Shown here: one piece after another, positions 1-64,000 of the stretch
How positions within the stretch are numbered: the first letter of the stretch is position 1
Layout of the letters: each line of letters starts with the position of its first letter
DNA from: Deltaproteobacteria bacterium
GTDB taxonomy: Bacteria > Bdellovibrionota > Bdellovibrionia > Bdellovibrionales > Bdellovibrionaceae
NCBI GenBank assembly: GCA_017302835.1
Contig: JAFLCC010000002.1
Span: forward strand, 62,001 to 126,000
Length of the DNA stretch: 64,000 nucleotides
Direction: 5' to 3'
Made by a program: the position numbers and the translations under genes
The notes under the pieces: generated by a model
What the model was told of the DNA's origin: nothing
Databases searched by the model: none
The model's input: the letters and a program-made list of their open reading frames with translations, nothing else

Positions 1-145
1 GTATGCGACGGCTGTGGGTCTTTTATATTACGGATTAAACGAAAATAAAGAAGAGCTTTCAAAACAAGGACACGAGTTTATAATATCTGAATCAGCAGAT
101 TCGCTTGCAAAAAAGATGAAAGAATTTTTTGCACAAATTTTTTAA
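1..145 (+). CDS. ftsA: FtsA C-terminus (partial)
   Basis: This is the last 47 codons of a gene that begins left of the window; the reading frame starts at base 2 and ends at the TAA at 143-145. The visible residues include [11 protein letters not shown], which matches the end of the actin-like cell-division protein FtsA, where an ATAVGL motif closes the ATPase fold. FtsA anchors FtsZ to the inner membrane. The tail ends in [11 protein letters not shown], a basic and hydrophobic stretch consistent with the membrane-targeting amphipathic helix. ftsZ follows 14 bases later, the usual dcw-cluster order. The identification rests on a short fragment plus synteny. Confidence 0.75.
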
Positions 146-159
146 TTAGGGGAGAGAAT

Positions 160-1716
160 ATGTTTGAGCTAGAGGAAAATATCAGTATTGGAGCGAACAT
201 AAAAGTAGTGGGTGTTGGTGGCGGCGGCAGCAATGCGGTTTCGACAATGATTGCTGGTGGAATGACCGGTGTTGAGTTTATTGTGGCCAACACAGATATT
301 CAAGCCTTGAACTCAAATAAAGCCGCAACTAAATTACAACTGGGATTAGATTTAACCAAAGGCTTAGGCGCTGGTGCCAATCCTGATGTAGGAAGAAGAG
401 CTGCCATTGAATCCTACAATGAAATTGTTGAAAAGCTAGAGGGCGCTGATATGGTTTTTGTCACTGCTGGCATGGGTGGTGGCACAGGAACAGGTGGCGC
501 ACCTGTTGTCGCAAAGATTGCTCGAGAGCTGGGCGCTCTTACTATTGGAGTTGTGACCAAGCCCTTCATGTTTGAAGGTAAGAAAAGAAGCAAGCACGCA
601 GAAAGTGGATTGCAAGAATTACGAGAAAATGTCGACACTCTTATCGTCATTCCTAATCAAAAGCTATTAACAATTGCTGCAGAGAAAACCCCTTTATTGG
701 AAACATTCAAAAAAGCTGACGAGGTTTTATTACAAGCCGTAAAAGGCATCTCTGACTTGATAAATATACGTGGTTTAATTAATCTAGATTTTGCAGATAT
801 TCGCACGGTGATGAAAGAAAAAGGCATGGCCATCATGGGAACGGGCGCTGCTAAAGGTGAAAACCGTGCGGTTCAAGCCGCGACAGCAGCCATTTCTTCT
901 CCGCTTCTTGAAAATATCAAAATTGATGGAGCTACAGGAATTATTATCAACGTCACCGGGGGATCGGATCTCAGCCTTTACGAAGTTAATGAAGCCTCCA
1001 CCCTTATCACAGAGGCAGCCCATGAAGATGCCGAAATTATTTTTGGAGCCGTTATTGATGACAGCTTAGGGGATGAAGTGCGAGTGACTGTAATAGCCAC
1101 CGGTTTTTCAAAACCAGAACCTAAGATCAATGTACAAGACGCCTTTTCTGGAATGCAAAATTTCCTAAATCCAATCGTTAACAATCAGGGTGTTTCGATG
1201 CCCAATTTGAATTTCACACTGCCCCCTATGCCCAATTTGAATTATGAATTGCCGCCCATTTCAACGGTGCAAAACTCAGTGAATTATTTTACTCAAGAAA
1301 AAATATTTTCACAAGAAATTCATATGCCGATGGCGATGCCAAGTCCAAGTCAAAATCAAAGTCAAAATCAAAGTCAAAATCCTGTTCCACAAGCGATGGA
1401 AGAGATTCATCAGGTTCCCTCTGTTTCTCAAATCCCTGCTCCTCAGCCCATTGAAGCGACGCCTATTGCTCCGATAGACTCGTCTTTAAATACTCGAGAA
1501 ATGTTGATCGCCAAGGCACGCGCTTTTAGAGAAAGTCAGGAAATAAAAAATAAACATCATCAGCCAGAGCAGCTTTCAATGAATGTGGACGCCGAGGCTT
1601 CCTTAGAAGAAGCCAGAAAAATGGCCCGGGAGGTCTTAAACTCCTCATTCTCGAGTCAAAATTTAGAAGTTCCTTCTTTTATTCGCAAAAGACAAAGTCA
1701 AGAAATTGATAAATAA
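160..1716 (+). CDS. ftsZ: Cell division GTPase FtsZ
   Basis: Tubulin-like GTPase that assembles the cytokinetic Z ring. The nucleotide-binding tubulin signature GGGTGTG is at residues 106-112, the N-terminal glycine loop [10 protein letters not shown] near 17-26, and the catalytic T7 loop NLDFAD at 208-213. The GTPase core ends near residue 320. The remaining 200 residues form a long linker rich in Pro, Gln, Asn and Ser, with an MPNLN..LPP unit occurring twice and a short QNQS repeat. It ends in VPSFIRKR, the conserved C-terminal peptide that binds FtsA and ZipA-type partners. At 518 residues it is longer than typical FtsZ (about 380-400), entirely because of the linker. A GGGGAGAG ribosome site precedes the ATG. 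Confidence 0.97.
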
Positions 1717-1719
1717 TGA

Positions 1720-2514
1720 ATGGCAGTTAGTTACTTTTTATCTGATGTTCATATAAAAGATAATCAAGATATAAATTATATAAAACTCAATCAGTTTTTA
1801 GAAAAAGATTGGTTGAGTCATCGGGGCGATATTTATTTACTTGGAGATATCTTTGATCTTTGGGTTTCAAACCATCAAATTTTTGTTCATTCCTATAAGC
1901 GGCTTATACATAATTTAATTCAGGTTAAACAAAAAGGATTTAAAGTCGTTTACTTTGAAGGAAATCATGATCTTCATTTAAATAAATTTTGGCATCAGGA
2001 ATTAGGATTTGAAGTTCAAAGAGAAATAAAGACCTATTCCATTGAGGGATTAAAATTTCGATTAGAACATGGTGATTTGATCAACTCCAAAGACCTAGCC
2101 TATTTGCGGTTACGTCGATTTCTAAGAACACCGACAATGACATTTTTAGCTCATACTATTCCTGGATTGTTTTGGAAAATTTTGGGACAAAAATGGAGTC
2201 ATGAAAGCAGAAAAAACAGCCGTCGGTTTAAAGAAAACAAAACGACTGAAATTATCGAAATGATCCGAAACTATGCTGAAAATCAAGATCAAGATCAAAA
2301 GCAGAATCATGATCCTGACCGCGATCCTTTTGATGTAATGATTACTGGGCACATGCATGTAAAAGACACTTACGAATTTCAAAAAAACAATGAAACAAAG
2401 ATATCCATCAATTTAGGATCTTGGTTTGAAGAGCCATCTATATTGAAATTTGAGCGATGTGTGCCAGGGAACTCGCTGAAGAATTTTTCCTGGATAAAAT
2501 GTGAGAGTCCTTAG
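1720..2514 (+). CDS. lpxH: LpxH-like UDP-2,3-diacylglucosamine hydrolase
   Basis: Calcineurin-like metallophosphoesterase of the LpxH type, which cleaves UDP-2,3-diacylglucosamine to lipid X in lipid A synthesis on the cytoplasmic face of the inner membrane. All metal motifs are visible: SDVH (residues 6-9), GDIFDLW, GNHDLH, HGD and the late GHMH. GDxFDLW is typical of LpxH rather than generic phosphoesterases. Length 264 is close to the family's about 240, the excess being an Asp/Gln-rich insert near residues 188-203. It starts 3 bases after the ftsZ stop, so it is probably co-transcribed. A related LpxH2-like role cannot be excluded. Confidence 0.8.
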   Translation: MAVSYFLSDVHIKDNQDINYIKLNQFLEKDWLSHRGDIYLLGDIFDLWVSNHQIFVHSYKRLIHNLIQVKQKGFKVVYFEGNHDLHLNKFWHQELGFEVQREIKTYSIEGLKFRLEHGDLINSKDLAYLRLRRFLRTPTMTFLAHTIPGLFWKILGQKWSHESRKNSRRFKENKTTEIIEMIRNYAENQDQDQKQNHDPDRDPFDVMITGHMHVKDTYEFQKNNETKISINLGSWFEEPSILKFERCVPGNSLKNFSWIKCESP

Positions 2515-2519
2515 GGCCC

Positions 2520-5429
2520 TTACTCACTTTGTTTTGAAAAAAACTTAATCCAGTTTTCAAAGCTTCGATAGAAGAGCATGGGAAGGCCTTTATCATTTGC
2601 TAACATAACACCATGTTGGCCTGTGTACGTTGAACTTAAATTTGCAGGAGAGGCATCAATGGTGGTTGCTTGGGTGCTCCAAACACCTGCAGCTGATTTC
2701 GATGCGATAAAAAGGCCGTTATCAGCTGTTGAGTGAAAGGAAATCCAAATTTTACCCTCAGTGGTGATGAAAATACCTGAAGCACTGGCAATAGCTAACG
2801 GAGTGCCAATGATATAGCTTAAACGTTCAGAGGTAAATGAAGAGGCTCCACCGGCAGCGCAAGTTAAAATATTATTATCGCAAGTAACAAGTCTAATAGC
2901 TCCCGCAGTTAAGTCATAATGTGAAATATACAATTTATCGGAGGAGCTTAAAAATATACCGATTCCTTCAGCTCTGGTATTGCCGCCTTGGCCAGTATTA
3001 TCAAGTACCAAACAGTTCCATGTGTAAGTGGCACTTGATTCTGCCTCGGTTGCATAGGCAAATTTCAAGGTTTTAACCCCGCCAACCAAACCTTGGTAGA
3101 CGATGACGGGTCTTCCGGTGCTGGTCCAAGTAAATCTTGAGTTGATGCCAATCCCACCACTTGTTGAGGTATCGCAGCCGGTTCCTGTCGAACCAGGTCC
3201 ATCAACGATGTAACGAATCCAAGCTCCATTTTTTTGTCTCTTTGCAAACTTCAATCTCTGTCCTGTCGCCCCTGTAGAGTAATCATAGTAAGAAACACCA
3301 ATGGAGTCGGATGGACTGACTCCCACAGAGGTGAACTGACCGACAGTGTTTGTGGTGACCGTGGAGCCATCGACTCGGTCCAAATCAAATGAGGCTCCTT
3401 TGTTAGCAGATCGTGCAATCATCAAATAGCCTGTACTAGCGGCAATCCCTTGATTCAAAAAAGAAATCACTGGATTGCTATTGCTATCATAGGCCAGAGA
3501 AGGGTGAAGACCGTTCATAAATGTTGTGGCTCCTGCAATCGAATTGGAAACCATTCTTTCTCCAAACAGGGGAGTGGATTCTGGACCGCCCTTGAAACCA
3601 TAATACAAGTGAGAGTTAGGACCTGTAGTTCCAGGTTCTTGATAAAAATAGGTGTATCCCACAGTCCCATCGGGAGCCACTTTCGCACTTAACATAGGAA
3701 CGGCTGTTGCCTGCGCCACTGAATTTGTTTGATCCACGAACCAACTATTTACGATCCCCGTTGTCGAATTTATATCGCCAGGGTAGGCTCCGAAGGCCTT
3801 TATGTCTTGGCCTGTAGTTCCCGCACCTGCCGCTGTTAGAGAGCCAAAAGATCCCCACAGAACTCCCGTTGTTGAATCAAAATTAAAACCCCCACCAACA
3901 GTATTTGTTGAGCTATCCACGATAACTTGGTCAGTTAAAACCCAGTTACTGGCATGGGCTACCGGTAAAAAACTCAAAGAAATATTCGTTCCTGCGGCGC
4001 CGGTTAACGAGGCCAAATAAAGTTTAGTTCCATCAGCAGCGACCCTAAGACCCATCGTTCCTTGAGCCGCCGTGGGATGAGCTCTCACCGTTGACCAAGC
4101 TGTTGTGCTGAGACCTGAATCACAACTGCTCGGCGATAGAGTTGTTAGAATTCCTGTGGCAATCACAGCCGGAGCGGTGAGGGAAGGGGCCGCAACAAAT
4201 TGACCTAAAAAGATATAACCAGTGACGGGATCTATTGCCAGATCACTGCGACTAAATTGATTCGAAGCTGCCGCAGAAGAGGCGGGAGTCGTGGTGATGC
4301 AGGCTCCTGAACAACCACTAGTGAAATCCAAGCCCTGCCAAGCAGAGCAAGAACCATCCGCATTGGCAGTCGAACATTTTAAAATAAATCCTTGAGTCGA
4401 CGCCGCAGGCGTGTTGTCTACCGTCGCGGTACTTAAGACGATCCCGGTGGCATTCGCCGAGGTTCCTCCGCTGTTGTACTTACACCAGGCAGCTCCAGCT
4501 TGTTGCAATCCTGTTCCCGCTGCATAGGTTGGGGCTCCACTGACGACGCTCAAGGTGCTAGGAGACGAAGTTGAAATAACAGAGGGCGTGCTCCAAGTTC
4601 CTGCTGCTGATCTCATGGAATAAAGATAGACGCTGTTATTGGCGGTGGAGGCATAAACAACAAAGGTCAGATGAACGCGGTTGCTATCGTCGACTAAAAT
4701 TCTGACCCCGGTGATGGGATACTGCAAAGTAGATAATTGGGCACCCACACTCCCTGTGGTGGCCGCAAGGATTTGCGCACCCGTGACCGCTGTTTCGATT
4801 GTCCATATTCCTGTGGTTTCTCTTTTGGCAAAGCGAATGGATTTTCCCGAGGTGGAAGCTCCTGCGCCCCCTGAACCGAAGGCGTAGGCAATCACTGCTG
4901 TTGAAACGCCCGAGCTAACAAAGTGCTTTATATCATAAATTTGTGCTTGGCTTGCAGTAGGAACGGCAACGTTGGGTGCCCCAATACAGTTAGCTGAAGT
5001 GGCACCGCCTCCACAAGTGTTCGTGATGGCGGTAATAGGGGCATTCGTGTCTACGATTTCTACCTTCCAACTGCCAGAATCGGTCATCTTCGCGTATTTC
5101 AAAGCTCCAACAATGGGCGAGACAATTGCCGTTCGATCATAATAAACAATGTCTGGATTTTTACTTATCGGATCCAGATCCATTTCTGACCATGAGCCTG
5201 TAGAGCTGTTAAAATTAATTCCCGCTCCTACGGTGACAATACTATTAATGTCCGCAGGGACCACCACCGGTGGCGTTTCCGTGGGTGGAGTTTCTGCAGG
5301 GGGAGTTTCGGTTGCAGGAGTTTCCGTTGTTGTTTGCTGGGCGGCAGGCTTTTTTGAACAAGAAAGAATAGATAAAGGAAATAATGATAAAATCAAAATA
5401 AAAATTATTTTTAAAAATTTATTTATCAC
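2520..5429 (-). CDS. Large surface lipoprotein with propeller-like repeats
   Basis: I do not recognise a named family. The N-terminus is a lipoprotein signal with lipobox LSILSC (Cys about residue 24), followed by a Thr/Pro/Glu-rich spacer with repeated TETPP units. The remaining about 900 residues are rich in Gly, Ser, Thr and Ala and repeat a loose pattern: an Asp or Gly turn, a polar pair, then an aromatic beta strand. Examples are SNPVISFLNQG, GRPVIVYQG and KGLPMLFYRS. This suggests a BNR- or propeller-like beta fold built of many blades, exposed on the outer membrane. It converges with the LpxH gene (5-base gap) and lies 18 bases after the upstream barrel gene, so the two may be co-transcribed. 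Ligand unknown. Confidence 0.75.
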   Translation of the reverse strand: MINKFLKIIFILILSLFPLSILSCSKKPAAQQTTTETPATETPPAETPPTETPPVVVPADINSIVTVGAGINFNSSTGSWSEMDLDPISKNPDIVYYDRTAIVSPIVGALKYAKMTDSGSWKVEIVDTNAPITAITNTCGGGATSANCIGAPNVAVPTASQAQIYDIKHFVSSGVSTAVIAYAFGSGGAGASTSGKSIRFAKRETTGIWTIETAVTGAQILAATTGSVGAQLSTLQYPITGVRILVDDSNRVHLTFVVYASTANNSVYLYSMRSAAGTWSTPSVISTSSPSTLSVVSGAPTYAAGTGLQQAGAAWCKYNSGGTSANATGIVLSTATVDNTPAASTQGFILKCSTANADGSCSAWQGLDFTSGCSGACITTTPASSAAASNQFSRSDLAIDPVTGYIFLGQFVAAPSLTAPAVIATGILTTLSPSSCDSGLSTTAWSTVRAHPTAAQGTMGLRVAADGTKLYLASLTGAAGTNISLSFLPVAHASNWVLTDQVIVDSSTNTVGGGFNFDSTTGVLWGSFGSLTAAGAGTTGQDIKAFGAYPGDINSTTGIVNSWFVDQTNSVAQATAVPMLSAKVAPDGTVGYTYFYQEPGTTGPNSHLYYGFKGGPESTPLFGERMVSNSIAGATTFMNGLHPSLAYDSNSNPVISFLNQGIAASTGYLMIARSANKGASFDLDRVDGSTVTTNTVGQFTSVGVSPSDSIGVSYYDYSTGATGQRLKFAKRQKNGAWIRYIVDGPGSTGTGCDTSTSGGIGINSRFTWTSTGRPVIVYQGLVGGVKTLKFAYATEAESSATYTWNCLVLDNTGQGGNTRAEGIGIFLSSSDKLYISHYDLTAGAIRLVTCDNNILTCAAGGASSFTSERLSYIIGTPLAIASASGIFITTEGKIWISFHSTADNGLFIASKSAAGVWSTQATTIDASPANLSSTYTGQHGVMLANDKGLPMLFYRSFENWIKFFSKQSE

Positions 5430-5447
5430 TCTAGCCTCCTTTGCAAA

Positions 5448-6071
5448 TTAGAATGAAACATGTAAACCCAATAGGGGCATTATTAAAGTGTGACTAAAAT
5501 TAGAAACGCTCGAAACACTGGACGTGGAAAATTTTGAAGAGAAAGAGGCAGAGTAGTACCCGACACCTACGTCTAAAAAAAACTTATTACTAATTTTTGG
5601 ATGAAATAAAAGTTTTGCATAATAGCCACTGCCAAGCCAACTTTCTGCAGATGTCGTTGTGTAATCAGTTTGTATTGAAGGAAAGTAAGTCGCCGATAAC
5701 GAAACCGTATTTTTAAAAATAAATAATTTTAAACCACCATAAGGATTGCTTGAAGAAAGGGTCGATAAAGCGGTGGCGCTGATTGGCGTGGCAGAAGAAA
5801 GAATAAGATAACCAAGAGTCAAAAATAAAGGGGAAGTTTCCTTAAATGACAAATCTAGATAGGCATCGGTTACTGTGATAGATTGAGAAGGCGCCGTGTT
5901 GATGTCTTTGGTTTCTGAATTGCTCAGACTTGTAAGGGCTCCAAATGATATTGTTGCAAAAGAAGATGGAGATCCTAAAACAGTTAACAAAAAAATAAAC
6001 ATTAAATTATTTTTGACGAACCGTTTGTGGGTTAAAAATATTTGATAACTTACTAACCTTTTTAATTCCAT
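5448..6071 (-). CDS. Small outer-membrane beta-barrel protein
   Basis: Unnamed protein with alternating hydrophobic strands and a terminal phenylalanine (GLHVSF), the sorting signature of outer-membrane barrels. A hydrophobic signal-like stretch starts at the internal Met at 6002 (MFIFLLTV, with cleavage likely after SSFA), so translation may begin there rather than at 6071; neither start has a convincing ribosome site. The gene lies 18 bases upstream of the 969-residue lipoprotein on the same strand, suggesting a barrel/lipoprotein pair. Function unknown. Confidence 0.6.
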   Translation of the reverse strand: MELKRLVSYQIFLTHKRFVKNNLMFIFLLTVLGSPSSFATISFGALTSLSNSETKDINTAPSQSITVTDAYLDLSFKETSPLFLTLGYLILSSATPISATALSTLSSSNPYGGLKLFIFKNTVSLSATYFPSIQTDYTTTSAESWLGSGYYAKLLFHPKISNKFFLDVGVGYYSASFSSKFSTSSVSSVSNFSHTLIMPLLGLHVSF

Positions 6072-6178
6072 GAAGATTTTGTCGGTTAGTACAAAAATGA
6101 CTAAAGGTTTAAATGAAAAATTTCAGTACCCAAGGTAAATCATTTTTAATCTTAGACTTTGGCCTCAGGCCCTTAGGC

Positions 6179-6197
6179 GGATCCCGAGGTCGGGTCC
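6179..6197. other. GC-rich hairpin between barrel genes
   Basis: GGA-t-CCCGA-GG-TCGGG-TCC can fold into an eight-pair stem with one bulged base and a two-base loop. It stands out in the AT-rich spacer between two leftward genes. For the gene ending at 6221 it would be just downstream of the stop, so it may act as a 3' end or processing hairpin, but there is no T-tract. Confidence 0.3.
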
Positions 6198-6220
6198 AAG
6201 TCGGTAATTATCAAAAATAA

Positions 6221-6952
6221 TTAAAAGATAAAAGTATAGGCTAAAATTCCTTGAATTCCAGACATCGTAGCTGTTAGGTCATTGCGATCGTACTCAACTT
6301 CACGATTTGCTTCGGTTTGTGTAAATCCTGTAAAAGTTCCTGATGCCGAGTCAGCAATATTTCTTTCAATTGGCAAGTACCTTAGATTTCCTTCCAAGGT
6401 AAGGCAATGGTTTGGCGCAAAACAAAAATCTGCCCCAAGGCCTGCTTGGCCACCAAAATTAGATCCAGCGTAGGAAAGTGATGATGTTCCTTGTTTTACA
6501 GTTCCTTTTAGATATCCAACACCCACGCCAAATTGCATAAAGAATCGAATAAAATTATTTTCCAAAGGATAGAGTCGAATTAATGGGAAAAAAGTATAGC
6601 CTGTTAATGTATGTTCATAGTCGCCAACTGTCGGCCCAGAGCCACTCCCTGATTGTGTAAAATAAGAAGGTCTTAAAACTAAAGCGAAGGAGGTGCCTGT
6701 AAATCTAAAAGCATATTGAATAAAAAAATCATAGGCAGAAGTTAAATTTTTAGTACTGACTCCGCCTTGTGTGGCATTGACATTATCAATGATAGAATTA
6801 ATATCTTTTTGGGTTGATGAAACAGTTGATAAGCCAATACCAATCTCACTGCTGCCACTGATACCGCCGCCGCCACCACCACGTTTAGCTAATGAAAACT
6901 CAGAAATAAATAAAGTAGACAAAAACAATATAGCCCATAAATTGAATGCCAT
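6221..6952 (-). CDS. Outer-membrane beta-barrel domain protein
   Basis: Signal peptide of about 22 residues (MAFNLWAIL...EFSLA), then a Gly-rich RGGGGGGISG segment and a porin/OmpA-like barrel with repeated aromatic beta strands, ending in YTFIF, a C-terminal barrel signature. Two cysteines (FCFAPNHC) probably form a periplasmic disulfide. An AAGGAAGG ribosome site lies 6 bases before the ATG. It looks like the outer-membrane beta-barrel domain superfamily found in many copies in Bdellovibrio-like genomes. Its task is unknown. Confidence 0.7.
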   Translation of the reverse strand: MAFNLWAILFLSTLFISEFSLAKRGGGGGGISGSSEIGIGLSTVSSTQKDINSIIDNVNATQGGVSTKNLTSAYDFFIQYAFRFTGTSFALVLRPSYFTQSGSGSGPTVGDYEHTLTGYTFFPLIRLYPLENNFIRFFMQFGVGVGYLKGTVKQGTSSLSYAGSNFGGQAGLGADFCFAPNHCLTLEGNLRYLPIERNIADSASGTFTGFTQTEANREVEYDRNDLTATMSGIQGILAYTFIF

Positions 6953-6972
6953 TTTAACCTTCCTTTACAAAC

Positions 6973-7003
6973 AAAAAAACCCATAAACTTCCGTCTATAG
7001 GTT
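6973..7003 (-). terminator. Rho-independent terminator of the TRL-like gene
   Basis: On the minus strand AACCTATA pairs with TATGGGTT (eight pairs, one G-T) around a nine- to ten-base loop and is followed by seven T residues. It sits about 50 bases past the stop of the leftward TRL-like lipoprotein gene, where a terminator is expected. Confidence 0.7.
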
Positions 7004-7055
7004 CATACAATTAATAATTGAGTGCAAGTAAAACAGGCCTAGACCCAAGTCCTGT

Positions 7056-7508
7056 TTACAAAGATGTTGGCGCCGCAGCTGGAGTCGGAGCGGGTGCAGG
7101 TACCTGGACGGGAGCGCTTGGAGAAGGCACCTTCATAGGCATCGACGATGGAGACGGACCACCCTTTGATCCCCACACGTGGGTGCAATATTGCGCGTAC
7201 AATCCTAAAACATTTGTCCAAGTATGATCTACATGGGAAATCTGATTCACACCACCGGCTTTGGCTGCGGCAGAGATGCTCGCATCGCCCAAAGCGATTA
7301 AGCTCAAATAAGACGCGGCACAAGCCTCACCATGAAGATTTCCCCTCAGTGCACCCGTGGCATTCACAGGGCCTTGCACATCTGAGAATACAAAACCACT
7401 CACGGGTGTTCCAGAGGCACAACCTATCAGAGCAGTGATGGTCACCGTAGCTGCTGTGAGAGTTAGAAAACGAGATATTAACTTTTTCATAGGCATAGTC
7501 AAATTCAC
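7056..7508 (-). CDS. TRL-like lipoprotein
   Basis: Small lipoprotein whose core (residues 30-110) matches the TRL-like family: the GCASG lipobox, then a segment reading GEACAASYLSLIALGDASI followed by AAAKAGGVNQISHVDHTW. The family occurs in spirochaetes and proteobacteria and has no known biochemical role. A Pro/Ala-rich tail (PAPAPTPAAAP) follows the domain. The start at 7508 is GTG, chosen because AAGGA lies 6 bases upstream; an ATG at 7490 would give a more compact signal peptide (MKKLISRFLT) but lacks a ribosome site. A terminator follows at 6973-7003. It diverges from the Nudix gene. Confidence 0.75.
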   Translation of the reverse strand: MNLTMPMKKLISRFLTLTAATVTITALIGCASGTPVSGFVFSDVQGPVNATGALRGNLHGEACAASYLSLIALGDASISAAAKAGGVNQISHVDHTWTNVLGLYAQYCTHVWGSKGGPSPSSMPMKVPSPSAPVQVPAPAPTPAAAPTSL

Positions 7509-7554
7509 AAAAATTCCTTTCCATTATTTATTAAAAAGGATCATATTAATATTT

Positions 7555-8115
7555 ATGCAAGTCAACTCATTTAAGCCATCTGATTTGGTTGAAAAAAAAA
7601 TAAGCAATATCAGTAAAACAAAAGGTCATTGGATTGAAATCCACACGGATAAAATAAAACTTTCAAATAAGAAAGAATCGATTAGGGAATACATTCGTCA
7701 TCCGGGTGCCGCCCTCATTATTCCCGAGTTAAGCAATGGGAAATTATTATTTATTAAACAATTCAGATATGCTCTCGGAAAAATATTTATAGAATTTCCT
7801 GCCGGTAAACGGGACGCAAAGGAAACCACTCTCCAAACAGCAAAAAGAGAGCTACGGGAAGAAGTGGGGTATACAGCTAAAAAAATCAAATTTCTGACTC
7901 GAATTCATCCCGTGATTGGATACGCTGATGAAGTGATTGATATTTATTTAGCTACGGGTTTGACCTTTACGGGGGCTCATCCAGATGAAGAAGAATTCCT
8001 CATTCCCTTAGAGCTCACCCCTAAAGAAGCCTTGAACTTGATTTGGAAACAAAAACTGACGGACGTTAAGACTCAAGTCGCCTTATTTTGGTATATCAAT
8101 CACCAAAAACTTTAG
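7555..8115 (+). CDS. Nudix hydrolase, ADP-ribose pyrophosphatase type
   Basis: Nudix-fold hydrolase of 186 residues. The Nudix box is complete: G-x5-E-x7-REL-x2-EEVGY (GKRDAKE...KRELREEVGY), giving the Mg-binding glutamates. The preceding AALIIPELSNGKLLFIKQF and IEFPAG segments and a later dimer region are typical of the NudF group that splits ADP-ribose into AMP and ribose 5-phosphate. The ATG at 7555 is preferred because upstream in-frame codons overlap the divergent TRL gene and do not resemble the family. The nearest ribosome site, AAGGAT, is rather distant. Confidence 0.85.
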   Translation: MQVNSFKPSDLVEKKISNISKTKGHWIEIHTDKIKLSNKKESIREYIRHPGAALIIPELSNGKLLFIKQFRYALGKIFIEFPAGKRDAKETTLQTAKRELREEVGYTAKKIKFLTRIHPVIGYADEVIDIYLATGLTFTGAHPDEEEFLIPLELTPKEALNLIWKQKLTDVKTQVALFWYINHQKL

Positions 8116-8124
8116 GCCTCATCA

Positions 8125-8152
8125 CCCCAGCACTTTTGTTGAAACGCTGGGG
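8125..8152. terminator. Strong hairpin between convergent genes
   Basis: CCCCAGC and GCTGGGG form a perfect seven-pair GC stem with a 14-base loop, 9 bases after the Nudix stop and about 40 bases past the end of the convergent gene. There is no T-tract on either side, so termination is likely but may be factor-assisted. Confidence 0.5.
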
Positions 8153-8189
8153 CGATTTGATCTCAAATAAACCTATGATGTTACTGTTT

Positions 8190-8639
8190 TTAAAATTTAA
8201 TGTTGCACTTTGATTGGCTAAATTGCCAGTTATTAGCACTCGCTAAAGTCACTGATCCTTGGCCGAAATTATTATCATAGATTCGACTAGTATTAGTCTG
8301 TAAAAAGGGAATCAGTTTTATAAAACTAAACCTACCAGTGGCTCCAAACGGTAATTTGAAGTTAAAAATGATGTAATTAGCAGTAGAGATCATTTCTTTA
8401 GAATTAATGGTTTTAACAGTATTATTTCTTTCATATTGAAGCAGAACTCCATAGTTTGAACCAAATGGCTCAACAAAATTTTTTGATACAACCACTGAAG
8501 CTTGATAATAGTTGCCATATCCACCAGTAATAAAGTTTTTGGCTTCAAGAAGAACAATATTGCAATTGTTATCACCCAAATTTTCAGCGTGAGTTTGAGC
8601 TGTTAAAATCGTTATTAATAATAAAATTAAGACTTTCAT
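8190..8639 (-). CDS. Small secreted protein
   Basis: 149 residues with a clear Sec signal (MKVLILLLITILTAQTHA) and an AAAGGAAT ribosome site. The mature part has two cysteines, one early (NNCN) and one at the very end (SKCN), likely to pair in the periplasm, and ends in IKF. I recognise no family. Several similarly sized secreted genes with the same start architecture lie in the next 2.5 kb. Confidence 0.6.
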   Translation of the reverse strand: MKVLILLLITILTAQTHAENLGDNNCNIVLLEAKNFITGGYGNYYQASVVVSKNFVEPFGSNYGVLLQYERNNTVKTINSKEMISTANYIIFNFKLPFGATGRFSFIKLIPFLQTNTSRIYDNNFGQGSVTLASANNWQFSQSKCNIKF

Positions 8640-8691
8640 AGATAATATTCCTTTCGATTAATTTCCAAAGGAATCTCAAACCATTAATAAA

Positions 8692-9027
8692 CTATGCTTG
8701 AATAAAAAGAGCAGAAATCTTCATTAAGCATTCTTCGAGGGCTACATTTGGAGCCTTTTCTATAAATTTAGCTTTTCTAACTTTCCAGTCTAGATTTTTC
8801 AGATGATCTGATAAAACAGCTCCAGTAATTTTCTTGCCTTTGACTGCTACTTCAAAGGGGTATCCTTTTACATTTGATGTAATTGGGCAGCATACTGCCA
8901 AGCCTGTTTTTTTATTATACTTCTCAGGAGAGAGAATCAGCGCAGGACGAGTTCCTACTTGCTCATGACCTGCTTGCAGAGAAAAATTAAGCCAAACAAT
9001 ATCACCTCGATTAGGTATGTAAGTCAT
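8692..9027 (-). CDS. mazF: MazF/PemK-type endoribonuclease toxin
   Basis: Toxin half of a type II toxin-antitoxin system: an RNA interferase that cleaves mRNA at short sequences. Hallmarks of the MazF/PemK fold are the N-terminal RGDIVWLNF, the GHEQVGTRPALILS segment with the catalytic Arg, and a central CCPITSN. Length (111) is typical. Its ATG overlaps the antitoxin stop by one base (TAATG), so translation is coupled. Target sequence cannot be read from the gene. Confidence 0.9.
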   Translation of the reverse strand: MTYIPNRGDIVWLNFSLQAGHEQVGTRPALILSPEKYNKKTGLAVCCPITSNVKGYPFEVAVKGKKITGAVLSDHLKNLDWKVRKAKFIEKAPNVALEECLMKISALFIQA

Positions 9028-9245
9028 TACCAGACCTCACTGCCTTCGGTCCTAAAGTCTTCTTCCGAGTGCAAATTGTTTTTGGTAATCTGCTCCAATA
9101 AAGAGTCTAGTGAATATTCTTTTTTTGCAGGAAAAATAACAATAGTTCCATTCTTAGACTCAATTTCCACTTCGGAGTTTTCGCTTAAGTTCACTTTCTC
9201 AATTACAGTTTTTGGGATTCGGACACCAAGAGAGTTGCGCCACAT
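9027..9245 (-). CDS. mazE: MazE/AbrB-type antitoxin
   Basis: Antitoxin of the pair: a swapped-hairpin AbrB-like N-terminal DNA-binding domain (WRNSLGVRIPK, where the family usually has KWGNSLAVRIPK) and an acidic C-terminal tail (SEEDFRTEGSEVW) that would wrap and neutralise MazF. At 72 residues it is slightly short: only Met precedes the Trp-Arg-Asn-Ser motif, so the true start could be a few codons upstream at a non-ATG codon. Such pairs normally repress their own promoter, which would lie at about 9246-9300. Confidence 0.85.
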   Translation of the reverse strand: MWRNSLGVRIPKTVIEKVNLSENSEVEIESKNGTIVIFPAKKEYSLDSLLEQITKNNLHSEEDFRTEGSEVW

Positions 9246-9588
9246 CTCAGGTTTAGCAAATATTTGAAATTATAAAGTAATTTATGAAATCACCAAAACG
9301 ACATAATAAGTGCGCCAGGTTTAAGGAGTTTCGAACTGTGTGAATTGGAATCAAAGTGTCCAATCTCTCGGACCCAAGGTAGTCCGTATTTGTCCTTGCA
9401 AGACATCTTAATAGTTCCCTAAGGTGAAGAATGGATTCTCGTTCAATTGCTTCATATTCTTTTCACTATCGATCATTCCCGCTGCTTGAACTTGAAATTG
9501 ATAAATTTACAGTAGCCTAGAAAAGGGATTTCTTTTAATTAAAGAGGCCCAACGTTTTACGGCTGAGCTTCTTTTAAAAAAAATAGCT
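9246..9588. other. Gene-free spacer with possible gene remnants
   Basis: 343 bases without a convincing gene. On the minus strand two short open stretches look more protein-like than the surroundings: 9290-9406 (starts MSCKDKYGLPWVREIG) and a segment ending near 9415 that contains AAGMIDSEKNMKQL. Neither has a ribosome site or a family I recognise. They may be debris of a decayed gene next to the toxin-antitoxin pair. The antitoxin promoter must lie at the left end. Confidence 0.35.
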
Positions 9589-10002
9589 TTACTTAGAATT
9601 GCTAATTGAAAATGGACTATTTCTCGCAAAATTAATCACCACAGGATTCTCGGAAGTTGCCGAAGCCAGTAGATATTTAAGATATTTACAATCTGAGGAT
9701 GATATATTTTTTATCGTCGAAACCAGAATTCCTGAAGTTAAATTGATATCTTTCGGGTTTTTTCCTAATCCATTATGAACCCAGAGGTTAGCAGTGGTAT
9801 TATTGAAGAAGGCAAACCCTGAACAAGTAATGCGATACCCATTTTCTTTTCCTAGGCCAATATTAAGTTTTATGACCTGATTATCATAAGGATAGGAAAC
9901 AGTAAGATGGTCGGTTGCATAGTCAATGAAATCATCCGTTGCCAAGGCATTCATTGAAAAAATCAAAGAAATTGCTAATAAAAATTTATTTAAATAGTTC
10001 AT
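9589..10002 (-). CDS. Small secreted protein
   Basis: 137 residues with a Sec signal (MNYLNKFLLAISLIFSMNALA) and a strong AAGGAG ribosome site. The mature domain has two cysteines (TCSGF and SDCKYL), probably disulfide-bonded, and alternating beta-like strands. No family recognised. It resembles the 8190-8639 gene in size, export and cysteine number, but I see no clear sequence similarity between them. Confidence 0.6.
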   Translation of the reverse strand: MNYLNKFLLAISLIFSMNALATDDFIDYATDHLTVSYPYDNQVIKLNIGLGKENGYRITCSGFAFFNNTTANLWVHNGLGKNPKDINLTSGILVSTIKNISSSDCKYLKYLLASATSENPVVINFARNSPFSISNSK

Positions 10003-10290
10003 GTAGTTCTCCTTTTATTTAGGTTAACGACCGCAGCAATTGTAATGGGAGGGATTTCCCATGAATTCACGGTTTCGATTTAATCTAGAATTTATTTTAA
10101 ATTAAAACGTTAAGTTTTTCACCTGAAGAGATTTAGACAGCAATAAAGCAATTTACGTCACCTTGTTCCCTACATTCACTGCCCTTAGATAAAATTCAGA
10201 TAAATTTTAGCCAACTAGGATTGGTAAAAAATTACGTGTCGATAGCCGTACTCATTTAAAAACTGACCTTGCTTAAAAAAAGTCTGAGTT

Positions 10291-10617
10291 TTATGGTTTT
10301 ATTACAGTAACGGAAACAGAATTGTCGGGCATTCCTCTAGCTTGAATTATTTTAACAAACTTCAAGGGTTTTTTTTCTGTATAACCTTCGTAGGTAAGTC
10401 TAAAATCAAAGCAGTTGGGACAGCGATAGGTTGCAATTTGCTCCACTTTGACTAAGTGAGCGGTAATTTTGTTTGGAAAAGAGGACTCTATTTCCGTGAC
10501 TGCGGGGTGAGATAAGACATAGCCAAATAAACTTGCTGGAGCCGACGTTGCTGATATTGAAATAAAAATGATCGAGATCAAGTAAGCAAAAGAAATTTTT
10601 TTGATTGTTTGGATCAT
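10291..10617 (-). CDS. Small secreted protein with CPNC motif
   Basis: About 109 residues from the ATG at 10617, which has GGGGGA 5 bases upstream and is followed directly by a signal peptide (MIQTIKKISFAYLISIIF...SATSA). The open frame extends to 10719, but the extra residues look like untranslated leader. The mature protein contains TYRCPNCFDF, a CxxC pair that may be a disulfide or metal site; the rest is a short beta-rich domain ending SVTVIKP. No family recognised. Confidence 0.55.
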   Translation of the reverse strand: MIQTIKKISFAYLISIIFISISATSAPASLFGYVLSHPAVTEIESSFPNKITAHLVKVEQIATYRCPNCFDFRLTYEGYTEKKPLKFVKIIQARGMPDNSVSVTVIKP

Positions 10618-10768
10618 GTGAATCCCCCTGTTCTTAGTTTCATAAAAAATACAGGAAGGACTTCCCCCTGGGTAGAGATAATCATCATAACGCTGAGCTC
10701 GGAAAAATATTTCATACAAGTGCCAAAAAGGGCCAGATTATAAATCTTAAGAGCTCTTGAAACTCACT

Positions 10769-12460
10769 CTAAGAAAGATGTTTTAAAAGCTCTTGAGCGT
10801 GAGCCATGCTTGTTTTGGTTATTTTCTCACCGCTGATAAGCCTGGCGATCTCGCGAACGCGGTCCTTGGCATTTAATTCTTCCACCGTCATTTGAATAGT
10901 TTCATTCTGTAAGGATTTTTGAATTAGAAAATGGTGATCGCCAAATGCAGCGACTTGAGGCAAATGGGTAACACAAATGACTTGCTGGCCTTGAGCAATG
11001 GAGTTTAGTTTTCTTCCCACTTTTTCTGCTGTTTCGCCAGAAACTCCGGTGTCGACTTCATCAAAAAGATAGGTTCGGGGGTAATCTGATTTGCCAACAA
11101 CTTTTTTTAATGAAAGTAAAATGCGTGATAATTCTCCTCCAGAAGCATATTTGGCCAAGGGTTTGGCGATGTCCTTAGCAGAAGTTTGGCTCATAAATTC
11201 GACATGATTCAGGCCAAGGGAATTAAAGTGATCTTTTAATTGAATTTGTACAGAAAAGATAACTCCTTTCATGTTAAGGTCTTCTAGTTCCTCATTCACC
11301 AAATCTTGAAGAGTCAAAGCACCTTGCGATCGTTTTTTGTTAAGGTCCATCGCTATTTTATTCATCTCTTTTTTGATTTCATCTCTTTGCTTTTCTAGGT
11401 CAGCTTTTCTTTTTTCAGAATTTTGTAAGAGGGAAATTTCATCTTCAATTTTTACCAAGGACTGAAGAATATCTTCCAAGCTTGGGCCATATTTTTTTTG
11501 TAATTTTCGAAGGTCGTTAAGTTTAGCTTCTTGTTTTTCGAGATTTTCTGCATCTGCATCCATTTTGTTAATATGCGTGCGTAATGAAAATAAAACGTCC
11601 TCAATTAATTCCTTGGCGCTTTCCAATTGAAAAAGCTTAGTCCCCATTTCGGGATCAAGACTCGAAAGTTCATTACCTTTCTTAAGTAAAGACTTAATTC
11701 TTGAAAGGGCCGAGTCATCATCTTGGTCCAAAGTAGCTTCCGCTGAAGATACAAATTGAATGATACGACTCATATTTTTTAATTTTTTGATTTGTGCTTC
11801 AAGAACCTCGTCTTCGCCGGGTTGCAAATCCAGAGAAGAAATTTCGTCTCTTTGATATTCTAAGTAATCAAGTCGCTGGGCGTGGTTGCGGTCATTTTCA
11901 TTCAAGTCTTCTAATTTAGATTCGATATCTTTAAGCCTTGAATAGAAAGAAATAAATTGATTTCGTAATTCCCAAACACCAGAGTACCGGTCAAGCAAAT
12001 CTAAGTGATAGGCTGAAGAAAGTAAGTTTTTATTCTCATGCTGTCCAGTGAGTTCTATCAAGGGCGAAGCCGGTCCCGTGACTTCAACCAGAGGAGACAC
12101 CAGATCCCGTAAGCTATTTAATGAAGACATTTGGCCATTCAAATACACTTTTGACTTATCTGCAGAAATAACTCTGCGAACAACCAAAAGATCCTCATCG
12201 GTCTCAAAACCAAAGGATTCTAGTTTTTCTTTAATGTCTGGCCTGGAAGAAATATCAAATGAACCTTCTACGGTAGCTTGGCTATGGCCAGTTCGGATAA
12301 TATCTGAGGTCCCTTTATTTCCCATTAGCAGAGATAAGCTTTTCAATAACACCGATTTCCCAGAACCTGTTTCTCCAGAGATCACATTGAAGCCCTCTTT
12401 AAAAAGTAAATGAAGATTTTCAATGATTGCAAAATGATTTACCTTAATTTCAATTAACAT
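10769..12460 (-). CDS. recN: DNA repair protein RecN
   Basis: SMC-like ATPase recruited to double-strand breaks, where it helps hold and align DNA for RecA repair. Walker A GETGSGKS is at residues 29-36, two coiled-coil arms span about 160-380, the ABC signature ASGGELSRILLSLK lies near 440, and Walker B YLFDEVDTGVSG follows. 563 residues is the normal length. It is the last gene of a leftward run after nadK (20-base gap); nadK-recN adjacency is common in bacteria, supporting both calls. Confidence 0.95.
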   Translation of the reverse strand: MLIEIKVNHFAIIENLHLLFKEGFNVISGETGSGKSVLLKSLSLLMGNKGTSDIIRTGHSQATVEGSFDISSRPDIKEKLESFGFETDEDLLVVRRVISADKSKVYLNGQMSSLNSLRDLVSPLVEVTGPASPLIELTGQHENKNLLSSAYHLDLLDRYSGVWELRNQFISFYSRLKDIESKLEDLNENDRNHAQRLDYLEYQRDEISSLDLQPGEDEVLEAQIKKLKNMSRIIQFVSSAEATLDQDDDSALSRIKSLLKKGNELSSLDPEMGTKLFQLESAKELIEDVLFSLRTHINKMDADAENLEKQEAKLNDLRKLQKKYGPSLEDILQSLVKIEDEISLLQNSEKRKADLEKQRDEIKKEMNKIAMDLNKKRSQGALTLQDLVNEELEDLNMKGVIFSVQIQLKDHFNSLGLNHVEFMSQTSAKDIAKPLAKYASGGELSRILLSLKKVVGKSDYPRTYLFDEVDTGVSGETAEKVGRKLNSIAQGQQVICVTHLPQVAAFGDHHFLIQKSLQNETIQMTVEELNAKDRVREIARLISGEKITKTSMAHAQELLKHLS

Positions 12461-12480
12461 ATAGTTCCCTTATTTTCCTT

Positions 12481-13386
12481 TTAGGCGCGTTCACCAAATT
12501 TTAATTTTTCTCTAAGTAAGTGAAAAAAATTATGCGATGGAGACCTGATAATCCAATGTTGATGAGTGCTTTTTACAATATGGATCTCGTCGGCGTTGGA
12601 GATTTCCATTTTTTTCTGACCATCCACTATGAAATGAGCTTTGGGTGTTGAGTCTTCCAATTTAAAATTTAACTTTCTGTCATCGGGAAGGATTAATGGC
12701 CTTGAATTTAAACTATGGGGGGCAATTGGCGTAAGAACAATGCAGTGAGAATCTGGATAGATCAGGGGCCCACCTGCGGCTAAATTATAGGCCGTGGATC
12801 CTGTGGGAGTGGCAATAATCAAACCATCCGCTTTTATTTGTGAGATGTAATAATTTTCACTGTAAATCGATGTATTAATAAGCTGAGAAAAACTTCCTCG
12901 CTCGATAACGATGTCATTAATTGCCAAAAAAGATGAAATTTTCTTTTTCTTTCTTATAATATGGGCTTCAAGAATAGTTCTTGATTGGAGTTCCATTTTT
13001 CCAGAAAGAGTGTTTTCAAGAATTGGAAAAATTTGATCCGAAGAAAAGTTAGTTAAAAACCCTAGGGAGCCCATATTAAAACCCAGCAAAGGGATTTTTC
13101 TTCCTTCAATGTGACAGGCGGCTCGTAAATAAGTGCCGTCCCCACCCAGAACGATGACCAGATTTAACTTTTTCCATGTTAGGGACGAAGATATTAATTG
13201 GGTACCCGGTATGGTCTTTTGATCTGGCAGAGTATAGCACGAAATTTTTCTTTCCTTGAGCCACAATGCAATTTCTGTAGCCGACAAAATGGCCTTCTCT
13301 GTTTGTTCACGGTACATGATTCCTACATGTTGAACCCGAGGTTTAAAATAATTATTTTTTGTTTCAGTTCTTCTAGTTTGAATCAT
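12481..13386 (-). CDS. nadK: NAD kinase
   Basis: ATP-dependent NAD kinase making NADP in the cytoplasm. Diagnostic motifs are visible: GGDGT (VLGGDGTYLRAA, about residues 86-97), the NMGSLGFL segment, and TPTGSTAYNLAAGGP for NAD binding. 301 residues fits the family. The ATG overlaps the stop of the upstream oligopeptidase gene by one base (TAATG), showing translational coupling, and recN follows. Confidence 0.93.
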   Translation of the reverse strand: MIQTRRTETKNNYFKPRVQHVGIMYREQTEKAILSATEIALWLKERKISCYTLPDQKTIPGTQLISSSLTWKKLNLVIVLGGDGTYLRAACHIEGRKIPLLGFNMGSLGFLTNFSSDQIFPILENTLSGKMELQSRTILEAHIIRKKKKISSFLAINDIVIERGSFSQLINTSIYSENYYISQIKADGLIIATPTGSTAYNLAAGGPLIYPDSHCIVLTPIAPHSLNSRPLILPDDRKLNFKLEDSTPKAHFIVDGQKKMEISNADEIHIVKSTHQHWIIRSPSHNFFHLLREKLKFGERA

Positions 13387-15428
13387 TAATTTAAACCATC
13401 TCTTCTTAATAGGGCGTCTGGATCGGGTTCGCGCCCTCGAAATCTTTTGTAAATTTCCATTGGGTCTTCAGTGCCACCGCTGGATAAAATATTTTCTTTA
13501 AATGAAGAGGCAACATCAGAATTAAAAATCCCTTTTTCTTTAAAAAATTCAAAAGCATCGGCATCTAGCACTTCGGCCCATTTGTAGGAATAGTAACCGG
13601 CAGAATACCCTCCTGCAAAGACATGACTAAAACTACAAGCCGAATTCGTGCCAGCGATTTTTGGAAGAATTCGTGATTCGGCAGTAGCTTGAGTCTCAAA
13701 CTCGTCGACATTTTTGATTGATTGAGGATCTGTTAAATGAAATGTCATGTCCAACAAAGCAAATTGAATCTGGCGAAGGCTCGACCAACCGGCTAAATAT
13801 TTTTGAGAACGTACTAGCTTTTCAACAAGTTCCTTGGGGATTAACTGATGAGTCTCATAATGATTTGCAAACACATCTAGGCCTTCTTTTTCTTGGACCC
13901 AGTTTTCCATAATCTGACTGGGCAACTCAACGAAATCCCAAAACACGTTAGTTCCGGAAAGAGACCTGTAGGAACAGTTGGATAAAATCCCATGAAGAGA
14001 ATGGCCAAACTCGTGAAACAAAGTTCGAACTTCATCGTAGTTCAACAGAGAAGGCTTGGTAGCGGTGGGCTTCGTAAAATTACACACAATACTTACATGG
14101 GGTCTTCTATTTTGATTTTCAAAAAGACCTTGTTCTCTGAAAGTAGTCATCCAGGCGCCATTTTTTTTAGTTTCGCGAGGGAAAAAATCAGTATAGAAAA
14201 GTCCCATATAGACATTTCCTTTTTCAGAATAAATTTCATATACCTTCACATCCGGGTGATAAGTTGGCAGAGTTAAATTAGCTTTAAACACAAGCCCATA
14301 AAGTTTTCTGGCATGTTCAAAAATCCCTTGAACTGCATTTTCCAGCTTGAAATAAGGTTTTAAATCTTCTTCGTGGAAAGCGTATTTATGCTCTTTTAGT
14401 TTTTCAGAATAGTAGGGGAAGTCCCAAGGTTTAAAATCTTTAAGCTGATCTTGTTCCAAGGCATAGTTGGCAACTTCCTCATAATCTTTGAGAGCCGCCG
14501 CCTTGGACTTATCTAAGAGTCGTCTTAAAAAAGAAATGACGTTATCAGGATTTTTAGCCATTCGTTCTTCAAGGACAAAATCAGCATGGGTTTTGTAACC
14601 TAAAATCTTGGCCCTTTGACTTCTTAAATGTAAAATTTTGAGTATATTATTTTGATTATCAAACTCGTCATTGAAAGATTTCGAATTATAGGCTTTGAAG
14701 AGTTTTTCACGCAAGTCACGGCTTTGTGAATAAGTGATAAAAGGAACATAACTTGGGATTTGCAAATTCACTAAATATTTTTCAGAAAGCCCTTTTTTGA
14801 GGGCCATTTCATGGGCCGCCTCAATGGCGCTTTCGGGAAGTCCTGATAAATCTTCTTTATTTAAGATCATTTCAAACTTATTCGTTGCTTTTAAGACATT
14901 TTCTGAAAACTGTGGGCTCAGCAAAGAAAGTTCTTGGTCAATGGCTCTTAGTTTTTCTTTTTCTTCAGGACTGAGTAAGGCGCCATTTCGAACAAAAGAT
15001 TTATAGGTTTTCTCTAAAAGGCGAGCCTGTTCTTTGGTCAGCTTCAGCGAGGCCTTGTGATCATAAACAAACTTTACTTTTTTAAATAGCTCAGGGTTGT
15101 GAGAAACGTCAGAAGAAAAGGCAGCCGATTTAGGATAAATTTCTTTGGCCAGCAGATGCATTTCATCGGTTCCATTGGCAATTTCAAGGTTGCCAAAACA
15201 AGAGAGGATCCATTCCATTTTTTCACTGCAAGTCTCAAGTTTTAAAATGGTATTGTCAAAAGTGGGAGCGTCTGGATTATTTACTAATTGACTGAGTTGA
15301 TCTTTGGCTAAGGTTATTGCGGCATCTAAAGCTGGAACAAAATGATGATTCTGAATTTTATCAAAAGGGACCGCGTTATCAAATAAAGAGTGACTTAAGA
15401 AAAACGGGTTATCAGAGATATTTGCCAT
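13386..15428 (-). CDS. prlC: M3 family oligopeptidase (oligopeptidase A type)
   Basis: Cytoplasmic zinc metallopeptidase of family M3 that trims short peptides, including cleaved signal peptides. The HEFGH zinc motif sits in TLFHEFGHSLHG near residue 473, and the third ligand Glu lies in FWDFVELPSQ about 25 residues on, as usual. No signal peptide. 680 residues equals oligopeptidase A. AAGGAA stands 6 bases before the ATG. It heads a tight leftward operon with nadK and recN. A dipeptidyl carboxypeptidase (Dcp) assignment is possible but less likely. Confidence 0.88.
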   Translation of the reverse strand: MANISDNPFFLSHSLFDNAVPFDKIQNHHFVPALDAAITLAKDQLSQLVNNPDAPTFDNTILKLETCSEKMEWILSCFGNLEIANGTDEMHLLAKEIYPKSAAFSSDVSHNPELFKKVKFVYDHKASLKLTKEQARLLEKTYKSFVRNGALLSPEEKEKLRAIDQELSLLSPQFSENVLKATNKFEMILNKEDLSGLPESAIEAAHEMALKKGLSEKYLVNLQIPSYVPFITYSQSRDLREKLFKAYNSKSFNDEFDNQNNILKILHLRSQRAKILGYKTHADFVLEERMAKNPDNVISFLRRLLDKSKAAALKDYEEVANYALEQDQLKDFKPWDFPYYSEKLKEHKYAFHEEDLKPYFKLENAVQGIFEHARKLYGLVFKANLTLPTYHPDVKVYEIYSEKGNVYMGLFYTDFFPRETKKNGAWMTTFREQGLFENQNRRPHVSIVCNFTKPTATKPSLLNYDEVRTLFHEFGHSLHGILSNCSYRSLSGTNVFWDFVELPSQIMENWVQEKEGLDVFANHYETHQLIPKELVEKLVRSQKYLAGWSSLRQIQFALLDMTFHLTDPQSIKNVDEFETQATAESRILPKIAGTNSACSFSHVFAGGYSAGYYSYKWAEVLDADAFEFFKEKGIFNSDVASSFKENILSSGGTEDPMEIYKRFRGREPDPDALLRRDGLN

Positions 15429-15481
15429 TGCATTCCTTTCGCGCTTTCTTCCGTCGCGCCTTGGTCTACGAATTCGTATTG

Positions 15482-15510
15482 GCCCACAAAGATAGTAAAT
15501 TTTTGTGGGC
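15482..15510. terminator. Perfect nine-pair hairpin
   Basis: GCCCACAAA and TTTGTGGGC flank an eleven-base loop. The hairpin lies between the end of the lipoprotein gene at 15541 and the start of the M3 peptidase gene, both leftward, so it probably ends the lipoprotein transcript. No clear T-tract follows. Confidence 0.5.
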
Positions 15511-15540
15511 TAAATGACAAAGGAATTATTGCAGGGGGCT

Positions 15541-16239
15541 CTATTGACACTCTAAAGTAATCCCTTTTAAAGTATCTTTATCTAAGATAAGGGAATTAAA
15601 GGGGATATTTTCTAATAAATTTTTAGATTCACCGGTTACAGAGTGCCTTTGCATTTTTAACACAAGTTTATATCCTTTAGCAAACTTCTCAATCGCGTTA
15701 AGTTTTTCTTCAACCTTGTCAGCGGTTACCACTTTATCAGATTTGTCAGAAGTTTTGACCAATTCCTTTGCCTTTTCAGTGGAGGATGGCTTTTCATTTG
15801 GGACTTCAGTCTCTTTTTCATAAACCTCGATCACGTCAATTAATTCCTCTTTTTTAATCAGCACCTTCACTTTTTTTGTAGAGATTTTGGTGGAGGTAAC
15901 CACGGCGTTATCATAGTTAGTGCTATAATTATAGTTACCAAAAAAAGCCGTTTCGTAAAACTTAACGGTGACTTTATCTACTTTTTCTTCTTTAGGTTCT
16001 AACTTTGTGGGTTTGTAAATCGAATAATAAAGATGATAGTTATCTACGGGACGAAAACGGCAACTCAAAATGGATGTCACCTTCGTTTCAGATTGTTTTT
16101 CTAGATCAGTGACTTCAGCAGCATGCCAATCGGCATAGGAATTTTCATCATGTTTGTTTCCTTTTTGACAAGAAATCAAAGTGGCTAAGCAAAGACCAAT
16201 AAATCCTAGGGTGACATTCAAATATTTTTTTTCAATCAT
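15541..16239 (-). CDS. Hypothetical lipoprotein
   Basis: 232 residues with a lipobox LISC (Cys about residue 24) after a short signal peptide; the mature part is very Lys/Glu/Val-rich, with a low-complexity stretch near 120-180 that may be a flexible or helical stalk. GAGG precedes the ATG by a few bases. No family recognised. It is followed by a strong hairpin and preceded by another lipoprotein gene 51 bases upstream on the same strand. Confidence 0.6.
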   Translation of the reverse strand: MIEKKYLNVTLGFIGLCLATLISCQKGNKHDENSYADWHAAEVTDLEKQSETKVTSILSCRFRPVDNYHLYYSIYKPTKLEPKEEKVDKVTVKFYETAFFGNYNYSTNYDNAVVTSTKISTKKVKVLIKKEELIDVIEVYEKETEVPNEKPSSTEKAKELVKTSDKSDKVVTADKVEEKLNAIEKFAKGYKLVLKMQRHSVTGESKNLLENIPFNSLILDKDTLKGITLECQ

Positions 16240-16290
16240 TTTCTACCTCTGAAGATGAAGTTAAATTATTCTAAAAGACATCTCATTTTA

Positions 16291-16959
16291 TTACTGTCGC
16301 GTACAAATTCCCAACCTTGAACCGCCAGCTGTGGATCTGCAAATGTAACCAGTTCCGCAGTTATTCGCCTGATCAGTGAAACAAGAAATAGCTACCTGTT
16401 GGAAGCAATTTACTTGATTGCCAATGGTGGTAACGGTATTGGACGTTTGTGTGAAGTTAACCCACTGGTAATTGTTAGGTGTTAATGAATAGTAATAGGC
16501 TCCAACAGCAACAGGGTTAAAATATTGGAGGGCAACGCAACCCATACCGATACTTCCATTATAAACAGGTCGGTAATTAGCGGGGCAATCACAGAGTGGC
16601 ATGTAGGAATAATTAGCTCCATAGTTGTAATTGTAATTGGTATAGGGATAAGGCGCAAAACCATATTGAGAATAGTCATTATACAATTGAGGAGAACAAG
16701 TTCCAGAGCCATAAGCGCTGACGTAGCCAGGATTATTATAGTTGTAACCATAGCCAGAATTATAGCCACCAGAGTAATAACCATTATATCCATTGTTATA
16801 GCCCATATTGGGATTGTTATAATTCATTGTATTTTGATTCATAAGGCACTGATTTGATGGGGGAGCGGGAGGAATGGCGACTTCATTTGAAGAGTTTTTA
16901 TTATTACAGGCTGCAAAAGCCAACAATAACAAAGAGCTTAGTATGATTTTATTTTTCAT
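16291..16959 (-). CDS. Asn/Tyr/Gly-rich lipoprotein, paralogue of the gene at 56200
   Basis: Lipoprotein (lipobox LAFAACNNK) whose residues 35-110 are almost entirely Asn, Tyr and Gly, for example NYNNPNMGYNNGY and GGYNSGYGYNYN. After this low-complexity segment comes a cysteine-rich domain (six or more Cys, with CDCPANYRP, CFQQVAISC and GYICRS) likely to be disulfide-bonded. The layout matches the lipoprotein at 56200-56691. Such prion-like segments could self-associate on the cell surface; this is inference. GAGGG precedes the ATG. Confidence 0.65.
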   Translation of the reverse strand: MKNKIILSSLLLLAFAACNNKNSSNEVAIPPAPPSNQCLMNQNTMNYNNPNMGYNNGYNGYYSGGYNSGYGYNYNNPGYVSAYGSGTCSPQLYNDYSQYGFAPYPYTNYNYNYGANYSYMPLCDCPANYRPVYNGSIGMGCVALQYFNPVAVGAYYYSLTPNNYQWVNFTQTSNTVTTIGNQVNCFQQVAISCFTDQANNCGTGYICRSTAGGSRLGICTRQ

Positions 16960-17091
16960 TTGTCCCTCATCTTTTTTTTCAATTAGAAATACAATAAAAT
17001 GAGATCCAAAACCTATGCCGACCTCTTGTCGAAATAAATGACAATTTAGAACAAGGCTATTGTCTATTTGAAAATGAAGTGACTTTAATTG

Positions 17092-17922
17092 TTACTTTGT
17101 TGTGTTCGTGCACATCTTAAAAGCTTCAACCAAAAAACCGCGAGGGACATTGGGAATATTTCTTGGAGCAACTGGAAAGGGCCATCGGGTGGGGGAGACT
17201 TCCCCGGTTTGTTTAACGACGGCATTCCAATGAAAACCTTCCATGAATTTTTCTGGCTCGTCGGTACCAAAACGCCAAGGAGCCCCCATTTTTTCCAAAA
17301 ATTGAAGCTGTCTTTTCATATAAGGTGCTTCAAGCAAAGTGCGACTTAAAATATCAAAGAGCATCACATCCTTGACCGAGGCTAAAGAATTTATTCTTTC
17401 AAACAAGGTTACAACTTGTGACTCTTCCAAATACATTAACAAGCCTTCAACCATCCACAAGGTCGGCTCTGATCGTTTCCATCCTGCTCCTTGTAATTTC
17501 CCTTGCCACTCCTCGCGCAGATCAACAGCAAGGGCGTGACGTTCGCACCGGAGCGGAGCCTTGGTCAGTTTCATTTGTTTGTAATCTAGAACTTCTTTTC
17601 GATCCAACTCGTACAACTGTGTTCCTTTTGGAAAAGAAAGTCGAAATGCCCTGGTATCCATTCCCGCCGCTAACATGACAATTTGTCGAATCCCCTTAGT
17701 CAGAGCTTCGGTAATTTTTTGGTCTATAAAGTAAGTTCGCACGGCAATGGCAGGCTGGTCACCGGATTCCTCGATGGCCCTTCGTAAGAGGTCCATGCCC
17801 TCGTCCCCGGCTAAGATTTCAGCATAAGGATCAGAGAACAATCTTCCTTCCTTGTCACTGCGTTTGGTTTCCATTGCGCGCATGGCGGCTGTTAACAATG
17901 ATGTTTTTGCTATGGCATCCAT
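17092..17922 (-). CDS. Class I SAM-dependent methyltransferase (LCMT-like)
   Basis: Predicted methyltransferase of the leucine carboxyl methyltransferase-like superfamily (PF04072/TIGR00027). Signature segments are SLLTAAMRAMET at the start, RTYFIDQKI, the SAM-binding VMLAAGMDTRAFRL and ELDRKEVLDYK, and WMVEGLLMYL. 276 residues is normal. In other bacteria members often act on polyketides or unknown small molecules; the substrate here is unknown. A strong AAGGAG ribosome site lies before the ATG. The region leftward of it is accessory in character. Confidence 0.85.
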   Translation of the reverse strand: MDAIAKTSLLTAAMRAMETKRSDKEGRLFSDPYAEILAGDEGMDLLRRAIEESGDQPAIAVRTYFIDQKITEALTKGIRQIVMLAAGMDTRAFRLSFPKGTQLYELDRKEVLDYKQMKLTKAPLRCERHALAVDLREEWQGKLQGAGWKRSEPTLWMVEGLLMYLEESQVVTLFERINSLASVKDVMLFDILSRTLLEAPYMKRQLQFLEKMGAPWRFGTDEPEKFMEGFHWNAVVKQTGEVSPTRWPFPVAPRNIPNVPRGFLVEAFKMCTNTTK

Positions 17923-17987
17923 AAACCTCTCCTTTAGAAAGAATATCTATCCTCAAATAGATTCTCTCAAATGTATTCTCTGAAATA

Positions 17988-18958
17988 TTAAAGGAGGAAA
18001 TTCTCCTGAGTCCAAACTTTTTTGTTAACAATTAATAAATTTTTAAAAGCTTTTGATAAATTGCCAGTGGTTGGAGCCCATTTGACTTCAATAGCCCAAT
18101 CTTTTGCTGAAACAAAATCCACCTCTCCATTTTGATCCGAGTAATATCCAATTCGCTTTGCCCTTCGCATGAGATTTTCACAGGCGATGGTCTCTGCCAA
18201 CTGAGCTTCAAAATGCTCGGGAGTTCTTATGCCTGACCAATCGAGAGCGACCCAGTAGATTAATGGATCCGTGAAGTACAATTTCTTTTCCTTTTTCATT
18301 TGAAAAATATCTTTTTCAGGATTGTAAGCATAGAGAACTCTGACGGCAAAGGCATGCTCAAGAATGCTGATATAATCTTGAGCGGTGTGATAGCTCATCA
18401 TCTGTGTGTTTTCTGCTAGAGTTTGCATGCTGAGACTACTTCCCATGGATTTGGCGATTTGCCCAATCAACTCCATCATGTACTGGGGCTGTTTTTTGAG
18501 TTTGACAACGTCGCCTTCGATCCAACGGCGATAAGTTTTAATCGCTTCTGCAGGATAGTTTCCTTCGGCGCCAGACTCTGCGAGAGCCGTTGGAAATCCC
18601 CCCGTTTTCATGTACAGTCGCAACCCATCCAAGCGAGAAAGCAGAGGCCATTTGGCTTGACTTCTCATTTCGCACCATTCATCAAAATCCATAGGTAACA
18701 GAAACATTTCTCCGGTGCCCTTAGCCCACCTTCCTGGCATAAGATCGAGCCCAAATTTTAGATCATAACTATTGGATCCAGTAAGAATAAATTTTTTATT
18801 TAAACTTGAATCGGTCGCTTTCTTGATGGATCGCCACTTAAGGTTACTCCTGGAGACAGAGATATTTCAGGGTATTTTCTTTTGAATGGTCCTTGATCTA
18901 GGGCTGATAAGTGTTTATCTTCAATCCACCAATTAGTATTTTTCCAAAATAAATTCAT
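17988..18958 (-). pseudogene. Decayed AAA ATPase with DUF4143 domain
   Basis: Two pieces of one gene in different frames. The N-terminal piece runs from about 18958 (MNLFWKNTNWW, then EDKHLSALDQGPFKRKYPEI) to SLSPGVTL near 18841, after which the frame runs on to a stop at 18800 with no P-loop. The C-terminal piece resumes at about 18850 with KWRSIKKATDSSLN, ILTGSNSYDLKFG and MPGRW, and continues through the DUF4143 domain to 17988. In intact relatives the Walker A motif and the Walker B/DEV region lie between these pieces; here they are deleted (roughly 75-100 residues) and the frame is shifted. The product cannot bind ATP. The family is known for single-gene ATPases with a nuclease-like C-terminus, often mobile. 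Confidence 0.85.
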
Positions 18959-18970
18959 AACTTGTGATAG

Positions 18971-19011
18971 CTTCTTATTTTTGAGAAGTCTACTTCTTAT
19001 TTTTGAGAAGT
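18971..19011. repeat. Two tandem 19-bp palindromic units
   Basis: CTTCTTATTTTTGAGAAGT occurs twice, at 18971-18989 and 18993-19011, with a 22-base period. Each copy is itself an inverted repeat (ACTTCT/AGAAGT arms around eight bases, counting the flanking A). The pair lies immediately upstream of the likely start of the decayed ATPase, a position that would suit an operator for a dimeric repressor. Confidence 0.6.
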
Positions 19012-19129
19012 GGACTTGTGGAAAAAATTTAACATAATCAGTATGAAAAATTTGATATTGCCTAATTGAATGGCTCAAACAATAGAGTCAATTAAAACTA
19101 TGGAATTCTTTTTAGTTTTATAAAGATGG

Positions 19130-20428
19130 TTATGGGTAATAAGATCTTAAACACCGGTTAAAAAAACCGTTTGGATTTTGTGAAAATCGAGCGTATTCAG
19201 TTGATATTCTTGCAATGAATGGAGCGAACATAAGATCCAGATGTCCATTTATTTCGGACCTAAAAAATCTCATATTGGGATTTCTTTTTTTCATCTGATC
19301 AAAATCTTTTTTAATCAAATCAGCATTTGCTAACTGATCTCTATCGCCAGCTACAACGAAGGTAGGAACGGTTATTGGCGCCATTTTTCCCATATCTTTT
19401 TGATTTCTGAATTTCATATTTTTCAAAGAATTAACGATATCGGAGTGTGGATCAGAATGATTGGTGGCTAACATCGCACCAAGTTTAGTTTTAAAATCTC
19501 CAAACTCATCTAAATTTCCGACGGCATTAATGAATGGCCGAATAAAATTGTCAGGTATGAATGGGCTTAGTTTATCAAATGCACTTCTTAAAATGGATTT
19601 AATTCCATTAATAGTTGAATAAGAGCTTCCTCCCAAGCCAATAGGTAAAAATCCGTTAAAAATTGGCGCTTTAGAGCCAAGAATTTTTGAAATTATTTTC
19701 ACTAGTTCTTCAACGGCTGGCCCAAGACCCTCTAACGAGTTCGGAGGTGAACCGACAAAGATATTTCCCTTAATCATCTTTTGTCTTTTTCTTCCGGTAT
19801 CCTCATCATAGACATGACTACCTAAATTATTAATCTCTATGAGTCCTTTTTCCCAATCTTTTAGGGTCATTCCCCCCATTGAAAAACCCATAACCATTAG
19901 CTCTCTAGGTGATTCTTTAATTCCTTGATCTAAATTTTCTTGTTTCTTCATTTCTAGAATAGCAGGGATAGTTATGTCGTAGGAACGAACAATATTTACA
20001 AAACCATAATCACCAGGTTTATATGGTGTGGTTTTCGACTCTTCTCCAGGATTTCCAGAGCCCAGGTGGTTACTCATAAAAACATCGAAACCCTGATGGT
20101 AAAAAAAACGTCCAGCAAACTCCATCATGGAATAATTATTTGTAAATCCATGTGAAAGAAAAATGGCTGGCGCTCCGATTCGACGGTAACGTTTAAAAAA
20201 TATTTCAATTTTTCTTTTTTCTTGGTGCCTTGATTTTGATTCGTCGGGAATCTCGTCTTCCCAAATAAAGGATTCTTGTTCACTTTGAGCTATAGTCTCA
20301 AAATTGGATAATCTAGAGCTTTGTAAGGTCTCATCAATACAGGATTCAGATCGGCAATTTAATTGGGCTCCCCAGCTAGGAACAAAGAAAAAAAACAATA
20401 AATGAATGATTCTGGAAAACAACCGCAT
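19130..20428 (-). CDS. Secreted alpha/beta hydrolase (lipase/esterase-like)
   Basis: Exported alpha/beta-hydrolase of 432 residues with an N-terminal signal (MRLFSRIIHLLFFFFVPSWGA). The nucleophile elbow is GFSMGG, preceded by the oxyanion region SHGFTNNYSMMEFAG; the acid is probably the Asp of VVAGDRDQLA and the base the His of EINGHLDLMF. This order is that of lipases and cholesteryl-ester-hydrolase-like enzymes. Four cysteines early and late may form disulfides. The ATG has only a weak ribosome site. The substrate, perhaps a membrane lipid, cannot be deduced. Confidence 0.8.
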   Translation of the reverse strand: MRLFSRIIHLLFFFFVPSWGAQLNCRSESCIDETLQSSRLSNFETIAQSEQESFIWEDEIPDESKSRHQEKRKIEIFFKRYRRIGAPAIFLSHGFTNNYSMMEFAGRFFYHQGFDVFMSNHLGSGNPGEESKTTPYKPGDYGFVNIVRSYDITIPAILEMKKQENLDQGIKESPRELMVMGFSMGGMTLKDWEKGLIEINNLGSHVYDEDTGRKRQKMIKGNIFVGSPPNSLEGLGPAVEELVKIISKILGSKAPIFNGFLPIGLGGSSYSTINGIKSILRSAFDKLSPFIPDNFIRPFINAVGNLDEFGDFKTKLGAMLATNHSDPHSDIVNSLKNMKFRNQKDMGKMAPITVPTFVVAGDRDQLANADLIKKDFDQMKKRNPNMRFFRSEINGHLDLMFAPFIARISTEYARFSQNPNGFFNRCLRSYYP

Positions 20429-20565
20429 AGGAAAGTGACGTTCACATTTTATGCCAATAGTAAATATAACCCATAATTTGAGCTATTTAACACAAAAAGG
20501 AGCTAAGAGATTCTGAATGTTTATTTTTTTGGACTCCAATCCATTTTTAAATATATATTTATTTT

Positions 20566-21084
20566 ATGAACAACGAGAATAAATCAACAAACGATTCAAC
20601 AAAGGAATTAATAAAAAAACAAGATTTCTCAAAGAGAATTATCATTAGTAGCGAAAAGCAGACAGCGGAATTATGGCAGGGCGGTACACTTCGAAAAACT
20701 TATCTCATTTCAACGGCCCAAAATGGCTTGGGATGCAGCGAAGGCAGTTACTGCACTCCATATGGGAAACTGAGAGTGTTATCAAAAATAGGCGACGGAC
20801 TTCCGATGGGTGCGGTCTTGCGCTCAAGGGTCTCTACTGGGGAGATTTGGCCTAACAACTCGAATGATTCTGACGAAGATCTTGTTCTGACGAGAGTGCT
20901 TTGGCTGGAAGGGGTGGAGGAACATAACTTAAACACTCAATTTCGGTTTATCTATTTACATGGGACCAATCATGAATCCATGCTAGGTAAAGCTGTTTCC
21001 CATGGCTGTATTCGTTTTAGAAATAAAGACATTTTAGAATTGTATGATAGTGTTGATGTTGGCACTGAAGTTAAGGTTGTATGA
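20566..21084 (+). CDS. L,D-transpeptidase (YkuD domain) without signal peptide
   Basis: YkuD-fold cysteine transpeptidase: the motif YLHGTN...SHGCIRF holds the catalytic His and Cys (Cys about residue 148). Such enzymes make 3-3 cross-links or attach proteins to peptidoglycan. The 172-residue protein begins with a charged, Asn/Ser/Lys-rich stretch and has no signal peptide or membrane helix, unusual for an enzyme whose substrate is periplasmic. No ribosome site is visible before the ATG at 20566. Its stop overlaps the start of the M24 gene (ATGA), so the two are translationally coupled. Alternative roles, such as a cytoplasmic amidase-like activity, are possible. Confidence 0.85.
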   Translation: MNNENKSTNDSTKELIKKQDFSKRIIISSEKQTAELWQGGTLRKTYLISTAQNGLGCSEGSYCTPYGKLRVLSKIGDGLPMGAVLRSRVSTGEIWPNNSNDSDEDLVLTRVLWLEGVEEHNLNTQFRFIYLHGTNHESMLGKAVSHGCIRFRNKDILELYDSVDVGTEVKVV

Positions 21085-21758
21085 AAAATACTGAAAGTGA
21101 ATATGCAGGCGATAACTATGAAAGAACTGGAGCTAAATTTAACTTAGATATTTTTCTAAATGCCAGAGAGATGTGTATTTCCACAACTCATAAGATTATC
21201 TCAGAAATTCAATCAGGAATGAATGAAAAAGACATCAAAGATTTGGTAGACAAACATTTTTCAAAAATTGGCGTTACTAAATTCTGGCATCCGACGAAAA
21301 TTAGAATTCAATCAGATACCATGAAAAGTTTTAGGGAATTGTCAGATCCTCATTTGAAATGTGCCATTGGGGATATTTGTTTCTTAGATTTAGGGCCTGT
21401 GATTCAAGAACATGAGGCAGATTATGGCAAAACATTTTTAGTTGGAAAATCAGAAACAAATAGTCTGATTCAAACTTGTCATGCGATTTTTGACAGTTGC
21501 GCGCAAAAGTGGAAATTAGAAAGATTATCAGGAAAAAAATTATTTGAATATGCCAATGAATTAGCTAAGAAACAAGGTTATAAATTAAATCCGATGATGT
21601 CAGGCCATCGGTTAGGTGATTTTCCTCATAAGCTATTCTCCTCTGAAAAATTGTTTGAAATAGAATCAGTACCAACTAAGAATTTGTGGGTTTTAGAAAT
21701 ACACATTATTGATGAATCAAAAAATACCGGCGCCTTTTTCGAAGATATTTTACTTTAA
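21081..21758 (+). CDS. M24 family metallopeptidase (single domain)
   Basis: Pita-bread-fold peptidase of the aminopeptidase P/methionine aminopeptidase clan. All five metal ligands can be placed: Asp in FLDLGP, Asp in EADYGKTF, His in GHRLGD, Glu in VLEIHI and Glu in FFEDILL. 225 residues means the catalytic domain only, without the N-terminal creatinase domain. No export signal, so cytoplasmic. It overlaps the YkuD gene by 4 bases. The last 132 bases are duplicated at 24535-24666, about 96% identical, so the gene end marks one border of a rearrangement. Confidence 0.85.
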   Translation: MKNTESEYAGDNYERTGAKFNLDIFLNAREMCISTTHKIISEIQSGMNEKDIKDLVDKHFSKIGVTKFWHPTKIRIQSDTMKSFRELSDPHLKCAIGDICFLDLGPVIQEHEADYGKTFLVGKSETNSLIQTCHAIFDSCAQKWKLERLSGKKLFEYANELAKKQGYKLNPMMSGHRLGDFPHKLFSSEKLFEIESVPTKNLWVLEIHIIDESKNTGAFFEDILL

Positions 21759-21828
21759 GTCAAATTGATTTGGCTAAAAAACAAGTCGTTTGGAAATATT
21801 CAATTGGAACTTCTACAAATATGTTCAA

Positions 21829-23571
21829 TTAAGTTTCAGGATTGTTTTTCAAAGCTGAACAAGAACTAGTTTGGGTGTTTGTGTCAACCAGGCACTTCTC
21901 TAATTCGTCGGCGTCTTCTTTTTTAAATTTTTTTTCTGATATCCAATTTCGAGCCCTAGTTTTCCAGTCTGGTCCCTTAACAGAATTATTAATTTCTTTT
22001 AAAGCCTGATGTAGATCTTGAGGATTTTCTTTGGCTATAGATTCTAAAAATTCTTTTCTAGGAAAGTTTTCTATTTTCGAAAAGGAAATGGATCGATCCA
22101 GTTCTGAAAGCAATTGCTTACGTTCTTTTGCGTTTAAACGAGTATCTGATTTAATACTTTCAATAAGTGAGTTATATTTTTGAGATATACCTAAAATTGC
22201 AATTTGTTGATCCCGTTTTAGTTTTCTAGCTTGGGAGAAATTATTTAAAGCAACAGTTCCAGAAAGTGCTGCTAAACCTAAATCAGTTAAACATTCTGAA
22301 TGATTGATCTGTGAAGTTAATTCAAGATCAATACCGTTATTTTTTTGATTTTCTACACGGGAACAAATAGAACTTTCCATCTTTTGATAATGAGGTGAAC
22401 AAGAGTCAACAATACTTTTGACGACTTCGGTTGTTGAAATCGACGTATTGGCGACACTTGAAATTACATGTCCTAATTTTGCGGCCCTTTGTGTGGCTAT
22501 TCCAATTTGTGCCAAACGACTTAACATTAAGGCAGCTCCTCCAAAAAAAATTGTAACCCCCCCAATGACAACAGAGTTTGCTATGGATGAAATTTTTTCT
22601 CCTTTTCCGTATTTGGAATCTAGATCACATTGTATTTGAGCAAACTGCGAATTTTGATTAACCTTTCGATTTAATATATTTGCTCCAATCCCTGACTGAA
22701 TCGTAGCAACTTTAAAATAGTAATCTTTGTCATACATTCCATTTATTTTAGAAAACTTAACTTGTTCTTCTGAAATTGATATGAGCTTTCTGTTGACAAC
22801 TTGCGATTGAAAACTGTCAGAGTTATCTTCATAGAAATATTTTTTTAATTCATTTAAATCTGGATTTTTTCCAGAGGCATAAGTATTATGAATTTTTTTA
22901 ATTATTTTAAATTTTACAAAACTGGATACTTCCGGATCTTCAGAAAACAACAAGGAATTCTCTAGAACAGCTATCTCGTTTGTCAACTTCTCTATTTTAA
23001 GTTTTGGAGATAAAGTTGGATCCGCTGAAAATACTGGATTACTTGCTTTTATAAAGTTCAACTCCCTTTCCTTTTGCGCAATTTGAAAACTGCTTTCAAC
23101 AAGTTTATCAACAATTCGTTTTTGGGCTTCTTGGGCTTCTTTTATAGAATTATTATTCGTGGGCTTTGAATCAATATTGCGGTTTGAGGGGCTAATAGAC
23201 TTCAATTTATTTTGTAATTCTGGAAATTGAACATTTAGCTTTTTATTTGCTTCGTCTTGGTCCTTAAAAGCTGAATTGTCATCCGTGTTTAATCTGCTCC
23301 AATAGGTAAATTGACATTGATTCTGTATACTTTGCTCCTTTAGAGCTTCATCAAAATATGATTTCGTTAGCAGGTCTTTGCTGAGGTTTTGATTTATCTG
23401 TGACGAGTCCTCAGATTTCGAACAAGTTCCATTGCCTCCGGCAAAACTAGAAGAAGCACACTTTTCTGCAAATTGATTGTACCAGAACTCATTAACACTT
23501 GAACGCAACCAATCGTAGGTTTGGGCCTCCGATTTAAATACTAAAAAAGAAAGAATAAAAAATAAATACAT
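21829..23571 (-). CDS. Secreted or membrane-anchored protein, unknown
   Basis: About 580 residues starting MYLFFILSFLVFKSEA, a Sec signal; a GTG at 23604 could add eleven residues, and neither start has a good ribosome site. The first 300 mature residues are polar, helical and coiled-coil-like. A hydrophobic segment near 320-345 (VVIGGVTIFFGGAALML) could span a membrane, followed by a further weakly hydrophobic stretch and a charged tail (KERKQLLSELDRS). At least six cysteines are spread along it. No family recognised. It diverges from 23695 with a 120-base shared promoter region, and both lie inside the 2.8 kb repeat-bracketed segment. Confidence 0.6.
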   Translation of the reverse strand: MYLFFILSFLVFKSEAQTYDWLRSSVNEFWYNQFAEKCASSSFAGGNGTCSKSEDSSQINQNLSKDLLTKSYFDEALKEQSIQNQCQFTYWSRLNTDDNSAFKDQDEANKKLNVQFPELQNKLKSISPSNRNIDSKPTNNNSIKEAQEAQKRIVDKLVESSFQIAQKERELNFIKASNPVFSADPTLSPKLKIEKLTNEIAVLENSLLFSEDPEVSSFVKFKIIKKIHNTYASGKNPDLNELKKYFYEDNSDSFQSQVVNRKLISISEEQVKFSKINGMYDKDYYFKVATIQSGIGANILNRKVNQNSQFAQIQCDLDSKYGKGEKISSIANSVVIGGVTIFFGGAALMLSRLAQIGIATQRAAKLGHVISSVANTSISTTEVVKSIVDSCSPHYQKMESSICSRVENQKNNGIDLELTSQINHSECLTDLGLAALSGTVALNNFSQARKLKRDQQIAILGISQKYNSLIESIKSDTRLNAKERKQLLSELDRSISFSKIENFPRKEFLESIAKENPQDLHQALKEINNSVKGPDWKTRARNWISEKKFKKEDADELEKCLVDTNTQTSSCSALKNNPET

Positions 23572-23694
23572 TACTTTAAACTTATCGGAAGTGAGTAAAG
23601 TCACAGAACACGACTAGAGTATGGTTTAATAAAAAAATTGCGATTTTGTTAGCTCAAGGGCTAAAAAAATAGATTTAATCTCCGATATAAGTAA

Positions 23695-24432
23695 ATGAAT
23701 TTAGTAAAAATAGTTATTACAATTATGATTCTATTCGAGTCTTGTTTTGGATTAAGACAAATACCACCAAGAGATCAGAGAGAAAAAGCTGTATGTCATA
23801 CTACTTTTAAGGCAGCCATGCATGGAGTCTTCTACGATGAAAAAGGCAAATTATTGCGCCCGGTGCCCTTGAGTGATTCGTCCATGGTGATTGATTCTAA
23901 TTTGATTAAAGTTTTTGAGGAAGTGCGAAAAGGTAATGCTGGAATAAGCCGTCAACAACGTTATTCGGCTCTAATTAAACTAATAAAAACGAAAAAAAAA
24001 CATGGGGAAGATATTCACTTTTGGATATCTAATCGAACAGCGAAAGAAATAAATGATGGAAAAGTTGCAGAATTAATTCCCGAGGGCACTAGACTTGTCC
24101 CTATTTCAGATTCGCGATCTTCTGACCTTTATCGCGATTTAAATAGGGAAATTGAAAAACTAGAAGTAGGCGGAGTTAGTGCAACCTCTTATAAGGACAG
24201 AGAAACTATTACTGATTTATTTTTTGCAGAGAAAAATAATCAGGGGGTAGTTCCTACATTTGTAACAGCTGATCATCAAGTTATAAGGCCTCTTTGTGCC
24301 TTAAATCCACTTTGTGCAGAATTGAAAGGTTATATGAAATTGATTAAAGAACAGTTTGCTGAAGGTTTTGAAGTTACCGTAAAGGACTTATTAGGAAAAG
24401 ATAGAACAATTCGCGTTATTCCATTTAATTAA
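23695..24432 (+). CDS. Secreted protein, possibly PIN-like nuclease fold
   Basis: 245 residues with an N-terminal signal-like stretch (MNLVKIVITIMILFESCFG). The C-terminal half contains KDRETITDLFFAEK and GVVPTFVTADHQVIRPLC: an Asp-containing helix followed by a strand ending T-A-D, the arrangement seen in PIN-type metal-dependent nucleases. This is a weak structural guess. Two cysteine pairs occur near the ends (AVCH, PLCALNPLC). No ribosome site. The gene is divergent from 21829 and precedes a copied piece of the M24 gene. Not a recognised family. Confidence 0.55.
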   Translation: MNLVKIVITIMILFESCFGLRQIPPRDQREKAVCHTTFKAAMHGVFYDEKGKLLRPVPLSDSSMVIDSNLIKVFEEVRKGNAGISRQQRYSALIKLIKTKKKHGEDIHFWISNRTAKEINDGKVAELIPEGTRLVPISDSRSSDLYRDLNREIEKLEVGGVSATSYKDRETITDLFFAEKNNQGVVPTFVTADHQVIRPLCALNPLCAELKGYMKLIKEQFAEGFEVTVKDLLGKDRTIRVIPFN

Positions 24433-24534
24433 ATAATGTACTATTCCAGAGGTTTTATACAACGAGGGTATCGTACAAGCTTAATCCATTCCCAGAATGA
24501 AATTCTCTTTTAACAATAAATGGAGTTGTAGGTC

Positions 24535-24666
24535 CATAAGCTGTTCTCCTCTGAAAAATTGTTTGAAATAGAATCAGTAACAACTAAGAATTTGTGGGTT
24601 TTAGAAATACACATTATTGATGAATCAAAAAAAGCCGGCGCCTTTTTCGAAGACATTTTACTTTAA
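24535..24666 (+). pseudogene. Duplicated 3' end of the M24 peptidase gene
   Basis: Identical in frame and length to the last 132 bases of the M24 gene (21627-21758, offset 2908), including the stop, with about five substitutions. It encodes HKLFSSEKLFEIES through GAFFEDILL but has no upstream part. The reading frame is still open, so the copy is recent or under conversion with the parent. Homology begins abruptly at CATAAGCT. The 5' flank (24433-24534) shows no gene. Confidence 0.92.
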
Positions 24667-24673
24667 AAAAAGG

Positions 24674-25432
24674 TCAGTTTGTTTGATCAGAACTAGGATA
24701 TGCAGATATCAGAGTTGGTTTGGCGTCTTTGGGCGCTAACGGGTCAACGAAGAAAATAAGATCGATGTTCATTATAATATTCTGACCTAAATTAATACGT
24801 CCTTTAATTTTGAAACGGTCACTATCTTGAAAAAATATTTTTTGATTTGAAAAATGTCGGTAAATCAAAGCTATTTTTTTAACAATATTTAATTGGTCCC
24901 AATCTCTTGGGAAAAAATGTTTCATATTGGTTTTGTTTGTATTATGTTTTAGACCTGTTTTTTGTTGAGGAAATATCTCTTGCGGAAAACGAATAGCGGT
25001 CACTCCATTTTTAAAAGTTTTAATATCTTGTGGATTTAGTTCAAAATGATTTTTCAGTCCAACATGCAGTGATAGGAATCTATGAAATCCTTCAACAGTA
25101 TGAAGACCTCCAGATAAAATAAGATCATTGCCATCTAATTTATAATCTCCATAAAGTATATGTGAAAGAGTTTTGGGTGATATTTGAAATGGTAAATTGG
25201 TATTTTGAATATATTTTAACGCCTCATCCGATAATGGGGCGCTATTAAGGACGGTAATAATTTCATCAAGGCTGGATTCTTGGTCACTTGAAATTATTGT
25301 TGGTTTCTTATAATAATCGAAACACCTATTATTAAGTGAAAAGCCATCTGTTTTTGCATTTGTACTAAAAATTAAAGCAAAAATTAAATAGAAAAACTGG
25401 CGAGGTTGGAAAATAGAATTAAATTTAATCAT
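24674..25432 (-). CDS. Secreted EndoU-like nuclease
   Basis: Signal peptide (FYLIFALIFSTNAKT) followed by a domain that matches the pattern of bacterial EndoU (PF14436-like) RNases. Counting from an alternative TTG start at 25453, the pattern is SHILYGD (His 98), SGGLHTVEGF (His 118), NGVTAIRFP, a Lys-rich segment leading to HFFPRDW (179-185), then a GRINLG strand and a final LISAYP. EndoU enzymes cut RNA using two His and a Lys, and bacterial ones are toxin domains of CDI and Rhs proteins or stand-alone effectors. Here the domain is stand-alone and exported. Start ATG at 25432 is preferred over the TTG; the ribosome site is poor. A lipoprotein gene lies 108 bases upstream, same strand. Family call is pattern-based. 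Confidence 0.7.
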   Translation of the reverse strand: MIKFNSIFQPRQFFYLIFALIFSTNAKTDGFSLNNRCFDYYKKPTIISSDQESSLDEIITVLNSAPLSDEALKYIQNTNLPFQISPKTLSHILYGDYKLDGNDLILSGGLHTVEGFHRFLSLHVGLKNHFELNPQDIKTFKNGVTAIRFPQEIFPQQKTGLKHNTNKTNMKHFFPRDWDQLNIVKKIALIYRHFSNQKIFFQDSDRFKIKGRINLGQNIIMNIDLIFFVDPLAPKDAKPTLISAYPSSDQTN

Positions 25433-25540
25433 CACATAAATAATTAACAGCAAAATTCATACCTGATATTTTGCTATTGATGTGAAATAATATACAGCCG
25501 TAATAACTTTAAACAGTTGTTTTCAACGAAAACAAAAAAC

Positions 25541-26332
25541 TTATTTAGAAAACTTCCGTTCTAAGATCGTATCAGATAGTGTTAGCTCTTTATCATTCAT
25601 GCTGTTAAACGACAATGTAGCCTTTTGGTGTTCGAAAAAACCTTTATCGTCGTTAAAAAGAAACCATTGGCTAATGAATTGTGCTTTAAGGAATGTATAT
25701 TTCTCTTCTGGATCAATATTTTCTAGCCAGTTAAGATAAGATTTTTGATCGCAGCTTTTTTCATGAAGGTCAGTTGGAATTTTATCGGAGGTGAGATAGG
25801 GGATACTTTTGGTTTCAAGAATATCTAGATCAAGAGTTGCAAATTGGCCTTTTTCGTTACTTTGATGGGTAGCCGGAGCTTTTTTTGGATTTAAGTTGTT
25901 TCCCTTCATAAATAGGGTGCAAGAGACAGGAACAATTTCCTTATTTGCCAAAGCGATAGCTTCTTTCTCAGTTTCTTCCCATGCTTGCTTAGAATCCTGT
26001 GGAGTCAGTTTACTGGTTGCCAACAGTATTTTTTGATTAATCGCATCTAGTTTAGTTTTATAAACTTTATCTGGAGTTGATTCCATATAATAGCTCAATA
26101 CATGGTTCAATCTTACTTCAATCGAGTTATCTTTTTTAAAGATTATCGAATGTCTATAATTTGATTTTTCAATGTATTCAATATCTGAATTGCTTTCATT
26201 GAGAGCATTTGTTTTGAAACCGTTATAGGTATTTTCATCAAAACTTTCTTTTTGTTCTTCTTTTTTTTCTCCGCAAGAGATAAGACAAAATATAAGAATT
26301 GTGAATAAGATTTTAGTTATCGCTGTTTTCAT
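25541..26332 (-). CDS. Lipoprotein upstream of EndoU-like gene (possible immunity partner)
   Basis: 263 residues from the ATG at 26332, chosen because AAGGAG lies 7 bases upstream and a lipoprotein signal follows at once (MKTAITKILFTILIFCLISC, lipobox LISC then GEKK, which suggests outer-membrane sorting). The mature part is charged with no cysteine pattern beyond HEKSCDQ. No family recognised. It is the gene immediately before the secreted EndoU-like nuclease on the same strand, so it could be a periplasm-facing immunity or carrier protein; this is inference from position only. Confidence 0.6.
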   Translation of the reverse strand: MKTAITKILFTILIFCLISCGEKKEEQKESFDENTYNGFKTNALNESNSDIEYIEKSNYRHSIIFKKDNSIEVRLNHVLSYYMESTPDKVYKTKLDAINQKILLATSKLTPQDSKQAWEETEKEAIALANKEIVPVSCTLFMKGNNLNPKKAPATHQSNEKGQFATLDLDILETKSIPYLTSDKIPTDLHEKSCDQKSYLNWLENIDPEEKYTFLKAQFISQWFLFNDDKGFFEHQKATLSFNSMNDKELTLSDTILERKFSK

Positions 26333-26441
26333 ATAGTAGCTCCTTTTTAATAAATTTTTTGACTCATTCATTGAATACATTTTTTATAAAGCACTTGAAT
26401 TTAAGAAAATAGAACAATTGCGTAAATAGTAAGCGGATTTA

Positions 26442-26457
26442 TTTACTTATCAGTAAA
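26442..26457. promoter_or_regulatory. Small palindrome in divergent promoter region
   Basis: TTTACT-TATC-AGTAAA, a perfect six-base inverted repeat, lies in the 250-base AT-rich spacer between the leftward lipoprotein gene and the rightward gene at 26583. The position suits an operator for either gene; no other evidence. Confidence 0.2.
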
Positions 26458-26582
26458 CGAAAAAATCTCTATTTACCTTTTTACCTGTCAAAAACAAATA
26501 CAGCGAAATTTTTTCATAAATAAATTAAAGTCAGTCAAATTTTTAATTTAATAAACACTAAACAAACAAAAAAGGAGATTTT

Positions 26583-27044
26583 ATGAAAATAGCAATTTTG
26601 GCGATGATGGTGATTTCATCACTTTCTTTCGCAGCAACTACACCTGAAGTATGTCAACTAGCCATTAATGGTCGAGTTACAGGTGCCATGATCTATAAAA
26701 CTCAAGGCAGTGGATTTTTTGATCAAGCTTCTCAATACGCTAAACAACATGGAGTGTGTGTGAAAGCTAGCTTATTGTGGTCAAACAATGGTGTTCGAGT
26801 ATACTCCGCTAATGGGGCTCGAGTTGGTGGTAAAGGTGGCAGCGAGTATTCATCGCTTTCTCAACAAGCAAACTATTCTTGTGTTGATTTCGCTTGTATT
26901 GCTGTTGTTGATAGCAAAGCCCAAACTGGAACAGGATATGGAACTGGTACCGTTGTGCGACCTGGTTCTAGAATTTCTACTCCCGCTACACCGGCTTATG
27001 TACCTCCTACCTATGTCGAAGTTTCTAGTGGAAGTGCTGATTAA
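26583..27044 (+). CDS. Small secreted protein
   Basis: 153 residues with a textbook signal peptide (MKIAILAMMVISSLSFA) and an AAAGGAG ribosome site 6 bases before the ATG. The mature domain has four cysteines (EVCQ, GVCV, YSCVDFACI), likely two disulfides, and a Gly/Thr/Pro-rich tail (TGTGYGTGT, then TPATPAYVPP) resembling a flexible linker. No family recognised. The next gene, 54 bases on, is also secreted and probably shares the transcript. Confidence 0.6.
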   Translation: MKIAILAMMVISSLSFAATTPEVCQLAINGRVTGAMIYKTQGSGFFDQASQYAKQHGVCVKASLLWSNNGVRVYSANGARVGGKGGSEYSSLSQQANYSCVDFACIAVVDSKAQTGTGYGTGTVVRPGSRISTPATPAYVPPTYVEVSSGSAD

Positions 27045-27098
27045 TCTGGAATTTCAATCGTGAGTGTTCCTTGTTGGTGTTGATTAGGAGGAGTCTAT

Positions 27099-28316
27099 AT
27101 GAAAATGTTGTTTTCAATTTGTTACCTCCTTTTCACCACTGTGTGGGGTTCTTTAGCTTTAGCCGAAGAACCTTTACATAAAACCAATCCTGTTTTATTT
27201 TTAACTCTGCAAAATTACCGCGTTCTTAGCGGGCGTATTCACAAAATTCTTGAATATCGACTTTCGTCTCTGAATCAATGTTCAGTGGATACTCAAAAAA
27301 AATTAAAAATGAGATTTGAAAAGTTACCATTGTATTCTGACAATCGAGAAGTTGTTCTTGATTTTTTATCGTTGTATTCTGATAGCCTGAACGTCGAAAA
27401 AAGTTGCCTAGACACTCTAGATAAGAATGAAAGAGGGTTTAAAAATTTTGAAAGGGAACGGTTTTCGTCGATTCACAAAACCTTGGATACCTTGTGTGAT
27501 TCTTCAAAAAATAGTGAAAACGATTTCGGCGATACTGGGTCGATTGGCAGAAATTGTTATCTGAAAGTTCACCAAGTTTTTTCAGATTTGGATCCTCATT
27601 GTGTTTCTTTTCAAGTTCCCAATTTTACGAATTCTGTGGATCCATTTCCCTGTATGATGGCTGACTACATGATCGGTCGATCTATGGTATCTGAAACAAG
27701 TTGGGAAAAACACATTCAAAATACCGCTAGGTTTATGGATCAATTGAGAAAGGCCTTTGGACGGCCAAACGCTAGAGAACAAGGAATTAATCTTTGGGAA
27801 ATTTTTCTTGGATCAAAAAAAGACACACCTGCTTTGCGCGAGGAATTTTTGGCTCAGCTTAATTTTTTCTTTTCATCGTCTCAGTCTGCGAGTTCTTATA
27901 TCCGTGGTTTTCATGATCATGTTTGGCAGTTCATTTTAAGGAAAACAAATTCACCTTCTGTGACTCTGGACTATTTCTTATCAACTCGAATCCAAATTAA
28001 TGAATTTCAAACGGTTTACAATTGGGCCGTAAAGAATAATTATCCAATGAACATTCAAGGTATCCAGATGGCCGGAAAAAATCGTCATAACTTTATGGCT
28101 GCCTATTTAGCTTGTCATTATCGAGAAGAAAACAGTGTTTTTTTTGAATCATTACCTGTAATGCTTGGATATGCCTATGAATCTTTCGACTTAAAAGCGC
28201 ATCTTATTGAAGATAAGGATAGTTTTGAAGTAGCAAAGGAAAATTTTGTTATAGATACCAATAGGTATAGAACCGGCGTTTATTGGGGTTATCGATTTTG
28301 TAAACAGCAGTTCTAG
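27099..28316 (+). CDS. Secreted protein, unknown family
   Basis: 405 residues, signal peptide ending LALA, excellent AGGAGG ribosome site. The C-terminal third looks conserved and enzyme-like: GKNRHNFMAAYLACHY, LPVMLGYAYES and DTNRYRTGVYWGYRFC hold many His, Tyr, Arg and Cys. The first two thirds are helical with paired cysteines (NQCS, KSCLD, DLDPHC). I cannot name a family. It follows the small secreted gene at 26583 in the same direction. Confidence 0.6.
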   Translation: MKMLFSICYLLFTTVWGSLALAEEPLHKTNPVLFLTLQNYRVLSGRIHKILEYRLSSLNQCSVDTQKKLKMRFEKLPLYSDNREVVLDFLSLYSDSLNVEKSCLDTLDKNERGFKNFERERFSSIHKTLDTLCDSSKNSENDFGDTGSIGRNCYLKVHQVFSDLDPHCVSFQVPNFTNSVDPFPCMMADYMIGRSMVSETSWEKHIQNTARFMDQLRKAFGRPNAREQGINLWEIFLGSKKDTPALREEFLAQLNFFFSSSQSASSYIRGFHDHVWQFILRKTNSPSVTLDYFLSTRIQINEFQTVYNWAVKNNYPMNIQGIQMAGKNRHNFMAAYLACHYREENSVFFESLPVMLGYAYESFDLKAHLIEDKDSFEVAKENFVIDTNRYRTGVYWGYRFCKQQF

Positions 28317-28411
28317 TTTTTACCACTCTGATCTTTATTTTACCTTCACTTGGCCCCACACCCTGCGCTTAGGTCTAGATATTCAAATGAAGTTAAAAGC
28401 TATGTACCACT

Positions 28412-28444
28412 TTGACAAGGAATAAAGACCAAAGGTACTATAAT
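28412..28444 (+). promoter_or_regulatory. Candidate sigma-70 promoter
   Basis: TTGACA at 28412-28417 and TATAAT at 28439-28444 match both consensus hexamers, about 30 bases upstream of the 28475 start. The 21-base spacing is longer than the usual 17, so the -35 box may be coincidental while the -10 box is good. Confidence 0.3.
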
Positions 28445-28474
28445 TAAAGAATTCTCGTTGAGAGGAGTTTAATT

Positions 28475-28975
28475 ATGTTAAAAATATTTTTCGGAGCTAT
28501 TCTTTTTTCTTTTTATTTGTTGGCCGCAATTCCAAGTTCTTCTGTGTCAACAAATAATATATTGAAATTTCAGGGGGCCTTATCTGGGGGTCAAGCCGGC
28601 AATGGTTTTTCTTTACTTAAGTTAGATAAAGTTTTTTTTCAAAATCTGAATTCTGAAAGATGGATTGTGGATGTTGGAAATATCAAAGGGAAAGAGAATA
28701 AGGGATTGCCTGGTTATTACCATGTCCAATTACAAAAAAATCCACCTCAAGTTATTATAAACTTTAATCAAATGCCAGTGTCGTTAGTCGATGAACTTCA
28801 ATTATCAAAGTTTATAAAAGATTCTATTTATGTACGAAATGGCAGATTGTTATCTGACCCTACTGATAAAACGCTAACTTTAATTTTAGATTTAAAGAAG
28901 CCATTGCAACTTAAAGTATTGCAAATTAAAGGACAGAAAAAAACAAGTAAACTTGTTTTAGATATGTTTTTATGA
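28475..28975 (+). CDS. Secreted protein, AMIN-like domain
   Basis: 166 residues with signal peptide (MLKIFFGAILFSFYLLA) and GAGGAG ribosome site. The mature part is a series of short beta strands with charged turns (WIVDVGNIKG, VIINFNQMP, TLILDLKKPL and LKVLQIKG), reminiscent of AMIN domains that target proteins to the septum or peptidoglycan. The resemblance is by strand pattern, not by a clear match. Its stop overlaps the next gene's ATG (ATGA), so both are made together. Confidence 0.55.
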   Translation: MLKIFFGAILFSFYLLAAIPSSSVSTNNILKFQGALSGGQAGNGFSLLKLDKVFFQNLNSERWIVDVGNIKGKENKGLPGYYHVQLQKNPPQVIINFNQMPVSLVDELQLSKFIKDSIYVRNGRLLSDPTDKTLTLILDLKKPLQLKVLQIKGQKKTSKLVLDMFL

Positions 28976-29700
28976 AATATGTTTTTATTCTATTTTTATT
29001 TTCAATCCAAATTTCAGCTAGGGTTTTAACTTTAAGTCAGGAAAAATTTGCAAGTTATTTTTCGGGTGAGATGAGTTCCTCGCTATTGAAAACAGCACCT
29101 TTTGATGATATTGTAACGGCAACGGATTCTTTCTCAGATGAATATAAGCTAGGGATGGGGGGAGAATTTGGATTTGTGTATTCAACACCCTATGTTGGTT
29201 GGCGCTTTGCTTTTGAAATTTTGAAGCCGGGAAAGCTTTCTGATGTTACGGCTTCACAATCTGGAACAGTTAATTATTTAGTTTCAAGTGATGTCACTGT
29301 TGTTTCACCTAAGTTAGGGATAGAAATTCATTTGAATAGACTGCCAAGTTCGCGAATTTATTTATTCGCTTGCTATGGATCGTCAAATTTAACAATGACA
29401 AATACATTTACTGGAGTTGTCGTATCGCCAAATTCAGACCATGAGGTTCCATTGAAAAGCACTGCTCCCTTGATGGTTGGAGGCTTTGGAATGGAGTGGT
29501 CTTTTGTGGATACAACTACTTTTGGAATCGAACTTGGATATCGAAGTTTAGTATTTAGTGAAATTAAATATGCCAAAGATGTTACATCATTTTCTGGATC
29601 CAAAGTGGCTGGCGATCTCTATCAAAATACATTAGGTGAAAACAAGACTTTGAATTTTTCATCATACTTTGGGGCTGTCACCTTTAGATTTTGGCTCTAA
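28972..29700 (+). CDS. Outer-membrane beta-barrel protein
   Basis: 242 residues, signal peptide (MKYVFILFLFSIQISA) and a series of barrel strands ending AVTFRFWL, a terminal aromatic signature. Strands such as YVGWRFAFEIL and TFGIELGYRSLVF and repeated Ser/Thr/Gly turns fit an eight- to ten-stranded barrel. Coupled to the AMIN-like gene by a 4-base overlap, suggesting one protein complex at the outer membrane. Function unknown. Confidence 0.6.
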   Translation: MKYVFILFLFSIQISARVLTLSQEKFASYFSGEMSSSLLKTAPFDDIVTATDSFSDEYKLGMGGEFGFVYSTPYVGWRFAFEILKPGKLSDVTASQSGTVNYLVSSDVTVVSPKLGIEIHLNRLPSSRIYLFACYGSSNLTMTNTFTGVVVSPNSDHEVPLKSTAPLMVGGFGMEWSFVDTTTFGIELGYRSLVFSEIKYAKDVTSFSGSKVAGDLYQNTLGENKTLNFSSYFGAVTFRFWL

Positions 29701-29719
29701 TCAAACACGCTTTTTATGA

Positions 29720-31492
29720 TTAATCATAGAGGCCATCAATGATTGACTTGTATTTTTGATCTAGTAGTTTTCTTTTCACCTTTAGCGAGGGTGTAAGCGA
29801 TCCATTTTCAACAGTAAAGTCATCAGGAATGATTTGATGTTTTTTGATACTTTCATGGCTCGCTAATTCCGCGTTCAAATTAATAATGGTCGTCCTAATA
29901 TTGTCGACAACAAGACTATGAGAAATGAGCTCGTTCCAATCAGAGATATTAATAGCATTGGATTTTGCCCAGGCAAGGGTTTTGTCTTTGTCTAAAGTAA
30001 TAAGGGCAATAACATACTTTTTTTGATCTCCATGTATCAAGGCATGTGAAATAAGAGGGTTCAATTTAAGAATTCCTTCTAGCTTTTGTGGGGCCACATA
30101 TTTTCCATTTGCTGTTTTAATTAAATCTTTCTTTCTGTCGGTGATTCGCAAATCTCCCGAGGGTAGAATTTCTCCGATATCACCCGTTTTAAACCAAGAT
30201 CCGTCGAAGGCTTCTTTTGTTCCCTCGGGATTTTTGTAATATCCTTTCATGACCTTTTTGCTTTTAACTAAGATCTCACCGTCCGACGCAATTTTGAGCT
30301 CGACATCGCCTATGGGAAGGCCAACGCTGCCAAATCGATAATTAAAAGGAGTATTAACACAGATAGCGGCCGTTGTTTCTGTCAGCCCATACCCTTCTAG
30401 GATGATAACGCCACAGGCTTCAAAAAACTCTGAGATGGTTCGATTTATGGGAGCGCCACCACTCACGCAAAACCTTAACCGAGTTCCAAATACGTTTTTA
30501 ATATTTTTTAAGAGAATTGCCTTAGCTAACTCATAAATAAATAAATCTTTCGGCGAAATTCTTTCATTTTCTCGGTAAGCAGTGCAAACTTTTTTCCCCA
30601 CATCAAGAGCCCAATGAAAGGCCCTAGCTTTATATTTATTTTGTTCAAGACTGCTTATAACAAAGGTGAAAATTTTCTCGAAAATTCTTGGAACTGCGAA
30701 AACAAAAGTCGGGTTGATTTCCGTTAAATTATTTTTAATTCTGTCAATACTTTCAGCAAAGGCCATGGTGTATCCAAAATAGCAATGAGCCCATGTTTCG
30801 ATGCGACCTAATACATGAGCAAAGGGAAGAAAAGTTAAGGACGTGTCTTCGGAACTGACACCGCAAGTGGGAAAAGCCTCGCTAACTTCAGAAATGATTT
30901 GTTCATGTGTTAATAAAACGCCTTTAGGTTCTCCCGTGGTTCCGCTTGTATAAACTATGGTTGCTAAGTCAGAGGATTGAATTTTATTAATTTGATTCTC
31001 AATTCTTTTGATTTCATTCTGAGAAATTATTTTGGAAAATATATTTTCTATGGAGATAAGCTCTTTATCTACAATTGAAGCTTGTTCCATTAAAATAACT
31101 TTTTTAACATGAGGACAGTCCTTTTTGATTTTGTTCCAAGACTTCAGAGTAGTATTGTTTTCTAGAATAATGAGCTCAGCTTGTGAGTGATTGAGTATGA
31201 CCTTCATTTCTTCAGGGGTTGAATTTTGATAAATAGGAATTGAGATAGCTTGTACGCACATGATAGCTAATTCAATGACAGACCATTCATATCGAGTGTT
31301 TGAAATGATAGCTACCTTAGCTGATTCAGATAAGTTTGATTCATGAAGAAATTGAGCAAACTTATAGACATCTTTTTGATAATTCGACCAAGAAATGGGT
31401 TTCCATGAGTCCTCATCCTTATAAAGGAATGCCACTTTTTGATCACGTTGCAGGAACTCTAAAAGAAAAGAGGGGAGTGTTCTCGTGGTCAT
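29720..31492 (-). CDS. Long-chain fatty acid-CoA ligase
   Basis: AMP-binding (ANL superfamily) enzyme activating fatty acids to acyl-CoA through an acyl-adenylate. Motifs visible: the P-loop YTSGTTGEPKGVLLTH, the A5 motif GYGLTETTA, KTGDIGEILPSGDLRITDRKKDLIK and the late catalytic Lys region. 590 residues is typical of the FadD/FAA1-like branch with cytosolic or peripheral membrane location. Its ATG overlaps the kinase gene stop by one base, so it is translated with it. FAA1-like is favoured over small-molecule CoA ligases. Confidence 0.88.
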   Translation of the reverse strand: MTTRTLPSFLLEFLQRDQKVAFLYKDEDSWKPISWSNYQKDVYKFAQFLHESNLSESAKVAIISNTRYEWSVIELAIMCVQAISIPIYQNSTPEEMKVILNHSQAELIILENNTTLKSWNKIKKDCPHVKKVILMEQASIVDKELISIENIFSKIISQNEIKRIENQINKIQSSDLATIVYTSGTTGEPKGVLLTHEQIISEVSEAFPTCGVSSEDTSLTFLPFAHVLGRIETWAHCYFGYTMAFAESIDRIKNNLTEINPTFVFAVPRIFEKIFTFVISSLEQNKYKARAFHWALDVGKKVCTAYRENERISPKDLFIYELAKAILLKNIKNVFGTRLRFCVSGGAPINRTISEFFEACGVIILEGYGLTETTAAICVNTPFNYRFGSVGLPIGDVELKIASDGEILVKSKKVMKGYYKNPEGTKEAFDGSWFKTGDIGEILPSGDLRITDRKKDLIKTANGKYVAPQKLEGILKLNPLISHALIHGDQKKYVIALITLDKDKTLAWAKSNAINISDWNELISHSLVVDNIRTTIINLNAELASHESIKKHQIIPDDFTVENGSLTPSLKVKRKLLDQKYKSIIDGLYD

Positions 31493-33576
31493 TATTCAGC
31501 TTTCTTGAGAATGATTTCGATAGCTTGTTTCGTATTTTCCTTAACTAAGAGGTCTTGGGTGGCGACAAAGCCAAGTGAATTGACGACTTCCACTTTTAAT
31601 TTAGTTAGTGCAGGAACTTTGATCAATTGTCTTAGCACGTACTCTGGTTTTGAAATTTTATTTATACTTATATTATACTGGGTCCCTGCATTCGGAGAAT
31701 TTATGATAATGTACCCATATTTCATTTCGGTGAGAGTTTCCTTAATATTAAATCCTTTATGTGTTACGTATAATTTTTTCTCAATGGGATCATAATCTTC
31801 TTTGAAGAGTTTAAACTTAAAACTCCTTTTTGCTGGCACTTCGACCATCATTGGAGTGTAGCCAGTTTGTTTTATATCATCAATATAAACTTCAGCTAAG
31901 GGTGGATGAGTGTCTACATAGATCGAGTATTTTTCAGTGGCTGATGAATGTTGAATTGGATCATTTGAGGATTGATTTATGACATTTGTTTCTTCGGGTT
32001 TTTTTGCTATGGGAGGGTTTTTTGGTTTTGTTGTCGTTGATGCATTTGCAAAACAATATGATTTATTCCCAGCCAAGCATTTTTCAATACATTTTGAATT
32101 ATTTTTTTGAGTTGAACAAGTTTGAGGATCAACCGAGACGAAAAAGTCTGTGATCAAAGTTGGTTTTTTTAAGTAAATGAAGCCACCGCCCGAAATCAAA
32201 ACTAATAGCAATACAATAAAAAATGAAGAAAAACTATTCTCTTTAACTTTTGGTTCAAATCCGGTTAGTCTATTTTGTCTTTTGTTTTTCGAATCTTTGA
32301 GGTTAACCTTTTTTGTTTTGTTACCAAAGGTATTTTTTGCAAATGATTTGGTATTAATTGTTTTGTGAAAAATGGCGGATTCTTCAATTTGATTATGAGC
32401 CGGTTTTGAATGACCCATTTTGCTAGTGATTTCAGGAATTTCTAATTTATCTTCTTCGCTGATAAAGTCATTTACTTTCTCTAGTCGCACTGCCTCTGGG
32501 GCTGGTAAACGATGGAGTTCTTCAGCCGCCGAATTGAGTCTAATTTGGTATTTCTCATTCACTTTCGTGACGGATTTTTCTGTCCCCTCTTCCTCAGGAA
32601 TTTGAACACTTGAAAATTCCACTAACTTCCCTTTTTGTTCAGAAAAAGAATCTGCAAAAGTATGTTTAATAAAGACACTGAAATCTTGAGGTGAAAACTC
32701 GGGATAGTGGGTATTTAAAAATTTATTTAAGTCTCTATGCAGAGCTGCGGAAGTTTGATACCTTAAATTCTTATCTTTTGCGAGCGCTTTATTGACTATT
32801 TTTTCGAGATCGGGATGAATCGCTGGATCGATTTTTCTTAAAGAAGGAATTGCGCATTCTCTTATTTTTCTAAGAATTGAGGCTTCATTATTTCCAGAGA
32901 ACAATCTATCCTTGGCAAGAAGCTCCCAAAAAACTATTCCCAGAGAAAAAACATCAGTGCGAAGATCAATATGTTGACCATCGGCTTGTTCCGGACTCAT
33001 GTATCCAAATTTTCCTTTAAGTGTGCCTGTTTTGGTTGATTCCAGTTGATTCTCTGCTTTGGCAATTCCGAAGTCGATAATTTTAACCTGTCCTTCGAAA
33101 CTGATCATTATATTTTGTGGGCTCATATCCCTATGGGTGATATTCAATGGCTTTCCAGTGGTTCCATCGAGGCAGCGATGAGCATGATCTAGTCCGGCGG
33201 CAACTTCCTTTATTATATAAGCAACTTGATCAATTTGAAAATGGTTGGCCCGTTTCTTCAGCTCATTAATTATTTGTCTGAGGTTTCGTCCTTCCACGTA
33301 CTCCATCACAAGAAAGAATTGATTTTTTTCAATGCCAAACTCATGTATATGGACCACATTGCTGTGATTTAAATTGACGGCAATTTTCGCTTCTTCTTTA
33401 AACATTTCAATGAATTCTTCATTGTCAGAATACTGAGGAAGAATTCGTTTTATGGCAACGAACTTGCTGACGCCGATGGCGCCAGTGTGCTTTGATAAAT
33501 AGACCTCAGCCATACCACCTGAAGCTAATTTTTCTAATAGGATGTATTTTCCAAATCTTTCGTAACTATTTGCCAT
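31492..33576 (-). CDS. Ser/Thr protein kinase with PEGA domain
   Basis: Membrane-anchored Hanks-type kinase. The kinase domain covers residues 8-280: GGMAEVYL glycine loop, VAIKR Lys, HRDMSPQNIM catalytic loop, DFGIAKAE and the SPEQADG activation segment. A basic linker leads to one transmembrane helix (VLLLVLISGGGFIYL, about residue 460) and an extracytoplasmic part with a PEGA domain near 545-610 (YVDTHPPLAEVYIDD..GYTP). The architecture senses an envelope signal and phosphorylates cytoplasmic proteins. An acyl-CoA ligase is coupled downstream, so lipid metabolism may be a target (inference). Confidence 0.9.
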   Translation of the reverse strand: MANSYERFGKYILLEKLASGGMAEVYLSKHTGAIGVSKFVAIKRILPQYSDNEEFIEMFKEEAKIAVNLNHSNVVHIHEFGIEKNQFFLVMEYVEGRNLRQIINELKKRANHFQIDQVAYIIKEVAAGLDHAHRCLDGTTGKPLNITHRDMSPQNIMISFEGQVKIIDFGIAKAENQLESTKTGTLKGKFGYMSPEQADGQHIDLRTDVFSLGIVFWELLAKDRLFSGNNEASILRKIRECAIPSLRKIDPAIHPDLEKIVNKALAKDKNLRYQTSAALHRDLNKFLNTHYPEFSPQDFSVFIKHTFADSFSEQKGKLVEFSSVQIPEEEGTEKSVTKVNEKYQIRLNSAAEELHRLPAPEAVRLEKVNDFISEEDKLEIPEITSKMGHSKPAHNQIEESAIFHKTINTKSFAKNTFGNKTKKVNLKDSKNKRQNRLTGFEPKVKENSFSSFFIVLLLVLISGGGFIYLKKPTLITDFFVSVDPQTCSTQKNNSKCIEKCLAGNKSYCFANASTTTKPKNPPIAKKPEETNVINQSSNDPIQHSSATEKYSIYVDTHPPLAEVYIDDIKQTGYTPMMVEVPAKRSFKFKLFKEDYDPIEKKLYVTHKGFNIKETLTEMKYGYIIINSPNAGTQYNISINKISKPEYVLRQLIKVPALTKLKVEVVNSLGFVATQDLLVKENTKQAIEIILKKAE

Positions 33577-33723
33577 TAATTTTTCCTACTGTTTTAATTC
33601 GGTGTAATAAAAAATTTCTGAAATAAAATAATAACATAGACTAAAGTCTGAATTTGAGTTGGAGTTTTATTAGAACTATGAATTTTGACTCGACCTAGAC
33701 TATGAAAGAAAAAGGAGGCGCTT

Positions 33724-34323
33724 TTGAAATGGATTGGAATTACCGGCTCCATGGGAACTGGAAAATCAAGTGTTGCCAAAGTGTTAAGAGAGTTGGGCTA
33801 TCAAGTATTAGATGCGGATGAGCTGGCAAAAAAACAGCTTGAGATTGGTGAGTCGGGTTATTTAAAGGTTCTTGAAAGTTTTGGCACGCAGCTATTAAAA
33901 TCAGACAAGACAATTGATAGAAGTAAATTGGCAAAAGTGGTCTTTAATAATAAGCATGAATTGCTTAAATTAGAAAATATTGTTCATCCTCTCATTCAAA
34001 GACAAATTCAAATTATAAAAAATGATTCTGAAAAGCATGGAGAAAAGATTTTATTTTACGATGTGCCTCTTTTGTTTGAAAAAAATATGCAGAATTCATT
34101 TGATGAAATTATTCTTGTTGTCGCTGACAATGAGGTTCAGATGCAAAGAATACAAGAAAGAAACAATTGGACAAAAGAGGAAATAAAAAAGCGTCTAGAA
34201 AGTCAAATGCCGCTAGATCAAAAAAAACTAAAATCTAAATTTATTATTGATAATAATGGTTCACAAATCGATTTAAGAAATCAAGTTTTAGGCGTCCTTT
34301 CGCAAATTTTAAAACCAAATTGA
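33724..34323 (+). CDS. coaE: Dephospho-CoA kinase
   Basis: Last step of coenzyme A synthesis, phosphorylating the ribose 3'-OH. The P-loop is GSMGTGKSS at residues 8-16 and the substrate-binding DADELAK follows near 29-35; a late LLFEKN segment and RIQERNNW are typical. 199 residues fits. Translation starts at TTG with a strong AAGGAGG seven bases before it, the only start that gives MKWIGITGSMG. It converges with the next gene and overlaps its end by 15 bases. Confidence 0.93.
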   Translation: MKWIGITGSMGTGKSSVAKVLRELGYQVLDADELAKKQLEIGESGYLKVLESFGTQLLKSDKTIDRSKLAKVVFNNKHELLKLENIVHPLIQRQIQIIKNDSEKHGEKILFYDVPLLFEKNMQNSFDEIILVVADNEVQMQRIQERNNWTKEEIKKRLESQMPLDQKKLKSKFIIDNNGSQIDLRNQVLGVLSQILKPN

Positions 34324-34851
34324 AAAATGAACTTCGTAAGAAAATCCATAAAACCCATAAAAGGTATTCAGAGTTATTAATTTCAAAAAATTATATCCAA
34401 CACTCATTTTGGTATGATTGATATTAACTATGTTTGAAATTCCTTCGTTTGAGTTTATAAAATGAATCAGTCCAATCTCTATATTTTCTAGTGGGTAAAA
34501 ATAAACAAGGTTTAAACTTTTAAGATCTGATCTTATCGAAATTCCAAGGTTTTTATTAAAATCAAAAAGAGCACCAATTAAATAGTATTTTTCAAATTCG
34601 ATCTCTCTTTTTTGCGCGTACCCTAAAAACCAGTTTGCTGCCGATTCAGAGGTGCTAAAAATATTACCTGCAAGATAGCCAAGTTGAAGTTGTTTAGAGC
34701 TAGGAGTTACTATCTCCATTTCCTCGCCCTTAGTTTCATTTAGATAAAGATGAGGTACAGGCTTAGATGGGATAGGTTCGATCAGAGGAGCTGAATTTCC
34801 TAGGCTATACCAGACAAAAGTCAAAAAAAGTGAGAATTGTAAAAGACGCAT
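34309..34851 (-). CDS. Small secreted barrel-like protein
   Basis: 180 residues, signal peptide (MRLLQFSLFLTFVWYSLGNS), then a polar Pro-rich spacer and beta strands ending VHFSIWF, a terminal barrel signature. The strand set LVYFYPLENIEIGLIHF and YNFLKLITLNTFYGFYGF is consistent with a small outer-membrane barrel. No family recognised. Diverges from 34907 and its end overlaps coaE by 15 bases in opposite orientation. Confidence 0.6.
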   Translation of the reverse strand: MRLLQFSLFLTFVWYSLGNSAPLIEPIPSKPVPHLYLNETKGEEMEIVTPSSKQLQLGYLAGNIFSTSESAANWFLGYAQKREIEFEKYYLIGALFDFNKNLGISIRSDLKSLNLVYFYPLENIEIGLIHFINSNEGISNIVNINHTKMSVGYNFLKLITLNTFYGFYGFSYEVHFSIWF

Positions 34852-34906
34852 ACAAAAAAGTATAAATTGTTTTTACAATTTTTGTGAAGCTCTAGTTGGA
34901 GGAAAC

Positions 34907-36085
34907 ATGAAAATTCTTTTGTCTGTGTACTTATTGATGCTATTTGCTGCCGAAGTTGTTTTTGCTGGTTATGATGGAGTTTCATATAAAATTCATCAAT
35001 CTTACTTGTCTCCAAGAGCGATGGGAATGGGAGGAGCTTTTGTTGCTGTAGCTAATGACTATACGGCAATTTATTATAACCCTGCCGGTTTAGCTTTTAG
35101 AGAAAATGGCGAGATGAACTTATCCTTTGGGGTCGGAATGACTTCCTCATTTCAAAGTTTTGGCAGTGAAATTAGCACGGCTTCAAGCACTAAAGGTAGT
35201 GAAACTGATAAGCAAAATGCGATATTTTCGGCTATTCAAAAGCAATACGGAAAATCATTTGGAGGAAGGTTCGTGGCTCCGAATGGTGTTTGGGTGGGGC
35301 AAGGCTGGGGAGTAGGGTTTATTCCAGCAGATATCTCTTTAGAGCTAACCCCAAATCAACCGGTGGCAGTGAATGCAACAATGTATTTGGACACCACTTT
35401 TTCTTTTGCATGGGCGGATACTTTTAAGGATATAGAATCTGCGAAAGTATCCTGGGGAATCACTGGCAAGGTCGTTAATCGGGGTTATTTTAGTAAGGCC
35501 ATAGATGCCATTGAGCTCGCTGCAGACTCCAGTTTTGTGCAAACATCGGATCTGAAAGAAGGTTATTTTATAGATGCGGATGTTGGTTTTTTGGTGAAAC
35601 CACATATCGATGATGATGGAAGCATTTTTTCATTATTAAGATTGTCCAGGCCAACTTTTGGACTCGTTGTCAGAAATATAGTTGATGCCGAAGCCATGGG
35701 TTCTTTGAAGTTATTTAATAAAGAAGCAACGTCAGCTAGCAAGCCTGAAAAATTAACTAGAGTTATCGATATTGGTTCCCGCTGGGAATACCCAAGTCTA
35801 TGGATTTTTGGAGGAAGAGGAACATTGGATTTTAGGAACATTCTTCATCCTGCCTTTAACATCAGAAAAGGAACTCATATAGGATTTGAGTTCGATTGGA
35901 CAATGTTCAATTGGTGGAAGGGAAATTACCGGTTTGGTTTAAATCAAGGATATTTCACAGCAGGCGCGTCGGCGCTCTTTGCTTGGTTTAATCTAGATCT
36001 AGTTACCTATGGCGAAGATGTGGGCACGTTTAATTCACCAAAGGAAAACAGAGTTTACGCTCTCCAAATGAACCTAAATTTCTAG
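34907..36085 (+). CDS. Outer-membrane protein of the FadL/PorV/TraF-like group
   Basis: 392 residues. After the signal (MKILLSVYLLMLFAAEVVFA) comes the family signature SPRAMGMGGAFVAVANDYTAIYYNPAGLA, seen in PorV, FadL-like and UPF0164 barrel proteins, then a long barrel with a terminal LQMNLNF. Members transport hydrophobic compounds or anchor secreted proteins. GGAGG precedes the ATG. A large palindromic repeat follows the stop. Confidence 0.8.
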   Translation: MKILLSVYLLMLFAAEVVFAGYDGVSYKIHQSYLSPRAMGMGGAFVAVANDYTAIYYNPAGLAFRENGEMNLSFGVGMTSSFQSFGSEISTASSTKGSETDKQNAIFSAIQKQYGKSFGGRFVAPNGVWVGQGWGVGFIPADISLELTPNQPVAVNATMYLDTTFSFAWADTFKDIESAKVSWGITGKVVNRGYFSKAIDAIELAADSSFVQTSDLKEGYFIDADVGFLVKPHIDDDGSIFSLLRLSRPTFGLVVRNIVDAEAMGSLKLFNKEATSASKPEKLTRVIDIGSRWEYPSLWIFGGRGTLDFRNILHPAFNIRKGTHIGFEFDWTMFNWWKGNYRFGLNQGYFTAGASALFAWFNLDLVTYGEDVGTFNSPKENRVYALQMNLNF

Positions 36086-36093
36086 TTAGAGCG

Positions 36094-36202
36094 AGCTTGA
36101 AAAGTCTTAAATCTTCGTTCTCGTCGGTCGGGCTCCCTGCGACTTGGCTGTGCCAGGTCGCAGTCGACTCCTTCCTTCGGCCTCGATTTAAGACTTTTCA
36201 AG
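36094..36202. repeat. Large nested palindromic intergenic repeat
   Basis: A perfect 19-bp inverted repeat (GCTTGAAAAGTCTTAAATC at 36094-36112 and its reverse complement at 36184-36202) encloses a GC-rich 71-base middle that holds a second stem, GCGACTTGGC-TGT-GCCAGGTCGC (nine of ten paired). Base composition is far higher in GC than the surroundings, as in REP/MITE-like elements. It sits tail-to-tail between convergent genes, where it can act as a bidirectional terminator. A related piece occurs at 49465-49491. Any open frame across it is an artefact of the palindrome. Confidence 0.85.
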
Positions 36203-36234
36203 CACGTGCCAAGCTAACTTGTTGTTTCCACAAA

Positions 36235-36978
36235 TTACAAATTATATTTTTTTGCTCGGTCGGCAAGCTCCTGCAATTGACTCATCATCTCTTTCAAGTC
36301 TTGCTCAGAAGGAGTCTGTGAGCTTTTAATTTCATTTAAAGCAAAAGCCAATTTGTCGATTTCAGTAAGAGCTTTATCATTTAAAGAATAGAGTTCGATG
36401 GTTTTACTTAAGCGTTCCTCATAGATGGAAATTTTATTTTTAATTTCGATGATGTTTTCAGCAGGAGGATTTAGTAAAAGTTTTGATCTTAATTGTTTAA
36501 TAGGAGTGGCAGAGAGAAATATATAGGAATTCGCCATTTTTTTGAAATTATCCATAAGAGCTAAGTAAATGGATTCGACAGCGGCATGATATCTTTGAAA
36601 AGTAATTTCATTTGCATTGAATTTGAGTCCTAATAGTTTCAAATAAGATTCGTATTTTGCTATTAACTCCTCATATTGAAGGTAAAGTTTTTCGCCATGT
36701 TTCTCAATATTTTCAAGAAATTGAATTTCAAAGAGTTGTTTTTGAAGGGATTTGGTTTCGGGCAACAAATTTGAAGAGTTCGAAGTTAATTCCAGTGATT
36801 TTGCACTTAATTTCATGGTGAAAAAGAGGATAAGAAATGACGCTAAAAATAGGCTTCCTAGAATAAACATGGATGAATAATAAAAAAATAGGCATCCAAG
36901 AAATAAAATCGAATAAATTATCTTGATGTTGATAAAACGCGGAGTACGAGTATTTTTTAAGCTTTTTAATTTATCCAT
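36235..36978 (-). CDS. XpaC-like membrane protein of the TelA cluster
   Basis: 247 residues: two adjacent transmembrane helices near the start (IIYSILFLGCLFFYYSSMFI and LASFLILFFTMKL), then an all-helical cytoplasmic coiled coil. This is the architecture of the XpaC family (annotated as 5-bromo-4-chloroindolyl phosphate hydrolysis protein), partner of TelA in many bacteria. The assignment rests on topology and on its position beside the SPFH and TelA genes; no catalytic motif is visible. It diverges from the SPFH gene with a 128-base shared promoter region. Confidence 0.6.
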   Translation of the reverse strand: MDKLKSLKNTRTPRFINIKIIYSILFLGCLFFYYSSMFILGSLFLASFLILFFTMKLSAKSLELTSNSSNLLPETKSLQKQLFEIQFLENIEKHGEKLYLQYEELIAKYESYLKLLGLKFNANEITFQRYHAAVESIYLALMDNFKKMANSYIFLSATPIKQLRSKLLLNPPAENIIEIKNKISIYEERLSKTIELYSLNDKALTEIDKLAFALNEIKSSQTPSEQDLKEMMSQLQELADRAKKYNL

Positions 36979-37106
36979 TGCTCGAGCTTACGCTAACATA
37001 GTTGCGTGATCAACATCTGCTACGCGACCAGTTATCTGAGAGGCCTATTGATCTCTAAAAGTTTCATTGGTAATTCTAGTAGCAATCTCTTCATAGGGTG
37101 GTAGTA

Positions 37107-38102
37107 ATGGTTTTTGGATTTTTAAAAAAACAATTAATAGATGTTATCGATTGGACGGAAGATTCGAATGGGATTCTTTCCTTTAGGTATCCAATGGAAG
37201 ATCGTGAAATTCAGAATGGAGCACAACTGACCGTCAGGCAATCTCAGCTGGCTCTGTTTGTGAACGAAGGACAAGTTGCTGATTTGTTTGGTCCAGGATT
37301 GCATACGATAGCCACCAGAAATCTGCCGATGCTCACTAATTTAAAAAATTGGGAAATGGGCTTTCAATCGCCGATAAAATCAGATTTGTACTTCTTTTCA
37401 ATGAAAGAACAAATCGATCAAAAATGGGGTACGGGGACGCCTATAACGGTAAGGGATAAAGACTTTGGAGTGGTAAGAGTACGTGCCTATGGTACCTACA
37501 GTTATCGAATAAAAAACCCTAAGATTTTCTTTCAAAAAATTGTTGGTTCGAGGGAAATATTTACCGTTTCAGAGTTCGAGGGTCAACTAAAGGCGAATAT
37601 TTTAACTTCTTTGGCTTCTTTTTTTGGTCAGTCACAAGTGTCTTTTTTGGACATGGCTGGACATCAGGAAAAGTTTTCTGAGATGCTTCATTCAGCTCTA
37701 CAGGACGAGTTTGAAAATTACGGTCTCAGTCTGGAAACCTTTCGAGTTCAGAGCATTTCCTTGCCTGAAGAAGTTCAGAGTCAAATTGATAAAATGTCAT
37801 CTATGAAAATTACCGGCGATATGAAGCAGTATACTCAGTTTCAGGCGGCAGATAGCCTTGGGAAAGATCAAAGGGGTGGAGGTGCTTCTGTAGGGGTTGA
37901 AATGGCCACAGCGATGGCAATGGGGCAATCGCTGGGAGCCTCTCTTAATAAAACTTTAGGGGCTTCTGAGGTTGTTTCGGGAGCTGGAAATGATGAGATT
38001 TTTAAGACCATCAATCAACTTCATGAGCTCAAGACTAAGGGGATTATCAGTGAGCAAGAATTTGAAAGTAAAAAAACAGATTTGTTAAAAAAGATAACCT
38101 AA
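37107..38102 (+). CDS. SPFH-domain protein (YdjI-like) with SHOCT tail
   Basis: About 331 residues. The SPFH/band-7-like core (LTVRQSQLALFVNEGQVADLFGPG, then GTYSYRIKNPKIFFQKI) resembles YdjI and virion-core-like SPFH proteins that bind membranes without an N-terminal helix. A Gly/Ala-rich linker leads to a short C-terminal SHOCT-like segment (INQLHELKTKGIISEQEF). ATG 37107 has GGGTGG upstream; a GTG three codons earlier is possible. It sits between an XpaC-like and a TelA gene. Confidence 0.8.
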   Translation: MVFGFLKKQLIDVIDWTEDSNGILSFRYPMEDREIQNGAQLTVRQSQLALFVNEGQVADLFGPGLHTIATRNLPMLTNLKNWEMGFQSPIKSDLYFFSMKEQIDQKWGTGTPITVRDKDFGVVRVRAYGTYSYRIKNPKIFFQKIVGSREIFTVSEFEGQLKANILTSLASFFGQSQVSFLDMAGHQEKFSEMLHSALQDEFENYGLSLETFRVQSISLPEEVQSQIDKMSSMKITGDMKQYTQFQAADSLGKDQRGGGASVGVEMATAMAMGQSLGASLNKTLGASEVVSGAGNDEIFKTINQLHELKTKGIISEQEFESKKTDLLKKIT

Positions 38103-38179
38103 AATAATGCAAACCCAAAACCCTAAGCCCAAAAAACAAAACTAAAAAACAAAAAAAGAAACTAAATGGAGTCCATTAA

Positions 38180-39373
38180 ATGGAAACAAAAACTATACAA
38201 AAAAATGAATTAGACACTTTACTTTCTGTGGATCAAATAAAAAAAGACTTGGTTCTTCACTCTCCCCAGGAAGTTCAAGGAAATTTGCCAGGGGGCTCTG
38301 ATTTGGATCAAAAGGCAGCCCAATTTGTAGATAAGATTTTAAATTTAAATCCTCAAGATTATAAGAATAAAGAGGAACAAAAAAATGCAGTAGATACCTT
38401 TGGGCTGGATTTACAAAAGGAAGCTGCCAAAAAAAGTGAGCTATTAAAGCAACCTGTAAAGAAATTGTCAGATCGTTCGGCCGAGGGGGGCGATGTTGCC
38501 AACTCTCTCATTAATTTAAAGTTAAAAGTGGAAGAACTGGACCCCTCAAAGTTTAGCTTTGAAGAAGGCTGGGTTTCTAGAACTCTTGGCTTTTTACCAG
38601 GGGTGGGGAATCCTTTAAAAAAATATTTTTCTAAATTTGAATCAGCCCAAGATGTGATCGCTGCTATTATTAAATCATTGGAAAGCGGAAGGGACCAACT
38701 AACTCGAGATAATATCACTTTAGTAGAAGATCAAAAATCGATGCGAGAAATTAGTGACAAGCTTGAGAATATGATAAAATTCTCTCAAGTTATTGATCAA
38801 AAATTAGTGTACAAATTAGAGCGGGAAGTGACTCCTGCCAGTGAGCAACACAAGTTTTTAAGTGAAGAGATTTTATTCCCTCTTCGTCAGCGTGTGATTG
38901 ATCTTCAACAACAAATGGCAGTAAATCAACAAGGAGTCATTGCTACCGAAATTATTATGAGAAACAATAAAGAACTTATTCGTGGTGTGAATAGATCATT
39001 GAATGTCACCGTGAGTGCGCTTCAAGTTGCTGCCACGGTAGCCATGGCCTTGGCAAATCAAAAAATTGTTTTAGACAAAATAAATTCGGTTAATCAAACG
39101 ACTAATGATTTGATTGCAGGGACGGCCGTGAGACTTAAAACTCAAGGTGTTGAAATTCAAAAACAAGCCTCGAGTGCCAGCCTTAATATGGATACCTTGA
39201 AAGTTGCTTTTCAGGATTTGAAAATAGCAATGGATGATATTGCGCAATTTAGACAGAAGGCTTTGCCTCAAATGGCAGAGGCTGTTTTGCAAATGAACAA
39301 GCTGACCGATGAAGCGCAACAAACGATAAAAAAGATGGATAAAGGAAACGAATCCCAGAATATTTCGACCTAA
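38180..39373 (+). CDS. telA: TelA-family toxic anion resistance protein
   Basis: 397-residue all-helical cytoplasmic protein of the TelA/KlaA family, linked to resistance to tellurite, nisin and other envelope stress. Recognisable segment: GVIATEIIMRNNKELIRGVN followed by VSALQVAATVAMALANQK near 250-300. GGAG lies before the ATG. Its stop overlaps the following kinase gene by one base (TAATG). Genetic neighbours XpaC-like and SPFH form the rest of the module. Mechanism unknown across the family. Confidence 0.88.
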   Translation: METKTIQKNELDTLLSVDQIKKDLVLHSPQEVQGNLPGGSDLDQKAAQFVDKILNLNPQDYKNKEEQKNAVDTFGLDLQKEAAKKSELLKQPVKKLSDRSAEGGDVANSLINLKLKVEELDPSKFSFEEGWVSRTLGFLPGVGNPLKKYFSKFESAQDVIAAIIKSLESGRDQLTRDNITLVEDQKSMREISDKLENMIKFSQVIDQKLVYKLEREVTPASEQHKFLSEEILFPLRQRVIDLQQQMAVNQQGVIATEIIMRNNKELIRGVNRSLNVTVSALQVAATVAMALANQKIVLDKINSVNQTTNDLIAGTAVRLKTQGVEIQKQASSASLNMDTLKVAFQDLKIAMDDIAQFRQKALPQMAEAVLQMNKLTDEAQQTIKKMDKGNESQNIST

Positions 39374-40428
39374 TGCCTAGTGAAGGATTTATGAAATCAC
39401 CTTATCAGATTGAAAAAGTAGAATTAGATGATTTATTAAAAATGCAGTTGCTAAAAAAGCTCGACCAACTGGCGCATAAGAAAATCTTAGTTGTCGGGGA
39501 TGTGGGAATTGATGAGTATATCATTGGTACGGTTAAAAGAATCAGCCCAGAAGCACCAGTGCCTGTTATCGACGTAGAGAATGAAGAAAAGCGCCTGGGT
39601 TTAGCGGCCAATGTGGCGCAAAATATTGTTAGCCTTGGTGGCCAAGTTTCTCTGCTTTCTGTCGTTGGCAAAGATTTTGGTGCTGATCTTTTAAAGAGTA
39701 TTTTTGATGAAAGTCATATTCCTTGGATGGATATGATTGTGGATTCGCAACGTCCAACAACCAGAAAGACCAGAGTCATGGCTGGTCCCCATCACATTGT
39801 TCGAATTGATTACGAGTTAAAGAAATACATCTCTAAGGAAGTGCAAAAGGCATTATTTGGAAGATATCAAGCTATTATTAAAGATTATGACGCTGTTATT
39901 TTGGAAGATTACGCTAAAGGTATTTTTTCTATAGATCTGATGCAAAATTTGATTGAAACAGCTCACATAAATCACAAAAAAGTATATGTGGATCCACATC
40001 GTTCGAACCCATTAAGTTTTTATCAGCACTGTGATTTATTCAAACCCAACTATGATGAAGCTTTGATCTTAGCAGGTATGGATTTTGACGATTTAAGGGA
40101 AAATCCGGATAAAGTTTATATTGTTGGCAGAGCTTTGCAGCAAAAGCTTCAATCTCCTCGAATAGTACTTACTCGAGGAAAGGAAGGCATGACTATCTTC
40201 GATAAAGATAAAATAATTGAGGTTCCAACCTATGCGAAAAAAGTTTTCGATGTGACAGGGGCGGGAGATACAGTGATTGCGACCCTTGCTTTATCGCAAG
40301 CCGCTGGTTTTACCGTAACAGAGTCCTGCGTTTTAGCAAATATTGCCGCTGGAAATGTCGTGGGGAAGATAGGTTGTGTCCCTTGTGATTTGGGCGAAAT
40401 GAAAGAGGCCATAAGTCATTTTTTATAG
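39373..40428 (+). CDS. RfaE/HldA-type heptose 7-phosphate kinase
   Basis: PfkB-fold kinase resembling the kinase half of HldE (D-beta-D-heptose 7-phosphate 1-kinase, ADP-heptose pathway for LPS core). Signature segments are GDVGIDEYIIG, RISPEAPVPVI and the ATP/base motif VTGAGDTVIAT. The fused adenylyltransferase domain is absent, so a separate hldC would be needed. ATG 39373 overlaps telA; a Met six codons on with GAAGGA just upstream may be the real start. Confidence 0.85.
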   Translation: MPSEGFMKSPYQIEKVELDDLLKMQLLKKLDQLAHKKILVVGDVGIDEYIIGTVKRISPEAPVPVIDVENEEKRLGLAANVAQNIVSLGGQVSLLSVVGKDFGADLLKSIFDESHIPWMDMIVDSQRPTTRKTRVMAGPHHIVRIDYELKKYISKEVQKALFGRYQAIIKDYDAVILEDYAKGIFSIDLMQNLIETAHINHKKVYVDPHRSNPLSFYQHCDLFKPNYDEALILAGMDFDDLRENPDKVYIVGRALQQKLQSPRIVLTRGKEGMTIFDKDKIIEVPTYAKKVFDVTGAGDTVIATLALSQAAGFTVTESCVLANIAAGNVVGKIGCVPCDLGEMKEAISHFL

Positions 40429-40574
40429 ATTCCAGTTAAGGATTGTAGCCAAATGGTATACCTTTTTTTGTAACAGGCCCTAAAGTCCCTAACTGTCGAG
40501 TTTTCTTGCGAGTAATTTCTTTAAGCCTTTGATAAAATCTGGATTTTTTATTAAAATAAGGGCATACACAATGC

Positions 40575-41687
40575 ATGTTTAATCAAATTGAAAGTAAACG
40601 AAATTTTTATTCCATGAATTTATCCGATCTAGAGGCTTTATTTAAAGTTCATGGAAAGGAAAAATTTAGGGCTCAACAGTTATTTAAATGGGTCTACGAA
40701 AAACGAATTACAGAACCTGAATTGATGTCCAATCTTGCAAAAGATTTTCGTAAGGAATTAGATCAGTACATGGATTTCAATATGCCCAAGTTAGCTCAAC
40801 ATTTAAAAAGCGTTGATGGCACTCAAAAATTTTTATTTGATATTGGCGATATGAAAACCGTTGAGGCGGTGCTGATCCCCTCAGAAGAACGGCTCACGCT
40901 ATGTATCTCTTCAGAGGTCGGCTGTAATATGGGTTGTAAATTTTGTTTCACTGGAAAACAAAAATTACAGAAACGACTGAAGGCCGAGGAAATTGTTGGG
41001 CAATTTATGCTGGCTCAAGATCTCATTGGAATTGAAAATCGAATTACAAATATGGTTTTTATGGGAATGGGTGAGCCCTTGGATAACTCGGATGAGGTGT
41101 TTAAAGCTATTGAAATAATTCACTCTCCATGGGGGATGAATTTTTCAAGAAGAAGGGTCACGGTTTCAACTTCTGGCATTGTTCCTGAGATGTGGAAAAT
41201 AGCTCATCATAAAGTACGGTTAGCCGTGAGTTTAAATGGTTATGATGATGAAAGTAGATCACAAATAATGCCAATTAATAAAAAGTATCCGTTGAAAGAA
41301 TTATTTGAAGCTTGTCATGAATACGTGAAGCAAACAAAAGACAGAGTGACCTTTGAATATGTTTTGCTGAAGGGGATAACGGATCAAGTAGAACATGCCC
41401 GAAAGTTATTCCAATTAACCAAATCCATACCTTGTAAAATTAATATCATTCCATTTAATGAGCATCCAGGTTCTGGTTTTGAACGGCCGTCAGATAATCA
41501 AATTTTAAAATTTCAAAATGAGTTAATCCAATTGGGGGCACATGTTCTTTTAAGAAGAACCATGGGAAGAGATATCTTTGCGGCCTGTGGCCAGTTGCGA
41601 AGTGAATTTGATAATCACCCAAAACAGATGGATGTTTCAAATTCTAAATTAACACGTACATTGCATTTAAAAAATATAATCAATTAG
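40575..41687 (+). CDS. rlmN: Dual-specificity rRNA/tRNA C2-methyltransferase RlmN
   Basis: Radical-SAM methyltransferase making 2-methyladenosine at 23S rRNA A2503 and tRNA A37. The cluster motif CNMGCKFC sits at residues 117-124, and the second catalytic cysteine is in DIFAACGQL near the C-terminus. 370 residues and the N-terminal helix bundle match the family. Upstream (40429-40574) is a spacer with a loose TTGCGA/GATAAA promoter-like pair. Confidence 0.95.
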   Translation: MFNQIESKRNFYSMNLSDLEALFKVHGKEKFRAQQLFKWVYEKRITEPELMSNLAKDFRKELDQYMDFNMPKLAQHLKSVDGTQKFLFDIGDMKTVEAVLIPSEERLTLCISSEVGCNMGCKFCFTGKQKLQKRLKAEEIVGQFMLAQDLIGIENRITNMVFMGMGEPLDNSDEVFKAIEIIHSPWGMNFSRRRVTVSTSGIVPEMWKIAHHKVRLAVSLNGYDDESRSQIMPINKKYPLKELFEACHEYVKQTKDRVTFEYVLLKGITDQVEHARKLFQLTKSIPCKINIIPFNEHPGSGFERPSDNQILKFQNELIQLGAHVLLRRTMGRDIFAACGQLRSEFDNHPKQMDVSNSKLTRTLHLKNIIN

Positions 41688-41707
41688 GAGAAATAGGAGA
41701 AATCAAA

Positions 41708-42637
41708 ATGTCATCTTTGCTCGTTGTCGGGTCTTTAGCTTACGATACAATTAAAACTCCATCTGGATTTGTGGCCAAAACTCTGGGTGGCTCTGCAAAT
41801 TATTTTTCATTAGCAGCAAGTTTATTTACGCAAGTAAGAGTCGTTGGGGTTGTCGGTGAAGACTATGAAGATTTGGATAAAGAATTGTTGTTAAAAAGAA
41901 ATGTGGATTTGTCTGGAGTTGAAAAAATGAAAGGAAAAACTTTTCATTGGGAAGGAAAGTATGAGGGTGATTTAAATGAGGCTGAAACATTAAAAACTGA
42001 ATTAAATGTTTTTGAACATTTTAACCCTGTATTGCCTCCAGCCTTTAGAAAATCAGAATTTGTATTTTTAGCAAATATTGCTCCAGAACTTCAGCTTCAA
42101 GTTTTAGAACAAATTGAATTTCCAAAATATATTGGAATGGATACGATGAATTTTTGGATTCACTCTAAAAAAGATAAATTAAAAGAAGTTTTAAAAAAAG
42201 TGGATGTTATTCTTATTAATGAAGGAGAGTCTGATTTATTGACAGAGTCTTCAAATGCGATTCAGGCAGCTCCCAAGATTGCTGAATTGGGCCCTAAAAT
42301 GATCGTCATTAAAAGAGGCGAATATGGTTTTGTATTGTATTCAAAAGACTTTGGTTATTATTTGCTTCCAGCGGTGCCTATTTCAAATGTCGTTGATCCA
42401 ACGGGTGCCGGTGATACCTTTGCTGGTGGTTTTTTTGGTTATCTTGCCCAAAGAAATACATTGCCTCATTTTGATCTAATTAAAAAAGCCTGTGTCGTCG
42501 GGACCTTGTGCGCGAGTTACACTATTCAGGACTTTGGTGTTAAGGCTTTAGCAAAAATGACTATAGAGAGTCTGCATCAGCGGTTAGTCGAGTATAAAAA
42601 GTCTGTCCTTATCGACGACAATTTGTTTCATTTTTGA
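41708..42637 (+). CDS. PfkB-family sugar/nucleoside kinase
   Basis: 309 residues of ribokinase fold: N-terminal VGSLAYDTIKTP, GGSANYFSLAAS, and the C-terminal ATP-binding/catalytic DPTGAGDTFAGGF with the anionic-hole GAGD. Substrate unknown: the TKTLGGSANY start and length resemble adenosine- or inosine-type kinases annotated as 'sugar kinase'. GGAG precedes the ATG twice. Lies 20 bases after rlmN and probably shares its transcript. Confidence 0.8.
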   Translation: MSSLLVVGSLAYDTIKTPSGFVAKTLGGSANYFSLAASLFTQVRVVGVVGEDYEDLDKELLLKRNVDLSGVEKMKGKTFHWEGKYEGDLNEAETLKTELNVFEHFNPVLPPAFRKSEFVFLANIAPELQLQVLEQIEFPKYIGMDTMNFWIHSKKDKLKEVLKKVDVILINEGESDLLTESSNAIQAAPKIAELGPKMIVIKRGEYGFVLYSKDFGYYLLPAVPISNVVDPTGAGDTFAGGFFGYLAQRNTLPHFDLIKKACVVGTLCASYTIQDFGVKALAKMTIESLHQRLVEYKKSVLIDDNLFHF

Positions 42638-42701
42638 TAATACAGTCCGTAACGAAACAAATGACTCAAGTAGTATTGATTTAAGTCCGATAAGTAGCTG
42701 A

Positions 42702-43952
42702 ATGAACAAGAAAATAGTTAAGAAAGAAGTTTCTGCTGCCGATGATTTATTTAGCTCATTGTTAGATGACGTTGGTAATTTTGATGGACTCACTTCTGAG
42801 GCTACCGAGTTTCCTGATGCCAAAAAAGCTCTTGAAGATACTGTTTATGGATACTCTTCAAAAAATGAAGAAGTTAGCCCAGATATATTAATTCCCAGTT
42901 TTAAAGATGAAGATCCTAATGGACTGCCTAATCTAAATGATCTAAAGTACGATGGACCAGAAAGTGATGATAACTTTCTTGATCAGATCATGTTTAATCT
43001 TTCTAATTCTAACGATCCTAACGATTCCAATGATGAAAATAAAAATCTTCCTGTAAAAGATAAAGTCTCGATAACCTTTGATAAAGTCAATAATGCAAAT
43101 AAGGCGGATCAACTTCCTGGAATCTCTGAAAAATTAGATAGCACAGAAATTTTTTTTCCACCTAAACAGGAGGAGAAATCTTCAATTTTACCTAGGGATA
43201 TTGAAAAGACAATTGCCGTTACAAGGTTCGCACAAAGACAGCAAGAGCATTTAAATGACAAAATTAATCAGGAAATTCTTACTTCTGCGGGTGAAGATAA
43301 AGTTTTTGTAATGCCATCAAAGGCCGGGAAATTTAATTCAAGTCAAGTATCTATAGACGCAAGTTTGGCTCAATCTGAAAGTCTTCGCATTGCTCAGAAT
43401 AGAATTATTGATTTAGAAAAAGAAATCGAGAGATTACGTCAAGAAAACGATGAACTTTTAACAGCGTCAGAAATTATTAGAAATAAATCAGAAGAATTTA
43501 CAATTAAAATTTCTCAATTGGAAAAAGAAAATTTAGAAATTAAGTCAGACTTAAAAAATGAGATTTCTTTATTGAAAGGAAATTTAATCTTTAAAGAAAG
43601 TGAAAATACAAGACTTCAAGAAAAGAATGAAGAATTAGAGCTGAGAATTAAAAATGATTTCAAGAAAATTCGCGTGAGAGAGCGTGAACTGGAAAATAGA
43701 CTAGAGCTAATAAAAATAGAGAAACAGGCTGTCATTAAGTCTAAGGATGATTTGTTACTAGAATTACAAAGAAAGAACGATATTTCTAAGTCGGAGCTTG
43801 AAACGTACAGAAATAAGGTCCAAGAGTTAAATAAAAGTATAGAATCTTATAAAAATCAAATTAAAATAACAGTAAGAACTTTGCGCCTGGCTTTATCCCA
43901 TGTGGATGATAAAGGCGAGAACGAACCAGTTCACTACAAAAAAGCTACCTAA
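42702..43952 (+). CDS. Coiled-coil protein, unknown
   Basis: 416 residues without signal peptide. Residues 1-200 are acidic and low-complexity (SNDPNDSNDENK), predicted disordered. Residues about 225-405 form a long continuous coiled coil dense in Glu, Lys, Arg and Leu heptads (IIDLEKEIERLRQENDELL and so on). Such proteins scaffold polar or cytoskeletal structures. No family recognised. A phosphoesterase gene starts 4 bases after its stop. Confidence 0.6.
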   Translation: MNKKIVKKEVSAADDLFSSLLDDVGNFDGLTSEATEFPDAKKALEDTVYGYSSKNEEVSPDILIPSFKDEDPNGLPNLNDLKYDGPESDDNFLDQIMFNLSNSNDPNDSNDENKNLPVKDKVSITFDKVNNANKADQLPGISEKLDSTEIFFPPKQEEKSSILPRDIEKTIAVTRFAQRQQEHLNDKINQEILTSAGEDKVFVMPSKAGKFNSSQVSIDASLAQSESLRIAQNRIIDLEKEIERLRQENDELLTASEIIRNKSEEFTIKISQLEKENLEIKSDLKNEISLLKGNLIFKESENTRLQEKNEELELRIKNDFKKIRVRERELENRLELIKIEKQAVIKSKDDLLLELQRKNDISKSELETYRNKVQELNKSIESYKNQIKITVRTLRLALSHVDDKGENEPVHYKKAT

Positions 43953-43956
43953 CAGA

Positions 43957-45069
43957 ATGAATGCGATGGAAGAAGAAGCAAAATCGTTACCCAAAAAAGC
44001 AAAGGTGATTATTAGTAATTTACACCTAGGCAAGGGAAGATTTTTAGAAAGTGGCGGACTAAACTCTTTAGAAGAATTCTATTATGGTGATAAGTTAGTT
44101 GAATTTTTAAACTATTACTCAACGGGAATTTATAAGGACCATGAAATCGAACTCATTTTAAATGGAGATTTTTTAAATTTTTTACAGGTAGACTATAAAG
44201 GCCATTTCCTTACGGTGATAACAGAACCAATTTCTCTAGAAATTTTAAAGAAAATAATCAAAGGACATCAAAAAGTTTTTGATGCGATGTCAGCATTTGC
44301 CACCAAACCACATAAATCGGTTACCTATATCATTGGCAATCATGATCAATCAATGCTTTGGCCTTCCTGCCGGTTGTATCTTAATCAGGTTATTGGCGCT
44401 CCTATTAGATTTAAAAATATTATTTATTTTTTTGATGGTTTTCATGTTGAGCATGGACACATGCACGAGGCGGCAAATAAGTTTGACCCTAAGAAGTTTT
44501 TTTTAAAAAAAAACTTAGCTGAGCCAATCCTAAATCTTCCTTTTGGAAGTCATTTTTATGTGGAATTAGTTCTTTCAATTAAAAAGAAATTTCCATTCAT
44601 AGATAAAATCAGGCCTTTTTCAAAAATGATAAATTGGATTTTTTTTCATGAGACTAAATTGTTTTTTAAATCTTTTTTTTCAACTCTTATTTTTGTAATA
44701 AAAATTTTATTTGTTAAAGATCGAAGAAGACAGTGGTCGCTAAAAAATACACTTAAAATTATTTTTCAAAGTGCTGTTTATCCAGACTTAATGGGATCTG
44801 CAAAGAAAATTTTAAAAAACGACAGAGTCCATACCGTCATTTTTGGTCATTCTCATATTTATCAATACCGACAATGGAGATCTGAAAAAGAATATTTTAG
44901 CGTCGGAACCTGGACGGAGCTAACCTCATTGGATATTGTTTCTCTTGGGAAGATATCAAAATTAACTTATGTTTTAATTGACTATCCCGAAGACGGCGTA
45001 AGGCCTCGAGCTCGACTAAAGGAGTGGAAGGGTTACTATCGAATAGAAGAAGATGTAGCCATCTCTTAA
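43957..45069 (+). CDS. Calcineurin-like metallophosphoesterase, variant active site
   Basis: Predicted phosphoesterase of about 371 residues. Motifs: ISNLHLG, LNGDFLNFL, IGNHDQS, HVEHGHMHEA and FGHSHIYQ. The usual DxH of motif one reads NxH and the last Asp of GDxxD reads Asn; other metal ligands are intact. Hydrophobic residues near 230-270 might form a membrane-associated helix pair. Start chosen at 43957, just after the previous stop; an upstream in-frame Met at 43900 overlaps the coiled-coil gene. Lineage-specific relatives may share the second substitution. Confidence 0.7.
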   Translation: MNAMEEEAKSLPKKAKVIISNLHLGKGRFLESGGLNSLEEFYYGDKLVEFLNYYSTGIYKDHEIELILNGDFLNFLQVDYKGHFLTVITEPISLEILKKIIKGHQKVFDAMSAFATKPHKSVTYIIGNHDQSMLWPSCRLYLNQVIGAPIRFKNIIYFFDGFHVEHGHMHEAANKFDPKKFFLKKNLAEPILNLPFGSHFYVELVLSIKKKFPFIDKIRPFSKMINWIFFHETKLFFKSFFSTLIFVIKILFVKDRRRQWSLKNTLKIIFQSAVYPDLMGSAKKILKNDRVHTVIFGHSHIYQYRQWRSEKEYFSVGTWTELTSLDIVSLGKISKLTYVLIDYPEDGVRPRARLKEWKGYYRIEEDVAIS

Positions 45070-45161
45070 CTAGCCTCGAGTCTTTGGAAGGTGATTAGGG
45101 CCCGTCTAGGAGGGGCTTTAAGTTTATTGAATGGCATTTATTTTAAAGGTATGATTTTCGT

Positions 45162-46082
45162 ATGGGGCATGGTAAGGATGATGTAAATGAAAAAACCGTT
45201 GTGGCTTCGGACACAACGCTTAAGAAGGAATTGTCTGCAACAGATAGCGCTCCGCCTGTGTTTGTTGTTTTGATTGGCCCTCCAGGCTATCAAGGAAAAC
45301 AATGGAATTTGCATAATGGATTTGTTGTGGGAAGGGCCATTGAATCCAATATATTTATTGACGACAAAAGTTTATCTAGGTCACACGCTCGTATTGATAT
45401 TAAGGGGAATAATATTTATGTCATAGATTTGGGATCTACGAATAAAACCTTTGTGAATGGGCAGGTGTTGCCACCAATGGCTCTTTGTGAATTAAAAAAT
45501 AATGATCAAGTCAAAACAGGCAATGTCATTTTTAAGTATCTAGAAACAGGAAATATCGAAAGTCTAACAACCCAAGCTTTATTTGAAAAAGCAACAAAGG
45601 ATGCATTAACAGGAACGCATTCGAAGGGCGCCTTATTAGAAAAGGGCCCAGAGTCAGTTAAGCGATCTGATATATTAAATGAACCGATGAGTATTATTAT
45701 TTTTGATATCGATTTTTTCAAAAAAATTAATGATACTTATGGTCACCCTTGTGGAGACTATGTATTAAAAGAATTAGCGAAGGTCGTTACTTCAAAATTG
45801 ATTAGATCCAATGATTTTTTTGCTCGGTATGGGGGCGAAGAGTTTGTTCTTATCTTAAATGGGACGGAAAAAAGAATAGCTACCGAAATAGCTGAAAGAA
45901 TACGAGCTACAATTCAAAATCATGAATTTGTTTTTGAAAATAAAAAGATACCCGTGACGGTTTCATTGGGGATTACGGCTAAAACTTCTTTAGACACTCA
46001 GTGGACAAATATCTTAGATAGAGCTGATAAAGCTCTTTACACCTCAAAACAAACAGGTAGAAACAAAGTAACTGCGGCTTAA
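45162..46082 (+). CDS. dgcB: FHA-GGDEF diguanylate cyclase (DgcB-like)
   Basis: Makes c-di-GMP. N-terminal tail of about 30 residues with threonines (EKTVVASDTT), FHA domain at about 50-125 (GRAIESNIFIDD, SRSHARI, STNKTFVNG), then GGDEF with active motif GGEEF at 224-228. The inhibitory site RSND (215-218) is present, giving product feedback. In B. bacteriovorus DgcB (Bd0742) is, from memory, an FHA-GGDEF enzyme needed for prey invasion, whose FHA binds a phosphorylated threonine of its own tail; the Thr-rich tail here fits that. The next gene is an ECF sigma, as in Bd0743. Orthology is strong but unproven. Confidence 0.85.
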   Translation: MGHGKDDVNEKTVVASDTTLKKELSATDSAPPVFVVLIGPPGYQGKQWNLHNGFVVGRAIESNIFIDDKSLSRSHARIDIKGNNIYVIDLGSTNKTFVNGQVLPPMALCELKNNDQVKTGNVIFKYLETGNIESLTTQALFEKATKDALTGTHSKGALLEKGPESVKRSDILNEPMSIIIFDIDFFKKINDTYGHPCGDYVLKELAKVVTSKLIRSNDFFARYGGEEFVLILNGTEKRIATEIAERIRATIQNHEFVFENKKIPVTVSLGITAKTSLDTQWTNILDRADKALYTSKQTGRNKVTAA

Positions 46083-46336
46083 GGTCGTTTTGACCCTGTC
46101 AATAAATCACACAAATTTAAAATCTGAAATAGTGCTAATAAGTTTTATTTATACCCTTACTATCAACTCGGTTTTATTAGATTTAGATATCAATCTTAAA
46201 ATGGTCTTAGTCCTCATGTGAAAAATTGGAGACAAATTGACAATAGAATTCCTGGCCCTTCTGTTGCTTAATAAGTACGCATGGGGGATTTGTTTTTAAA
46301 CGATTAACCTTTTTTAAAAAGAAATGAGTCAGATAT

Positions 46337-46954
46337 ATGGAAAAGGAATTTATAATTTCAACAGATCTAGAGTTGATAAAGGAAGTTAGGGATGGGAATA
46401 GGAAAGCCTATTCAGAACTAGTTAAACGGCACCAAAAGGTATTATTAAGAATGGCGCTTAGATTTGTAAAGAGCTTAGATTTAGCTGAAGATGTGGTACA
46501 AGAGAGCTTTATAAAGGCCTATGAAAAACTTAACTTGTTTGAAGGAAGATCGAGTTTTAAAAGTTGGTTGTTTCAAATTGCCGTGAATACTGCCAAAAAT
46601 AAATTAAGAGATAATAAAAGAAAAACAACAGATATTGACACGGTACAGATGGCCGTAAGTGCCATAGCAGAAACAAGTTTGGTACAGGCCGCACTGGCAT
46701 CGCAAATTCAAGAAGAGGTTGATAAGTTACCTTTAAAACAAAAAACAGCTCTTATTCTCAGAGTCTATGAAGATTTGAGTTTCAAAGAGATTTCAGATAT
46801 TATGGATTGTCCTTATGATACAGCAAAGGCCAACTATAGACATGCTTTGTTGAAGTTAAAAGAAGTGTTTGAACAAAGAGAAGATTTAAAAGATTGGAAT
46901 GATTCATTTAATGGGCATCTTGCAGATATGGTTCAATATGCGGAGGTGGACTAA
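46337..46954 (+). CDS. rpoE: ECF (RpoE-type) sigma factor
   Basis: 205-residue extracytoplasmic-function sigma: region 2 with LVKRHQKVLLRMALRFVKS and AEDVVQESFIKAYEKL, region 4 with KLPLKQKTALILRVYEDLSFKEISDIMDC (helix-turn-helix). It directs RNA polymerase to envelope-stress promoters. It follows the cyclase gene, as in the B. bacteriovorus Bd0742-Bd0743 order, and overlaps its membrane partner by one base (TAATG). The 254-base upstream spacer must hold its promoter; a TTGACA at 46237 has no matching -10. Confidence 0.92.
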   Translation: MEKEFIISTDLELIKEVRDGNRKAYSELVKRHQKVLLRMALRFVKSLDLAEDVVQESFIKAYEKLNLFEGRSSFKSWLFQIAVNTAKNKLRDNKRKTTDIDTVQMAVSAIAETSLVQAALASQIQEEVDKLPLKQKTALILRVYEDLSFKEISDIMDCPYDTAKANYRHALLKLKEVFEQREDLKDWNDSFNGHLADMVQYAEVD

Positions 46955-47403
46955 TGGAATTATATGAAGTTGAAAGAGCTATTAAAAAATCAAATTTTTA
47001 TGCTACCGAAATACCCTTGCCTCATGAGGACAAATATTATCAAGACTTTCATGATAAAATTATGTCCTCTATAGGAAATGCAGAAATAAAGCCCCGATCG
47101 TATTTTCAAAATAAAAAAGATCTGTTAAAAAGGCATTGGCGATTTTATTTAGTGATGTCGTTTCTGAGTTTGGCAACTTTGATTTCATTTAATATGGCTA
47201 AAAAGATTTCTTTCAGTTTTTTACAGAATAGTCATGTGATTAAAAGCTCCCAAAATGAGGATCAAATTATTTCATTAATAAAGTCCTCTCCAGAAATGCT
47301 GACAGAAACGGTGCTGAGTTATAAATCGGAACAGGAGTTTATTGCTGAATCAGTTTTTTTCCAAGATGAAAGTATAACTAAAGAGTTGTTCAATTCATTA
47401 TAA
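46954..47403 (+). CDS. Membrane protein, probable anti-sigma factor
   Basis: 149 residues with a single transmembrane helix (FYLVMSFLSLATLISFNMA, about residues 67-85); the N-terminal part is cytoplasmic by position. This is the architecture of anti-sigma partners, though I do not see a zinc-binding HxxxCxxC. Its ATG overlaps the sigma stop, so it is translated with it. Periplasmic tail is short and acidic. Confidence 0.65.
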   Translation: MELYEVERAIKKSNFYATEIPLPHEDKYYQDFHDKIMSSIGNAEIKPRSYFQNKKDLLKRHWRFYLVMSFLSLATLISFNMAKKISFSFLQNSHVIKSSQNEDQIISLIKSSPEMLTETVLSYKSEQEFIAESVFFQDESITKELFNSL

Positions 47404-47439
47404 TCTACTATTTTCTTCTCACCTAAGGTACTTTTTAGT

Positions 47440-47466
47440 AGGAGTTGAGTCATATGCGTAACTCCT
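47440..47466 (+). terminator. Hairpin with T-tract
   Basis: AGGAGTT and AACTCCT form a seven-pair stem with a 13-base loop, and a TTTTT run follows 4 bases later. It may end or attenuate the sigma operon before the Spy-like gene. Confidence 0.4.
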
Positions 47467-47491
47467 GCAGTTTTTAGAGCGGGAGAGTTTG

Positions 47492-47956
47492 GTGAGACGT
47501 TTAATTTCCATTTTCTTTTTAATGTTTTCAACTGCATTGGCTGAGTCAAATTTTAAGGCAAAGCTTCAGTTGGAAGACCTTTTGATTTGGAAAATTTCAG
47601 ATGAATTAAAATTAACAACGGAGCAAGAAAAAAAAATCTCAGACATCATTAAGTACTTAAATAAGAAAAAGTCCGCCAACTCGCAAGAAATCGAAGTCCT
47701 CACTCAAAGAATTATTAAAAGTGAAGACGAGAAAGTTAAAAATAAAGCATTTTTGGATTTAAAAAAAAAGTTAAGTATTTATAATTTAATTTCGATTGAA
47801 GAGTTGGACAAAGTTAAAGGTGTTTTAGGTATTAAAAAGTTAGGTCAATACCTAGAGCTTAAAAAGGATATTTCGGAAAAAGTGAAAAATATTATTTTGC
47901 CTGCGGATAAAAAAGGAGAAGTAAAACTTCCTCCTCCTAAAATCACTGAAGAATAA
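47492..47956 (+). CDS. Spy/CpxP-like periplasmic protein
   Basis: About 154 residues: short Sec signal (RRLISIFFLMFSTALA), then an all-helical, Lys/Glu-rich domain with LTTEQEKKISDII and a second helix pair, reminiscent of Spy, CpxP and metal-resistance zinc-binding proteins that act as periplasmic chaperones. No LTxxQ pair is exact, so the family call is tentative. GTG start at 47492 is preferred because GGGAG lies 6 bases upstream; TTG at 47489 is possible. It lies beside the sigma/anti-sigma pair and might belong to the regulon. Confidence 0.55.
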   Translation: MRRLISIFFLMFSTALAESNFKAKLQLEDLLIWKISDELKLTTEQEKKISDIIKYLNKKKSANSQEIEVLTQRIIKSEDEKVKNKAFLDLKKKLSIYNLISIEELDKVKGVLGIKKLGQYLELKKDISEKVKNIILPADKKGEVKLPPPKITEE

Positions 47957-47970
47957 ATCTGCTAAAGATA

Positions 47971-47986
47971 TTTTGGAGACAGGCTC
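47971..47986 (+). repeat. REP-like GACAGGCTC motif
   Basis: TTTTGGAGACAGGCTC, found again at 61498 with one change. It resembles the GGGGACAGGC core of REP sequences linked to RAYT transposases, but only a fragment is visible and no transposase is present. Confidence 0.4.
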
Positions 47987-48023
47987 ATTTTATTACAGAC
48001 TACATGAATGATGTTACAAATTC

Positions 48024-49370
48024 CTAATGGGAACTGGTATTATCCTCGTCACCATTGATGCCAATTAAGTTATTAGAATCACCTTTCCTCATCATGTCCT
48101 GGTAGCTCATTTTTATTCCCCCGTTGCTATACGACTCTACGGCTTGCATCAAAGTAATTGAAGAAGGAGCAATGGATAAAAATAAAGTAGATAAACCGTT
48201 AGTGATAATATCTAAATTTTTCGTTCCAAGAGGGTCTGTCGTCGTTCTTTTTAAGTTGAGATACTGACTATTATAATAAGGGTAGGAGCTACAGCTATTA
48301 AAAAAGTAAATTTGATATCTATTTTGATTAGCCTGCAATTTCAGAGTGGAATGATTTTGTATCAAATCAAGGTTTAGATATTCACCCAATCCTGAATGGC
48401 CAGCATAGAGCATGATTGAAGAATTCATTAATGAGTTTGATAAAAACTTATGAAAACTCATTCCATCATAAATAGTAGAAGCTCCAAAAAATATTCTATA
48501 GGTTACTTTTCCTTTAGGGGTTGTTTTTACTAATTCCTCAACAAATGGCATTTGATTATAATAACCTAATTTGCCAAAAAAAAGTTGTAGTTCTTGGTTT
48601 GTCCACACATGACCTTTGTAACCCCACTGAGAAAGGACCAATTTTATTTGTCGGTAAGACTGTGCACTCAAATCCCTAGATGATTGAGGGTTCCAATCTA
48701 AAGAAGAATTGTCCATACCAAAAAGAATATCGAAAGTCAGTTCTCCATTGACGAAAAGCCGATCATATTCAGGAAAAGTGAGTTTTGTATTTTGAAGGTA
48801 TTGAAGTTGGCCTTGAACGCTAAAGTAATCAACATTTTCTTTTAGGTTACATCCATAGGCTTTGGGGTTGAAAAAATACCAAAAATAGCCTTCTTGCGGG
48901 TGCTGATCATCGGTACAAGGATAAAGATTAGCTGTATTATTGGTTAATGATTTCACCCAAATTTCATAAGGTCGGATTGGAAGAAAAAATGAATAAGAAT
49001 TGGGCCCTTGAGAAATAAGAATTCTTCCAGAGTAGGAGTAATCCGCTCGCCAAGTGTTGCTATTTACCTGTTGGGCTCTTAATATTTGAAAAGTGTGGTC
49101 CCCCTTAGGAACAGCCTGTCGATTTTGGTTTGAAAAAGCCCCAAATAGGAATGACAATTGTTTATCAATGGCCGTTTTATATTCTGTATCTCTGGGTTGA
49201 GACGTTTTAAATAATTCTACAGAATAATTAAATTTAAGCTGCGCCTCTTGGGCTGAGGGACTGTAAAACCGATAGCGGTTAGGTGGAGAATAGGTTCTAT
49301 TTAGATTTGGTGTAAAAGTTTGTGAAAAAGAAAATTGAGTCACCCAAAGAAAAAAACATAGAAACTTCAT
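48024..49370 (-). CDS. Secreted protein with His/Cys pair, possible clan CD peptidase
   Basis: 448 residues with signal peptide (MKFLCFFLWVTQFSFS). The C-terminal half has MLYAGHSGLGEYLNLDLI followed, after about 30 residues, by IYFFNSCSSYPYYNSQYL: a hydrophobic strand ending in His-Gly and a second ending in Cys, the same order and spacing as the catalytic dyad of caspase-clan peptidases (CHAT, gingipain, C25). The N-terminal half is polar, mostly aromatic and beta. Not a recognised family; the peptidase idea rests on this motif only. No inhibitor gene is evident nearby. Confidence 0.6.
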   Translation of the reverse strand: MKFLCFFLWVTQFSFSQTFTPNLNRTYSPPNRYRFYSPSAQEAQLKFNYSVELFKTSQPRDTEYKTAIDKQLSFLFGAFSNQNRQAVPKGDHTFQILRAQQVNSNTWRADYSYSGRILISQGPNSYSFFLPIRPYEIWVKSLTNNTANLYPCTDDQHPQEGYFWYFFNPKAYGCNLKENVDYFSVQGQLQYLQNTKLTFPEYDRLFVNGELTFDILFGMDNSSLDWNPQSSRDLSAQSYRQIKLVLSQWGYKGHVWTNQELQLFFGKLGYYNQMPFVEELVKTTPKGKVTYRIFFGASTIYDGMSFHKFLSNSLMNSSIMLYAGHSGLGEYLNLDLIQNHSTLKLQANQNRYQIYFFNSCSSYPYYNSQYLNLKRTTTDPLGTKNLDIITNGLSTLFLSIAPSSITLMQAVESYSNGGIKMSYQDMMRKGDSNNLIGINGDEDNTSSH

Positions 49371-49464
49371 ATTTACCTCTTAGTGCTTTATTATCTATGG
49401 AGTATAAAAGTAGAATGCAAGCTATTTGTAGGTCGTCAGGATAACTTAACACCCTTTTGTGGAC

Positions 49465-49491
49465 TCAATTTAAGACGTTTCAAACACGGGC
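49465..49491. repeat. Partial copy of the 36.1 kb palindromic repeat
   Basis: TCAATTTAAGACGTTTCAAA and following bases match the right arm of the 36094-36202 element (36182-36208) in 23 of 27 positions. It has lost the partner arm. It sits between two leftward genes. Confidence 0.55.
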
Positions 49492-50559
49492 TTACTTCTT
49501 TAGTTCCAGGATTCTTTCTTTTAGCTTTTGGGTGGGATTAGACGTTTTTTCAAGTTTTTTACACTCTTCTATAAATTTTACAAAACTGTGGCCAACTAAA
49601 TTAAATAGCAATTCAAAATCATTAAGGTCTTTCATGTAAGTTTTATAGACAATGAGCCTCGCATTATTGAGATCCCATGAATCGAAGTTGAGCCAATGAG
49701 AAGTTTTAAGAAGAGGTTTGACTTCAGTTTTAAAATTTTCTTTTATGGCAATAAATTTTTGTTGTCGGAGTTCTTCTTTTTTCTGTGATTCTGATAATTG
49801 AGTATACCATTTTTCAAGTTTGGTGAGTTCATTGGTAATAAATTTAGAAAACAACTCATCGTCATGATTTTCATTTTTGGTGATCTCAATTGTTTTCGAA
49901 TTTTCACCTTCTTTTTTTAGGTAAAATAGTTCCATTCCTTTATTTCCCAAAAAGGTGGCCATTCGTTCATTAAAATCAGCCTCACTTTTAATGTATAATG
50001 TTGCATGAACAGACTCATGGATAATGGTATTAACAAGATCGTAATCTTTGTACTTCATCATGCTTGAAAGAAGAGGATCTTTGAACCAACCCAAAGTGGA
50101 GTAGGCACTCACTCCACGAACATAAACGTCTAGCCCTTGCAATTTAATGTTTTCTGATTCTTCTTTGGCCTCAAGTTCCGAAAAATAACCTTTGTAGGGA
50201 ACTTTTCCAACAAAAGGAAACTCCCAAACATAAGCTTCGAGGTTCCATTTGGGGGAAGCGCTAACAACATAGCTAACATAGGGACGGTCGAGCTTAACAA
50301 AAGTGGAATAATTTTTTTTTACATTAAGGCTTAGATCTACTTCAGCAAATTGTCTAACTTCTTGAGCCAAAAGTAATTTATTTTTTTCATCATCAGTGAG
50401 TCTTTGATCTTTAAGGGCTTCTTCTATAGGTACTCTTTGGTTTAAGAGGCTTGCCTGATTGTAAGCGCTTTTCATCAAATAGCCCATCTGGCATCCAGAA
50501 AGAAGAAAGGACATTAGGCTGAAAAAAACGCCACGTTGCCAGAGTATTATAGAACCCAT
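49492..50559 (-). CDS. Lipoprotein metallopeptidase (COG4324-like aminopeptidase)
   Basis: 355 residues. Lipobox LLSGC (Cys about 23) after a hydrophobic signal; the body contains AYSTLGWFKDPLLSSMM and the zinc motif HESVHATLY with Glu of NERMATFLG downstream, the pattern of the predicted aminopeptidase family (PF10023). The enzyme would face the periplasm. Its start overlaps the end of the barrel gene by 13 bases. Confidence 0.8.
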   Translation of the reverse strand: MGSIILWQRGVFFSLMSFLLSGCQMGYLMKSAYNQASLLNQRVPIEEALKDQRLTDDEKNKLLLAQEVRQFAEVDLSLNVKKNYSTFVKLDRPYVSYVVSASPKWNLEAYVWEFPFVGKVPYKGYFSELEAKEESENIKLQGLDVYVRGVSAYSTLGWFKDPLLSSMMKYKDYDLVNTIIHESVHATLYIKSEADFNERMATFLGNKGMELFYLKKEGENSKTIEITKNENHDDELFSKFITNELTKLEKWYTQLSESQKKEELRQQKFIAIKENFKTEVKPLLKTSHWLNFDSWDLNNARLIVYKTYMKDLNDFELLFNLVGHSFVKFIEECKKLEKTSNPTQKLKERILELKK

Positions 50560-51146
50560 GTTAAGCCAGCGCGGATAGAGTTATCTTCAATGGTTGATTT
50601 GTTGTTGGCAGAATCTTTAGTTTCAGTTCTCCAAGCATCATAGCTCAGTTTCAAACCAAAAGTATCAGTTAAAGGAATTTTTATTCCTGCTCCGTAGCTA
50701 GGAGAAACGGAGTTGATGGGGTCTGTGTCATAGATAAAAACATCAGAATTTTTTGTACTCATTGTTTTTTCAATTTGTGAGATACCCACTTTTAAATAAG
50801 GTTGAATTATTGATTTTTTATCTGCCAAAATAAAAATGAAATCAGAACCATAAACTTTAACTTTTTGTAAGGTGGTCTGCTGTTGGAAGCCCGTTCCATT
50901 GTAAATCGTTTCTTCTCTGAGTATTGAAGCCGTGGTATAACTTAATTCAATTGCAAGCTTTTCCATGAAATAGAAAGATACGGATCCTGTGGTCGATTCC
51001 ATATTGTTGAAGTTATCAGCATTAAAATAGGTTTTTTTTTGAGCGTAAGAAACGGCCAGCTCGGTAACTATGGCCTCTGACTGAAGTGATAGGAAAATGA
51101 AACTTAAAAAAAGCAGAATCACACGTGAATTATTTTTTTTCCTCAT
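50547..51146 (-). CDS. Outer-membrane beta-barrel protein
   Basis: 199 residues, signal peptide (RVILLFLSFIFLSLQSEA), small barrel with alternating strands (KLAIELSYTT, LKLSYDAWRTET) and terminal RAGLTWVL. Its end overlaps the metallopeptidase gene by 13 bases, suggesting joint expression. No named family. Confidence 0.65.
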   Translation of the reverse strand: MRKKNNSRVILLFLSFIFLSLQSEAIVTELAVSYAQKKTYFNADNFNNMESTTGSVSFYFMEKLAIELSYTTASILREETIYNGTGFQQQTTLQKVKVYGSDFIFILADKKSIIQPYLKVGISQIEKTMSTKNSDVFIYDTDPINSVSPSYGAGIKIPLTDTFGLKLSYDAWRTETKDSANNKSTIEDNSIRAGLTWVL

Positions 51147-51214
51147 AGGGATATGCTAACAGTTGAATGCCGAGTCGTCTTCATGAGACAGATTAATTTA
51201 GACTCGACTTTAGT

Positions 51215-52129
51215 TTATTTAGCAGTATAGACAGGGCTGTAGTTGACATGAAATGAATATCTTAAGTGGATGTAACCATCAGATCTGAGCATTTCCTTGG
51301 GAGGATTTGGAAAAATTTTGGCGTCTTCAAAGGCAAAAATAGCTGATTGATCAAACCGAGAAACACCAGACTCCCTAAGGACCAGGGCCTTTTTTAAATT
51401 TCCTTGAGCATCTATCAAAAACTCTACTTCAGAGATCCATTCGCTTTTAGAAACATTGGTTAAGACCCTGGACCTATTCAGTTGCTCCATAGCTTCGCGA
51501 ATTTTTGTTTCCCAACGAAACCGAACCAAATCTTCAACGCGAGAGTAAAATGTATAAAATTGAAATTGATCTGTATTTAGGGCTGTGAAATCACCAACGG
51601 AAACATCGTCAGGTAAAGATTCACCTAAAGTGGACGCTCCGTATTTTTCGTTGGGGTATAACTCTAGGGGTTTGTAGTCAGATTTTTTTTTGTTTGAAGA
51701 GGTGTAAAGCTCTGAAGTTTCAGGAACCTTAGCCTCATTCTTAGGGGACTTAATATCCCTTTGAATTTGTTCTAATTTTTTGGCAATAAGTTCTTTTTGG
51801 TACTTAGGTGTTGAAAAATTATTAGAAGTTTTGCCGGACAGCTTGGCTTTAGTTTCAATAAGTACCCGTTGGGTGGCTTCGGAAAGGAAGCGAGCTTTTT
51901 CTTTAGAACTCTTATCCACTTGGGACTCAGGAGGGAGAGCGCTACGAACAATTTGCTGATGGTCTTTTTCGTCAATAATTTCAATATCCAAAGGTTTGAC
52001 TTTTTCGATGATAAGGGAACTTCGAGCTGTCGTTATTTTGTTTAGCCATTCTTGAGGCATAAAAAAAACCACTAGGACCAAAATAAGGTGAAATATCAGA
52101 CTGAAGCTAACTCCCAAAAATAAATTCAT
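51215..52129 (-). CDS. TonB-like energy transducer
   Basis: About 304 residues with an N-terminal transmembrane helix (GVSFSLIFHLILVLVVFF), a long charged linker, and a C-terminal domain with EVEFLIDAQGNLKKALVLRESG and FDQSAIFAFEDAKIFPNPP, the TonB/TolA C-terminal fold. It would couple inner-membrane force to outer-membrane receptors. The frame is open back to 52249, but the extra 40 residues look unlike a protein start; ATG 52129 puts the helix at the N-terminus. No ExbBD here. Confidence 0.75.
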   Translation of the reverse strand: MNLFLGVSFSLIFHLILVLVVFFMPQEWLNKITTARSSLIIEKVKPLDIEIIDEKDHQQIVRSALPPESQVDKSSKEKARFLSEATQRVLIETKAKLSGKTSNNFSTPKYQKELIAKKLEQIQRDIKSPKNEAKVPETSELYTSSNKKKSDYKPLELYPNEKYGASTLGESLPDDVSVGDFTALNTDQFQFYTFYSRVEDLVRFRWETKIREAMEQLNRSRVLTNVSKSEWISEVEFLIDAQGNLKKALVLRESGVSRFDQSAIFAFEDAKIFPNPPKEMLRSDGYIHLRYSFHVNYSPVYTAK

Positions 52130-52262
52130 TTGTATCAATTTAGAACAAAAAGTCCCCAAATTCCACAAAAATGGCTTAAGTTTGAAACATTTTCTCCGAT
52201 GAGTAGATGGAATGATATGATAGACGAGTGATATGATGGAAGGATCCATTTAGGGGGTTTGA

Positions 52263-52772
52263 GTGGGTAAAATTTTAGACATTGTGGATAGGTTAAAGTC
52301 GAAAAATCATCAAGGGTTAAAAAATTCAAAAGCAAAGGCGCCTGTTTTAGATATCACCGAGGCGCGCCAAGAAATAATTAATTCTGAAAGACGTGAAGTT
52401 AAAAGAACGATACTCACTGAATTTATTGGTGCCTTTGCGGTTCTTCCAGAGCATGGATTATTGCGTGTGGCTGTTTATGATATTTCTGATAATGGAATTT
52501 CTTTTGATTTAGAAATGGGCAAGGGAAAGTTTTCTCCAGACGAAGAAATTGCCATGAGAGTCTACTTAAATCACAAAACTTATTTTTCTTTCGTCGTTGT
52601 TGTTAATAATTCAAGATTGATTCCCAGTGAAGAAGTGGTTCGCCATGGTACCAGTTATGTGAAAGGCACCGTAAATGACGTTGCGTTACATCATTTTGTT
52701 AAGTTTATTGAAACGGTAAGTGCGAGTCTGAAAACTGATGATGGCGATATTCAAGTCTCAAATATTTCTTGA
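52263..52772 (+). CDS. PilZ-domain c-di-GMP receptor
   Basis: 169 residues; GTG start with GGGGG 5 bases upstream. PilZ signature: RREVKR (RxxxR) at residues 44-49 and DISDNGISFD ((D/N)xSxxG) near 80, the two halves of the c-di-GMP site, so binding is likely. No other domain. Probably followed by PhoH on the same transcript (41-base gap). It may respond to the cyclase at 45.2 kb (inference). Confidence 0.82.
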   Translation: MGKILDIVDRLKSKNHQGLKNSKAKAPVLDITEARQEIINSERREVKRTILTEFIGAFAVLPEHGLLRVAVYDISDNGISFDLEMGKGKFSPDEEIAMRVYLNHKTYFSFVVVVNNSRLIPSEEVVRHGTSYVKGTVNDVALHHFVKFIETVSASLKTDDGDIQVSNIS

Positions 52773-52813
52773 TAGTTATTCCCTTTAGTTGGCATCCTGT
52801 AAGTGACAGTTAA

Positions 52814-54178
52814 ATGACAGTCATGTCGCTAAAGGAGCTGAACAAATTGAATAAAGTAAATCCAAATAAAAAAAAGAAAATTGTAGTTGATACGAATGTG
52901 ATCCTCTTTGATTCCCAAGCTATTTTAAAATTTGGTGAAGGTGATATCCATATTCCCATTTCGGTCATTGAAGAAATTGATAGATTTAAAAGAGATCAGG
53001 GCGAAAACGGAAGAAATGCGAGACAGTTCAGTCGTTTTATTGATGTGCTCAGGGCCAAGGGATCTTTATCTAAAGGTGTGCAGTTAGATAATCATTCAGA
53101 AACCTTCGTCTATATTAACACCGATTTGATGTTTGCAGGGATGTCCACAGAACTAGACCAGATGAAGGCTGACAATCGCATTTTGATGACCGCATTGTCT
53201 TTGCAGAAGCAACACCCAAGACATACGGTTGAGCTGATTACGAAGGATATCAACCTTCGAATCAAAGCCGATGTGTATGGTATCACGGCAAAAGATTATG
53301 AGCCCAATAACGCTTCCGAAAATGATCTCTACGAAGGCTATCTTGAGATTGAGCTTACTTCGGCTCAAATCGATTCTTTTTACAAAGAAAAAAAATATTT
53401 AGCTCCTGATTCTAAGCTCATTGCTAATCAATATGTTATTATGAAAGACCAATCAAACCCCAATCATTCCGCCGTAGGCAGGTATTCCTTTGCCGATAAA
53501 GCTATCGTTCCTTTGCTTTCCCCATCAGATAGTATTTGGGGAATCCATGCAAGGAATGCGGAACAGGCATTTGCCTTGGACTGTCTTTTAAACGATGAGA
53601 TTTTGTTTGTTTCCTTAGTCGGAAAGGCTGGCACAGGAAAAACCCTTCTGGCGATTGCTGCAGGTCTTCATAAGACTCTAGATGAGGGCAGATTTCAAAG
53701 ACTTTTAGTCTCTAGGCCCATTTTTCCAATGGGAAGAGATATCGGGTATTTGCCTGGGGACATTGAGCAAAAATTAAATCCATGGATGCAGCCTATATTT
53801 GACAATGTTGAGTTTCTTATGGGGGCAGATAAGAAAGCTTCGGGCAGAGCTCAAGAATTGATCAATCAAGGGATGTTAAATATTGAGCCTCTGACCTATA
53901 TTCGTGGAAGAAGTATTCCAAAACAATATTTAATTGTCGATGAAGCTCAAAACTTAACTCCTCATGAAATCAAAACAATTGTTACACGGGCTGGCCGAGG
54001 TACAAAAGTTGTCTTGACGGGGGACGTTTATCAAATTGATAATCCCTACGTTGATTCTGCAAATAGTGGTTTGACCTATGCGGGAGAAAAGTTTAAAGGT
54101 CATCCTATAGCGGCTCATGTCACTTTAACGAAGGGCGAACGGTCCGAGTTGGCAGAATTAGCGGCTAACATTTTATAA
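52814..54178 (+). CDS. PhoH-like ATPase with PIN domain
   Basis: 454 residues: N-terminal PIN nuclease domain (VVDTNVILFD, then the acidic EEIDRF) and a C-terminal PhoH P-loop ATPase (VGKAGTGKTLLAIAAG, DEAQNLTPHEIKT). The PIN-PhoH (PhoH2) architecture is an RNA-unwinding and cleaving enzyme. ATG 52814 has no ribosome site, whereas a TTG eleven codons in has AAAGGAG nine bases before it and may be the true start. Follows the PilZ gene. Confidence 0.88.
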   Translation: MTVMSLKELNKLNKVNPNKKKKIVVDTNVILFDSQAILKFGEGDIHIPISVIEEIDRFKRDQGENGRNARQFSRFIDVLRAKGSLSKGVQLDNHSETFVYINTDLMFAGMSTELDQMKADNRILMTALSLQKQHPRHTVELITKDINLRIKADVYGITAKDYEPNNASENDLYEGYLEIELTSAQIDSFYKEKKYLAPDSKLIANQYVIMKDQSNPNHSAVGRYSFADKAIVPLLSPSDSIWGIHARNAEQAFALDCLLNDEILFVSLVGKAGTGKTLLAIAAGLHKTLDEGRFQRLLVSRPIFPMGRDIGYLPGDIEQKLNPWMQPIFDNVEFLMGADKKASGRAQELINQGMLNIEPLTYIRGRSIPKQYLIVDEAQNLTPHEIKTIVTRAGRGTKVVLTGDVYQIDNPYVDSANSGLTYAGEKFKGHPIAAHVTLTKGERSELAELAANIL

Positions 54179-54250
54179 TGTTTTTACGGATACATTTAAT
54201 ACATGTAATACATTTAATTCATGAGGGAGTTAAGAGATGGAGTTGAGTTT

Positions 54251-54667
54251 ATGATGGCTGCGAATATTAAATTTGATACGGGTTACAAGTGTTCGATGTC
54301 TGTTCAGGTTACTGATAAAATGGTACACCAATTTGCCGAAATGAGTGGCGATTTTAACCCAATTCACTTTGATGAAGCCTACGCAAGAACAACTCGATTT
54401 GGACAACGGATCGCTCATGGAATGATTGCGGGGGCTTTGTTTTCAAGAGCTTTGAATGAAAACATGGGGCAAGGTGGAATTTATTTAAGCCAGACGATGA
54501 AATTTTTATCTCCTGTATTTATAAATGATACTCTCACTATTGAAATGCATGTCACGGGAATGAGGAAAGAAAAAGGAATTGCCTCCGTTGAAACCATTGC
54601 GAGAAATCAAAAAGGAGAAGTTTGTGTTAAGGGCGAAGCTGTTGTGATGGTGGCTTCGAACGTTTAG
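54251..54667 (+). CDS. MaoC-like (R)-specific enoyl-CoA hydratase
   Basis: Hot-dog-fold hydratase of about 138 residues. Hydratase-2 motif: GDFNPIHFDEAYA...FGQRIAHGM, with catalytic Asp and His. Acts on 3-hydroxyacyl-CoA in fatty acid or polyhydroxyalkanoate metabolism. Start chosen at ATG 54251 with GGAG 8 bases before it; in-frame ATG 54221 also possible. Short ACATTTAAT repeats precede it. Confidence 0.85.
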   Translation: MMAANIKFDTGYKCSMSVQVTDKMVHQFAEMSGDFNPIHFDEAYARTTRFGQRIAHGMIAGALFSRALNENMGQGGIYLSQTMKFLSPVFINDTLTIEMHVTGMRKEKGIASVETIARNQKGEVCVKGEAVVMVASNV

Positions 54668-54688
54668 TTACCATGAGCTCAACCTATT

Positions 54689-56164
54689 ATGAGAATGTTA
54701 AATAGAGAAGAATCCCTGCTATTAGACAAGTTAGCTAGCACACAGTTTGATATCTCTATCGAAAAATTAATTCATAGTGCCGCATCGGGGATGCTTCTTA
54801 AACTGGAAAGTCTTTTTGAATTTGCAAAAGACAGTATTCGAACTCCCTTGGGGACAATGGAAGGTATGATTTTTCTCATTGGCCCAGGAAACAATGGGCA
54901 GGATGGCCTTTGTCTTTCAAAGCTGATCGCTAATAAATACCCTTGTCTAGCTATTAAAATATGTAATTATCATGAGTTCTCTAAACTTCCTGATTTCTTA
55001 GAAGACCAATGGGTGCACCCCATGTTGGTTATCGATGCTATTTTTGGGGTTGGTTTGAATCGAAACTTAAATGATGAAACCATAAAGATCATTGAGAAAC
55101 TAAATTCCAAAAAAAAACTATTTCAAATTATTTCTTTAGATGTTTCTTCTGGCCTCGATGCCAATACAGGAAATGAATTTGGAACTGCCGTGAAGGCTGA
55201 TTATACCTTAGCTTGTGAGTATCCTAAAGTGGGCTCGTTTTTAAATTGTGGGCCTTACCGTTCGGGAAAAATTATTAGAATTTCGATTGGATTCCCAAAA
55301 GAGTTGATTAGAAAAGTGGTGCTTGATTTTCGATTGGTTCAAAAAAAAGAAGCGAAGCTTCTTTTTCCCCAAAAAAACCCCTTAGGAAATAAATCCAAGT
55401 ATGGACATCTTCTCATAGTAGCCGGTTCTAAAAAAATGCCTGGGGCCTTAAGACTTGCTTCTGAAGCGGCGTCCAGGTCTGGTGTTGGTTATGTCACATT
55501 GGCCTTAGAAGAAGATTTGCTAAAGAACTTAAAAAATGTAAAAGAACTACTTCCTGATTTTTTATACATATCTAAAGAGGAACTGTTAAACTTATCGAAT
55601 GAAGAAATGAATAAAAAATATTCTGGGTTTTTGTTTGGACCAGGATTAGAGCCGAGTTTACAGAACCGAAAAATACTTGAAAAACTGTTAAAATTGAAAA
55701 TAAAAATTCTCATTGATGCTGAAGGTATAAATTTTATCGCCCATTTTAAAATGAAACTTCATGAAAACTGCCTTGTGACACCTCATGCGGGAGAACTTTC
55801 AAGACTCATTGGAATGTCTGCAAAAGAGATAGAAAGTGAAAGAATTTCTGCTTGTAAAGAATTTGCTAAAAAATTTGCAAAGGCCACCCTTTTACTTAAA
55901 GGGCCAAAAACTATGATTTATGATCAGAGAAAATTTTATATAATTTCTAGCGGAAACAAAGCCTTAGCAAAGGCTGGAACGGGAGATGTCTTAGCGGGAA
56001 TCATTGGATCTTATTTAGCCCAAGGTCTTTCTGTTAATAAAGCATCTTGTTTAGGGGCCTATATTCACGGAAGTCTTGCTGACAAATGGATTCAAGACGG
56101 TAACAACTTCCAATCCCTTTTAGCCAGTGATTTAGTAGAAGGTTTAAAGAACTATTCAGTTTAA
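54689..56164 (+). CDS. nnr: Bifunctional NAD(P)HX epimerase/dehydratase
   Basis: Repairs hydrated NAD(P)H. The N-terminal YjeF_N epimerase has GPGNNGQDGLCLSKL and VIDAIFGVGLNR; the C-terminal ADP-dependent dehydratase (CARKD) has GHLLIVAGSK, FLFGPGLEP and AGTGDVLAGIIGSYLAQG. 491 residues matches the fused enzyme. It starts 21 bases after the MaoC stop. Confidence 0.95.
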   Translation: MRMLNREESLLLDKLASTQFDISIEKLIHSAASGMLLKLESLFEFAKDSIRTPLGTMEGMIFLIGPGNNGQDGLCLSKLIANKYPCLAIKICNYHEFSKLPDFLEDQWVHPMLVIDAIFGVGLNRNLNDETIKIIEKLNSKKKLFQIISLDVSSGLDANTGNEFGTAVKADYTLACEYPKVGSFLNCGPYRSGKIIRISIGFPKELIRKVVLDFRLVQKKEAKLLFPQKNPLGNKSKYGHLLIVAGSKKMPGALRLASEAASRSGVGYVTLALEEDLLKNLKNVKELLPDFLYISKEELLNLSNEEMNKKYSGFLFGPGLEPSLQNRKILEKLLKLKIKILIDAEGINFIAHFKMKLHENCLVTPHAGELSRLIGMSAKEIESERISACKEFAKKFAKATLLLKGPKTMIYDQRKFYIISSGNKALAKAGTGDVLAGIIGSYLAQGLSVNKASCLGAYIHGSLADKWIQDGNNFQSLLASDLVEGLKNYSV

Positions 56165-56199
56165 ATTTATTTTAGTTAATAGGTTTAGTTAAATCTGAA

Positions 56200-56691
56200 C
56201 TACTGGCAAACAACTTGTTTACCCGTAGCATACTCTATTAAGGTTTTACCTTTGCACAGAGCCGCTACACATTGATAAGTCGTATTAAGTCCATATTCAT
56301 AGTACTGAATGTACAAACCTTGACATTGACCTGGATAGGTCTGACTTAAACAATAATATTGATCAATGGTCTGCCCAGCCGTATTAACGCAGTTTCCGTT
56401 TAACCATCGACCGTTAGAATTATAGAAGCTGTTATACATCCCATTGGGATTATACATACCATTGTTATAGTAATTGGGATTATTCATGGCATTTGTTGCA
56501 GGGTTTGGTTGTGGACAGAAACTTGGATCGGCATTTACATTCATAGTATAATCGTAACAAACACCGTTGTTGTAATTGTATTGGTGAGGAGCAACAACTA
56601 CGGGTGCAGGAGTATTAGAGTTTGAATCACTTTTTTGGCATGAAATAGTTATTCCTGAAATAAAAATTAAACACAAAACTAATTTTTTCAT
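56200..56691 (-). CDS. Asn/Tyr/Gly-rich lipoprotein, paralogue of the gene at 16291
   Basis: 163 residues with lipobox ISCQK. The middle is Asn/Tyr/Pro-rich (NPNYYNNGMYNPNGMYN) and six cysteines are spread through the flanking parts (CQCP-like patterns as in PGQCQGL, AALCKGK). Same design as 16291-16959: lipobox, prion-like segment, Cys-rich domain. AGGAGT-like site upstream. Function unknown. Confidence 0.65.
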   Translation of the reverse strand: MKKLVLCLIFISGITISCQKSDSNSNTPAPVVVAPHQYNYNNGVCYDYTMNVNADPSFCPQPNPATNAMNNPNYYNNGMYNPNGMYNSFYNSNGRWLNGNCVNTAGQTIDQYYCLSQTYPGQCQGLYIQYYEYGLNTTYQCVAALCKGKTLIEYATGKQVVCQ

Positions 56692-56843
56692 CTGAAACTC
56701 CTTACTTCAAGATTAGTGATGAAGTATGATGACGAGATAAATATACCCGAATTTTAAAAATAAATGGAAAATTATTGGGGATGGGGTAAAACCTATAGGT
56801 TTGTTGATATTCTAGACAGTTTTTAAGGGTAAAGGGGAAGAGA

Positions 56844-57269
56844 ATGAAAGGGAAAGTTTCGATTCATAAAACAACAGTGAAAGATATAATGACATCACCG
56901 GTGAGTTCACTAAATACCGTTATGACAATTAAAGAAGCTATCACATTTCTCATTGAGAATAAAATCAGTGGTGCTCCTTTACTAAGGCAAGATGGAGAAC
57001 TTTTAAGTATCATCAGTGAAATGGATTTAATGAGAATAGGGGTTCTTGAAAATGTAGATACCAAGCTAGCTCTTTGTGTTGAAAAATTACCAAAAACAAC
57101 AAAATTAATTACAATAACAAAGGACAAATCCTTTGCAGAACTTTTCAAACTATTCTTAGAGAATCAAATCCGCCGAGTATTAGTCATCGATAACAGAAAA
57201 AGACCTATTGGGATTGTCGCCCGTAGGGACATTCTTAAGGCCTATTTGACTCATGTTGAAAACGAGTAG
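56844..57269 (+). CDS. CBS-pair protein
   Basis: 141 residues: two CBS motifs in tandem (DIMTSPVSSLN...GAPLLRQDGELLSIISEMDLMR and the second ending RPIGIVARRDIL). CBS pairs bind adenine nucleotides and sense energy status. GGGGAAGAG precedes the ATG. Its last 35 bases overlap the end of the lpdA gene on the opposite strand. Confidence 0.85.
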   Translation: MKGKVSIHKTTVKDIMTSPVSSLNTVMTIKEAITFLIENKISGAPLLRQDGELLSIISEMDLMRIGVLENVDTKLALCVEKLPKTTKLITITKDKSFAELFKLFLENQIRRVLVIDNRKRPIGIVARRDILKAYLTHVENE

Positions 57270-58713
57270 GTTCTCGATGTAAAGGCTTTTGAATAATATG
57301 GATAGCATGACCCAAAGTAGCTTCAGCGGCCTCCATCATCGTTTCTCCCAATGTAGGATGAGGATGTATAGTCAACGAAAGATCTTGCATTCTTGCTCCC
57401 ATCTCAATGGCTAAGGCGGCCTCAGAAATTAAATTCGAAGCTTCAGGGCCAACAATATGAACTCCTAGCAAGATATCACTTTCACTAGCAATCATTTTAA
57501 CAAACCCATCGGTTTCAAGCATGGAAACAGCTCTTCCGTTAGCGGCAAATGGAAATTTTCCTATTTTTAAATTTTTGTATCCCTTACTAAGGGCTTCACT
57601 TTCAGTTAAGCCGGCAGAAGAAATTTCTGGATCTGTGAAAACAACAGCTGGAACTGTTTTGACATCATAGGCCCTCGGACTCCCTTTGATGATTTCAGCA
57701 ACCATAACCCCTTCGTAGCTGGCTTTATGGGCCAGCATAGGTTGGCCACAAAGATCACCAATTGCAAAAATATGTTTAAGGTTCGTTCTTCGTTGAGCAT
57801 CTACTTTTACAAAACCGCGCTCGTCGATTTGCACTCCTAGATTTTTCAGATGAGGCTGATCTCCATTCGGCCTTCTGCCAACGGTGACCAAAATCTTATC
57901 TGCTTTTAGAACCTGGTTTTTACCATCTAACTCAACAATCACTTCATATTCATTGCCTACTTTTTTCTGCGATTTTGCCTTGGCATTGAATAACAAATTA
58001 ACACCTTTTTTTTGCAATCGTTTAGAAACAACTTGGGCACATTCTGGATCAACAACACCAGCCAAAAGACTTCCCTGAGCTTCAACAACGGTCACCTCAG
58101 AGCCAAACTTTTTTAGATAGCTTGAAATCTCTAAACCAATATAACCTCCACCAATAGTGACTACTCTTTTAGGAGGGTGATCTAAATCTAGGGCCCCTGT
58201 AGAAGAAATAATATTTTTTTCATCAAATTCAAAACCAGGAATCTGAATAGGACGAGAACCAAGAGCTAAAATAAAATTTTTAGCTTCTAAAACTTCCACA
58301 GATGAAGAAGCTTCGGATGAAGTAGATTTTTTTGAAGGAATGACTTTGATCTGAGTCGGACTTACAAACTGACCTTCACCATTAAAGACAGTTACTTTGT
58401 TCCCTTTCAAAAGCTGGTTAACTCCCATGGACATACGTTCACAAACGCTTTGTTTCCAAGAGAGCAGTTTTTTGTAGTCTACTTTTGGCTTGGAAATCTC
58501 AAACCCCATTTTGGGAAAATCATTTTCCATTTTATCCAACCAGTGGGCTGCGGTGATCATTGCTTTGGAGGGAATGCATCCAACATTTAAACAAACTCCA
58601 CCGAGAGACTCCTTCTCAATAATAGCTGTATGGAGTCCCAGTTGGGCGCATTTAATAGCTGCCACATAACCGCCAGGTCCACTTCCCACAACGACAACAT
58701 CAAATTTTTGCAT
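57235..58713 (-). CDS. lpdA: Dihydrolipoamide dehydrogenase (E3)
   Basis: FAD flavoprotein reoxidising dihydrolipoamide with NAD. N-terminal GSGPGGYVAAIKCAQLG (FAD site), redox disulfide GGVCLNVGC (Cys 41 and 46), NAD-binding VVTIGGGYIGLE, and catalytic HPHPTLGE. 492 residues, AAGGAA ribosome site. Last gene of the leftward lipA-E2-E3 operon. Confidence 0.95.
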   Translation of the reverse strand: MQKFDVVVVGSGPGGYVAAIKCAQLGLHTAIIEKESLGGVCLNVGCIPSKAMITAAHWLDKMENDFPKMGFEISKPKVDYKKLLSWKQSVCERMSMGVNQLLKGNKVTVFNGEGQFVSPTQIKVIPSKKSTSSEASSSVEVLEAKNFILALGSRPIQIPGFEFDEKNIISSTGALDLDHPPKRVVTIGGGYIGLEISSYLKKFGSEVTVVEAQGSLLAGVVDPECAQVVSKRLQKKGVNLLFNAKAKSQKKVGNEYEVIVELDGKNQVLKADKILVTVGRRPNGDQPHLKNLGVQIDERGFVKVDAQRRTNLKHIFAIGDLCGQPMLAHKASYEGVMVAEIIKGSPRAYDVKTVPAVVFTDPEISSAGLTESEALSKGYKNLKIGKFPFAANGRAVSMLETDGFVKMIASESDILLGVHIVGPEASNLISEAALAIEMGARMQDLSLTIHPHPTLGETMMEAAEATLGHAIHIIQKPLHREPTRFQHESNRP

Positions 58714-58745
58714 ACTAAATTCCTTTTTTTCTAAATAAGTTAAAG

Positions 58746-60365
58746 CTATTGCATGTCCAACATCAAAATGGATGGCTTTTGAATTCGAGCCAAAAATGAT
58801 TTTAAAAATCTAGCGGCTACGGCCCCGTCTATTAATCGATGGTCAGCGGTAATCGTGTAATTCATGATTTTTTGATTTTTTACGGCTCCAGTTGAATCTA
58901 AATAAAGACGATCTTGGATTTTGTACATTCCAAGAATAGCGACTTCGGGATGATTGATAATGGGAGTTGCATAAGTGCCCCCAACTGACCCGATATTGGT
59001 AATGGTGATCGTGGCCCCTTTCATTTCGTCAGGTTTTAACTTTCCATCTCTGGCCTTCTTAGAAAGTTCTAAAATTTCTTTTGAAAGTTCTAAAAGACTT
59101 TTTTGGTCCGCATTCTTAATTACAGGAACAACGAGTCCATTGGGTGTGTCGGCAGCAAAACCGAGATTAAAATACTTTTTATAAATAATTTCCTGTTTTT
59201 CATCATCAATGGAAGCATTAAACATAGGGAATTCACGTATTGTCGCGATCAAAGCTTTCATGACGAAAGGTAAGTAGGTGATTTTAGTGCCAGCTTTTTC
59301 AGCGACCTCCTTAAGGGACTCTCTCCAATTGACAAGCTCAGTGACGTCAGCTTCGTCCATTAAAGTAAAGTGTGGGATAATATGCTTGGCCATTTGCAAA
59401 TTTTCAGCAATTTTTTTCCTGATTCCCTTAAGAGGAACTCTCTCTTCTTCATTGGCTCTTGTTGACGAGTAACCAGGTTTTGGCAGGCTCAGAGTCGTCT
59501 TTTCCGTTGGACTTTTTGTTTCTACAGACTCTGTGGTTTTCATCACATCTTCACGGGTAACTCGGCCAGCTAATCCAGTACCAGAAAGGGTATTGATGTC
59601 CACCTGTAATTCTCGAGCTAATCTTCTGGTCGAAGGAGTGGCAAGCACTTTAGAATCCATCACAGGTGGAAAAATTTTGGCAGCATTTGACGCCGAAGAG
59701 GATGAGGAAGAAACTGCAGCCGCAGGAGCCTTGACTAAAGGAGCAACTGGGGCTTCCTTTATCTTTTCAGAGGGCATGGACGTCGAACTTCCAGAAATTT
59801 GAATCGTAGCTAAAGGAGAATCAACTTTAACCACATCTCCAGCTTTAAATTTCAATTCAGTGATCACTCCCCCTTTAGGCGAGGGGATTTCGACAGTGGC
59901 TTTGTCGGTCATTATTTCAGCCAAGCCTTGGTCAGGTTTGATCGTATCTCCCACCTTCACAAGCCATTTAATGAGCTCACCCTCGCTCACTCCTTCGCCG
60001 AGTTCAGGGAGTTTTATAGAGTAGGTTGTTGTTCCGGCGCCAGAGGAAGAGGCTTGAGGAGCTGATGCTTTGGAAGAACTGGCGAGTGCCTTTGCTACGG
60101 CGGGTGTCGAAGCTGTTGCTGAAACATTTTGTTCATCTAACACCATGAGAACCGTTTCTACTTTAATCACATCTCCGGCTTTGAATTTAAGATCTTTTAC
60201 AACTCCGGCTTTGGAAGAAGGAACCTCCACGGTGGCCTTGTCGGTCATGATTTCTGCCACACTTTGGTCTGGTTTAACGAGATCCCCTATCTTAACTAAC
60301 CACTTGATCAATTCACCTTCGGTAACTCCTTCTCCAAGTTCCGGCAATCTCAAATCATAAGTCAT
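58746..60365 (-). CDS. 2-oxoacid dehydrogenase E2 acyltransferase
   Basis: Dihydrolipoamide acyltransferase with two N-terminal lipoyl domains (GDLVKPDQSVAEIMTDKATV and GDTIKPDQGLAEIMTDKATV; the DKA lysine carries lipoate), separated by Ala/Ser/Pro linkers, an E1/E3-binding segment (STRRLARELQVDINTLSG) and the catalytic domain ending TADHRLIDGA. ATG 60365 is the start because AAGGAG is 6 bases upstream; an in-frame TTG at 60383 overlaps that site. Could belong to the pyruvate or branched-chain complex. Confidence 0.92.
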   Translation of the reverse strand: MTYDLRLPELGEGVTEGELIKWLVKIGDLVKPDQSVAEIMTDKATVEVPSSKAGVVKDLKFKAGDVIKVETVLMVLDEQNVSATASTPAVAKALASSSKASAPQASSSGAGTTTYSIKLPELGEGVSEGELIKWLVKVGDTIKPDQGLAEIMTDKATVEIPSPKGGVITELKFKAGDVVKVDSPLATIQISGSSTSMPSEKIKEAPVAPLVKAPAAAVSSSSSSASNAAKIFPPVMDSKVLATPSTRRLARELQVDINTLSGTGLAGRVTREDVMKTTESVETKSPTEKTTLSLPKPGYSSTRANEEERVPLKGIRKKIAENLQMAKHIIPHFTLMDEADVTELVNWRESLKEVAEKAGTKITYLPFVMKALIATIREFPMFNASIDDEKQEIIYKKYFNLGFAADTPNGLVVPVIKNADQKSLLELSKEILELSKKARDGKLKPDEMKGATITITNIGSVGGTYATPIINHPEVAILGMYKIQDRLYLDSTGAVKNQKIMNYTITADHRLIDGAVAARFLKSFLARIQKPSILMLDMQ

Positions 60366-60422
60366 TGAATTCTCCTTTTTCAATAAATCAAATCTTCCAA
60401 TTAAAAAAATTAAGCTAACGTA

Positions 60423-61349
60423 CTAACTCGGGTTATTAGAATTTTCCATTTCTTTTTTCTGTTTTTCAATAATTCCCCTCATGAAAAATTCGCCGGCTCG
60501 GTAAGAGCTTCTCACTAGGGGGCCAGAAGCCACATACAAAAAGCCCATAGTTTCAGCAATATTTTGCCATTCTTTAAATTTTTCCGGAGTGACAAACTTT
60601 TCCACTTTCAGATGTCTTTCCGTAGGTTGCAAGTATTGACCAAAGGTCACGACATCGCAGCCAACATCGCGAAGATCCTTTAGGGTTGATAAAAGCTCTT
60701 CATCCGTTTCACCTAACCCCAACATGATAGAGGATTTAGTATACATTTTGCGATCAAGAGTCTTTACATGTTTTAAAACTTTTAGAGATTGCCAATAGTG
60801 AGCTCGAGGATCGCGAACTCCTGGAGTGAGTCTTTCTACGGTTTCAACATTGTGAGCAAAGACATCAGGTTTGGAGTTTACAATCACTTCGATTAACTTT
60901 TCATCTCCGCGAAAATCGGGAGTTAGAATCTCAACAATTAGATTCGGAGAGAGTTTTTTTATGGTCGCAACGGTTCGGGCAAAATGACCAGCGCCTTGGT
61001 CTTCTAAATCATCACGATCGACACTGGTAATGACGACATATTCTAAATCCATTTGAGAGATGGAATAGGCTACTTTCTCGGGTTCAAAAGGATCTATCGC
61101 ACCTTTAGGATTTCCAGTTTTAATATGGCAAAACCGGCAACCTCGGGTACAGACTTCTCCCATAAGCATAAATGTAGCTGTTCCTCCACTCCAACATTCA
61201 CCCATATTTGGACATTTGGCTTCTTGGCAAACGGTGGCCAATTTTAATTCCCCTAACATGTCTTTGATGCGGGAATAATTCTCGCCACTGGGGGCACGGA
61301 CTTTAAGCCAAGATGGCTTGGGGGTATATGATTTTTTAGATAGGGTCAT
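60423..61349 (-). CDS. lipA: Lipoyl synthase
   Basis: Radical-SAM enzyme inserting sulfur into octanoyl groups on E2. Both 4Fe-4S motifs are visible: CQEAKCPNMGEC near residues 38-49 and CTRGCRFC near 67-74; a later SSYRAGEFF carries the conserved RSSY serine. 308 residues. It heads the operon whose E2 it lipoylates. Confidence 0.96.
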   Translation of the reverse strand: MTLSKKSYTPKPSWLKVRAPSGENYSRIKDMLGELKLATVCQEAKCPNMGECWSGGTATFMLMGEVCTRGCRFCHIKTGNPKGAIDPFEPEKVAYSISQMDLEYVVITSVDRDDLEDQGAGHFARTVATIKKLSPNLIVEILTPDFRGDEKLIEVIVNSKPDVFAHNVETVERLTPGVRDPRAHYWQSLKVLKHVKTLDRKMYTKSSIMLGLGETDEELLSTLKDLRDVGCDVVTFGQYLQPTERHLKVEKFVTPEKFKEWQNIAETMGFLYVASGPLVRSSYRAGEFFMRGIIEKQKKEMENSNNPS

Positions 61350-61695
61350 CGTAGGCTCTCTTTAGTTTTGCTGCTTTCTCTGCTTTAATTATATAGTCAA
61401 TTTGTAGCCTAAAAGAGTATAGAGAGCAATAGGTCCGAGGGCTTAGTTTGCAATAGTTAAGTTTTTAATGAAACCCTATTTAAAGAGCTATCTGACCTTT
61501 TGGGGACAGGCTCTTAAAGGAATCTAATAGTTCAAGTGCGTCAAAATGAGACTTTTGGGAGTTCTTTGTGTCGGTTAGTGGTTTTAGCTGAAATAGCCTA
61601 TCAAAAATAAAGTCCTTTAGAAAATTAAAATATAACCGATCTGGATGTGTATTCGTAATTGAAAATTATTTAGATCGATAATTTAAGAGAAAGGC
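61350..61695. other. Gene-free spacer with REP-like motif
   Basis: 346 bases of divergent promoter between lipA and cheW; no open frame of note. A 16-base REP-like word lies at 61498 within an AGAGC...GCTCT hairpin. Confidence 0.5.
61498..61513 (+). repeat. REP-like GACAGGCTC motif
   Basis: TTTTGGGGACAGGCTC, 15 of 16 bases identical to 47971-47986 and in the same orientation. It lies inside an imperfect hairpin (TTTAAAGAGC ... GCTCTTAAA). Confidence 0.4.
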
Positions 61696-61701
61696 ATGAG
61701 T

Positions 61702-62202
61702 ATGAACGATGTTTCCTCAAATCAAGAAAATCAGACTGAATTAGGCGGTCGTTACCTTTGTTTTACTTTGGGAAAAGAAAAATTCGCTATCCCATTGCTT
61801 CAAGTTAAAGAAGTTTTAGGGACCGTGGAAACAACGGCGATTCCTCAAGCTCCTCCTCATTTTAAAGGGATTATGAATTTACGTGGGCAAGTAATTTCTG
61901 TTATTGATTTAAGGTTAAAACTTAAGCTAGGGAAGCCAGAGGCTCATTCAGAAACGACGTTTATTATTCTGGACTTTGCTCCCTTATCTTTGGGAGTCAT
62001 CGTTGATTCAGTTGATAGTGTCGTTGCTATTGAGGGAAAAGATATCAGCAGAACTCCTGATGTTGAATCTAATGTCAAAACTGAATTTATTCAGGGAGTG
62101 GCTCGAAGTGAAAAGGCTTTAACTCTTATTTTAGATTTAAAATTGGCTCTTAATGCTGATGATTATAAAATACTAAAAGAACAAAACAATAAAGCTGCCT
62201 GA
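61702..62202 (+). CDS. cheW: Chemotaxis coupling protein CheW
   Basis: Scaffold linking receptors to CheA. The beta-barrel fold is recognisable in YLCFTLGKEKFAIPLLQVKEVLG, MNLRGQVISVIDLRLKLKLG and a later GVIVDSVDSVVAIE. About 166 residues. ATG 61702 has AAAGG 7 bases before it; ATG 61696 is in the same frame but too close. No cheA nearby, so this is a stand-alone CheW. Confidence 0.9.
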   Translation: MNDVSSNQENQTELGGRYLCFTLGKEKFAIPLLQVKEVLGTVETTAIPQAPPHFKGIMNLRGQVISVIDLRLKLKLGKPEAHSETTFIILDFAPLSLGVIVDSVDSVVAIEGKDISRTPDVESNVKTEFIQGVARSEKALTLILDLKLALNADDYKILKEQNNKAA

Positions 62203-62203
62203 T

Positions 62204-63022
62204 TTATATCTGTGGGGAAAACAGATCTAAACACATGACAAATAATTCATCGCTACCTCCAGCATGAATCTTTTTTTGAATTTTCTTTATATTTTCTAAT
62301 ATTTGTTTTTTGATGAACTCATAACTTTCATGATCCAGAGTAAACAGACTGGAAAAATGAAGATCGTTATGAGTATTCATTTTAACAATAGAGGCCATGG
62401 CTTGAGATCTTCTTAGAATATGTAAATTATAATTATGAATGGATTCTTTAGAAAAATGAATATTTGGATTTTTATTGATCCATAGGTTTTTTTCAAAATC
62501 GACAAATCCATACTTCTTTAGCTCTAAGAGAGTACTTGATATAACACTTTTATCAGTTTTTAATTTTAAACTTAAAGATTCGACGCTTTGATACTTAGGT
62601 GAGCTGGTTAGCATGTGAATATAGGATGGAAGTAATGATGAAAAATAAAAGCTCCAGCCTTCGTCTGAATTGACTGCCGGAGTTGCGTCAGAATGGTATA
62701 AAAGCTTTTCAGATTCCAGTTTATTCGTTTTAATTTCATTGAATAAGAAGGATTTTAGTTCTTTCGTAGCGGCTTTTGAATATCTTACAAGTAAAAGAAA
62801 GTGATTTGTTTCTAGAGCTGATAATTTAAAAAAAGTGGTGGTTAGGTAGGCCTGATCATCTGTCAAATCATTTTTGCTTTTTAAAACTTGATAAATATAT
62901 GAAGATTGACAACTCAAATGTTTGGCAAGTTGACTTTGAATTCCACGCGTAGAGTTTTCTGAGTGTAAGCGCTGATTAAGAAAGTCCTTGTAGTTATTAA
63001 AATTAAAAACACTGTCGTTCAT
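62204..63022 (-). CDS. TIGR02147-family regulatory protein
   Basis: About 272 residues from the Met beginning MNDSVFNFNNYKDFLNQRL. The opening pattern, the helix-turn-helix-like GIQSQLAKHLSCQSSYIYQVL, and a C-terminal helical domain with SLFTLDHESYEFIKKQI match the TIGR02147 family, abundant in Fibrobacter and Bdellovibrio, with unknown targets. Converges tail-to-tail with cheW (one-base gap). Confidence 0.8.
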   Translation of the reverse strand: MNDSVFNFNNYKDFLNQRLHSENSTRGIQSQLAKHLSCQSSYIYQVLKSKNDLTDDQAYLTTTFFKLSALETNHFLLLVRYSKAATKELKSFLFNEIKTNKLESEKLLYHSDATPAVNSDEGWSFYFSSLLPSYIHMLTSSPKYQSVESLSLKLKTDKSVISSTLLELKKYGFVDFEKNLWINKNPNIHFSKESIHNYNLHILRRSQAMASIVKMNTHNDLHFSSLFTLDHESYEFIKKQILENIKKIQKKIHAGGSDELFVMCLDLFSPQI

Positions 63023-63302
63023 AAGCCTTATATGAACTAAAACATTTAAGATTGGCAAAGATTATTTATAAAATTGAATTGATTGGATTGAAAGATTTCA
63101 CGCAGATACGACCTATTGATCTTCACATTTGATTTGAAAATAATTCATTATTATTAATATAAAAAATCACTAGATATTTTATAATATAAATATAGCAAAT
63201 AGCATAATTTCTGTATAGGTTGAGCCCACTTAATTAAGTAAAAAGAAGAATAAGAATATAAAATAGGTATAAAATAATTTTAATAAATTTAAGGAGAGTT
63301 AT

Positions 63303-63677
63303 ATGAAGTTTTTTAAGTTTTTTGTTGTTTTAAATTTTCTAACATTGGCAGTCCTTGCCGGAGGATCATTAAGTAACGGACCTACTGGTTATCAATATTT
63401 AGATTGCACTGGTAAATCAAATAAAAATGCAGTTAGGTTGGCTGTTAAGGTCATTATGGGAAAAGGAATCGTTTTAAGTTATGCTGAAGAAGGAAAGGCC
63501 GCTCACTACAATCTTGTAACTGTTGAAGAGAATACTTCAGGTGTTAGTATTTTTAAAGGAACCCCCATGTCAGTCGTCGTTCCAAATAATCAAGTTCCAA
63601 ATCCTAACAATACTTTTGTAGCTAATTTATACGTAGACCAAAAGCTTGCAAACACATTGGTGTGTACTAGATTTTAA
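63303..63677 (+). CDS. Small secreted protein
   Basis: 124 residues with signal peptide (FFVVLNFLTLAVLA) and an AAGGAG ribosome site. The mature beta-rich domain has two cysteines (LDCTG and LVCTRF), likely paired. A 240-base AT-rich leader precedes it. No family recognised. Confidence 0.6.
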   Translation: MKFFKFFVVLNFLTLAVLAGGSLSNGPTGYQYLDCTGKSNKNAVRLAVKVIMGKGIVLSYAEEGKAAHYNLVTVEENTSGVSIFKGTPMSVVVPNNQVPNPNNTFVANLYVDQKLANTLVCTRF

Positions 63678-63690
63678 TTATTAATTATTT

Positions 63691-64000
63691 TTAATAAACA
63701 GGACAAGTTAGATGTTCTTTAAAAATGGATTGTGCCATAGCTACCTTTTCTGGGGCTGGTGGCACTGTTTTTTTTAAGGAATACTCAAGACCAAGCTCTT
63801 CCCACTTGTATTCACCTAATTTGTGAAATGGTAGAATCTCTACTCTTTTAAGAGTCTTAAGAGTCGCAGCAAATCTGGCAACACCTTCGATGTTTTCTGA
63901 ATCGTCGGTAAGTTCAGGAACGAGAACAAAACGTAACCAGATGGGTATATCTCTTTCACTTGCAACTTTTGCAAATTCTAATGTTGGTTCCAATTGAACA
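63691..64000 (-). CDS. pflA: Pyruvate formate-lyase activating enzyme (partial)
   Basis: C-terminal 102 residues; the gene runs off the right edge. PflA pattern: WLRFVLVPELTDDSENIEG and VEILPFHKLGEYKWEELGL, followed by PPAPEK. PflA is a radical-SAM enzyme that makes the glycyl radical of pyruvate formate-lyase. The CxxxCxxC half lies outside the window. Confidence 0.85.
   Translation of the reverse strand, partial: VQLEPTLEFAKVASERDIPIWLRFVLVPELTDDSENIEGVARFAATLKTLKRVEILPFHKLGEYKWEELGLEYSLKKTVPPAPEKVAMAQSIFKEHLTCPVY

What the first reader, a model, noticed from the sequence alone, without database searches (positions are those of the whole stretch)
21627..24666. 132-bp direct repeats bracket a 2.8 kb cassette
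The last 132 bases of the M24 gene recur at 24535, same frame, about 96% identical, offset 2908. Between them are two divergent unrecognised secreted-type genes (21829, 23695). This looks like insertion or tandem duplication with loss of all but the ends, and the homology could let the cassette loop out by recombination.
Basis: seen in the sequence. Interest (0 to 1): 0.6.

Follow-up and report, generated by a model that had tools for sequence, protein, structure and literature searches.

The report
Insertion that duplicated a gene's tail
A small block holding two linked genes for probably exported proteins, one shaped like an RNA-cutting enzyme, seems to have been inserted into the end of another gene, leaving that gene whole and a spare copy of its tail behind; it is a tidy but ordinary kind of insertion in a variable stretch of this genome.

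Summary
The last 132 bp of the M24 gene (21627-21758) recur at 24535-24666 with 5 mismatches, in the same frame. The copies begin and end sharply; the right edge is the stop codon. It is the only repeat of this kind in 385,705 bases checked. The second copy is a fragment: its frame closes just upstream and it has lost a proline common in relatives.

The 2,776 bp between the copies hold two genes that also lie side by side in 3 of 5 genus-mates (2 of 5 have neither), at other loci and without such repeats. The 245-aa protein is probably an exported PIN-domain nuclease: the fold matches VapC-type toxins and four acidic residues are kept. The 591-aa helical partner is unrecognised. The cassette sits in an 11.5-kb stretch peculiar to this genome; in the closest relative that place holds one chemoreceptor gene. 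No integrase, transposase or terminal repeats were found.

Best reading: one recombination event inserted the module with a copy of the M24 tail, as prophage e14 does in icd, but without a visible integrase. Plain tandem duplication is disfavoured. Loop-out is possible but unshown. No relative has the exact empty site.

The parts
20566..21084 (+). YkuD-domain L,D-transpeptidase/carboxypeptidase-like gene, overlapping the M24 gene by 4 bases
   Evidence: Pfam YkuD 67.3 bits, cutoff 23.4; no match in 12 relatives
21081..21758 (+). intact M24-family metallopeptidase-like gene; its 3' end is repeat copy 1
   Evidence: Pfam Peptidase_M24 50.8 bits, cutoff 23; alignment with relatives
21627..21758 (+). 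repeat copy 1 (R1), last 132 bp of the M24 gene, inside the working reading frame
21759..24534 (.). 2,776-bp insert X between the two copies
   Evidence: edges; no internal repeat of 50 nt or more, no shared junction bases
21829..23604 (-). 591-aa (about 580 aa if the ATG at codon 12 is used) mostly helical protein with hydrophobic N-terminus; unrecognised partner gene
   Evidence: homologues adjacent to the 245-aa gene in G002, G003, G004; 0 Pfam families; low-confidence helical model, pLDDT 52.9
23695..24432 (+). 245-aa protein with hydrophobic N-terminus and probable PIN nuclease fold; acidic D67, E118, D168, D193 conserved
   Evidence: invariant residues; model pLDDT 72.7; VapC/PIN matches
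24535..24666 (+). repeat copy 2 (R2), displaced or duplicated M24 3' end, a fragment with its frame closed by a TAG at 24529
24674..25453 (-). neighbour outside the cassette: 259-aa protein, weakly EndoU-like, only in this genome of 66
   Evidence: Pfam EndoU_bacteria E 0.0058, 17.4 bits, below cutoff 25.3
16960..28474 (.). stretch peculiar to this genome between two blocks collinear with G003
   Evidence: G003 carries only one gene between the homologues of 16291 and 28475; chemoreceptor by Pfam

Best explanation
A DNA segment in which the two-gene module (591-aa partner plus probable PIN protein) was joined to a copy of the M24 3' end entered the M24 gene by one crossover-like event. The crossover lies in the 132-bp tail. 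The insert therefore supplies a complete tail to M24 (R1) and leaves a second tail (R2) at its far side, giving A-R1-X-R2-B. Shown: the repeat and its sharp edges, intactness of M24, decay of R2, conservation of the two-gene unit elsewhere, absence of the island in the nearest relative. Inferred: direction (insertion, not deletion of an older array), a single event, and that ordinary recombination (a single crossover of a circle, or homology on one side and illegitimate joining on the other) did it, not a dedicated recombinase. Likely role of the cargo (inferred): an exported PIN-type RNase with an envelope partner, spread within the genus by transfer.
For: Sharp edges with 96% identity inside and none outside. 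X holds exactly the two genes that are neighbours in G002, G003 and G004 and both absent in G001 and G005. Those homologues lie elsewhere: beside a four-gene run (524/564-aa, 894-aa PBP1A-like, 935-aa UvrA-like, ABC-like genes; the last three names recalled) in G002 and G004, while this genome has that run on contig C8 without the pair. G003's collinear site lacks the island. R2 carries threonine where 9 of 14 aligned homologues and R1 have proline, and none of the 14 has threonine. Core genes place G003 nearest (M3 peptidase 73.0 against 64.0-65.7%; RecN 78.3 against 65.7%), yet the pair is nearer to G004 and G002 (591 protein 50.9 and 48.7 against 41.1%), which suggests transfer. 3.8% divergence between the copies makes the event young relative to the species split.
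Against: No strain with the empty site was found, so insertion against loss of an older state is inferred. No microhomology at either junction. GC of the insert (0.333, 0.350) is close to its neighbours (M24 0.322) and not telling. G003 evolves fast in at least one other gene (28972: 60.3% to G003, 61.0% to G002), so the transfer signal is soft; without an outgroup for the 591 protein it cannot be rooted. The right edge falling exactly on the stop codon is not predicted by random joining and fits a gene-tail-carrying element better.
Confidence: 0.6

Rival explanations
1. Remnant or non-autonomous member of an integrating element that targets the 3' end of a protein-coding gene and carries its own replacement tail, as e14 does in icd. 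R1 is the element's tail (attL), R2 the displaced original (attR); the integrase is lost or acts from elsewhere.
For: Same anatomy: e14 separates 163 bp of the icd 3' end and supplies a new one (PMC6379469, passages). The repeat runs from an internal codon exactly to the stop codon, as expected if only coding tail was kept.
Against: No integrase, recombinase or phage gene named among the island proteins examined. Homologous pairs in G002, G003, G004 have no such flanking repeats. No match in phage or plasmid collections or viral contigs. Only one such locus seen.
Confidence: 0.2
2. Tandem duplication of the M24 region followed by deletions that removed all but the second tail.
For: Two copies in direct orientation.
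Against: Sequence after stop 1 and stop 2 is unrelated; nothing of X recurs as a repeat of 50 nt or more; needs at least two extra deletions plus entry of the two-gene module.
Confidence: 0.07
3. Local copying accident (template switch or break repair) that placed a 132-bp M24 tail patch downstream of a cassette that was already next to M24.
For: Explains the arbitrary left edge and the lack of transposition signs.
Against: Leaves the exact stop-codon edge and the module's new location as coincidences.
Confidence: 0.1
4. Assembly artefact.
For: Draft genome in 35 contigs; reads not available.
Against: Five fixed differences between copies; the locus lies inside a 347-kb contig with open genes on both sides.
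Confidence: 0.03

Closest known systems
e14 prophage in icd (Escherichia coli), and phage 21 (phage 21 recalled only)
   Same: Insertion inside the 3' part of a protein gene; insert supplies a working tail, displaced tail remains as a fragment at the far side; repeat length of the same order (163 bp for e14)
   Different: e14 is a 15-kb prophage; here 2.8 kb with two genes and no integrase
Homology-facilitated illegitimate recombination and transformation-made partial duplications (Streptococcus pneumoniae and others; PMC3784515, passages)
   Different: The paper's duplications are about 100-900 kb with one of 3.3 kb; competence of this organism is untested
VapC-type PIN-domain toxins
   Same: Fold of the 245-aa model (VapC11, Z 9.3) and conserved acidic residues
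   Different: Hydrophobic leader and conserved cysteines suggest export; no VapB-like antitoxin gene was recognised; Pfam PIN only E 0.12 in one of five members
Secreted nucleases of Bdellovibrio (Bd0934, Bd3507; PMC7925074, listing and start of abstract only)
   Same: Exported nucleases as a theme, if this host is a related predator (unproved)

Membership tests
Gene-3'-end-targeting integrative element (e14/icd type) | insert supplies the target gene's 3' end; displaced end at the other border | tested here: met
   anatomy; which copy came with the insert is not known
Gene-3'-end-targeting integrative element (e14/icd type) | encodes a site-specific integrase | tested here: not met
   no integrase among the two ORFs of the insert: Pfam, PHROGs, NCBIfam
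Gene-3'-end-targeting integrative element (e14/icd type) | empty attB site in relatives | tested here: inconclusive
   G003 lacks the whole island; exact site not found
Gene-3'-end-targeting integrative element (e14/icd type) | circular excised form | not testable with these tools
   needs reads or PCR
Transposon / insertion sequence | transposase, terminal inverted repeats, short target duplication | tested here: not met
   132-bp duplication; no transposase; no inverted repeat of 50 nt or more in the window; shorter pairs shown do not join the two ends of the insert
PIN domain nuclease | PIN fold | tested here: met
   model pLDDT 72.7; three best Foldseek rows are PIN proteins but best E 0.022; VIA best Z 9.3, rmsd 3.4, 129 aligned. 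Moderate evidence
PIN domain nuclease | conserved acidic active-site residues | tested here: met
   D67, E118, D168, D193 invariant in 4 members; in the distant G011 protein D67, D168, D193 kept. Motif roles recalled
PIN domain nuclease | significant sequence match to a PIN profile | tested here: inconclusive
   Pfam PIN_4 E 0.12 in 1 of 5 members, none in the window's own protein
VapBC toxin-antitoxin | small antitoxin gene directly upstream | tested here: not met
   the neighbour upstream is a divergent 591-aa gene with no antitoxin match
M24 metallopeptidase | Pfam M24 above gathering score | tested here: met

The most novel reading that the evidence does not exclude
The cassette is one of a class of small, integrase-less modules that enter protein genes by carrying a replacement 3' tail, are moved in trans or by recombination, can loop out without harming the host gene, and here deliver an exported PIN-type RNase with a dedicated envelope partner, possibly for use against other cells.
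Probability: 0.1. Interest if true: 0.6.

Novelty: new member of a known kind. Interest (0 to 1): 0.33.

Why it matters
It is a clean, young example of how a two-gene module can enter a working gene without breaking it. The module is a recurring pair in the genus; if its smaller protein is truly an exported PIN nuclease, that is an unusual place for an enzyme family known (from recall) mostly inside cells.

Tried and rejected
Empty site: no close sister species is held. The genus search set has six species including this one, and none has YkuD-M24 followed by the 24674 gene. The genome-contig scan with M24 gave one weak unrelated hit, and near records may be left out there. The M24 of the five genus-mates sits at another, conserved locus; this genome has that locus on C5 without an M24 gene, so its M24 looks like a non-orthologous copy, nearer to another genus (57% to G027).

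Mobile-element reading: no matches for the PIN protein in plasmids, the 591 protein in phages, the 5.9-kb region in phages or plasmids, or either family in viral contigs. Only these collections were tried, each protein in one of the two annotated ones.

Flanking repeats around the homologous pairs: none of 40 nt or more except one 41-nt pair at 4380/4639 of the G002 stretch, inside the neighbouring gene.

Defence reading: PADLOC gave nothing for the cassette proteins. The 591-aa model is too poor for fold search (pLDDT 52.9) and was not searched. Solved-structure sequence searches gave nothing useful. One distant 591-like match in G007 (24% over 168 residues) lies in a much longer protein and was not pursued. 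The class-level search found the PIN family in 5 of 143 genomes, one of them (G011) distant and without a 591-like neighbour among the three ORFs of 70 aa or more in its 3.2-kb locus. Literature searches for gene-tail-replacing elements beyond e14 returned one paper, not read, and none.

Full report
Observation. The repeat is real. Copies lie at 21627-21758 and 24535-24666, 132 nt, offset 2908. They differ at 5 of 132 positions, without gaps; identity starts at a CAT codon and ends at the TAA stop, and beyond both edges there is none. Elsewhere in the window the best match of the first copy is 61 of 132. In the whole genome only these two places match strongly. No other direct repeat of 50 nt or more is in the window, and no other self-match of 60 bp or more at 85% or more in 385,705 bases of window plus 18 fetched stretches.

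Which copy is the gene. The first copy completes a 225-aa M24-family protein aligned with 14 relatives. The second has no room to be a gene: a TAG closes its frame just upstream. Its five differences are two silent and three changing; one replaces a proline that R1 and 9 of 14 homologues share by threonine, seen in none of the 14. That is what a freed fragment does.

The insert. Between the copies are 2,776 bp with a 591-aa gene on the minus strand and a 245-aa gene on the plus strand. In 66 genomes of the family the 245-aa gene matches 4 (this one, G002, G003, G004) and the 591-aa gene matches 5 (the same four and a weak hit in G007). In G002 and G004 the two are divergent neighbours as here; in G003 they follow one another on one strand and overlap by 4 bases. 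G001 and G005 have neither. So the insert is a recurring two-gene unit. In G002 and G004 it borders a run of four genes; this genome keeps that run in the same order on contig C8, without the pair.

The cargo. The 245-aa family has a hydrophobic start, three cysteines kept in all five aligned members, and acidic D67, E118, D168 and D193 invariant in the four genus members. The model (pLDDT 72.7) finds PIN proteins first: two VapC toxins and Utp24, although no Foldseek E-value is below 0.001. In the second look VapC11 leads with Z 9.3, rmsd 3.4, 129 residues aligned, and PIN proteins (by title or recall) fill most of the 50 rows shown. Sequence profiles do not reach significance (PIN_4 E 0.12 in one of five). 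I call it a probable PIN nuclease with an export leader; activity and export are untested. The 591-aa protein is helical and unrecognised.

The surroundings. The window is collinear with G003 on both sides of the region, from the 10769 gene (RecN by recall) to 36978. Between the homologues of the 16291 and 28475 genes G003 has only a chemoreceptor gene, whereas this genome has about 11.5 kb with a leucine carboxyl methyltransferase-like gene, a DUF4143 gene, a hydrolase, YkuD, M24, the cassette, a weakly EndoU-like gene and others. Of 13 proteins from 17092 to 29700 searched against the fetched loci, seven (17092, 19130, YkuD, 24674, 25541, 26583, 27099) had no match (fetched loci only, eight duplicates of this window left out). 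YkuD had none in 12 relatives, although that search had no positive control. The 24674 gene had none in the other 65 family genomes.

Mechanism. A-R1-X-R2-B with X a known unit, M24 intact and R2 decaying is what a single crossover in the tail produces when X arrives joined to an M24 tail. Tandem duplication does not fit, because the sequences after the two stop codons are unrelated. A transposon does not fit: no transposase and a 132-bp duplication. An integrating element of the e14/icd kind fits the anatomy well. In that case 163 bp of icd is separated and replaced (PMC6379469, passages read). But there is no integrase, the homologous pairs have no such repeats, and no phage or plasmid record matches. 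One-sided homologous entry is established in transformable bacteria (PMC3784515, passages read). I put ordinary recombination first and the element second. The exact stop-codon edge is the best point in favour of the element.

Timing and source. Core genes put G003 closest (M3 peptidase 73.0%, RecN 78.3%), but the pair is closer to G004 and G002. That hints at transfer from their side of the genus, with the caution that G003 evolves fast in another gene (28972).

Verdict. The finding is real and best read as a young insertion that duplicated the tail of its target gene. Loop-out is possible and unproved. Kind: known. Moderate interest comes from the cargo.

Noticed in passing
L061 (G000 C5:257500-277400), 9981 and upstream: The genus-conserved place of the M24 gene has no M24 gene in this genome; the M24 at 21081 is nearer to other genera, a likely non-orthologous replacement.
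   Followed up: partly
window 17092-18740: Leucine carboxyl methyltransferase-like gene and a DUF4143 gene with raised GC (0.40-0.46 against 0.32-0.37 around); the DUF4143 protein aligns only to the later part of 375-439-position PADLOC profiles, so it looks truncated at its start; a 43% match lies upstream in the same contig.
   Followed up: partly
window 24674-25453: Weakly EndoU-like protein with a hydrophobic N-terminus, below the Pfam cutoff, next to the PIN gene: two possible exported nucleases side by side.
   Followed up: partly
L053 (G007): A protein of about 900 residues shares a stretch with the 591-aa family (24%) and has a long extra C-terminal part.
   Followed up: no
L066 (G011), 1462-2112, minus strand: A lone distant relative of the PIN protein with no 591-like neighbour in the 3.2 kb seen.
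   Followed up: partly
window 18971-19014: Two adjacent 22-bp copies, 91% alike.
   Followed up: no

What the first reader, a model, noticed from the sequence alone, without database searches (positions are those of the whole stretch)
24674..26332. Secreted EndoU-like RNase behind a lipoprotein gene
Reading the leftward gene shows an export signal followed by the spacing and motifs of bacterial EndoU (two His sites, HFFPRDW, final SAYP). The upstream lipoprotein is on the same strand. A stand-alone exported EndoU is uncommon; if secreted it could be used against prey RNA or competitors, with the lipoprotein as immunity or carrier. Motifs are seen; family is recalled; the partner role is inference.
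Basis: partly seen in the sequence, partly recalled or inferred. Interest (0 to 1): 0.65.

Follow-up and report, generated by a model that had tools for sequence, protein, structure and literature searches.

The report
Exported EndoU-type RNase, lone gene
A bacterium of the predatory-bacteria phylum carries a gene for a small exported RNA-cutting enzyme of the known EndoU toxin family; it is a new and divergent but otherwise ordinary member, and the neighbouring lipoprotein gene does not appear to be its partner.

Summary
The leftward ORF 24674-25453 encodes a 259-aa protein with a Sec-type signal and all the EndoU hallmarks: H98 in SHILYGD, H118 in GGLHT, K178 before FPRDW, and S250/Y252 in SAYP. 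Pfam EndoU_bacteria is its only family hit, but below the curated cut-off (17.4 vs 25.3 bits). A profile built from two unquestioned EndoU domains, with the query left out, finds it at E=1.6e-6, ahead of 1000 shuffles and every other window ORF; hhalign gives 95.8% against 0.1% for a control. Structure prediction failed (pLDDT 39 and 47) and adds nothing. The partner idea is not supported. The lipoprotein occurs in two near-complete congeners that lack EndoU, and the three exported EndoU genes whose neighbourhoods were read have no such lipoprotein. Nor is the form rare here: most EndoU genes found in the phylum are 290-640 aa with an export signal. Most likely it is a Sec-exported RNase that digests prey or environmental RNA. 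Verdict: divergent new member of a known kind, low to moderate interest. A 132-bp duplication of a peptidase-gene 3' end flanks the neighbouring gene pair, one of which looks PIN-like.

The parts
24674..25453 (-). Exported EndoU-like RNase, 259 aa (TTG start; alternative ATG at 25432)
   Evidence: ORF; Pfam EndoU_bacteria E=0.0058, 17.4 bits, sub-threshold, only hit; query-free EndoU HMM 1.6e-6; hhalign 95.8%
25355..25432 (-). Sec-type signal sequence (from the ATG) MIKFNSIFQPRQFFYLIFALIFSTNA
   Evidence: sequence reading; hydrophobic peak 2.83 over 10 residues with K/R before it
24674..25216 (-). EndoU catalytic domain, residues about 80-259: H98, H118, K178, S250, Y252
   Evidence: alignments with Pfam-passing EndoU domains
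25541..26332 (-). Lipoprotein, 263 aa, lipobox LISC|G; genus-restricted family of unknown function, not linked to EndoU
   Evidence: ORF; no family above cut-off; homologs in G001 and G003 at 31-33% identity without EndoU
24535..24666 (+). 132-bp direct repeat copy, 96% identical to 21627-21758 (3' end of an M24-peptidase-like gene including its stop), ending 7 bp from the EndoU stop codon

Best explanation
The gene encodes a divergent member of the bacterial EndoU ribonuclease family, made as a single-domain protein with a Sec signal and no toxin-delivery module. After export it would fold outside the cytoplasm and cut single-stranded RNA by the metal-independent two-histidine transesterification of the family, probably leaving 2',3'-cyclic phosphates. 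Its most likely use is breakdown of RNA outside the cell (prey or environmental RNA) as nutrient, one of several exported nucleases known in this phylum. Export without folding in the cytoplasm would remove the need for an immunity protein. Shown: ORF, signal, EndoU motifs and profile membership, absence of a conserved partner. Inferred: catalysis, secretion beyond the periplasm, target, nutritional role.
For: EndoU profile evidence (negative control). All catalytic positions of the family are kept (His, His, Lys, Ser/Thr, Tyr; compared with the residues listed in PMC3482391 and the His-His-Lys triad in PMC9086364). Signal sequence. The best relative, L053 (G111, same order, 635 aa), also has a signal directly before the EndoU domain (blastp E=9.5e-11), and it lies alone between genes on the other strand. 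Many other exported EndoU proteins in the phylum are short. Bdellovibrio degrades prey DNA and RNA and encodes exported nucleases (PMC3593177).
Against: Pfam score is below the gathering cut-off. No confident structure. No close homolog in 148 relatives, so catalytic conservation inside an ortholog group could not be tested. Whether this organism is a predator was not tested. An ORF with no ortholog could be a recently acquired or decaying gene.
Confidence: 0.6

Rival explanations
1. It is an antibacterial effector (toxin) released against competitors or kin, with the lipoprotein as cognate immunity or carrier.
For: Characterised bacterial EndoU domains are antibacterial toxins (CdiA-CT STECO31, MafB, BC_0920; PMC9990079); the lipoprotein is upstream on the same strand with an 87-bp gap.
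Against: The lipoprotein occurs without EndoU in G001 and G003; other exported EndoU genes have no such lipoprotein; no delivery domain; an envelope lipoprotein would not protect cytoplasmic RNA.
Confidence: 0.12
2. It is an antibacterial effector without the lipoprotein, entering target cells by another route, immunity being absent or elsewhere.
For: Family precedent; longer phylum members with a C-terminal EndoU domain look like polymorphic toxins (L009, L011, L019).
Against: No translocation domain in a 226-residue mature protein; no recognised immunity gene next to it.
Confidence: 0.2
3. It is a decaying or recently transferred toxin remnant that no longer acts as an enzyme.
For: No orthologs in the genus; lies beside a 132-bp duplication scar; TTG start with weak ribosome-binding site.
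Against: Open reading frame, signal and every catalytic position intact.
Confidence: 0.08

Closest known systems
Pfam PF14436 EndoU_bacteria (clan CL0695)
   Same: Order and spacing of H...GGxH...K..FPxxW...[ST]x[FY]P; only family hit
   Different: Score below curated cut-off; long insertions between motifs; single-domain exported protein
CdiA-CT STECO31 / MafB MGI-1NEM8013 / BC_0920 EndoU toxins (PMC9990079, PMC9086364)
   Same: Predicted EndoU catalytic domain
   Different: Those are C-terminal domains of large delivery proteins with cognate immunity genes; here there is a signal sequence and no delivery module or linked immunity gene
Exported EndoU proteins in the same phylum (L053 635 aa, L056 292 aa, L057 358 aa, L006/L007/L010/L026 about 290 aa open frames)
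   Same: Signal sequence plus EndoU domain without a recognised delivery domain
   Different: 26% identity at best (L053); the L006 group is a separate subfamily with KKG(Y/F)S in place of K..FPxxW
Exported Bdellovibrio nucleases (Bd1244, Bd1934, Bd0934, Bd3507; PMC3593177, PMC7925074)
   Same: Sec-exported nucleases thought to digest nucleic acids outside the cell
   Different: The five with predicted signal sequences are assigned to the endonuclease I superfamily (PMC3593177), not EndoU

Membership tests
EndoU_bacteria (PF14436) | Profile score above the curated cut-off | tested here: not met
   17.4 vs 25.3 bits, E=0.0058; but a query-free EndoU profile gives 1.6e-6 and hhalign 95.8%. So: EndoU-like by homology, not a formal PF14436 member at the curated threshold
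EndoU_bacteria (PF14436) | Two catalytic histidines, lysine, and C-terminal [ST]x[YF]P | tested here: met
   H98, H118, K178, S250/Y252 aligned
EndoU_bacteria (PF14436) | EndoU two-lobed alpha/beta fold | tested here: inconclusive
   AlphaFold2 pLDDT 39 and 47, no fold match
EndoU_bacteria (PF14436) | RNase activity | not testable with these tools
   needs a biochemical assay
Polymorphic toxin / toxin-immunity pair | Delivery or trafficking domain in front of the toxin domain | tested here: not met
   only a signal sequence and about 45 residues before the domain; no other family hit
Polymorphic toxin / toxin-immunity pair | Neighbouring immunity gene that co-occurs with the toxin | tested here: not met
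   lipoprotein in G001 and G003 without EndoU; three other exported EndoU genes without the lipoprotein

The most novel reading that the evidence does not exclude
In the Bdellovibrionota the EndoU toxin domain has repeatedly been turned into a Sec-exported digestive RNase that needs neither delivery module nor immunity gene, giving predators an RNA-degrading counterpart to their exported DNases.
Probability: 0.3. Interest if true: 0.45.

Novelty: new member of a known kind. Interest (0 to 1): 0.27.

Why it matters
It removes a proposed toxin-immunity pair and replaces it with a testable pattern: exported EndoU proteins recur in the Bdellovibrionota, whose known exported nucleases are DNases. 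If they digest RNA outside the cell, they would help explain how these bacteria consume prey RNA.

Tried and rejected
Close relatives by single-sequence search: none in 148 relatives (the only other hit, L002, overlaps a stop codon and is spurious), plasmids, phages, viral contigs or genome contigs. PADLOC and PHROGs: nothing significant. PDB by sequence: chance hits only. Structure: a single-sequence model and a three-sequence model were both poor, and their fold searches are not interpretable; relatives fetched by the genome search were not handed to the predictor because its stated rule lists other sources. An EndoU search of the window's own genome reported nothing at E<=0.001 and its controls also gave nothing; the wider run then returned the window's gene at 0.0065. 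Several weak PF14436 matches (L015, L016, L018, L022-L025) show no EndoU motifs and were discarded. Promoter and terminator scans did not exceed shuffles, so operon structure is undecided.

Full report
What is there. The downstream one, 24674-25453, encodes 259 residues from a TTG; an ATG at 25432 gives a conventional signal, MIKFNSIFQPRQFFYLIFALIFSTNA|K. The upstream one, 25541-26332, is a lipoprotein with the lipobox LISC|G.

Is it EndoU? Pfam EndoU_bacteria is the only family that matches, at E=0.0058 and 17.4 bits, under the cut-off of 25.3. To test this independently I took EndoU domains from the same phylum that pass the cut-off (L008, L009) and built a profile without the query. Among 207 window ORFs and 1000 shuffles of the query, the query ORF came first at 1.6e-6; the next was a shuffle at 0.011. 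A profile of five such domains gave 4.2e-9 against 0.087, with the caveat that two of the five (L053, L056) had been found with a profile that included the query. Profile comparison gave 95.8% probability, against 0.1% for the lipoprotein as control. The aligned positions are H98, H118, K178, S250 and Y252, which match the two histidines, lysine and C-terminal alcohol/aromatic residues described for the family (PMC3482391, PMC9086364; the aromatic position is from my own knowledge of XendoU). Structure prediction failed and counts neither for nor against.

Is the lipoprotein its partner? Probably not. Its homologs (31-33% identity) occur in congeners G001 and G003, both about 99% complete, where no EndoU was detected by the query, by Pfam or by the combined profile. 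Their neighbourhoods differ from each other and from the window. Conversely, the exported EndoU genes L053, L056 and L057 have no such lipoprotein among their neighbours. The sample is small, so a local interaction in this one genome cannot be excluded.

How common is the form? In the phylum sample 8 of 291 genomes exceed the Pfam cut-off and 11 of 369 match the combined profile. Of the 14 relatives whose reading frame I read, 11 begin with a hydrophobic export-like segment and have open frames of 286-641 aa (L006, L007, L008, L010, L012, L013, L026, L027, L053, L056, L057); three sit in long proteins of 775-1537 aa (L009, L011, L019). The signal call is a hydrophobicity heuristic, not SignalP, and L027 is a weak match. 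Exported EndoU without a recognised delivery domain is therefore the usual form here.

Mechanism. The most likely reading is an exported, metal-independent RNase used to degrade RNA outside the cell. Bdellovibrio degrades prey DNA and RNA, and five of its endonucleases have predicted Sec signals (PMC3593177). Catalysis, final location and target are inferred. An antibacterial role is the main rival, because characterised bacterial EndoU domains are toxins (PMC9990079).

Surroundings. A 132-bp direct repeat (96%) copies the 3' end of the M24-peptidase-like gene at 21627-21758 to 24535-24666, right beside the EndoU stop codon. Between the copies lies a gene pair (21829-23604 and 23695-24432) that is found next to each other at other places in congeners G002, G003 and G004. 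The simplest reading is that this pair was inserted with duplication of the peptidase-gene tail; the EndoU gene lies just outside. The 245-aa product has conserved acidic residues in a PIN-like arrangement (LDTN...E...FVTAD), but no profile confirms PIN. The names 'M24 peptidase' and 'PIN-like' rest on my reading of the sequences, not on a profile match.

Noticed in passing
window 21627-21758 and 24535-24666: 132-bp direct repeat, 96% identical: the 3' end of an M24-peptidase-like gene including its stop is duplicated 2.9 kb away, flanking a gene pair that sits elsewhere in congeners; looks like an insertion scar.
   Followed up: partly
window 23695-24432 (+): Exported 245-aa protein with invariant D67, N69, E118, D168, D174, D193 across itself and three congeneric homologs, PIN-nuclease-like pattern, no Pfam match; converges on the EndoU gene, so two possible exported RNases lie side by side.
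   Followed up: partly
window 21829-23604 (-): Exported 591-aa protein of unknown family, conserved (42-52%) beside the PIN-like gene in G002, G003 and G004.
   Followed up: partly
L063 11921-13582: YD/RHS-repeat-like exported protein near the same gene pair in congener G004.
   Followed up: no
window about 17100-18900: G+C of about 0.42-0.43 measured over 18000-18899 (surroundings about 0.33-0.37), with a methyltransferase-like ORF and a truncated ATPase-like ORF nearby; possible foreign DNA.
   Followed up: no
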